Shown here piece by piece: positions 1 to 32,806 of a stretch of 32,806 nucleotides of DNA. Source of the DNA: an uncultured Bacteroidia bacterium (GTDB taxonomy: Bacteria > Bacteroidota > Bacteroidia > NS11-12g > UBA9320); contig CAJQIC010000028.1 in NCBI GenBank assembly GCA_905478335.1, positions 1-32,806 on the forward strand, written 5' to 3'. The position numbers and the translations under genes were made by a program. Within the stretch, counting starts at the first letter, position 1; each line of letters starts with the position of its first letter. The notes under the pieces are model-generated. The model was not told where the DNA came from and did not search any database. It was given only the letters and a program-made list of their open reading frames with translations.

Positions 1-684
1 TGCAAATGACTTAAGCACTCTGATGCCTGAAAAGGATTCCTGAACGAAGGTCGTAATGCCAGATAATTTGGCTTGCAACACGCTGCTTCGCTTGTTTATA
101 ATTTCACTGACATAGTAAATTGAGACAGACAAAATGGGTAGCGGTATGAGTACATACAGGGTTATTGTAGGATTGATGGATACCATCACAGAAATTACCA
201 AAATAAACAAGGCAATTAGATTAATGGTATACATAACCGCAGGACCTAAATACATGCGCACCTGGCTTACATCTTCACTGATTCTGTTCATCAAATCACC
301 TGTGTAGTTTTTGCTATAAAAAGACGCACCGAGCTTTTGATATTGCTCAAAAATCTCGTTTTTTAAATCGAACTCAATATATCGAGACATCACAATAACG
401 GTTTGACGCATGAAATACATAAATATGCCCTTTACAATTGCGCTAGCTAAAACTAGGCCACCAAAAAATAAGGCCATGGTCGATATTTCTTTTAGAATAA
501 CCTCTTGAGAAATGTTTAATACTTGGTACAACTTGACATTTGCAATCATACTATCGATTGCTGTACGCACTATAGGTGCAATCAAGATGGCAAAAATATT
601 TGAACAGACGATGAAAAGCACACCTAACCCTAGGTAAACACTGTATTTCCGGAAGTATTTGTTTAAATAAAAAAGGGGTTTCAA
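1..684 (-). CDS. ABC exporter (MsbA/multidrug type), N-terminal membrane domain, cut by window edge
   Basis: The reverse strand is open from the left window edge to about 690 and translates to a classic type I ABC exporter membrane domain. The N-terminus reads KPLFYLNKYFRKY, followed by a hydrophobic segment, then the motifs SRYIEFDLKNEIFEQYQKLG, GDLMNRISEDVSQVR and, near the edge, TFVQESFSGIRVLKSFA. These are typical of Bacteroidota MsbA-like lipid or drug exporters acting in the inner membrane. The ATPase domain lies outside the window. No ATG is available: an in-frame TAG sits at 714-712, and the plausible starts are TTG at 684 or CTG at 690. I chose TTG because other genes in this window also seem to use it. 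The gene diverges from the dehydrogenase at 766. The substrate cannot be told from this part. Confidence 0.85.
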   Translation of the reverse strand, partial: MKPLFYLNKYFRKYSVYLGLGVLFIVCSNIFAILIAPIVRTAIDSMIANVKLYQVLNISQEVILKEISTMALFFGGLVLASAIVKGIFMYFMRQTVIVMSRYIEFDLKNEIFEQYQKLGASFYSKNYTGDLMNRISEDVSQVRMYLGPAVMYTINLIALFILVISVMVSINPTITLYVLIPLPILSVSIYYVSEIINKRSSVLQAKLSGITTFVQESFSGIRVLKSFA

Positions 685-712
685 ATCCAGATGTTTTGAG
701 TTAAAAAAAGCC

Positions 713-740
713 TAATTTCGCAGCGGCAAATTTAAGCCGA
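713..740. promoter_or_regulatory. Overlapping divergent promoter for the ABC exporter and leucine dehydrogenase genes
   Basis: TAATTTCG at 713-720 on the + strand resembles the Bacteroidota -7 element (TAnnTTTG) and lies about 45 bases before the dehydrogenase ATG. A perfect TAAATTTG lies on the - strand at 734-727, about 43 bases before the exporter start. The two boxes face each other with only six bases between them, so the predicted transcripts would overlap at their 5' ends. The 14-mer CAAATTTAAGCCGA (727-740) recurs at the other divergent gene pair (11259-11272). No convincing -33 element is visible. Confidence 0.5.
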
Positions 741-765
741 TATTCACAATCAAAAAGGACATTAT

Positions 766-1866
766 ATGACTGAGGTATCACAAGTAAAAAACGCTCTATC
801 TTCAAATTTGTTTTCACATCTTACCGAACACGACCACGAACAAATATTAGTATGTAATGATAACAATACTGGTTTAAAAGCCATTATTGCTATTCATAAT
901 ACTGTTTTAGGTCCTGGATTAGGGGGTACACGGATGTGGAGTTACAATAATGAGTCAGAAGCGATGCGTGATGTTTTACGATTAAGTCGGGGTATGACTT
1001 ATAAAGCGAGTATTTCAGGGTTAAATCTTGGTGGCGCAAAAGCAGTTATCATAGGAGATTCGAAAACTCAGAAGAGTGAAGCATTAATGAGAAAGTTTGG
1101 ACGCTTTGTTAACAACCTAGCAGGAAAGTACATTACTGCGGAAGACGTTGGAACAACCACCCAAGACATGGAATATGTAAACATGGAAACTGACAATGTA
1201 GTTGGTTTGCCTGAAAGTAGAGGCGGTGGAGGAGATCCATCACCGGTCACGGCATACGGTGTATATGTGGGGATGAAATCTGCAGCGAAGAAACGTTGGG
1301 GAAGTGATAGCTTGTCTGGTAAAAAAGTGGCTGTTATGGGTATTGGTAAAGTAGGGATGCACCTTTTGGAATATATGCACAAAGAGGGCGCAAAATTTTA
1401 TGTTTCGGATATGAATGATGCGGCTTTAAAAGAAGCAGCTTCAAGATTCGGTGCGAGCATTGTTGCCAACGATGATATCTACGATACAGACGCTGAGATT
1501 TTTGCACCTTGTGCACTTGGCGGTATCATAAACACCGATACAATCAATCGATTAAAATGTGAAGTAATTGCTGGTGCAGCAAATAACCAGTTGGATAATG
1601 AAGATGTACACGGCGATATGCTTGTTAAAAAAGGTATCGTATATGCCCCTGATTTCTTAATCAACGCAGGTGGTTTGATCAATGTGTATAGCGAGTGGAC
1701 TGGATATAACCGAGAGAATGCACTTAGAGATACAGAACGCATATACGACACGTTAGATTCGATATTTAGGGTATCTGAAGAAACGGAGATGCACACACAA
1801 GCTGCAGCTACGCATTTAGCTCAAAAACGAATAACAGATATTATGCACGTTCAGTCTAAGATATAA
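766..1866 (+). CDS. ldh: Leucine/valine dehydrogenase (Glu/Leu/Phe/Val dehydrogenase family)
   Basis: NAD-dependent oxidative deamination of branched-chain amino acids to their 2-oxo acids in the cytoplasm. At 366 residues the protein matches the leucine dehydrogenase length, well below glutamate dehydrogenases. The N-terminal substrate domain has GLGGTRMW (51-58), the substrate-binding lysine in MTYKASISGLNLGG (K80), the catalytic lysine in GGAKAVI (K92), and the conserved aspartate in TAEDVGT (D127). The dinucleotide-binding domain has GIGKVG (192-197). The ATG follows an A-rich leader without a clear Shine-Dalgarno. It is a single-gene unit: divergent from the ABC exporter and separated from the convergent CapD gene by a bidirectional terminator. 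Choosing between leucine, valine or broad branched-chain specificity is not possible from sequence. Phenylalanine dehydrogenase is a less likely alternative. Confidence 0.93.
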   Translation: MTEVSQVKNALSSNLFSHLTEHDHEQILVCNDNNTGLKAIIAIHNTVLGPGLGGTRMWSYNNESEAMRDVLRLSRGMTYKASISGLNLGGAKAVIIGDSKTQKSEALMRKFGRFVNNLAGKYITAEDVGTTTQDMEYVNMETDNVVGLPESRGGGGDPSPVTAYGVYVGMKSAAKKRWGSDSLSGKKVAVMGIGKVGMHLLEYMHKEGAKFYVSDMNDAALKEAASRFGASIVANDDIYDTDAEIFAPCALGGIINTDTINRLKCEVIAGAANNQLDNEDVHGDMLVKKGIVYAPDFLINAGGLINVYSEWTGYNRENALRDTERIYDTLDSIFRVSEETEMHTQAAATHLAQKRITDIMHVQSKI

Positions 1867-1881
1867 TTTAGACCATAAAGC

Positions 1882-1917
1882 AAAAAAAGTCTCCATGATT
1901 TCATGGAGACTTTTTTT
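1882..1917. terminator. Bidirectional rho-independent terminator
   Basis: A perfect 17-bp inverted repeat, with arms 1882-1898 and 1901-1917 separated by TT, has the core AGTCTCCATGA. It is flanked by seven A on the left and seven T on the right, so it gives a hairpin plus U-tract on either strand. It lies between the convergent dehydrogenase and CapD-like genes and can serve both. Confidence 0.93.
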
Positions 1918-1936
1918 ATGCAAGTTCTTTTATTGT

Positions 1937-3856
1937 TTACTCTATGGCCAATTCAGCTTTCTTGTCAAGCTCTTCGTAGATAGAGTTGTTGCTTATAAAC
2001 TCAGGAATCATTTCCTTCATACTGGTAACAATTAACCTGTTGGTTAATTTGTCTTTGTTTTTTCGCATTCCCTCAATGACCTCTTCAATTTCATTGAAAT
2101 CAGACTTGTGCACCTTGGCCACCATGATTTTCGGATGGTGTGTGCCAATGGTCTGTTCTTTTTGGTTTAGCAATTCTTCTGTAAGCTTCTCTCCGGGTCT
2201 TAAACCAGTAAATACGATTTCAATGTCCTTGCCTTCTTGGAACCCAGAAAGTTTTATCATTTTCCTGGCCAAATCAACGATTCGAACAGATTGACCCATG
2301 TCAAAAATATAAATCTCACCACCGTTACCCATTGAGCCAGCTTCCAGAACCAATTGACACGCTTCTGGAATGGTCATAAAATAACGTGTAATGTCAGGAT
2401 GTGTTACGGTTATCGGCCCACCGTCTTCAATTTGTTGTTTGAATCTTGGTATTACCGATCCGTTTGATCCCAATACATTGCCAAATCGAGTGGTGATGAA
2501 TTTTGTATGGGTGTTGTGTTTAATGTCAAGAATATTATTGAGAGACTGCACATATATTTCAGCCATCCGTTTGCTTGCGCCCATAATATTTGTTGGGTTA
2601 ACAGCCTTGTCGGTAGATACAAAAACGAACTTCTCAGCATTATATTCAACGGCCATATTGGCCAATATACGTGTACCAAATACGTTAGTGTTAACCGCTT
2701 CATACGGGTTGTCTTCCATCAACGGTACGTGCTTATAAGCAGCAGCATGAAATATAATATCTGGCTTAAATGCTTTAAATAACATACGCATTCTGCCTTC
2801 GTTGGCCACATCACCAATCATCACTTCAACATTTGGTTTGTTGATTTTATACTCTAACTCATACAGCGGTGTTTCAGCTTGGTCTAATAATACCAGATAC
2901 TTTGGGTTGTATTCTTTACACTGCTGCGCAATTTCACTTCCAATGGATCCAGCTGCTCCTGTTACAAAAACTACTTTGCCTTTAAGTGCATTGCGTATGT
3001 TTTTATTTTCAAGATCTATGGGTTCTCGTCCTAAGAGGTCGGATACGTTTACGTTCTTGATTTGATTAAATGTAAACTCACCATTAATCCATTTGTCGAT
3101 AGGAGGAACATTCTTAATCACCAAGTTGTGCTGCAGCCCCATTTCAATCACTTTTTTCTTCTTATAGCCAGCTATTTCAGGAATCGCGATAATCAATTCT
3201 TTCGGTTGAAATTTCTCTATGACAAAATCAAATTTTTTATTGAAGTTATAAATACTTACGCCTTCCGCCGACTTGCCTGATAATTGACGGTTATCGTCTA
3301 AGAATGCCACCACTCTGAATTGAGAAGACATGTCCGCTTCTATAGACCGCTTGGCCATCAAACCGGTATGCCCCGCACCATAGATAATGATGTTTTGTAT
3401 GTTGTTATGTTGAATTCTATTAAATCTTCGATATATAAGCTTATATCCAATCCGCAAACTTGTTAGGGCAACCAAACATATAAGGTAGTCCATGATAATG
3501 ATGGACCTTCTGGCCACAATTAATAAGTCATGTTGCGATTGCATATAACGTCTAATAATCACAAAAGCGAACGTGCTTATGGTCATCGCAATGAAAATAC
3601 GTGTTGCATCTTGAATACTTGTGTACTTAACAATGCCTTTGTATGACCTGGTCACTACAATTGCCAACGCTTTTAAAAGCAACATCATCATGAGCGGCAT
3701 TAAAAGCTCATCCATGGTGAATGTTTCGAATTGTAGATTTCGGATTATGGAGTAAGAAAAAACAAATGATATAGCAACAACTACTAGGTCTATATTGAAC
3801 ACAACCCACCTAGGCGTGTGGCGGATAAAGATCCTCCGTAAATAGTCAAAAATCAT
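1937..3856 (-). CDS. Membrane-bound nucleotide-sugar 4,6-dehydratase, CapD/WbpM family
   Basis: Likely converts a UDP-HexNAc to its 4-keto-6-deoxy form, the first step towards modified surface or glycoprotein sugars. At 639 residues it is the long WbpM/PglF-type form. About four membrane segments occupy residues 15-140. A first Rossmann-like domain starts at YGAGHTG (159-165). The extended SDR domain starts at GAAGSIGSE (300-308) and includes HAAAYKHVPLMEDNP (370-384) and VSTDKAVNPTNIMGASK (413-429). In this last motif the usual SDR tyrosine is a methionine (M425, K429), the Ser-Met-Lys arrangement known from WbpM-type enzymes. Monocistronic by position, with its own -7-like box upstream. A second glycan locus begins at 29.7 kb, so the two may feed the same pathway. 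The exact sugar substrate is unknown. Confidence 0.93.
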   Translation of the reverse strand: MIFDYLRRIFIRHTPRWVVFNIDLVVVAISFVFSYSIIRNLQFETFTMDELLMPLMMMLLLKALAIVVTRSYKGIVKYTSIQDATRIFIAMTISTFAFVIIRRYMQSQHDLLIVARRSIIIMDYLICLVALTSLRIGYKLIYRRFNRIQHNNIQNIIIYGAGHTGLMAKRSIEADMSSQFRVVAFLDDNRQLSGKSAEGVSIYNFNKKFDFVIEKFQPKELIIAIPEIAGYKKKKVIEMGLQHNLVIKNVPPIDKWINGEFTFNQIKNVNVSDLLGREPIDLENKNIRNALKGKVVFVTGAAGSIGSEIAQQCKEYNPKYLVLLDQAETPLYELEYKINKPNVEVMIGDVANEGRMRMLFKAFKPDIIFHAAAYKHVPLMEDNPYEAVNTNVFGTRILANMAVEYNAEKFVFVSTDKAVNPTNIMGASKRMAEIYVQSLNNILDIKHNTHTKFITTRFGNVLGSNGSVIPRFKQQIEDGGPITVTHPDITRYFMTIPEACQLVLEAGSMGNGGEIYIFDMGQSVRIVDLARKMIKLSGFQEGKDIEIVFTGLRPGEKLTEELLNQKEQTIGTHHPKIMVAKVHKSDFNEIEEVIEGMRKNKDKLTNRLIVTSMKEMIPEFISNNSIYEELDKKAELAIE

Positions 3857-3878
3857 CTCAGTGTTGTTTTAGTCTTGA

Positions 3879-3886
3879 CAAAAATA
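3879..3886 (-). promoter_or_regulatory. Putative -7 element for the CapD-like gene
   Basis: On the reverse strand TATTTTTG fits the Bacteroidota TAnnTTTG consensus and sits 22 bases ahead of the CapD ATG at 3856. No clear -33 TTTG is seen, and the region is AT-rich, so a chance match is possible. Confidence 0.35.
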
Positions 3887-4007
3887 TATGAATTATTTCG
3901 TAATGACCCTAATTTGAAGGTATGATAATGTTAATAACAGGTAATAATGTGCACTTTTAATCCACAAAATAAATCGTTGAATTGGCGTGTAATAGTCAGG
4001 TTTGCAG

Positions 4008-7000
4008 TTATTTGACTACGGTCACTGTTCCTTTGCGGTGGTGTACGGATCTGTCCCATCCGGTATACCTAATTTTGTAGATGTATACCGTGTTTGAGGC
4101 TTGTTTTTCCTGATAAAATCCGTCCCAGTCCGATTTTACGTTATTTGAGTCATATACTTTTTCACCCCACCGATTGTATACCTGAACCTCATATTCTTTG
4201 ACAAAGACAGGTACAATACCCCATAATTCATTTAGGTTGTCGCCGTTTGGCGTGAACGCATTTGGAACATGCAAAAGCGGTGGTTGAATGAGGTAAATTT
4301 TGTTTGATTGACTTTCTGCATCGTATCCGCCGCCATTCTCCATTCCTGTTACGCGATACCAATATCCGCCCCAACAATAATTAAACGATGTGTCTTTATA
4401 ATATCTATCATCATAGGCGGTGGCAACAATCGGGCGCAACGACCCTGTGTCAACGCTTCTTGACAAGACGTATTCATTTACACCTGCGGGCCAATCTTTA
4501 TACTCGTTCCACCATAGTTGATGTTCAAACGGCTCACTAATGCCTTCTAAAACAATTGTACAGCCAATGTTACTGTGCTTACTGCGGTGGCCGCAATTGT
4601 CATTGACAACGATGGCATAGCAGTACGATTGATTGTTTACGTCTACGTTCTTGTCTATAAAGAAAGTGTCGTACAATTCATACGTAGATGCATAATATTC
4701 AAACACTTCTTTGTTGTCATTTTTCTTTCGGTAAATGTCGTAATAGCCAAAATCCGTTTCGTTACTGTGCAACCAATGAACGCTTACTTCGTTGTCGTCT
4801 GTCACCGTTGCTGTTACAACGTAGGTTACCTCAATAGGGAATTCAAATTCTTTTGTTGTCGATACGATGTAACTCTTGTCTCCGTCTTTGTCGCATAAAT
4901 TGGTTACAACCAAAAAGTATTCGTAGTTCGTTCGTTTTGGATTTGTAACGTCATTATCTGTATAGCTAGCCCCATTTATGGTTTTGTATTCACCCAGAAC
5001 AGATGTGTCGCCACTTGGGGATACTTTATATAAGGTAGTATGACTGAAGTATTTTGAGTACGGAATCGGATCCCAATTCAATTTGACCGCATCATCGCCA
5101 ATAAAATTAAGACAAATAGTCTTAGGTGGGTCAAGTACTGGTGGTGGGGTAATCACAAATCGAATGGTGGCTTGACTATCCAATACGCCCGGACATCCTT
5201 GATCAATTACATAGACCAACATTTCGAGTGTGTCGCCCACATCGTCACAACCTGCGGTGACCTTTATGTTTTGTGTCCAATTCTCAAGTGCTTTAGAATA
5301 TGGCTTGTATGCCACCATATTTGGCACAGTAGGAACGTCGGGTGTAACTGTTACAAAAAGACTATCATCATCCGGATCAAATATGCTATACAAAAATGAA
5401 AAAGTATCTAAGGCGCCAAAGGTGAAAAGCGTATCAGTTAATTGAGGCTTTCGATTTAAATTACCAAAGGCAATCTTGAATGCAGCGTTACTACATCGTG
5501 GACTTACGTTTTTCTCGGCATAAGCACCAGTTGTGGTTGGAAAGTCGCTAATGGCATGTTGCCAATTTGTTTCAGGGCAACTTGCACAGACAGATTGGTA
5601 TATCACACCTTTTTTATCAAAACGGCTTGTACCACCATCCACGTGATCGTTAGTCTGACTGCCACCAAAGTAGGTTCCATACAAAAGTTCTTTAGCATTT
5701 TTGGATAACACCATTAAGTAGAAATCACTGCCATCTGTGGTTTTTTGGTAAGCGTCAGGAGTAATAGGCAGGTTGGATGTACTACTAAAAGATTTTGTGC
5801 TGGTTTCTCCTCCCCAACCCGACACAAATATTTTTCGACATTCATCTACCAAAAAGGCGTTGATTGTTATGTCAGGAGATGTTTTGCCAGTACCGAAAAC
5901 AGTCGAAAACTCTACCTTGTCTAATGCGTCATCAAACTTTGTGATGAACTGCCCGCTGCCTGGATCACTGTAAACATTTCCAGAGACAGGCATTTGACCC
6001 ATGCTCTGTCCGACAACGTAAATCTTATTTTCAAAATCAATGTCTAACGAGAAAATCTGATCATACTTACTCGTTCCCCAATAACCAATTTTGGTTAAAC
6101 TAAAGTTGGCTGGATTTAACATCGCTATAAAACCATCAGAAATTCCGCCTTTGGCTCTTGTGCCTATTTGTGCAGTTGCTTTAGGTAAATTGTCGCTTTT
6201 TGTTCCTCCAGATGCATATACGATGCCACTCGAATCAAGATCCACGGTGTACAGGGCATCGCCATCTGTCCCACCCAAATAGGTGCCCCATAACATCTCA
6301 GAAAGGTCGGGATTCATCATAATAAACAACCCATCTTGTCGGCCATTACGCTGTGATTGGAAAGCATTTTTTAATGGGAAGTCATCTGAACTCGTACAGG
6401 TAGATGCATAGATGATGTCATTGGAATCAACAATAACCTCGCCTCTATGGTTGTCTGCATAAAAGAAGTTTAAAACGGGTTCTTCGTTTTGACCATCAAC
6501 GTCACTTCCGCCCAAAAATGTAGAACCAATTAGTGCTGTTCCACCTGCATTGAATTTGGTAAAAATGATGTCGCTTATCCCGTTGTTGAATTTTTGAAAA
6601 GCGGATAATGAAGTAGGGTAGTTGAGTGAATACGTTGTGCCGAAAACAATCAAGTTGGAATTCTTGTCTACAACGATACTATGTGGGTACTCATTATGTG
6701 CACCGCCAATGTACGTGGCATATATCAAAGTGCTCCCGTCAGGACTATACTTGCTCAATGTAATGTCACACGGAAACATATAACCACCGAATCTATCTTT
6801 GCTGGATCCGCCTCCATACGTCCTACTAAATGCCCCTGGAGTTGTGGGGTAAAATCCGTTACGGTTGAAATCGTAATCCGGTGCTGTAGCAATACCTCCT
6901 GAGTATAAGCTTCCTGCCGAATCGTACGTTGCGGTAAAACCAAAATTATCTACACTGTTGCCTGCATAGGTCGCAAAAACGACTTCTGGATCAATAATGA

Positions 7001-7736
7001 TATTGTCTAATTGCGAAGTGTTCAATACCTCAAATTTGATTAAGCCATTGACGATTTTATACTGGACCGAAACTTCATTTTTTTCAGAACCGTCAATTGT
7101 GAAACTTACGGGTATATGGTCAACCAAATTGCCAAGGCTTGTGCTAATTTTCAGGGAATCAGCAAAAACCTGCACACTATCCACGTCATTGTATCTCAAA
7201 CGAATGTCGTTTAGGTTTCCACCCGATTTTACATGAAAGTCATATTTCAATCCAGTGCCTTTGCCATGCACGATTAAGTCGATGTTGTCATACAGATTTA
7301 CATAACGCACAACACCAAAATCCCGCACGTTTGAAGCCCAAGAAGACTTATCGTCACCATGGAAATAGTTGAGATAATAATTACTTACCATCTCTCCTTG
7401 TGGTTTTACATCACTGTTTGCTCCGACAAACTCCAACTCAAAATGATGATAGTTTACAGTAATTGGTTTCTCGGCTGATTTGAAAAGTCTTTTTTCAGCG
7501 TGATGTGGGTGATCCACGACCTTTGCCCAGGCACGTGCATCGTATTGTAGAATTGAAATACTTTGATTCTTTAGGTAGATGACCGCTCCATTCGTTTGTT
7601 TTTTAAAACGAACTTCTGGATTCCATTGCCCTTTATTTTCTGTAAGGTATCGTTGCCCGAAAACGCTTTGGGGAAAGCAAAGTAGGACTACCGTCCACAA
7701 TGCAAGGTGCACTATTCCATTTAGAACTATTTTCAA
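4008..7736 (-). CDS. Large secreted beta-propeller protein with T9SS type B (gliding motility-type) C-terminal signal
   Basis: A 1242-residue exported protein. Residues 1-28 form a signal peptide ending in VFG-Q. Residues 29 to about 250 resemble the N-terminal domain that opens many such proteins (TENKGQWNPEVRFK). SBBP-type propeller repeats follow to about residue 760 (FATYAGNSVDNFGF, IYATYIGGAHNEYPHS, GTYLGGTDGD, GTYFGGSQTNDHVDGG). Fibronectin-III-like segments come next. The last 89 residues (1154-1242) are a clear type B sorting domain, with VPNAFTPNGDNLNELWGI, VYNRWGEKVYDS, DWDGFY and a terminal KGTVTVVK. Such proteins are exported by the type IX system and displayed or released at the cell surface. 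It lies 89 bases downstream of the CAP-domain gene and is probably co-transcribed with it. The ligand or substrate is unknown; adhesin-like function is a guess. Confidence 0.9.
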   Translation of the reverse strand: MKIVLNGIVHLALWTVVLLCFPQSVFGQRYLTENKGQWNPEVRFKKQTNGAVIYLKNQSISILQYDARAWAKVVDHPHHAEKRLFKSAEKPITVNYHHFELEFVGANSDVKPQGEMVSNYYLNYFHGDDKSSWASNVRDFGVVRYVNLYDNIDLIVHGKGTGLKYDFHVKSGGNLNDIRLRYNDVDSVQVFADSLKISTSLGNLVDHIPVSFTIDGSEKNEVSVQYKIVNGLIKFEVLNTSQLDNIIIDPEVVFATYAGNSVDNFGFTATYDSAGSLYSGGIATAPDYDFNRNGFYPTTPGAFSRTYGGGSSKDRFGGYMFPCDITLSKYSPDGSTLIYATYIGGAHNEYPHSIVVDKNSNLIVFGTTYSLNYPTSLSAFQKFNNGISDIIFTKFNAGGTALIGSTFLGGSDVDGQNEEPVLNFFYADNHRGEVIVDSNDIIYASTCTSSDDFPLKNAFQSQRNGRQDGLFIMMNPDLSEMLWGTYLGGTDGDALYTVDLDSSGIVYASGGTKSDNLPKATAQIGTRAKGGISDGFIAMLNPANFSLTKIGYWGTSKYDQIFSLDIDFENKIYVVGQSMGQMPVSGNVYSDPGSGQFITKFDDALDKVEFSTVFGTGKTSPDITINAFLVDECRKIFVSGWGGETSTKSFSSTSNLPITPDAYQKTTDGSDFYLMVLSKNAKELLYGTYFGGSQTNDHVDGGTSRFDKKGVIYQSVCASCPETNWQHAISDFPTTTGAYAEKNVSPRCSNAAFKIAFGNLNRKPQLTDTLFTFGALDTFSFLYSIFDPDDDSLFVTVTPDVPTVPNMVAYKPYSKALENWTQNIKVTAGCDDVGDTLEMLVYVIDQGCPGVLDSQATIRFVITPPPVLDPPKTICLNFIGDDAVKLNWDPIPYSKYFSHTTLYKVSPSGDTSVLGEYKTINGASYTDNDVTNPKRTNYEYFLVVTNLCDKDGDKSYIVSTTKEFEFPIEVTYVVTATVTDDNEVSVHWLHSNETDFGYYDIYRKKNDNKEVFEYYASTYELYDTFFIDKNVDVNNQSYCYAIVVNDNCGHRSKHSNIGCTIVLEGISEPFEHQLWWNEYKDWPAGVNEYVLSRSVDTGSLRPIVATAYDDRYYKDTSFNYCWGGYWYRVTGMENGGGYDAESQSNKIYLIQPPLLHVPNAFTPNGDNLNELWGIVPVFVKEYEVQVYNRWGEKVYDSNNVKSDWDGFYQEKQASNTVYIYKIRYTGWDRSVHHRKGTVTVVK

Positions 7737-7825
7737 ACCTAGTTTATCAAAGATAACGTAAGCCCTGCTAACGAACTTACATGGTCTAATAATATGACGA
7801 ATAAGTGAGCGGTTTCGTTGCCTCG

Positions 7826-10129
7826 CTAGTATCCAATGGGGTCAAAGTCCATAACCTTGACTATGTAAGAATAGCGTCGACCATTTGGTATGGTCACGGT
7901 AACATTCACTTTGGTGTCGGAAGTGATGGTTTTAAAGTTAAACTCTGGTTCCCAAACCAACGTCGACAAACGACGAGCATCTTCAAATTCTTGCAGGTAT
8001 AATGGAACAGGTTTGCCATCAATTTCCATTGTAACAGAAGAGCCTTTTAACTCTTGGTTAATAGAAAAAGACCAATATCTAAAGACCATCATTTTAGGTA
8101 AATTCCCTTCTGGCGGCCACGCAACAAACTTGTCTTTGTATACATTGGTGTCAACACTGCCACTATCGTCAGAAGCCCATATAGCACAGGCGTTTTCGGT
8201 AGATCCGTGACCCAATGCTAAACCATTAGGGTACAGCAACCAGCGACGATTGCCAACACTTTCTGTATTGTTATCGGCAAAGAAAGAAGTTACCGCAAAT
8301 ACCGTTGTAGCTCCTTTTGTTAATAGTGAATAGCGTGCAGCATGAGCTCCTTCATCCGAGTAACAACTCCATCTAGAGTCAGGTGTATGACTCAGCGACT
8401 TGTTAGACTCCATCATCAGGGCAGCTTTTTGGCACCAAGAATTCAACTCGGCGTCTAAATAAATGTCTGGTACGCCGGCTTGTCTTCTAAAGTAGTTGAT
8501 ACGATCTTCTACTTTTTGCTGAACGTCATCATCAATTGTCCCGGGGTCGCATCTCGCCTTGGAACCGGACCAGGTGTAACCTCCAACCTTCATTCCAGCA
8601 ACAACTTCTTCTCTTACGCGAGTCATGTAGTAATTGTTATAGAAGTCTTCTTTTGCTAAGTAATCTAGTTTGCTTTCCCAAACAGGATTATCGGGTTGTG
8701 CCTTAAGGTGTGTAATAATGACTTTTTTTGCGATTCTGTATTCCTTGTCTTTGATTAAAGATTCAATATAGTTTACAACAATCTTTTGAACGTCTTCATC
8801 AAGGATTAACAAATCAGCGTCCTTAATCAATAACGCATATAAAGCGCCTTGTTCGCTCGTTTCTAATTTTTTGTCTTTGTTCTTGGATATTAAAGAAGAC
8901 CGCAACCCAGACCATGCTTCAGCATCTCCATAAATGGATTCTGCATGAGTTAGTAATTGATTCGCTAGTTTCAGCGAATGACTTTTTGCCGCATAATCTA
9001 TGATTACCTGATATCTGGCTTGCATAGACTCTGGTGTAGGCTCCTTTGCCGTTGCGTTGATGTATTTGTAACCGACATAATTGGCCATGTCAGGATAGTC
9101 AAATTTGCTAAAGTATTTAACCAAGCCCCACATAACGTTTTCTGTTTTTGACGCAATAAACTGATCACTTTTTTTATACTGATTGACAAGCTTCGACGCA
9201 CTGCGATTCGCCTTTTCGCTACAAAAGTTTTTAATCATCGTATCCAACTGAGCAGAATCGTTGTTGTTAAAAGCGTTGCGCATCAAGTAGAGATATAATG
9301 CGTTTTCTTTCTTGACAAACAGCGTATCGGTTGGGAAAAATTGTAAGATGTACTTGATTTTTTCCATCATCAAAGAAGATGGCGGGAGTGTTTGTATTTG
9401 TTGTTTTGTAATTTCTTTTTGGAAGTAATCGATTCTGGGATTTCCGCCAAATATTTTACGGGCAGATTCCAAATACACATTAGCTGAATCGAATTGCCGT
9501 TTGCGCCAATACTTATCGGCGTAGTAAACAAAGCTTTCAGAAACAACTTCTGGAACTTCAAATTCCTTCATGTTTTGTTCGCGCGACCAAACAACAACTT
9601 TGTTGTATTCTTCTTCGCCCAAAATGGTGTCTTCTTGCATCAACCAACATTTGCCAATCCAATAAACGGCTGTCATATCACCATTTAGTTCAAAACTGGT
9701 TTTATACGATTTTATCGCTCCAGTATATTTATTGATACCATAGTCTCCAGCTCCTTCTTCATTACTAAGCATGACGAAACTATCAACAAGTGGCAAATAT
9801 TCAGGGAAGTATTCTCCGTCCGCTTTATACTTTCCTTTTTTCAAAGCTTTTATTCCAATCTTTAACGCATCTGGGAATTTCGTGCTTAAAAATGGGTCAC
9901 GTATAATATTAAAATACACCTGAGCCTTTAAGAAGTATACTTCCGGATTTTTCTTGTACAGTGGATCCTCTTCAGCATCTTCGGCTAATTTTAAAGCCCT
10001 TTTTAGATTGTTATCTTCAATTGCTTGTGCAATTCGATCGGTTTGACCGTAAGAGTATAAGCTCCCACTAATAATTAAGAGCAGAAATAAACTCAGTTGC
10101 TGGATATTCTTCATCGCTTTTTCTAACAT
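7826..10129 (-). CDS. Exported TPR-like protein with C-terminal CAP/SCP domain
   Basis: A 767-residue protein with an N-terminal signal peptide (MKNIQQLSLFLLLIISGSLY, cleavage probably after SYG). A second ATG at 10114 removes five residues and gives a tidier signal. About 450 residues of helical-repeat sequence follow, starting LKRALKLAEDAEEDP and looking like degenerate TPRs. The C-terminal part is a CAP/SCP (cysteine-rich secretory, PR-1) domain: INYFRRQAGVPDIYLDAELN, CQKAALMMESNKSLSHTPDS, SDEGAHAAR and ESVGNRRWLLYPNGLALGHG. CAP proteins act outside the cytoplasm, but bacterial members mostly lack a known reaction. The gene lies between a small ABM-like gene (53 bases upstream) and the T9SS cargo gene (89 bases downstream), all leftward, suggesting one unit. 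No C-terminal T9SS signal is seen, so a periplasmic location is plausible. Confidence 0.85.
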   Translation of the reverse strand: MLEKAMKNIQQLSLFLLLIISGSLYSYGQTDRIAQAIEDNNLKRALKLAEDAEEDPLYKKNPEVYFLKAQVYFNIIRDPFLSTKFPDALKIGIKALKKGKYKADGEYFPEYLPLVDSFVMLSNEEGAGDYGINKYTGAIKSYKTSFELNGDMTAVYWIGKCWLMQEDTILGEEEYNKVVVWSREQNMKEFEVPEVVSESFVYYADKYWRKRQFDSANVYLESARKIFGGNPRIDYFQKEITKQQIQTLPPSSLMMEKIKYILQFFPTDTLFVKKENALYLYLMRNAFNNNDSAQLDTMIKNFCSEKANRSASKLVNQYKKSDQFIASKTENVMWGLVKYFSKFDYPDMANYVGYKYINATAKEPTPESMQARYQVIIDYAAKSHSLKLANQLLTHAESIYGDAEAWSGLRSSLISKNKDKKLETSEQGALYALLIKDADLLILDEDVQKIVVNYIESLIKDKEYRIAKKVIITHLKAQPDNPVWESKLDYLAKEDFYNNYYMTRVREEVVAGMKVGGYTWSGSKARCDPGTIDDDVQQKVEDRINYFRRQAGVPDIYLDAELNSWCQKAALMMESNKSLSHTPDSRWSCYSDEGAHAARYSLLTKGATTVFAVTSFFADNNTESVGNRRWLLYPNGLALGHGSTENACAIWASDDSGSVDTNVYKDKFVAWPPEGNLPKMMVFRYWSFSINQELKGSSVTMEIDGKPVPLYLQEFEDARRLSTLVWEPEFNFKTITSDTKVNVTVTIPNGRRYSYIVKVMDFDPIGY

Positions 10130-10182
10130 GTCACTTCAACAAACAATAATAGGTTGATTAAATATATAACTCAAATTTTGGC

Positions 10183-10476
10183 CTAAACAATTTTGGTTGT
10201 CCAAGCCTCAGGTTTTCCTGCAAATTTTGCCTTTGTTAACTTCCAAGTTTCAGCAAACAAGGGAGAAGACCTGTACTTATCTAAACTTATTTCATCATCC
10301 CAAATGCTACGTGTAAAGTACACGTGTTCTGTTTCAGATGATGTAACATCTTTTAATAATTCAACACTCTGGCAGCCTGAGCTACCAGCAATTAGGGATT
10401 TTCTGGAATTGAAAAGCGCTTCGAAGTTCGGCGCTTCTTCAGGTTTAAATACCATTTTCACAAGTCTAACAATCAT
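10183..10476 (-). CDS. Small ABM-like (antibiotic biosynthesis monooxygenase fold) protein
   Basis: A 97-residue cytoplasmic protein with the dimeric alpha/beta-barrel pattern of the ABM family. It has an opening strand MIVRLVKMVFKPEE, a helix FEALFNSRKSLIAGSSGCQS, a strand VELLKDVTSSETEHVYFTRS, the IWDDEISLDKYRSSPLFAE segment, and a closing KFAGKPEAWTTKIV. Family members include heme-degrading and quinone-forming oxygenases, but many are uncharacterised and no catalytic residue can be assigned here. The start codon overlaps the stop of the upstream SAM hydroxide adenosyltransferase (ATGA, 10473-10476), so the two are translationally coupled. Confidence 0.75.
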   Translation of the reverse strand: MIVRLVKMVFKPEEAPNFEALFNSRKSLIAGSSGCQSVELLKDVTSSETEHVYFTRSIWDDEISLDKYRSSPLFAETWKLTKAKFAGKPEAWTTKIV

Positions 10477-11240
10477 CTCTTTTCAATCATTAAACTGTGG
10501 TTGCGCTTTAAACCATACATACGTTTTGCACTGCCACGGTAAACGGATATAGTTAAATATCCTGCTTTGTTAAAATAACAATAGGTGCCACCGCCTTCAA
10601 GCAGTTTTAAGTCATTTGATATTTTGGAGATACGTTCATGTCTACTTAAAACAATGTCAAAGCTTTCGTTTTGTGTGAATGCTTCAAACAGTTCTTTCGA
10701 AATGTTTGTGTAACACGTTTCTCGAGAATCAAAGTATACCACATGACCCTGAAGCAATTTCTCATTAGTAACGGGATTCAACCGTGTTTTAATATTTGCT
10801 TTGTCGTGCGAGAGAAGTGGTTCGTCGGATATCTCGTTGTTGATTAAAGACAATGCGGCTTGACCAAACTGCTCAATAACGGCATCGTAATGTTGGCCGT
10901 GGTATTGACCAATGTGCTGTACTTCAGATAAATCTTCACCCAAAAGTAGAGACGCAATACCACTGTTATAGGTCAATATGTGTTGACCTTTATACATGAA
11001 ATGCAGGATTTCGTCATGTGTATGACGCGAATCAAAATCGATTGCGATGATGTGAATTGATCCTTGTTCAAACTGATCTTGTAAAAGGTTAAAAACATAC
11101 GCCGCTTCGTTAATATCATTTTGATGAATATCGTGAGCGATATCGATGATAGTTTGTTGCGGACAATGCTGACTAAACCAAGCCTTGCAACGTGCAATTT
11201 GTATGGAATGAGACCCGAAATCAGTTAAAAGTGTAATCAA
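10473..11240 (-). CDS. SAM hydroxide adenosyltransferase (DUF62 family)
   Basis: Members of this family hydrolyse S-adenosylmethionine to adenosine and methionine, and are relatives of fluorinase and chlorinase. The N-terminal domain shows ITLLTDFGSHSIQIARCKAW, IIDIAHDIHQNDINEAAYVF and IHIIAIDFDS. The C-terminal domain has HVVYFDSRETCYTNISKELF. The family normally begins right at the (M)xTLTTDFG strand, so I place the start at TTG 11240 (MITLLTDFG, 255 residues). An ATG at 11324 would add 28 residues, but it lies upstream of the predicted promoter box (11284-11277), directly abuts the phoH start, and the extra residues do not look like family sequence. The usual PGVG motif is replaced by DSRH. 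A four-base overlap links it to the ABM-like gene downstream. The biological purpose of SAM hydrolysis here is unknown. Confidence 0.82.
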   Translation of the reverse strand: MITLLTDFGSHSIQIARCKAWFSQHCPQQTIIDIAHDIHQNDINEAAYVFNLLQDQFEQGSIHIIAIDFDSRHTHDEILHFMYKGQHILTYNSGIASLLLGEDLSEVQHIGQYHGQHYDAVIEQFGQAALSLINNEISDEPLLSHDKANIKTRLNPVTNEKLLQGHVVYFDSRETCYTNISKELFEAFTQNESFDIVLSRHERISKISNDLKLLEGGGTYCYFNKAGYLTISVYRGSAKRMYGLKRNHSLMIEKR

Positions 11241-11258
11241 GCTATTTTTTATTTGGAT

Positions 11259-11284
11259 TCGGCTTAAATTTGAAAACGAAATTA
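11259..11284. promoter_or_regulatory. Overlapping divergent promoter for the SAM adenosyltransferase and phoH genes
   Basis: TAAATTTG at 11265-11272 on the + strand is a perfect -7 match placed 53 bases before the phoH TTG. TAATTTCG on the - strand at 11284-11277 lies 37 bases before the TTG of the adenosyltransferase. It is the same design as the element at 713-740 but reversed, with a four-base gap and the shared 14-mer CAAATTTAAGCCGA on the - strand (11272-11259). Confidence 0.5.
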
Positions 11285-11324
11285 ACGTTTCGCAATAAAT
11301 AAAAACGATTAAAGATAAATTCAT

Positions 11325-12281
11325 TTGACAGAAAAATCTATCCGAGTTGAAGCGATAAACCCATCTGTTTTTTTTGGAACTGAAAACAAGAATTTAAAAT
11401 TCTTGCAGAAACGATTTCCAAAGTTGAAGTTAACCTCAAGAGGTGATGAAATAAAGGCAAGCGGTCCTGATGAACAAATTCAGGTGTTTGAACTCAAACT
11501 AGCCGAGCTTATTAAGCAACTTCTTAACAATCCTGGCATTACAGACGGTGACGTTGAGAATATCCTAGAAGGGGAATCTGCTCCTGATATACAGGAAGAA
11601 AAGGACCTATCTAAAGGTGTATTGGTCTATGGTAATCGCGGTAAAATAATCAAACCACGTACGCTCAATCAACAGGGTCTTGTAGCGGCTGTAGAAAAGC
11701 ACGATGTTGTTTTTGCTGTTGGTCCTGCTGGAACTGGTAAAACCTATACCGCCGTTGCACTTGCAGTGCGCGCACTAAAAAGAAAAGAAGTTAAGAAGAT
11801 AATTCTCGCTAGGCCTGCTGTAGAGGCTGGTGAAAGTTTGGGGTTTCTGCCGGGAGATTTAAAGGAAAAGATTGACCCATATCTTAGACCACTTTACGAT
11901 TCTTTGTTGGATATGATGCCGCCAGACAAATATTTAAAATATATAGATAACGGTACTGTTGAGGTGATACCTCTAGCCTTTATGCGTGGACGTACTTTGG
12001 ATAATTGTTTTGTGATTTTGGATGAGGCGCAAAATGCGACTGAAACACAATTAAAAATGTTCTTGACACGGATGGGGCCAAATGCAAAAATGGTAGTAAC
12101 CGGCGACATGAGTCAAGTTGATTTGCCACGTAATCAACAATCGGGTTTGCAAGGAGCTATCCAGATGCTAAAAAATATTAGAGGAATTGCCGTGGTTGAA
12201 TTGAGTATACTTGATGTTGTTCGTCACAAAATTGTGAAAGAAATAATAAAGGCTTATGACGGAAAACGAAGCCAACGGTAA
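11325..12281 (+). CDS. phoH: PhoH-like ATPase
   Basis: A 318-residue cytoplasmic P-loop ATPase of the PhoH/PhoL family, thought to act in RNA metabolism or ribosome-associated processes. The small N-terminal domain opens EAINPSVFFGTENKNLKFLQ and has an RNA-binding-like FPKLKLTSRGDEIKASG. Walker A is GPAGTGKT (133-140), Walker B sits in FVILDEAQNATE, and the motifs ARPAVEAGESLGFLPGD and VVTGDMSQVDLP are typical. Length is normal for the family. The start is TTG: an in-frame TAA lies at 11316-11318, and the only other codon before the conserved sequence is ATT, so the family-typical M-TEK start must be read from TTG. It diverges from the SAM adenosyltransferase gene. A weak 7-bp hairpin (12298-12316) follows the stop without a strong T-tract. 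Confidence 0.93.
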   Translation: MTEKSIRVEAINPSVFFGTENKNLKFLQKRFPKLKLTSRGDEIKASGPDEQIQVFELKLAELIKQLLNNPGITDGDVENILEGESAPDIQEEKDLSKGVLVYGNRGKIIKPRTLNQQGLVAAVEKHDVVFAVGPAGTGKTYTAVALAVRALKRKEVKKIILARPAVEAGESLGFLPGDLKEKIDPYLRPLYDSLLDMMPPDKYLKYIDNGTVEVIPLAFMRGRTLDNCFVILDEAQNATETQLKMFLTRMGPNAKMVVTGDMSQVDLPRNQQSGLQGAIQMLKNIRGIAVVELSILDVVRHKIVKEIIKAYDGKRSQR

Positions 12282-12361
12282 TACGGATTACGCAACTATT
12301 TAGATGGCTTCTAAATTGTTAAATGTGGGTATTTTCAATCTTAAAGCCTTTTAAAGACGAC

Positions 12362-12369
12362 TATATTTG
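12362..12369 (+). promoter_or_regulatory. Putative -7 element of the act operon promoter
   Basis: TATATTTG is a perfect TAnnTTTG match in the 198-base gap between phoH and actA, 118 bases upstream of the actA ATG. This implies a leader of about 100 bases. I see no obvious small ORF or riboswitch-like fold in the leader. The -33 element is not clear. Confidence 0.5.
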
Positions 12370-12479
12370 CCGCGTTTGCAAGCCCGTAATATTTCGGTCA
12401 ATTTTTGTTGTAACGGACTGAAAATGAAAAGATTGCAAACTGCAACATAGAAATAGAATTTTAATAAAAAACAGATTTA

Positions 12480-13334
12480 ATGTCAGGAAGTTTCTATAGT
12501 AATTCAACATTCGTAGCAATTGTCATTTTGGCGATTGTGTTATTGTTGATTGCTGCTTTAATGGTTTACGTACTTCGACACATCACCTCGATACTAAAAG
12601 ACAAGTCGGGTGCTGAAGTTGAACCGGGTTTTTTCGAGAGAAACATCAAGCCAAAAATGGATTCTTGGAATCCAACAATTGTTACCTTATTAGTAATTGG
12701 TTTGTTGGTTGTAGTTGGCGCTGGTTATGGTTCGGCTTATATGGCTACCGAAATTGGTGTTCAGCAAGGGTATTCGCCAGATCAACCTATTAATTTTCCG
12801 CATACAAAGCATGCCGGAGCCATGGGTATTGACTGTCAGTACTGCCACACAACTGCCGGTAAGAGTAAACACGCCAGTATTCCATCAGCGAATACGTGTA
12901 TGAATTGTCACAAGGGTGCTCAGCTTAGAGATAACTACGGAGGAAAGGTTTCTCCAGAGTTGATGAAGTTGTACGAATCAGTTGGTTTTGACCCTGAAAC
13001 CTCAACCTACGATCCAGATGCAGAAACATATCCATTAAAATGGGTACGTATTCATAACCTACCAGATTTGGCTTATTTCAATCACTCTCAACACGTAACT
13101 GTTGGGAATGTTGAATGTCAAACTTGTCACGGTCCTATAGAGGAAATGGAAAAAGTAGAGCAGTTCTCGACACTCCAAATGGGTTGGTGTGTGAATTGTC
13201 ACCGTCAGCGTGGTATTGATGTTAAGAACAACAAATACTACGAAGACGTACATAAGGAAATGAAAGCTAACAAAGAACATTACGTAACGGTTGCCCAAAA
13301 CGGTGGCTTGGAATGTTCGAAATGTCATTATTAA
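12480..13334 (+). CDS. actA: Alternative Complex III subunit ActA, pentaheme cytochrome c
   Basis: The electron-transfer cytochrome of the quinol-oxidising Alternative Complex III, anchored in the inner membrane facing the periplasm. The 284 residues hold two predicted membrane segments (about 11-33 and 66-88) and then a c3-type heme domain with exactly five CXXCH sites, at C119, C140, C213, C237 and C279. Extra histidines (FPHTKHAG, FNHSQH) could serve as distal ligands. It is first in the operon and followed at close range by actB. The sequence before the second membrane segment resembles the anchor part of longer Bacteroidota ActA proteins that, as I recall, also carry an N-terminal monoheme cytochrome domain. 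No such domain is present upstream here. Confidence 0.93.
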   Translation: MSGSFYSNSTFVAIVILAIVLLLIAALMVYVLRHITSILKDKSGAEVEPGFFERNIKPKMDSWNPTIVTLLVIGLLVVVGAGYGSAYMATEIGVQQGYSPDQPINFPHTKHAGAMGIDCQYCHTTAGKSKHASIPSANTCMNCHKGAQLRDNYGGKVSPELMKLYESVGFDPETSTYDPDAETYPLKWVRIHNLPDLAYFNHSQHVTVGNVECQTCHGPIEEMEKVEQFSTLQMGWCVNCHRQRGIDVKNNKYYEDVHKEMKANKEHYVTVAQNGGLECSKCHY

Positions 13335-13359
13335 TTTAATCTCAACGTTTTATATATCA

Positions 13360-16300
13360 ATGAGTAATTCTGAAAATAAATACTGGAGAGGAATTGAAGA
13401 GTTGGAGGCAAATCCTGCCACGTTAGAAAATATCAGCAACGAATTTTCTGATAAGCTTCCAATGGAAGAGATTCTTGGCGATACTGAAGAGTTATCGTCA
13501 AATCGAAGAGACTTTTTAAAATTCTTCGGTTTTAGCGTAAGTGCTGTAGCATTGGCTGCGTGTAATAAAACACCAGTGAAGTATGCGATGCCTTATATCA
13601 ACAAACCGGAAGAGGTAACTCCAGGTCACGCATTATACTATGCCACTACGTGTGGTGTATATAATGAAGGTTTCCCTGTTATGGCTAAAGTACGTGAAGG
13701 ACGTCCAATCAAATTGGATGGTAATCCTGAAAGTCCATTAAGTCAAGGTGCAGTCAATGCAGCAGGACAAGCAAGTATTCTTTCTCTTTATGATACCAAT
13801 CGAATTCCACATCCGATTGTCGATGGTTCTGAAGTTGAGGACTGGGCCGAGGTTGACAAAAAAGTAGATGGGATATTAAAAGGTGCATCAGGTGATGTAT
13901 ATATTGTTTCTAGAACGGTAACGAGTCCAGTTTTACAAGCTTCTATTCAGAAGTTTATGGACACGCACAATGCAAAACACGTGATATATGATCCAATCTC
14001 ATATTCAGGTATTAGAGGTGCGAATAAAGAAAGTTTTGGAGCAGATGTTATCCCTTCATATAATTTCGACAAAGCTGACGTCATTGTAAGTTTTGGTGCT
14101 GATTTCTTAGGTACTTGGATATCACCAACAAGATTTACTGCTGATTATTCAAAAAATAGAGTTCCAACTCCGGAAAATCCGGATATGAGTAAGCATTATC
14201 AAATTGAATCTTTGCTTTCGCTCACAGGAACAAATGCAGATTACCGTTATTCTATTCCTGCGAGTAAACAAGGTAAGTACTTGGTTAGCTTATACAATAT
14301 GTTGTCAGGAGCAGGTGGTGATTTAGAGTTGCCTGGTAATGCACTGAAACAAATTGCTTCAGAATTATTAGCAGCTAAAGGTAAGGCCTTGGTTGTTTCT
14401 GGTTCAAACGATAAAAGCGAACAAGTTATCGTAAATGCCATTAATGATTTATTAGGAAGTTACGGAAGCACAATTAATTTCTCTGCTTCAATGAATATTT
14501 CTCATTTCGATGAAGCTGCCTTTGATTCATTTGTAAATAACGCTGGTAAAGCTGGAGCCATTGTATTGTTAGATGCAAATCCAGTGTATTCTTACCACAA
14601 CGGTGCGAAGCTTGCAGAGGCAATGAAAAATGTTCCTGTAATCACAACGGCAATGGTTGTTGACGAGTCGTCAAACGGAGCTGTTGTTCATGCACCAAAC
14701 AATCATACGTTAGAGTCGTGGGATGTTTATCAACCGATGAATGGTCACTACGTGACTTCACAACCTGTTATATCTAAGGTATTTAATACACGATCTGCAG
14801 CTGAATCTTTAAGAACTTGGGCTGGCGAGAAAGTGGCAATGGGTGAAGATCAGGCAAGCCACCAGTGGGTTGCTGATTACCTAACAAATGACTTAGGTGC
14901 AGATGCAAACAAAGCGTTCCATGATGGATTTGTTGAAAAATCAACTGAGCGTGTTTCTTCTTCATTTGCAGGTTCCATATCTGCCGCTTCTTCAAGTATT
15001 GCGTCAAGTTATACTGAATCAGCAGGTTTTGATTTGGCGTTATACCAAAAAGTAGGTGTATTGGACGGAAGTTCAGCATTGAATCCTTGGTGTCATGAGT
15101 TGCCAGATCCAGTAACAAAAGTTACCTATGATAATTATGTGTCCATCTCAAGACATGATGCAGAAACAAATGGTTGGGAGCAAGGAGACATCGTTAAAGT
15201 ATCAGGAAATGGTGCTGAAATAGATGCTCTACCGTTGTTGATTCAACCAGGACAAGCCAGAGGAGTTGTTGGTATCGCATTGGGTTATGGACGTAGCGTT
15301 CAAACCAACGCAGATAACGATTTAGTTGACTTAGGTAAAAATGCATACACATTCGTTCAATCTTCGTCATCAGGAACGAGTTACCTTGCTCAAAATGTAA
15401 CCATTGAGAAAGTTGATTCAGGATACGAGTTTGCTCAAACGCAAACGCATCATATGATTGAAGGTCGTGACTACTTAAGAGAAGCGACAATTGACGAATA
15501 CAAAAAAGACAACGCCGTTCGTAACGAGCACAAATTTGAAACAGTATCGCTTTGGAGTGACTATGATTACTCTAAAGGACATCACTGGGCGATGGCTATC
15601 GATATGAATGCGTGTACAGGATGTGGTTCATGTGTGGTAAGTTGCCATATAGAAAACAACGTGCCTGTTGTAGGACGAAAAGAAGTGCGCAGACGACGTG
15701 ACATGCACTGGTTGAGAATTGATAGATACTATTCATTCCAAACAGATGCAGATGAAACAGCATCTGTACGCGTTGGTCCTTCAAATGTTGATCAAGAATT
15801 CAAAAAAGGGGAGTGGTCAACCATGGAAAATGAGTTGGCTGGTTTAGATAAGAACTCGGCATCTGGTGATGAAGACTATGGTCACTATGACAATGTAAAG
15901 GTTGTACACCAACCTGTGATGTGTCAGCATTGTGATCATGCACCTTGTGAAACTGTATGTCCTGTACTTGCGACTACACACAGTAGCGAAGGATTAAATC
16001 AAATGACGTATAACAGATGTATTGGTACCAAGTATTGTGGTAACAACTGTCCATACAAAGTGCGTCGTTTTAACTGGTTTAGATATAACAAGAACTCTAA
16101 GTTCGATTACCACTTCAACAACGAGTTGGGCAGAATGGTGTTAAATCCAGATGTTACTGTTCGTTCAAGAGGGGTAATGGAAAAATGTAGCTTCTGTGTT
16201 CAGAACATTCAAATGGCTAAGTTAAATGCAAAAATTGAAAACAGAAAGTTAGAAGATGGTGATGCACAAACTGCTTGTGCAAAAGCTTGTCCATCAAATG

Positions 16301-16458
16301 CAATTGTTTTTGGAGACAGAAATGATCCAAATAGCAGAATTGCTAAGATGTACAAAAATGACCGTTCATATAAGATGTTGGAAGAAGTAGGTACAGATCC
16401 TTCTGTATTATACTTAACCAAGATTAGAAATAGAAAAGAAGAAGTTCAACATTCATAA
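13360..16458 (+). CDS. actB: Alternative Complex III subunit ActB, Fe-S/molybdopterin-oxidoreductase-like
   Basis: The large peripheral subunit that carries the iron-sulfur clusters of Alternative Complex III. With the start at ATG 13360 (MSNSENKYWRG) it has 1032 residues. The frame is open back to 13291, but that stretch overlaps actA and is not family-like. Near the N-terminus RRDFLKFFGFSVSAVALAAC is a Tat-like signal ending in a possible lipobox. The middle is a molybdopterin-oxidoreductase-like region in which I see no cofactor-binding cysteine motif. The C-terminal part is ferredoxin-like: NACTGCGSCVVSCH, CQHCDHAPCETVCP, CIGTKYCGNNCPY and CSFCVQ with CAKACP. An unusually Ser-rich stretch (SSSFAGSISAASSSIASSY) lies just before the family-conserved NPWCHELPDPVTKVTYDNYV. 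It is translated between actA and actC with short gaps. Confidence 0.94.
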   Translation: MSNSENKYWRGIEELEANPATLENISNEFSDKLPMEEILGDTEELSSNRRDFLKFFGFSVSAVALAACNKTPVKYAMPYINKPEEVTPGHALYYATTCGVYNEGFPVMAKVREGRPIKLDGNPESPLSQGAVNAAGQASILSLYDTNRIPHPIVDGSEVEDWAEVDKKVDGILKGASGDVYIVSRTVTSPVLQASIQKFMDTHNAKHVIYDPISYSGIRGANKESFGADVIPSYNFDKADVIVSFGADFLGTWISPTRFTADYSKNRVPTPENPDMSKHYQIESLLSLTGTNADYRYSIPASKQGKYLVSLYNMLSGAGGDLELPGNALKQIASELLAAKGKALVVSGSNDKSEQVIVNAINDLLGSYGSTINFSASMNISHFDEAAFDSFVNNAGKAGAIVLLDANPVYSYHNGAKLAEAMKNVPVITTAMVVDESSNGAVVHAPNNHTLESWDVYQPMNGHYVTSQPVISKVFNTRSAAESLRTWAGEKVAMGEDQASHQWVADYLTNDLGADANKAFHDGFVEKSTERVSSSFAGSISAASSSIASSYTESAGFDLALYQKVGVLDGSSALNPWCHELPDPVTKVTYDNYVSISRHDAETNGWEQGDIVKVSGNGAEIDALPLLIQPGQARGVVGIALGYGRSVQTNADNDLVDLGKNAYTFVQSSSSGTSYLAQNVTIEKVDSGYEFAQTQTHHMIEGRDYLREATIDEYKKDNAVRNEHKFETVSLWSDYDYSKGHHWAMAIDMNACTGCGSCVVSCHIENNVPVVGRKEVRRRRDMHWLRIDRYYSFQTDADETASVRVGPSNVDQEFKKGEWSTMENELAGLDKNSASGDEDYGHYDNVKVVHQPVMCQHCDHAPCETVCPVLATTHSSEGLNQMTYNRCIGTKYCGNNCPYKVRRFNWFRYNKNSKFDYHFNNELGRMVLNPDVTVRSRGVMEKCSFCVQNIQMAKLNAKIENRKLEDGDAQTACAKACPSNAIVFGDRNDPNSRIAKMYKNDRSYKMLEEVGTDPSVLYLTKIRNRKEEVQHS

Positions 16459-16473
16459 TAAAAGGTAGAAATA

Positions 16474-17820
16474 ATGTTTGAAGCATCAATAAGACAGCCC
16501 CTTGTAGAAGGCAACAAATCAATCGCTGACGTTAGTAATGACATTTGCGCACCGATTGAAAACAAACCTACGAAACTATGGTGGCTCGGTTTTACCCTTT
16601 CATTTGCGTTCTTAATGTTAATGGTCTTGTCGTTAGGCTGGACTGTTTGGGAAGGTATTGGTACATGGGGAGTTAACAAAACAGTTATGTGGGGTTGGGA
16701 TATTACCAACTTCGTATTCTGGGTAGGTATTGGTCACGCGGGTACGTTGATTTCTGCCATCCTGCTTTTGTTCCGTCAAAAGTGGAGAATGTCGATCAAC
16801 AGGAGTGCGGAAGCGATGACGATTTTTGCGGTACTTTGTGCGGCTCAATTTCCACTGTTCCACATGGGACGTGTATGGTTGGCTTACTGGGCGTTACCAT
16901 TACCAAACATGTTTGGATCACTATGGGTTAACTTTAACTCACCGTTATTATGGGACGTTTTCGCGATTTCGACTTACTTATCGGTTTCGTTATTGTTCTG
17001 GTACTTAGGTTTAATTCCGGATATCGCTACAGTTCGTGATAGAGCTGTAACGAAGGCAAGAAAATTCTGGTATGGATTTTTTGCCATGGGATGGAACGGT
17101 TCTGCAAGAACTTGGCACAGATATGAAATTGTAGCCTTAATCTTGGCTGGGGTTTCTACACCACTTGTACTTTCTGTACATACGATTGTATCCATGGACT
17201 TCGCGACCTCGGTAATACCAGGTTGGCACACCACGATTTTCCCACCCTACTTCGTTGCCGGTGCAATTTTCTCTGGTTTCGGTATGGTGTTAACACTACT
17301 CATCATTGTGAGGAAGGTGTTGAATTTGCAACAATATATTACAATAGGTCACTTAGATGCCATGACTAAAGTAGTCATGCTGACGGGTTCGATTGTAGGT
17401 GTTGCTTACTTAACTGAGTTTTTCATTGCGGCTTATTCAGGTGTTGTATACGAACAATATGCATTCTTGAATAGAGCATTTGGGCCTTATTGGTGGGCAT
17501 ATTGGACTATGATGAGTTGTAACTTATTGGCTCCTCAGGTATTCTGGTTCAAATGGGCTAGAACTACACCTTGGTTCATCTTTATGTTATCCATCGTTGT
17601 AAATATTGGAATGTGGTTTGAGCGATTTGTAATTATTGTTACGTCGCTACATAGAGATTATTTGACTTCGTCGTGGGCAATGTATTCTGCGACCATTACT
17701 GAGGTTGGAATTTTCTTAGGAACGATGGGACTGTTCTTTACTTGTTTCTTCTTGTTCAGCAAGTTTTTACCGGTAATCAACATGTCGGAAGTGAAGAGTA
17801 TTATTAAAAGTAGAGAGTAA
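16474..17820 (+). CDS. actC: Alternative Complex III subunit ActC, NrfD-like quinol-binding membrane protein
   Basis: Integral membrane subunit of the NrfD/PsrC family, 448 residues and strongly hydrophobic, with about ten membrane helices. Typical features are IRQPLVEGNKS at the N-terminus, VFWVGIGHAGTLISAILLLF, QFPLFHMGRVWLAYWALPLP, VSTPLVLSVHTIVSMDFATS, PGWHTTIFPPYFVAGAIFSG and FVIIVTSLHRDYLTSSW. These match the quinol-oxidising subunit of Alternative Complex III. The ATG lies 15 bases after the actB stop, within the operon. ActF is its distant paralogue at the end of the operon. Confidence 0.95.
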   Translation: MFEASIRQPLVEGNKSIADVSNDICAPIENKPTKLWWLGFTLSFAFLMLMVLSLGWTVWEGIGTWGVNKTVMWGWDITNFVFWVGIGHAGTLISAILLLFRQKWRMSINRSAEAMTIFAVLCAAQFPLFHMGRVWLAYWALPLPNMFGSLWVNFNSPLLWDVFAISTYLSVSLLFWYLGLIPDIATVRDRAVTKARKFWYGFFAMGWNGSARTWHRYEIVALILAGVSTPLVLSVHTIVSMDFATSVIPGWHTTIFPPYFVAGAIFSGFGMVLTLLIIVRKVLNLQQYITIGHLDAMTKVVMLTGSIVGVAYLTEFFIAAYSGVVYEQYAFLNRAFGPYWWAYWTMMSCNLLAPQVFWFKWARTTPWFIFMLSIVVNIGMWFERFVIIVTSLHRDYLTSSWAMYSATITEVGIFLGTMGLFFTCFFLFSKFLPVINMSEVKSIIKSRE

Positions 17821-17841
17821 TTTGATTTTAAATCCTATAGG

Positions 17842-18738
17842 ATGTTAGATAAACAATTAATATTAGGTGTTTACGACAATGGAGATGATCTTCTAACGTC
17901 AGTAAAAAAACTTAGAAAAAAAGGTGTAGAAATCTTTGATTGCTACACACCTTACCCGGTTCACCATCTGGATAATGAGATGGGCATTAAGCGATCCAAC
18001 TTAACGGTAGGCGCATTTCTATGCGGCCTTACAGGATTCTTTCTTGGTTTGTTGTTGCAATTTTATATGATGACAAACTTCCTCCATACCTTTAAGAGTT
18101 GGCCCATGATCATTGGTGGGAAGCCTCAAGATTATGGTATGTGGCCAAGTATGGTGCCTGTAACATTTGAAATGACTATTCTATTCACGGCATTTGGTAT
18201 TGGCTTCTTGTTTTTTGCTAAAAGCAAAATGATTCACGGTAAAATCGCTCAAATCATTGACCCACGTCAAACAGACGATAGATTATTCTTAGCAGTTGAA
18301 CCATCAGAATTGTCGAAAATATCTCGATCTGAATTGGATTCATTTTTGACTGAAAACGGTGCTATAGAGATTCGAGAAAGAAATCTAGATGGAAGTGCAG
18401 AGGTTGAGACTGCAGCTCCAGCTAAGCCAAAGACAAAAGCGAAAGCAGCGCCTAAAACAGCTGACCTGAGTGAAGAAGAGAAATCAGAAAAACTAGGTTT
18501 CCTACAATCAATTGTTGGAGAAGGCACAAGTGACCAAAAAGATGATTTGAAAGAAATCAGCGGTGTTGGTCCGGTATATGAAGAGAAATTAAATTCAATA
18601 GGCATATTTACGTTTGAGCAAGTATCAAAACTTACTCCAGAGTCGATTAAAGCCATTGAAGAGTTAACGAAATATTTCCCTGGAAAAATCGAACGTGAAG
18701 ATTGGATTTCTCAGGCTAAAAACTTAATGGACAAATAA
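17842..18738 (+). CDS. actD: Alternative Complex III subunit ActD (DUF3341) with helix-hairpin-helix C-terminal extension
   Basis: A small membrane subunit of Alternative Complex III. Residues 1-178 are the standard ActD: an N-terminal GVYDNGDDLLTSVKKLR, the CYTPYPVHHLDNEMG motif, two membrane segments (about 55-75 and 107-126), and PRQTDDRLFLAVE. The protein then continues for about 120 residues beyond the usual end. An Ala/Lys/Pro linker (187-206) is followed by an acidic helix and a domain at 234-296 reading LKEISGVGPVYEEKLNSIG, a helix-hairpin-helix pattern ending FPGKIEREDWISQAKNLM. Similar HhH tails are known fused to assorted Bacteroidota proteins; their role is unclear. It starts 21 bases after actC and ends 2 bases before actE. 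Confidence 0.93.
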   Translation: MLDKQLILGVYDNGDDLLTSVKKLRKKGVEIFDCYTPYPVHHLDNEMGIKRSNLTVGAFLCGLTGFFLGLLLQFYMMTNFLHTFKSWPMIIGGKPQDYGMWPSMVPVTFEMTILFTAFGIGFLFFAKSKMIHGKIAQIIDPRQTDDRLFLAVEPSELSKISRSELDSFLTENGAIEIRERNLDGSAEVETAAPAKPKTKAKAAPKTADLSEEEKSEKLGFLQSIVGEGTSDQKDDLKEISGVGPVYEEKLNSIGIFTFEQVSKLTPESIKAIEELTKYFPGKIEREDWISQAKNLMDK

Positions 18739-18740
18739 CT

Positions 18741-19766
18741 ATGCAGTTTTTACAAAAGCGAATGAATATAATTAACGGTTTGATGCTAGTAGCAGCAGGT
18801 ACGTTAGTAGGCTGTTCAGCTGGTGGAAACAAGCCAGGATATGAATATGCGCCAAACATGTACGAATCTGAGGCGTACGAAGCATATACTCAGACTGGAG
18901 ATATGAAGTATAATCCGAATGGCATGACCATGCGTTTACCTGTTGCAGGCGCAATTGCGCAAGGGCAAATGGGATATACCATGTATGCTGAAGGGTATGA
19001 AGCATCAGCCAGTTGGTCTAACCCAGTTGCGGCCACTGAGGCTAATGTAGCTGAAGGTATGCGTTTGTATAATATTCAATGTCAGCATTGCCACGGTAAA
19101 AAAGGTAAAAATGACGGCGGAGTTATTAAAAGCGGACAATATCCACCACCACCATGGGATGGGTATCAAGCAGATTACATTAAAACATTGCCAGACGGAA
19201 AAGCATTCCATTCTATTACTTACGGTAAAGGAAATATGGGTGCACATGGAAACGTTTTGTCTCCAAACGAACGTTGGAAGGTGTTACATTATGTAAGAAG
19301 CCTAAGTTTAGGAGAGGCGTTTGTATATGCTGCCGAAGGAACAGAAGACGAGGAAATTGTTAGCGCGAGTGCCAAAGCATTTGATGGTTTTGAATTGGTT
19401 GACATAGGACCAGATTTAGATATGATCAATGCGGCCATGAGAAATGTACATTTCAAAGGCTTGCAGTACAAAAAATTTGAGGAACAAAGCAAACCACATT
19501 TAGACAAGGTTGCCGCATATATGTCTAACAATCCTGAGTTAAAGGCTCTAGTTGTTGGTCACGTGGCTTCAGATATGAACGTACCTGGTTTAGGTGAGTT
19601 AAGCTTAATTAGAGCCAAGACGGTTTGTGACTACCTTGAATCAAAAGGCGTATCGAGAGATCGATTAAGCCCAAAAGGTAAAGGATCAACGATGCCAATT
19701 GACACCAATGATGACAAGATTGGGAAGTTGATTAATAGACGAGTAGAAATTTATTTCATTAAATAA
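18741..19766 (+). CDS. actE: Alternative Complex III subunit ActE, monoheme cytochrome c lipoprotein fused to an OmpA-like domain
   Basis: An exported monoheme cytochrome. A lipoprotein signal ends LVGC at C25; a second ATG at 18762 would shorten the N-terminus to a more standard signal. The ActE hallmark GYEYAPNMYESEAYEAY follows, then the heme site CQHCH at 114-118, with a methionine-containing GKGNMGAHGN and HYVRSLS for the sixth ligand region. Residues from about 235 to 341 form an OmpA-like domain: LDKVAAYMSNNPELKALVVG, LSLIRAKTVCDYLESKGV, LSPKGKGSTMP and NRRVEIYF. The Asp of the canonical GHTD motif is Ala (GHVA), while the Arg in LSxxRA is kept. I infer that the fusion could tether the complex to peptidoglycan, but the missing Asp makes binding uncertain. 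It sits between actD (2-base gap) and actF (17-base gap). Confidence 0.92.
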   Translation: MQFLQKRMNIINGLMLVAAGTLVGCSAGGNKPGYEYAPNMYESEAYEAYTQTGDMKYNPNGMTMRLPVAGAIAQGQMGYTMYAEGYEASASWSNPVAATEANVAEGMRLYNIQCQHCHGKKGKNDGGVIKSGQYPPPPWDGYQADYIKTLPDGKAFHSITYGKGNMGAHGNVLSPNERWKVLHYVRSLSLGEAFVYAAEGTEDEEIVSASAKAFDGFELVDIGPDLDMINAAMRNVHFKGLQYKKFEEQSKPHLDKVAAYMSNNPELKALVVGHVASDMNVPGLGELSLIRAKTVCDYLESKGVSRDRLSPKGKGSTMPIDTNDDKIGKLINRRVEIYFIK

Positions 19767-19783
19767 TCAGAATAGTAAAGAAC

Positions 19784-21232
19784 ATGGGACACCATCACAT
19801 ATCTGAGGTAAACGACGAAAAGTATATTTTCACTGGCCGATCAAAAGTAATAGTCGGTTTAGTGTTTGTAGTTGGATTAATTCTGACATTTATTGGAGTG
19901 AATCAAATCAAACATGAAGATGCACATAAAAGTGGTGCAGCAAATGTTGAAGAACACGCCGCAACAAATCAAGACCTTCCTGTCCATACAGTTGGGATGC
20001 AAGATGATCACCAAGCACATGGTGATGAATCACATGCTGAAGAGCACACAGAGCACGCAGAAGCGTCTCACGGTGAAGAAGCTCATGGTGAGGAAGAACA
20101 TGCTGAAGCGCATGGCAGTCACCACGGACCTTCATGGTTGGCAAGATTATGGGCAAACTTATTATTAAACTCATATTATTTTATGCTGTTCGCAGTGGGA
20201 GCGTTGTTTTTCTTAGCGGTTAACTATGCTGCGAATGCGGGATGGTCGACTTTGTTAAAACGCGTAATCGAATCCATTACATCATACATACCTATTGGAA
20301 TTTTAACATTAGGTCTTGTAATCTATTTTGGTAAAGAACACCTATACCATTGGGTGGTCTATTTAAACCAAGGTCTGGATGCCGGACAGCCAGGTTTTGA
20401 TAAGATACTTGCCGGGAAAGACTGGTTCTTGTCGTCAGGATGGTTATTAATTGGGGTGCCAACGATCATGATTATCTGGTGGGTGTTCCGAATCATTTTG
20501 GTGCGTTTATCTCACAAAGAAGATGAGCAAGGTGGCCTTTCTTTCTTTAAGAAAAGTGTAATCTATTCTGCCGCTTTCTTAGTGGTATTTGCATTTAGCT
20601 TTTCTGTATTGAGTTGGTTGGTGATGATGAGTATTGACCCACACTGGTACAGTACGATGTATTCGGTTTACAATTTTGCCATTGCATTTGTAACATCACT
20701 TACAGTGATTTGCTTCTTTACATTATACCTGAAGTCAAAGGGGTATATGGAAGTTGTATCTGACGAAGTGATTCACGATTTGGGTAAGTTTATGTTTGCC
20801 TTCAGTATTTTCTGGGGATACATCTTTGTTTGTCAGTTCTTATTGATCTGGTATGCCAACATCACAGAAGAAAGTATCTACTTCGCGCAGCGCTTAACAC
20901 CTAATTTTAAGTGGTTCTTCCGAAGTAATATTATCATGTGTTTTGCACTTCCTTTCTTGATCTTAATGATGCGTAACGCAAAAAGACACCCAAAGGTGTT
21001 ATTGGTTGCTGGATCTATGATCCTTTTAGGCCACTGGTTAGACTTATTCATTATGATCATGCCTGGTACTGTTGGACAATCAGCGCAGATAGGCGTACTT
21101 GAAATTGGATTAACTATGGCATTCGCAGGGTTGTTTATATTCTGGGTGCTTAATAACTTGTCAAAACGAAACTTATATGCTAAAAATCACCCGTATTTGC
21201 TAGAGTCAGCAAATCACGACGTTGGTGTATAA
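19784..21232 (+). CDS. actF: Alternative Complex III subunit ActF, NrfD-like membrane protein with His-rich insert
   Basis: The second NrfD-type membrane subunit, 482 residues with about ten membrane helices. Family marks are LARLWANLLLNSYYFMLFAV, WFLSSGWLLIGVPTIMIIWW, SVLSWLVMMSIDPHWYSTMY, MFAFSIFWGYIFVCQFLLIW and HPKVLLVAGSMILLGHWLDL. The first helix (22-40) is followed by an unusual His/Glu-rich stretch (residues 44-114, 15 His) before the conserved body begins at GPSWLARLW. Given that helix this stretch should lie on the periplasmic side. The gene closes the operon: a strong terminator follows 20 bases later. In many Bacteroidota cytochrome oxidase genes (coxB, coxA) come next; here they do not. 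Confidence 0.94.
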   Translation: MGHHHISEVNDEKYIFTGRSKVIVGLVFVVGLILTFIGVNQIKHEDAHKSGAANVEEHAATNQDLPVHTVGMQDDHQAHGDESHAEEHTEHAEASHGEEAHGEEEHAEAHGSHHGPSWLARLWANLLLNSYYFMLFAVGALFFLAVNYAANAGWSTLLKRVIESITSYIPIGILTLGLVIYFGKEHLYHWVVYLNQGLDAGQPGFDKILAGKDWFLSSGWLLIGVPTIMIIWWVFRIILVRLSHKEDEQGGLSFFKKSVIYSAAFLVVFAFSFSVLSWLVMMSIDPHWYSTMYSVYNFAIAFVTSLTVICFFTLYLKSKGYMEVVSDEVIHDLGKFMFAFSIFWGYIFVCQFLLIWYANITEESIYFAQRLTPNFKWFFRSNIIMCFALPFLILMMRNAKRHPKVLLVAGSMILLGHWLDLFIMIMPGTVGQSAQIGVLEIGLTMAFAGLFIFWVLNNLSKRNLYAKNHPYLLESANHDVGV

Positions 21233-21252
21233 GCACGTATAAAACATTATCT

Positions 21253-21289
21253 AAGCCTCATTTGCATTTTGCGAATGAGGCTTTTTTTT
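21253..21289 (+). terminator. Rho-independent terminator of the act operon
   Basis: A 13-bp stem, with left arm AAGCCTCATTTGC (21253-21265), loop ATTTT and right arm GCGAATGAGGCTT and one G-U pair, runs into eight T (21282-21289). It lies 20 bases after the actF stop. Confidence 0.93.
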
Positions 21290-21309
21290 GTGGTAGGATT
21301 AGGTATAGA

Positions 21310-21478
21310 AGGGTTGAAGGATAGAAGGATTGAATGAGGAATGAGTGAATGAGTGAATGTGGAATGAGTAAAATTCATTTTCAACTTTCAACTTTTAACT
21401 CTCAACTCTCAATTATCAACTCTCAATTATCAACTCTCAGCTATCAATTATCAATTATCAACCATCAATTGTCAATAG
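21310..21478 (+). repeat. Composite short-repeat array: GAAGGATT/AATGAGTG octamers then 14 TCAAYTN heptamers
   Basis: The first part (21310-21370) is purine-rich, with degenerate octamers: GAAGGATAGAAGGATTGAA, then AATGAGTG repeated. From 21381 to 21478 there are 14 consecutive units of seven bases (TCAACTT, TCAACTC, TCAATTA, TCAGCTA and variants). The same composite, in inverted orientation, lies at 24663-24797, beyond the ABC-F and FKBP genes. The 290-base gap between actF and the ABC-F gene holds only the terminator, this array and a promoter. Confidence 0.9.
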
Positions 21479-21492
21479 CCCAACAAACCGAT

Positions 21493-21500
21493 TATCTTTG
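21493..21500 (+). promoter_or_regulatory. Putative -7 element for the ABC-F gene
   Basis: TATCTTTG fits TAnnTTTG and lies 23 bases before the ATG at 21523. A TTG at 21469-21471, inside the penultimate heptamer of the repeat array, is spaced 21 bases upstream, acceptable for the Bacteroidota -33 element. This places the true start downstream of the array. Confidence 0.5.
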
Positions 21501-21522
21501 CGCGCTTATTCATAAAGTCAAC

Positions 21523-23127
21523 ATGCTTACAGCTTCAAACATATCTTTACGATTCGGGAAACGCGTTCTTTTCGATGAGGTGAATGTTAAGTTTACAGAA
21601 GGGAATTGTTATGGTATAATTGGTGCAAATGGTGCCGGTAAATCCACCTTTCTGAAAATCCTTTCAGGTGAGATAGAGTCCACCACAGGAGATGTATCTA
21701 TGTCTCCAGGAATGCGCATGGCTGTACTTAAGCAAGATCACTTTGAATTTGACGAGTTTCAGGTATTAGAGACAGTAATCATGGGTCATAAACAAATGTA
21801 TGACATCATGAAGGAGAAAGAAGCGATTTATGCAAAGGAAGACTTCAGTGATGAAGACGGAATTAAAGCATCTGAACTAGAAGAAAAGTTTGGAGAAATG
21901 AATGGTTGGATGGCTGAAAGTGAGGCGGGAGAGATGCTTAATTCTTTAGGCGTTCCTGAAGAATACCATTATCAGAACATGGAAGACCTCAGCAACAACC
22001 TAAAAGTAAGGGTATTGCTGGCGCAAGCACTGTTTGGCAATCCGGATATATTATTGCTTGATGAGCCAACAAATGATTTGGATGTGATGACGATTTCTTG
22101 GCTTGAAAATTTTCTTGCCGAATCTAAAAACATCGTTATTGTTGTTTCTCACGATAGACACTTCTTGGATGCAGTTTGTACGCATACTGCCGACATCGAC
22201 TTTAGTAAAATCAAGGTATATGCCGGAAGTTATACGTTCTGGTACGAATCAAGTCAGTTGGCTTTAAGACAACAACAACAGGCCAACAAAAAAGCCGAAG
22301 ACAGAAAGAAAGAACTTCAACAGTTTATCGAGCGCTTTAGTGCTAACGTTAAGAAGTCTAAACAAGCCACGTCGCGTAAAAAAATGTTGGAAAAGCTCAA
22401 TGTTGAGGATATTCAACCATCCAGTAGAAGATACCCTGGTATATTGTTTGATCAAGAACGTGGAGCAGGAGACCAGATTCTTAATGTTTCTGATTTGAGT
22501 TATAAGAACTTCTTTGAAAACGTATCGTTCAATGTTTATAAAGGTGAAAAAATTGCCATTATTTCTAGAAACAGTTTAGCGATTACAAATTTCTACAGAA
22601 TCTTAAATGAGGAGATAAAGCCAACAAAAGGTAACATAGAGTGGGGTATAACGATTCAAAAGGCTTACCTGCCGAATGAGAACGATGGTTACTTCAATGG
22701 GGACCTAAATTTGATTGATTGGTTACGACAATATTCTGAAGAAAAAGACGAAACGTTTGTTCGTGGTTTCTTGGGTAAAATGTTGTTTAGCGGTGAGGAA
22801 GTGTTTAAAAAGAGTAATGTGTTGAGTGGTGGAGAAAAAGTGCGCTGTATGATTTCTAAGCTGATGCTTGCGCAACCCAACATGCTTATTCTAGACGAAC
22901 CAACCAACCACTTGGATCTAGAAGCGATTACAGCCTTTAACGAAGGACTGATAAATTACAAAGGAACGGTTTTGTTTACCTCACATGACCACACTTTTGT
23001 GCAGTCTATTGCAGACAGAATAATTGAACTTACGCCAACTGGCGTGATAGACAAAAAGACAGATTTCGACACGTATATAGAAGACGACCAGCTGCGTGAG
23101 CGAAGAGAAAAAATGTATCAGAATTAA
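21523..23127 (+). CDS. ABC-F family ATPase (YbiT-like), asymmetric ATP sites
   Basis: A soluble tandem-ATPase protein that acts on ribosomes rather than on transport. The ATG at 21523 gives 534 residues, a normal length. The open frame extends back to 21349, but that part is translated short repeats upstream of the promoter. Domain 1 has Walker A GANGAGKST (34-42) and LLLDEPTNDLD (177-187), but its signature is LSNNLK (156-161). The charged helical linker spans about 240-300. Domain 2 keeps LSGGEK (434-439) and LILDEPTNHLD (455-465), but its Walker A position reads IISRNSLAITNF (346-357), with no Gly-Lys-Thr. One composite ATP site is therefore complete and the other degenerate. A charged C-terminal tail ends ERREKMYQN. 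It is followed 10 bases later by the first FKBP gene. Confidence 0.9.
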   Translation: MLTASNISLRFGKRVLFDEVNVKFTEGNCYGIIGANGAGKSTFLKILSGEIESTTGDVSMSPGMRMAVLKQDHFEFDEFQVLETVIMGHKQMYDIMKEKEAIYAKEDFSDEDGIKASELEEKFGEMNGWMAESEAGEMLNSLGVPEEYHYQNMEDLSNNLKVRVLLAQALFGNPDILLLDEPTNDLDVMTISWLENFLAESKNIVIVVSHDRHFLDAVCTHTADIDFSKIKVYAGSYTFWYESSQLALRQQQQANKKAEDRKKELQQFIERFSANVKKSKQATSRKKMLEKLNVEDIQPSSRRYPGILFDQERGAGDQILNVSDLSYKNFFENVSFNVYKGEKIAIISRNSLAITNFYRILNEEIKPTKGNIEWGITIQKAYLPNENDGYFNGDLNLIDWLRQYSEEKDETFVRGFLGKMLFSGEEVFKKSNVLSGGEKVRCMISKLMLAQPNMLILDEPTNHLDLEAITAFNEGLINYKGTVLFTSHDHTFVQSIADRIIELTPTGVIDKKTDFDTYIEDDQLRERREKMYQN

Positions 23128-23137
23128 TAATTAAATA

Positions 23138-23827
23138 ATGAAAAAACTATTTTTAGGGTTAGTAGCGTCAATGATGGCGTTAACTTCATGTAACAGCGGT
23201 GGAACTGCTTCAGGCGACATCGAATTAATTGATCTTAACGACAGCATGTCTTATGCTTTAGGTTGTTTAATAAGCGATAACAACAGCAAGAACTTTGGAG
23301 ACGATATTGATATCAATATTTTTATGGAAGGAATTCGTCAACACAGTGATTCTAGTGGTGATTTGCTTATTCCATTTGACGAAGCTGAAATGATTTTGCA
23401 ATCGTATGCGTATAAGAAGTCAAATGCGAAAGCAGAAACGAACATGGCTGCCGGTCAAGCATTTTTAGCTGACAATAAAACCAAAGAGGGTGTAAATACG
23501 TTACCTAGCGGATTGCAGTACAAAATTGTAACTGAAGGTACAGGCGCTAAACCATCACTAGAAGATTCAGTGGTATGTCATTACACAGGAACATTCATCG
23601 ACGGAAAGGTATTCGATAGCTCAGTTGAACGTGGATTACCTGCAACTTTTGCCGTTAATGGTGTGATTAAGGGATGGCAAGAAATCGTACCGATGATGCC
23701 TACAGGTTCTAAGTGGATGGTGTATGTGCCATCTGATTTGGCTTACGGTTCACGAGACAATCAAGGTATGCCTGCCAATTCTACTCTAATATTTGAGATA
23801 GAGTTGTTAGAAATCGTTGGAAAATAA
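23138..23827 (+). CDS. FKBP-type peptidyl-prolyl isomerase, lipoprotein
   Basis: An exported prolyl cis-trans isomerase of the Mip/FkpA type, 229 residues. A lipoprotein signal ends MALTSC (C18). The N-terminal dimerisation-type domain runs from SMSYALGCLISDN to about residue 110. The C-terminal FKBP domain starts GLQYKIVTEGTG and contains VVCHYTGTFIDGKVFDSS, VNGVIKGWQEIVPMMPTGSK and YVPSDLAYGS, ending STLIFEIELLEIVGK. The active-site aromatic and Asp positions of FKBPs (Y, F-D, W, Y) are visible. It follows the ABC-F gene by 10 bases, so it is likely co-transcribed, and precedes a close paralogue. It probably folds envelope proteins. Confidence 0.93.
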   Translation: MKKLFLGLVASMMALTSCNSGGTASGDIELIDLNDSMSYALGCLISDNNSKNFGDDIDINIFMEGIRQHSDSSGDLLIPFDEAEMILQSYAYKKSNAKAETNMAAGQAFLADNKTKEGVNTLPSGLQYKIVTEGTGAKPSLEDSVVCHYTGTFIDGKVFDSSVERGLPATFAVNGVIKGWQEIVPMMPTGSKWMVYVPSDLAYGSRDNQGMPANSTLIFEIELLEIVGK

Positions 23828-23828
23828 C

Positions 23829-23877
23829 GAGAACGGCTTTTCGTTCTCACTCTGGATTGATTTTTGTTTCATCCAGA
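23829..23877 (+). promoter_or_regulatory. Two tandem hairpins between the FKBP genes
   Basis: The 68-base gap between the two FKBP genes holds two perfect 7-bp hairpins. The first is GAGAACG/CGTTCTC (23829-23848, loop of six). The second is TCTGGAT/ATCCAGA (23851-23877, loop of thirteen, T-rich). Neither is followed by a proper T-tract, so an RNA stability or partial attenuation role is more likely than full termination. Confidence 0.5.
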
Positions 23878-23895
23878 ATAAATAAATAGTACAAA

Positions 23896-24582
23896 ATGAA
23901 AAAAACAATTTTAATCGTTGTCGTGGCAGCCTTTGTTGTGCTTACGTCAATGAAATTATCATCAAATAAAACAATGCAAGGACAAACAGAAATTGACGCA
24001 TTATCGTATGCTTTAGGCATCAATGTTGGAAACAATCTTAAATCAAGTGGATTTGAGTCAGTGAATCCAGATGAATTTATCAAAGGATTAAAAGAGGCAA
24101 TGGCCGGAGATGTTTCTGAAGAAACATTAGCAACGACCAACGCAGCGATTCAAAACTACATGCAAGAAATTGAAGCTGAGAAGGCTAAGGAGTTGGGTAA
24201 ATTAGGCGCAGAATTTTTAGCAGCAAATGCGAAGAAAGAAGGCGTGGTAACCTTAGCTAGTGGATTGCAGTACAAAATCATTACAGCTGGAACTGGCCCT
24301 AAGGCAGTAGACGGCGATCAAGTAACAACTCACTACACAGGTAAATTTATTGACGGTAAAGTATTTGACAGCTCAGTAAGTAGAGGAGAACCTGCTACAT
24401 TCGGTGTTAATCAAGTAATCAAAGGATGGACTGAAGCGTTAAAACTTATGCCAGAAGGATCTAAGTGGGAATTATACATTCCGTATGACTTGGCTTATGG
24501 TGCTCAAGGTCGACCACCACAAATTCCTCAATACTCAATGCTAATATTCGAAATCGAATTATTAGACGTCGTAGGGAAGTAA
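23896..24582 (+). CDS. FKBP-type peptidyl-prolyl isomerase, paralogue without lipobox cysteine
   Basis: A second Mip/FkpA-type isomerase, 228 residues, clearly a tandem duplicate of the preceding gene. Shared blocks include LSYALG in the N-terminal domain, GLQYKI, HYTGKFIDGKVFDSS, INxVIKGW-like VNQVIKGW, GSKWELYIPYDLAYG and LIFEIELLDVVGK. The N-terminus MKKTILIVVVAAFVVLTSMK has the same hydrophobic core as its neighbour, but Met occupies the place of the lipobox Cys (LTSM versus LTSC). This copy is therefore probably membrane-anchored by an uncleaved segment or released to the periplasm. The FKBP pocket loop is GAQGRPPQIPQYS, longer in prolines than in the neighbour. A terminator follows. Confidence 0.93.
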   Translation: MKKTILIVVVAAFVVLTSMKLSSNKTMQGQTEIDALSYALGINVGNNLKSSGFESVNPDEFIKGLKEAMAGDVSEETLATTNAAIQNYMQEIEAEKAKELGKLGAEFLAANAKKEGVVTLASGLQYKIITAGTGPKAVDGDQVTTHYTGKFIDGKVFDSSVSRGEPATFGVNQVIKGWTEALKLMPEGSKWELYIPYDLAYGAQGRPPQIPQYSMLIFEIELLDVVGK

Positions 24583-24604
24583 TTTACTACATAAGAATTG
24601 ACAG

Positions 24605-24637
24605 AGGAGCATCTTTAATTAGGTGTTCCTTTTTTTG
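24605..24637 (+). terminator. Rho-independent terminator after the FKBP pair
   Basis: A 10-bp stem (AGGAGCATCT 24605-24614, AGGTGTTCCT 24621-24630, with two G-U pairs) and a six-base loop lead into a run of nine T counted from 24629. It lies 22 bases after the FKBP stop. Confidence 0.8.
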
Positions 24638-24662
24638 TTTTGGGGAGGCAGGTTTTTGTGAA

Positions 24663-24797
24663 TAGCTGATAGTTGATAGTTGATAGTTGAGAATTGAAAG
24701 TTGAAAGTTGAAAATTGAGAATTGAAAACGTTAAATCCTCCAATCCTCCAATCCTTCAGTCCTTCAATCCTTCAATCCTTCAATCCTTCAATCCTTC
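24663..24797 (-). repeat. Composite short-repeat array, inverted copy: nine heptamers then eight octamers
   Basis: Positions 24663-24725 are nine 7-base units on the + strand (TAGCTGA, TAGTTGA three times, GAATTGA, AAGTTGA twice, AAATTGA, GAATTGA). After an 8-base spacer, 24734-24797 are eight 8-base units (AATCCTCC twice, AATCCTTC five times, AGTCCTTC once). Read on the - strand the order is GAAGGATT octamers followed by TCAAYTN heptamers, exactly the plan of the array at 21310-21478 in the opposite orientation. Confidence 0.92.
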
Positions 24798-24978
24798 AAA
24801 CAATCACCTCTTATATAAGTTATTTTGTAACATGCTTTTAGTCAAGAATTTGTGCAAATTATAGCGTAAATTGGCTAGTTACATTGTGTGCGTATATCAC
24901 TATGTTTTGGTAATCTTAATGTCAAATTATTTTGACGGAGATGGTGTCTTATCAGTTTAAAAGTTTTAACGTTGGTGT

Positions 24979-26313
24979 ATGAAGCGCATACTTACCCTCT
25001 TTTTATTCCTTGCCGTTTTGTTGCAAGCGTGCCGTAAAGATATCATTGAAGAAGACCTCGTTAAGAATGCAGAGGGTATTTCCGTCTTTGATTTAAACGC
25101 AAGAGCAGTCATTAGCATGCAAAAAATTCCAGGGGTAGGTTACACCGTACTGTATTCTGCTAGCAAGAATTTTACTTTCGCAAATGTGGGTTCAGCGTTG
25201 ATAAACGAACATGGCAAACTCATCAGTTCTAATACCTATGGAGGTAGCCTAAACGATTTTATATCAAACTATACGAATGATGACGAGGGTAATACCTACG
25301 TATGCGGATCAACCTTTAGTCCTGAAATTAGAATTAACACACTTCCTTCACCCTATAATCCGAGCGATGATGCCTATCTGTGCAAGTTAGATGACAAAGG
25401 AAGTCTTTTGTGGCAGATTGGTTATAGTGATACGGCTACAGCCAATTTTGGAAGTCTTGGTGAAATCTTTCAATAGGTTGAGTTGGTTGGAGACTCCGTA
25501 TACTGTTACGGTCAAACACAAAATTATAAAAATTTGGGTCAACCAAACCCCAACGACTTGCTCGCCGACAATTGGCTAGTTGTTTTTGATAAAAATGGAC
25601 AATTTGGAAGCAAGCGTCTTCTTCCAACGCTACAGAAATCACGAAGCCTTGGACCTGTTACACCTCAGAATAAAATGATTAAGTGTTCCAACGACGATAT
25701 CATATTTGTGAACAATTTGAACAGAAGTAACCTACCAGTGCCTCCGACATATGACACAACGTGTGTCATTACCCGCTATAACCCAGCTAATGGGTCTGTG
25801 TTGTGGACTAAATATGGGACTAGAGACCTTCCGGAAGGAGACATTAACCAAATCGTGGAATTGTCTAACGGAGACCTTTTTGTCCTGAATTTTGCGAAAT
25901 CGAAAGTCATTAAATTAAGTAGTTCGGGTGATATTATAAACACAAGTGACATTGATATATTTGACCAAGACAGAAGCGCAAACGCTTTTTACGACGGAAA
26001 CCTTAAAATGGTAGGAGATGACCTCTATTTCGCTGGTATTACGTCAAATGGCCAAGGATTTAGCATTGGTGTTGACCTTAGTTCCAGCACTGTTTATAAG
26101 GGATCTCAACCTTGGCTCGTTAAGATGGATTTTGATGGCAATGTGCTCTATTCCAAATTTTATGATGTTACTGAAGGATACTTCAACGATATTCTACAAA
26201 AAGACAATGGAAACCTCCAGATGCTTGGAGCAGCAGCAAAATACGGAACATCAAGTTATTCTGGGTTTCTGATGACGTTGGACGCCGATGGAGAAATTGT
26301 TACAACTAATTAG
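24979..26313 (+). pseudogene. Propeller-like lipoprotein gene interrupted by an in-frame TAG
   Basis: A single reading frame of 445 codons is split by an amber codon at 25474-25476 (codon 166). The first part has a lipoprotein signal ending LLQAC (C18), then repeats such as DDEGNTYVCGST and GSLLWQIGYSDT. Translation past the TAG continues VELVGDSVYCYGQ and keeps the same repeat style (IVELSNGDLFVLN, GDDLYFAGITSNG, VKMDFDGNVLYSKF, GFLMTLDADGEI) to the stop at 26313. The second half has no signal peptide, and its first start-like codon is a TTG at 25483, so it is unlikely to work alone. The whole looks like a surface beta-propeller lipoprotein, related in style to the next gene. It is a pseudogene, a recent nonsense mutation, a sequencing error or a readthrough gene. 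Function unknown. Confidence 0.8.
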
Positions 26314-26331
26314 ACCTTTAATTTAGAAACT

Positions 26332-27567
26332 ATGACAAAACGTTTTACGATCATCAGCGGTCGATTTGCCTTTTACATTTTTGCTTTGGTCTTGTTATCT
26401 AATTGTTCCAAGGTAGATGTGAATACACGATCTTCGACAAAATCATATTCGTTCGACACAAAATTTGCAACCTTGCAAGCTGGTGTTGTCGACAATAACG
26501 GAGAATATCTATACATCACGTTACTCAATATATTTACCAACGAAACGGAACTATTTAAGTTTGATTTGAATACGCTGGAAAAAGTGAAATCCTATTCAGT
26601 GGAGCTACCAAACACGATTACATTTGGACATAACTTGCTATATGCAACCGACAATCACTTGTATGGTCTACAGCAATCATATTTGGCTGGAACAGGTAAT
26701 TATGAAGTAACCACTAAATTCACTCCAGACTTGCAAATAGTTGGCACAGATACGGTCTTTAGATTGGACTCTGTTCCACCTTTCATACCCTCCTTAAATC
26801 TGCGAAGCAGATTATGTCAGCCAGCAGCCGGACAGTTTGCAAGGGCGACCACCATCCTTGACTACAATTTAAAATATGGGATTCGCTATGAATTGATGGA
26901 CGGAGAGTTCAATAGGGTCAAAACGGTAGTGGATACAAGTTCTTATCCGGGAATAGGGTTTCGTTTGGGTGTAAATCAAATGCTACCAACTTCGGATGGA
27001 GGTTATATAGTGAACGGTGTCTCTGCTACGCCTACAACCGGAATTGATTTTTTTATTGAAAAGAGAGATGCTGACTTTAATCAATTATGGACAACAACAT
27101 ATAGTACACCAGCAGTTGAAAATATTGCAGGAACAATTGAGAGCAATGGCTATTTCTACAGCTATGTAAAAGAGCTAAATCCAGAAACACAAATCTATAA
27201 TTTGTTTATGCTTCAGCATGACGATCAAGGAAATCTGGTAAAAAGGTTGGACTTAAAAAGTTCTGGAAAGGAAACAACGCTCAGAGAAACTTTCGAGCAA
27301 ACAGCAGATGGCGGGTTTTTATGCCCAGGTATGACTTCTGTAAATGCTACTCAGTCTTCGTCAAAAGCTATTTTGTACAAGGTCAGTCCTGACTTGGAGA
27401 TAGAAAGCTATGAGGTTTTCGGAGAGTCCGTAATTTCAGGTAATATCTACAAAATTTCGGATAATAAATTCGTCTATGTATATGGAGAAATGGGTTTTGG
27501 CCCAGAGGAGGGGGACCTTCGAACAGTATTGACCTGCGTAGACCAGAACGGTAAAGTAATTAAGTAG
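26332..27567 (+). CDS. Propeller-like lipoprotein, function unknown
   Basis: A 411-residue exported lipoprotein. The signal ends LLSNC (C25), preceded by a hydrophobic core and a charged start. The body has repeated segments in the style of beta-propeller blades: GEYLYITLLNIFTNETELFK, SDGGYIVNGVSATPTTG, FFIEKRDADFNQLWTTTYST, TADGGFLCPGMTS and LTCVDQNGKVIK. I do not recognise a named family beyond this. It begins 18 bases after the interrupted lipoprotein gene and ends 5 bases before the first of two barrel genes, so the four are very likely one operon and may form one outer-membrane assembly (inferred from position only). Confidence 0.8.
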   Translation: MTKRFTIISGRFAFYIFALVLLSNCSKVDVNTRSSTKSYSFDTKFATLQAGVVDNNGEYLYITLLNIFTNETELFKFDLNTLEKVKSYSVELPNTITFGHNLLYATDNHLYGLQQSYLAGTGNYEVTTKFTPDLQIVGTDTVFRLDSVPPFIPSLNLRSRLCQPAAGQFARATTILDYNLKYGIRYELMDGEFNRVKTVVDTSSYPGIGFRLGVNQMLPTSDGGYIVNGVSATPTTGIDFFIEKRDADFNQLWTTTYSTPAVENIAGTIESNGYFYSYVKELNPETQIYNLFMLQHDDQGNLVKRLDLKSSGKETTLRETFEQTADGGFLCPGMTSVNATQSSSKAILYKVSPDLEIESYEVFGESVISGNIYKISDNKFVYVYGEMGFGPEEGDLRTVLTCVDQNGKVIK

Positions 27568-27572
27568 ACACA

Positions 27573-28607
27573 ATGAAAAGAATATTATTCATATTATTAA
27601 TAATTTCTCAAACAGGCTTCTTGTTTGCCCAACAAGATTGTGGCGAAAATATCTTCAATGCCAATCGCATGTACAAAAACGGGTTGTTGAAGGAAGCAAT
27701 AGTACTGGTGACGCCTTGCACGCAGTCAGAGAATATTACAGACCGATGGCAAGCGGAAAAACTTTTGACGTTGTGCTACCTTGCTCAAGAAAACCCAGAA
27801 GAGGCTCGTAAATCGGCAGAACGCATGATGGAGTTAAACCCAACCTATAATCCGAGTGATGCCACTGATCCTAAAGAACTTATCAAACTATTAAATTCTG
27901 TTCAAGTCTTGCCAAAATTGTCTCTAGGCCTAACAACCATTGTTGGATTAAATATGACTCAAGTTCAAGTCGTAAATTCAATAAGTGGAGCGTCTTATAG
28001 CAAGGATTATACGGGTAATAATGGTTGGCAGTTTGGTCTGAGTATAGGCTATAATTTTAATAAAAACTTGTCTCTACACTCAGGTTTAATTGCCTTTAAT
28101 AAAAGATATGACATCTCGTATGCATTCGAAGACAGATACCAGGTAGATGTCAAAGTACGGATGACGTATTTAGATATTCCATTATACCTGCGATTTAAGT
28201 CCCCAATTAGTAAAAAGTTTGAAGCCTTTGTTAATATGGGTGGTTATGGAGGACGCCTTGTAAGTGCTGAGGCCGATTTTTTATTAACAAAGAAACTTGA
28301 CGAAGAAAATTCCATAACGTTTTCGGACAATGGCCTTAGTTCTATAAATCGCAAGAATAAAATGGAATTCGGAATGCTTACAGGAATAGGGTTATCGACT
28401 AATCTTAAGAATGCCGCATTATCTCTTGAGGTTAATTATTTCAATGGGATAAATTATAACCTTACCAACAGCGATAATAGATACGCAGATGGCGAATTGT
28501 TAATGAGCTATTTTTACCTAGACGATGATTTAAGGTTAGACAACCTTAGTATTTCATTGAGCTATGTGGTCAACATCAATTACAAAGTGTACAAAACAAA
28601 AAAATAA
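27573..28607 (+). CDS. Exported helical-repeat plus outer-membrane beta-barrel protein (copy 1)
   Basis: A 344-residue protein with a signal peptide (MKRILFILLIISQTGFLFAQ). A short TPR-like region follows: DCGENIFNANRMYKNGLLKE, AEKLLTLCYLAQENPEEARK, MMELNPTYNPSDATDPKELI. From about residue 115 the sequence alternates polar and hydrophobic residues in the manner of a PorT-like or opacity-type barrel (LSLGLTTIVGLNMTQ, GWQFGLSIGYNFNKNLSLHS, MTYLDIPLYLRFKS, SISLSYVVNINYKV). A conserved cysteine pair (DC near residue 22 and TPC near 50) is shared with its neighbour. The stop lies one base before the ATG of that paralogue. Role unknown. Confidence 0.82.
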   Translation: MKRILFILLIISQTGFLFAQQDCGENIFNANRMYKNGLLKEAIVLVTPCTQSENITDRWQAEKLLTLCYLAQENPEEARKSAERMMELNPTYNPSDATDPKELIKLLNSVQVLPKLSLGLTTIVGLNMTQVQVVNSISGASYSKDYTGNNGWQFGLSIGYNFNKNLSLHSGLIAFNKRYDISYAFEDRYQVDVKVRMTYLDIPLYLRFKSPISKKFEAFVNMGGYGGRLVSAEADFLLTKKLDEENSITFSDNGLSSINRKNKMEFGMLTGIGLSTNLKNAALSLEVNYFNGINYNLTNSDNRYADGELLMSYFYLDDDLRLDNLSISLSYVVNINYKVYKTKK

Positions 28608-28608
28608 G

Positions 28609-29661
28609 ATGAAACAACGATTTTATACACTCAAAAAAGCCGTCATATTCGCAGTATGCTGTATGATTTGTTCAGCAGTATATGCGCAAACAGACAATTC
28701 CGACTGTTCTAGTGTACTGTCAAAAGCAAGCTTGCTATATGAAGGAGGGAATTTTGTTGAATGCGTTAGTACTTTGACCCCCTGCTTGTCAAGTCTACCG
28801 AAAGATAGAATATATGAGGCACATCGGTTACTCGCATTGTCTCATATGTCGTTAAACAATACTGAAAGCGCGAATGAATCGATTATAAACTTGCTTCAGG
28901 CAAAACCCAATTACACCACATTCCCTTTTTTCGACCCAACCAAGTTTAGTACGATGTTGCAAGGGTACGATGTATATCCCAAGTGGGAGCTAGGAATCGT
29001 GTTAGGTATGAATGTTTCATCGGCGTCGCCAACCAATAACTACTCGATTACCAACTCTCCGGCATCTTATGTATCTAAAAACGGGTACCAAGTAGGTTTC
29101 ATGGCAGAGCATTTCTTACGCAAACGATTATCTATACAAGCGAAATTACAGCTACAGGGAATCGGTTACGGCAGGGACGCTGATGACGTGTTAGGATGGA
29201 AACAAGAGTACACGGAAACAATGACTTTCATAAACATTCCGTTAGTCGCAAGATATGCTGTTCTTCCAGATGTTTCAGGTTGGAAAATTTCTGCAGAAGC
29301 AGGATTAGGCGGGCATGTTTTATCTTCTACCAATTCGGTAATCTACTTAGAAGACTCGCGAATAAATGATGGTAGCAAGCTGCAACGTTCTACAGATCAA
29401 GTTGATTCTAGAAATTCATTATTGTTCTCAGGTTTATTGGGCCTCTCTGCAAAGCATCAATTTGGTGAAGCCATTGTTGGTCTTGAGGTGAGATCTTCGT
29501 TTGGCATGAGCAACGCAATAAAAAGTGAAAATAGGTGGGACAACTTAGAATTCATTACGGCCAACAACTACGTAGACAGCGATATCAGACTGAATACCAT
29601 GTCTTTTAACATTACCTATCAAAGACCAATCCGTGGCCAGTATTCTGTAAAGCTTAAATAA
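28609..29661 (+). CDS. Exported helical-repeat plus outer-membrane beta-barrel protein (copy 2)
   Basis: A paralogue of the preceding gene, 350 residues from ATG 28609. The frame extends back to 28564, but the extra 15 residues overlap the neighbour and precede a proper signal peptide (KKAVIFAVCCMICSAVYAQ). The mature start SDCSSVLSKASLLYEGGNF and STLTPC mirror copy 1, as does NYTTFPFFDPTKFSTMLQGY before the barrel. Barrel strands include WELGIVLGMNVSSASP, GYQVGFMAEHFLRKRLSIQA, TFINIPLVARYAV, GLEVRSSFGMSNAI and NTMSFNITYQRP. Last gene of the four-gene module; no hairpin terminator is visible after it. The low visible identity to copy 1 suggests an old duplication. Confidence 0.82.
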   Translation: MKQRFYTLKKAVIFAVCCMICSAVYAQTDNSDCSSVLSKASLLYEGGNFVECVSTLTPCLSSLPKDRIYEAHRLLALSHMSLNNTESANESIINLLQAKPNYTTFPFFDPTKFSTMLQGYDVYPKWELGIVLGMNVSSASPTNNYSITNSPASYVSKNGYQVGFMAEHFLRKRLSIQAKLQLQGIGYGRDADDVLGWKQEYTETMTFINIPLVARYAVLPDVSGWKISAEAGLGGHVLSSTNSVIYLEDSRINDGSKLQRSTDQVDSRNSLLFSGLLGLSAKHQFGEAIVGLEVRSSFGMSNAIKSENRWDNLEFITANNYVDSDIRLNTMSFNITYQRPIRGQYSVKLK

Positions 29662-29709
29662 TGCAGGTTTAACTAAGAACGTGATTAAAGCATCACCACA
29701 TTGAAGTTT

Positions 29710-29744
29710 ATTAAAAATTAAACATTAAGCATTAAAAATTAATA
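29710..29744. repeat. Third heptamer array, ATTAAAN x5
   Basis: Five units of seven bases (ATTAAAA, ATTAAAC, ATTAAGC, ATTAAAA, ATTAATA) fill the gap between the convergent barrel and sugar transferase genes. A sixth unit runs into the stop codon of the sugar transferase. The sequence differs from the TCAAYTN arrays but the period is the same. Confidence 0.75.
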
Positions 29745-29745
29745 A

Positions 29746-31152
29746 TTACTTCCCTCTTCCTTGAATCATGATCAAGGCGGTGTAAATAAGAATCTTAAAG
29801 TCGAGCGCCAGCGATATGTTTTCTACGTATAAAATGTCATACTTCATACGTTCAAGCATTTCGTCAACATTCTCGGCATAACCGTACTTCACCTGCCCCC
29901 AACTTGTAATACCTGGTTTAACGCGATGTAAGCGCTTATAATGTGGTGCGCGCTCTACTATTTGGTCGATATAGTGTTGTCGCTCTGGGCGTGGTCCAAC
30001 CAACGTCATATCATTAATTAAAACGTTATAGAACTGCGGCAACTCATCCAAACGCGTTTTACGTAGAATTTTTCCAACTTTAGTGATTCTTGGATCGTCT
30101 TCTGAAGACAGCATCGGCCCACGTTTCTCGGAATCCGTATACATCGACCTAAATTTAAATATGCGAAATGGCTTACCACCTAATCCGATGCGTTCTTGAC
30201 TAAAAAAGATGGGACCTTTACTGGTTGCATAAACGGTCATAGCAATGATAAACAGAACAGGGAAGCCAATGATTAGGGCAAGAAGCGAAATGAAAATATC
30301 TAAAAAGCGCTTTACGCTTTTTTGCCAATCCGGCATCAGGTATGGGCTGATTTGAATGAGTAAGGCACCTAAAATATTATTGATACGCACGCTACCAGAT
30401 AAGATGTCGTACATATCGGGAATGATTTTGATGTTTACGCCACTGCCACTAAGCTGGTCAATGATTTTGTTAATCTTACTATGCTCACTCGTTTCAATCG
30501 CAATGATTGCCTCTTCAATCTGTTTGTTTTCAATGATGTTCGATAAAGCGGTATATGAACCGAGATGGTCCAGTTTGTCATCAAACAGGCCTTTATCCTC
30601 GCCATTTACATTGACATACCCCTTAAAAAGATAGCCCTCACTTTTCTTCGCATTTTCTAAATCTTGATACAGGCCAAAAGCTTTTTCGTCTGATCCAATT
30701 AATACGGTGTTAAATCCAATACGTCGGGTTTTTATCCTGTTGCCAATGCTTGTTGTAAGGATGAACCTAAAAAGCTCGGTGATGCCAAAATGGAAGCCAA
30801 ACAGAACGACAAAAGAGTTGTAATACTCCGTATAGGCCAGTACTTCGTCATCCAAAAGAACACCAAAAAATAAAGCAAGACAACCAAAGAAACTGACAAT
30901 AAGTACTTGGCTTAATTCCTTTAACCTTGATTTACGTAAGACCTCTTGATATTGGCCATAAAGATAAAATGCGAAAACCCAAAACAACGGAATACACACC
31001 AATCCTAAATAAAGTTTGGGGTCATTTAGGCCATTCTCATAAGCCTTATGTTCTAAGAAATGTGATCGGTAGAAGTAAAACAGGAGCCATGATATTGCTC
31101 CAGACGTTAAATCCGAAAAGAAATATAAGAGCTTGTAATATCGAAGTTTCAA
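29746..31152 (-). CDS. Exopolysaccharide polyprenyl glycosylphosphotransferase (initiating sugar transferase)
   Basis: Transfers a sugar-1-phosphate from a nucleotide sugar to undecaprenyl phosphate in the inner membrane, the first step of surface-glycan assembly. The 468 residues follow the WbaP/WcaJ plan: about four N-terminal helices, a CoA-binding-like Rossmann middle (TVLIGSDEKAFGLYQDLENA), a further helix (FLDIFISLLALIIGFPVLFI), then the catalytic domain with GPIFFSQERIGLGGKPFRIF, KFRSMYTDSE, TRLDELPQFYNVLINDM, LVGPRPERQHYIDQI and KPGITSWGQVKYGY. The start is TTG, overlapping the stop of the upstream lipoprotein gene in TTGA (31149-31152), so translation is coupled. It is the last gene of the leftward cluster seen here. 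Confidence 0.93.
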   Translation of the reverse strand: MKLRYYKLLYFFSDLTSGAISWLLFYFYRSHFLEHKAYENGLNDPKLYLGLVCIPLFWVFAFYLYGQYQEVLRKSRLKELSQVLIVSFFGCLALFFGVLLDDEVLAYTEYYNSFVVLFGFHFGITELFRFILTTSIGNRIKTRRIGFNTVLIGSDEKAFGLYQDLENAKKSEGYLFKGYVNVNGEDKGLFDDKLDHLGSYTALSNIIENKQIEEAIIAIETSEHSKINKIIDQLSGSGVNIKIIPDMYDILSGSVRINNILGALLIQISPYLMPDWQKSVKRFLDIFISLLALIIGFPVLFIIAMTVYATSKGPIFFSQERIGLGGKPFRIFKFRSMYTDSEKRGPMLSSEDDPRITKVGKILRKTRLDELPQFYNVLINDMTLVGPRPERQHYIDQIVERAPHYKRLHRVKPGITSWGQVKYGYAENVDEMLERMKYDILYVENISLALDFKILIYTALIMIQGRGK

Positions 31153-32072
31153 AAATGCAACAACTTTAGATTGTCAAAATAAAGTCGTGCGTTTGGATTA
31201 TCCGAAAAATTCTTTGCGTAAATAAATATTTTAAATGTTGCGTTTGCAAAACGCGGGTCACTCATATCCTCATTTAAACTTATATAACTCTTCTTCCATT
31301 CGCCGTTTGTTTTGAACAAATACAAAACGTTAACACGGTCGATTAGATCGCCACCTTGTGTGTACGCGTAAAAACCAATCTGAGCTTCAGATTCCAAATT
31401 GTAATTCATCTCTAAATAGGTCGAGGAATTGCTAGGTATCGTAAACTTACCAATGGTTGAGTTTTCAAATCTTTGATTGATGGAATCAAACTCCACATAA
31501 CCAGATACTTGGTTCAAAGGACTATGATTAAAGACCTCGTTGGCATCAAACGTAAGGCGGATAGAATCTTCTTCTATATCAATGCCACTAGGTTCAAAAC
31601 TAATTGTGCGGTCTTCAAAGTCTTCAATCCACTTAAATTCTGTAGAGTCGTGGTAGCTAATTTTTGGAAAAAACGAATCAATTCCACCAGGAGTTACTAT
31701 AAGTGTGTCCTGAATTGCACGGTAGTAGGGATATATCTCGCGATCATCTGATCGGCCATTTTTCTTTATACCTGCTAAAACGGTCACAAGAACGGTGTCC
31801 GTGGCTATCACAGGAACTGTTACGGGCACTTCAAACGCACCAACGAGTTGACCATCAACGTATACCCATGCGTCACGAATGTCGTGGGCATTGCTTCCTT
31901 GACTATTGTCGGACTTGGTATCAAGCTCGAAATTGTCGATGAAAAAGTACACAGGTGTAGGCTCTTCTCGATCAAATACATTGCAAGCACTTAATGCAAC
32001 TATTGCGAAAGCAACTAGGATTGTTTGAAAAGGTTTTAAAAAGGACGATGGCTTTGCAGCGATTTTTATCAT
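31149..32072 (-). CDS. Lipoprotein of unknown function in the glycan cluster
   Basis: A 307-residue exported lipoprotein with a signal core QTILVAFAIVALSAC (C30). The mature part starts FDREEPTPVYFFIDNFELDT, continues with a strand-rich segment containing AWVYVDGQLVGAFEVPVTVP, and ends in a carbohydrate-binding-module-like half (FEDRTISFEPSGIDIEEDS, LEMNYNLESEAQIGFYAYTQ, NARLYFDNLKLLHF). The resemblance to a jelly-roll is by strand pattern only. The start overlaps the stop of the oxidoreductase gene (ATGA, 32069-32072) and the stop overlaps the sugar transferase start, so all three are coupled. A role in surface-glycan handling or assembly is inferred from position. Confidence 0.8.
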   Translation of the reverse strand: MIKIAAKPSSFLKPFQTILVAFAIVALSACNVFDREEPTPVYFFIDNFELDTKSDNSQGSNAHDIRDAWVYVDGQLVGAFEVPVTVPVIATDTVLVTVLAGIKKNGRSDDREIYPYYRAIQDTLIVTPGGIDSFFPKISYHDSTEFKWIEDFEDRTISFEPSGIDIEEDSIRLTFDANEVFNHSPLNQVSGYVEFDSINQRFENSTIGKFTIPSNSSTYLEMNYNLESEAQIGFYAYTQGGDLIDRVNVLYLFKTNGEWKKSYISLNEDMSDPRFANATFKIFIYAKNFSDNPNARLYFDNLKLLHF

Positions 32073-32806
32073 TTCCGGCTAAAATTTCGTTCGAGCTGAT
32101 CTATTATTCTGTCTGCCACATCACGAGATTCAATAAACTCGGATAAGCTAAGAACGGGATCAGTCCCTAAAACGATGCAATAGTAGAAAGATTCTATTTC
32201 TTTTTCTAAGATTTCTTGACGATTTACGCTTTTGTGAAAGTTAGTTTGATCGTCCATTTGCTCTTCAACGCTACTTTCATCCATGTCTTCAGGTGTTTCG
32301 TTTCCTGTTAGGATGCGCAAGCTTTGATTTTGGAAGTTGAGCGTATGATAATTGTTGTTTTGGAAGAATCTAATTTTATGGACTTCCTTATCAGCAATTT
32401 TACTGGTAGATATTGTTGCGACACAACCGTTGTAAAACTCGATTCGAGCATTTACGACGTCAGGGTCATCAAATAGGACACCCACGCCTGTAGCAGAAAC
32501 GTGCTTAACTCTCGAATTCGCTAAAGACAAAACGATGTCAATATCTGGAAGTAGAATGTCGTTAATTAAGGAGACCTTCTCTTTTTTGTTTTCTGGCCGT
32601 TTTAAATAGTGGCTGCACTCAATTATCCGGGGTTCTAATTCTAGGTCTTTAATTTCTGTGTGGATGTGTTCGAAACGTAATCCGTTGCTCACTTGCACAT
32701 GCACACCAGCTTCAGCTGCGTAATTGGAAATTCTTTTTAGCTGATGCTTCGTCATATGCGAGGTATCTGCAATGAACACATGCTTGCAGCTTTTTATTAC
32801 CTCTAC
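32069..32806 (-). CDS. Gfo/Idh/MocA-type oxidoreductase, cut by window edge
   Basis: The frame is open to the right edge, so the N-terminal half of the Rossmann domain is missing. The first visible residues, VEVIKSCKHVFIADTSHMTK, match the end of that domain, where most family members read GKHVFxEKP. Here the catalytic EKP motif is replaced by ADT. The C-terminal domain follows (SNYAAEAGVHVQVSNGLRFE, PDIDIVLSLANSRVKHVSAT, DPDVVNARIEFYNGCVATIS), typical of the family's large beta-sheet. A GTG at 32779 is internal, not the start. Family members reduce or oxidise sugars and nucleotide sugars; without EKP this one may have another role. It overlaps the downstream lipoprotein gene by four bases. 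Confidence 0.8.
   Translation of the reverse strand, partial: VEVIKSCKHVFIADTSHMTKHQLKRISNYAAEAGVHVQVSNGLRFEHIHTEIKDLELEPRIIECSHYLKRPENKKEKVSLINDILLPDIDIVLSLANSRVKHVSATGVGVLFDDPDVVNARIEFYNGCVATISTSKIADKEVHKIRFFQNNNYHTLNFQNQSLRILTGNETPEDMDESSVEEQMDDQTNFHKSVNRQEILEKEIESFYYCIVLGTDPVLSLSEFIESRDVADRIIDQLERNFSRK

Follow-up and report, generated by a model that had tools for sequence, protein, structure and literature searches.

Stop codons within otherwise open reading frames are common in bacteria and mostly short-lived, with most of them found at the time scale of population polymorphism, and readthrough has been raised as a possibility for those that are conserved (Belinky et al. 2021, PMC7918605). 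A phase-variable gene, for its part, has a reversible element at its switch, be it a simple repeat, an invertible segment or donor copies of the gene. Our literature search for in-frame stops together with phase variation in Bacteroidetes found nothing. Here we describe a lipoprotein gene, LP1, that is interrupted by one TAG in a stretch of 32,806 nucleotides from an uncultured Bacteroidia bacterium (contig CAJQIC010000028.1 of assembly GCA_905478335.1), which we call the window (Table 1). The comparison with related genomes leads us to think that LP1 is probably one gene that a single nonsense substitution at codon 166 has recently inactivated.

Table 1. Features of the interrupted gene, its module and the flanks of the module (G001, G002 and G004, sister species; G011, a relative from another genus)
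Feature	Position	Strand	Remarks
FKBP2, left flank of the module	23896..24582	+	identity 98/91/76% in G001/G004/G002
Two short tandem-repeat tracts (7/14-bp and 8-bp units)	24667..24799	+	non-coding, upstream of LP1
LP1, 5' part	24979..25476	+	putative lipoprotein signal peptide with Cys18, first (predicted) beta-propeller blades; terminates at the premature TAG
Internal TAG of LP1, codon 166	25474..25476	+	inside predicted beta-strand 159-170, flanked by family-invariant F164 and V167
LP1, 3' part	25477..26313	+	278 codons, coding-like, without signal peptide; true terminator TAG 26311-26313
LP2, second lipoprotein, intact	26332..27567	+	27% identity to L006:1501-2766, E 2e-33; terminates in TAG
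OMP1, TPR and outer-membrane beta-barrel (PF13568), intact	27573..28607	+	43% identity to G011
OMP2, outer-membrane beta-barrel (PF13568), intact in the window	28564..29661	+	codons 122-365 only remain in G001
Sugar transferase (PF02397), right flank of the module	29746..31152	-	immediately after FKBP2 in G002 and G004

The interrupted frame and its orthologues

Re-translation of the frame that opens with the ATG at 24979 shows exactly one internal stop, preceded by 165 codons, as the first-pass annotation of this DNA had described. Codon usage is coding-like on both sides of it (+21.8 bits before, +49.3 bits after), with a weak score at codons 200-280, and no second stop follows before the terminator, in keeping with the view of that annotation that the rest of the frame is undamaged. 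It had also stated that the downstream half lacks a signal peptide of its own, and we found none; the earliest possible start in this half is a TTG at 25483, and its first ATG lies 66 codons past the stop. The N-terminus of LP1 has a lipobox-like MKRILTLFLFLAVLLQAC, recognized by eye, and C18 is invariant across three species, with the Pfam model LPAM_1 matching below threshold (E 0.42). LP1 has no Pfam or NCBIfam assignment, and the promoter scan upstream of the gene gave scores no better than those of shuffles.

When the two halves of LP1 were searched separately, both matched one and the same continuous frame in each of two further genera of the family. The E values were 5e-31 for one half and 1.9e-29 for the other in Bacteroidetes bacterium UBA6491 (G007, contig C111; DJML01000015.1), and 6e-26 and 1.7e-25 in Bacteroidia bacterium SW_48 (G011, contig C36; JAGVMN010000018.1). 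Each orthologue is a single uninterrupted lipoprotein of ~440 residues, without a second start. These two are the only full-length relatives that a profile of three LP1 sequences found in 108 genomes of the order, the copy of the window is the only one among those found to have an internal stop, and LP1 is absent from the other four members of the genus. The scan of contigs with the 3' half alone gave no matches, and the alignment query returned the same two orthologues.

Around the stop the alignment is gapless, the flanking residues F164 and V167 are identical in all three sequences, and both orthologues have a sense codon at the position itself, encoding a different residue in each. The first-pass annotation had named this comparison as a check on its claim of one lipoprotein gene split by a single lesion, to be abandoned if the orthologues ended at the same point and were followed by a separate second gene. 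They do neither, and the claim is upheld. Homologues with no interruption where the stop lies are also what one would expect of a gene inactivated by a nonsense mutation.

The structure of the read-through frame was modelled from three sequences (mean pLDDT 73, pTM 0.76). The model is an all-beta propeller, and residue 166 falls within one of its strands, so a product ending at residue 165 would comprise little more than two blades. The impression that protein style and repeats run unbroken through the stop thus proves right if the repeats are taken as propeller blades of this predicted fold. We give almost no credence to LP1 being two genes, a short lipoprotein and a downstream protein translated independently from the TTG at 25483, where a mechanical ORF of 276 aa does begin: the orthologues, as single frames, already contradict it, the downstream part has no signal peptide, and the predicted fold requires both parts. 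A case of the opposite kind exists in the same genome, at the TAG of L065:9844, which we had considered as another interruption and rejected. There the relatives show two tandem paralogues with frames of their own, and the stop is a real boundary between genes.

Decoding of TAG

In the 1.03 Mb of the same genome that we sampled, taken as stretches, TAG terminates 106 of 406 long ORFs; within the window it ends the genes at 7826, 10183 and 26332, and LP1 itself. The genome has two class-I release factors, one with a PxT motif, which we take to be RF1 (UAG-reading), and one with an SPF motif, presumably RF2. A CUA anticodon was found in none of its 31 tRNAs (0/31). TAG therefore seems to act as a stop in this organism, and we discarded its reassignment or suppression on the basis of stop usage, RF1 and the tRNA set.

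Readthrough of UAG, whether programmed or tolerated, would provide low levels of the full-length lipoprotein, but it is very improbable in a genome that has RF1 and no detected CUA tRNA, and where genes often end normally in TAG, LP1 among them. The RNA fold of the 120 nt past the stop is no better than that of shuffles (z -0.72), and both orthologues have sense codons, whereas a stop maintained for readthrough should be conserved in relatives. Coding signal and conservation do continue past the stop of LP1, and in-frame stops under purifying selection, read as possible readthrough, are widespread in bacteria (PMC7918605), but the recency of the lesion accounts equally well for the persistence of the frame. 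We also consider it very improbable that a genuine stop, fixed in the species, is partially read through, so that the fragment of the lipoprotein and, rarely, the full-length propeller are both made. The first-pass annotation had left the choice between a recent event, a sequencing error and a regulated readthrough; the recent lesion stands, and the readthrough falls on the ordinary use of TAG, the decoding machinery, the unremarkable fold and the orthologous sense codons.

We also looked for interruptions elsewhere in the sampled genome, requiring at least 80 codons on either side of the stop, and checked the ten strongest of the other same-frame pairs. In most of these, two adjacent genes encode different domains, and for the pair at L070:10764 no domain was found. 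Only one of the ten, a DUF4468 gene, is a second true interruption, and we rejected a genome-wide pattern of readthrough.

The module, its fate in sister species and the upstream repeats

LP1 is the first gene of a surface module, as had been proposed. The order in the window is LP1-LP2-OMP1-OMP2, i.e., two lipoproteins and two TPR/beta-barrel outer-membrane proteins, and the genes other than LP1 are open and without decay. G011 keeps all four genes in the same order (identity of 27% for LP2, 43% for OMP1 and 39% for OMP2). In G007 the genes of the module appear as two convergent pairs across a contig break, and LP2 is truncated at the ends of the contigs.

The OMP1-OMP2 pair with lipoprotein neighbours is present in several copies in G002, from the same genus, and in G009, from the same family (L166-L170). 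The varying gene orders and orientations of these copies suggest a surface module that duplicates and rearranges. Two candidate stops within the OMP1 copies of G002 (one TAA and one TGA) were set aside as apparently terminal: the open frames have 352 and 355 aa, and the match to the first copy ends exactly on the terminal codon. In G011 (L006:5035-9605) and next to one of the G002 copies (L166:6681-11234), the module adjoins a gene encoding an nSTAND1-WD40 NTPase, followed by a divergent gene. The divergent gene of G011 encodes a GAF/adenylate-guanylate cyclase that matches Pycsar cyclase models weakly. Elsewhere in the window, at 12480-21232, there is an Alternative complex III cluster (multihaem cytochrome, Fe-S subunit, NrfD, ActD and cytochrome c).

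The flanks of the module are retained in the sister species. In G001, the nearest relative by identity of FKBP2 (98%), they enclose only the remnant of OMP2, fused to the intergenic repeat (L163:9316-10074, minus strand, contig G001:C43). At this junction, positions 24689-24733 and 28925-29658 of the window are adjacent, which is equivalent to a loss of about 4.2 kb. The deletion removed LP1, LP2, OMP1 and the start of OMP2, left the last two thirds of the latter, and has its left edge in the tandem-repeat region upstream of LP1 (about 24733). The dN/dS of the remnant is 0.10, against 0.02-0.03 for FKBP1, FKBP2 and the flank at 31149-32072, values for the other flanks being saturated or unreliable. 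In G002 and G004, FKBP2 and the sugar transferase are direct neighbours, i.e., the site is empty. Because of the remnant in G001 and the empty sites in G002 and G004, we conclude that the common ancestor of G001 and the species of the window had the module, and that the module is dispensable. Constraint has been relaxed, or the gene lost, in this clade, as is typical of genes inactivated by nonsense mutations. The loss of the module is illustrated by a point mutation in one species and by a multi-kb deletion in another.

The first-pass annotation had suggested that an on/off lesion in the first gene of a surface module would fit antigenic or phase-type variation. The module is indeed patchy and multi-copy in relatives, and tandem repeats do lie upstream of LP1, but we find reversible variation of a surface lipoprotein via this stop extremely unlikely. 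The stop is in non-repetitive sequence, CTTTCAATAGGTTGAG, where no homopolymer or simple repeat was found, and slippage therefore cannot toggle codon 166. No second copy of LP1 or LP2, which could be a paralogous donor for conversion, was found in the genome (scored 100% complete). The sole inverted pair found is imperfect and intragenic, with 18-nt arms (78%) placed 706 nt apart within LP1, and the annotated genes of the window include no recombinase. As for the upstream repeats, the 8-bp unit adjoins the 7/14-bp TTGAAAGT-like array in the window; as (CAATCCTT)n it recurs in the sampled genome at L034:12078, L036:8964 and L070:9608, and these copies show no sign of a link to genes of this kind. 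With no slippage tract, invertible flank or paralogous donor, switching through codon 166 would be without a mechanism in the sequence, and the suggestion is unsupported.

Age and nature of the lesion, and comparison with known systems

After the stop, the protein of the window shows 28% and 33% identity to the two orthologues, which show 27% to each other. There is no sign of decay in this part, because the window is as close to the orthologues as they are mutually. Around 3.8% of random substitutions downstream of the stop would create another one. When substitutions alone are considered, the absence of any further lesion allows, at the 5% level, for at most about 0.10 neutral substitutions per site. 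The bound decreases to about 0.03 if frameshifts are assumed to occur at 10% of the substitution rate. The lesion is young, although its age is not tightly bounded.

A consensus or sequencing error, or a minority allele in a draft or metagenome-derived consensus, would produce the same picture in one consensus genome while the living population has an intact LP1. We regard this as unlikely, but as an alternative of some weight: the assembly is a draft of 74 contigs, LP1 is otherwise undamaged, and the records of the two orthologues from other genera are labelled MAG. Furthermore, the DUF4468 gene of the same assembly (L083:13266-13844, minus strand, contig C59) has one in-frame TGA, in spite of being otherwise conserved: it is present in all five members of the genus, and its frame is uninterrupted in the three congeners that we inspected. 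This second stop is as much in keeping with real nonsense alleles as with occasional consensus errors. However, these are the only two such events in 1.03 Mb at the threshold of our screen, and the assembly is therefore not generally error-ridden. The stop of LP1 also lies in a module for which loss in sister species is shown independently, which is where a real lesion is likeliest.

We retain a nonsense substitution as the probable origin of the stop. Translation would then end at codon 165, and the resulting lipoprotein fragment could not close the propeller; it would presumably be non-functional or degraded. The lesion would persist because the module is dispensable in the clade, where it is being lost piecemeal. 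Judging from fold and neighbours, the normal product would be a lipid-anchored extracytoplasmic propeller with a putative role in ligand binding at the surface or in the periplasm, together with the two TPR/beta-barrel outer-membrane proteins. Overall, this looks like an ordinary nonsense lesion in one gene of a dispensable surface module, and a regulated switch is not supported. Its value is modest, as a lesion in a module that is patchy, that some relatives carry in several copies, and that sister species have deleted or lack at this locus. It also calls for caution, in that a single in-frame stop in a clean frame is not evidence of regulation.

The best PDB matches of the LP1 model are CylK (Z 28.4, rmsd 3.8, 361 residues aligned) and YncE (Z 24.2, 3.6, 304), and lower ones include BtuG1 (Z 21.9, 3.2, 280) and BtuG2 (Z 21.7, 3.4, 281). 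The model shares the propeller fold with the CylK propeller, with YncE of E. coli and with the B12-binding lipoproteins BtuG1 and BtuG2 of Bacteroides, but at only 8-19% sequence identity, and a shared propeller fold shows no function. As for the interruption itself, the stops retained by Belinky et al. (PMC7918605) were common to at least two species, whereas that of LP1 is known from one genome only; it resembles them in being one stop in an otherwise intact frame.
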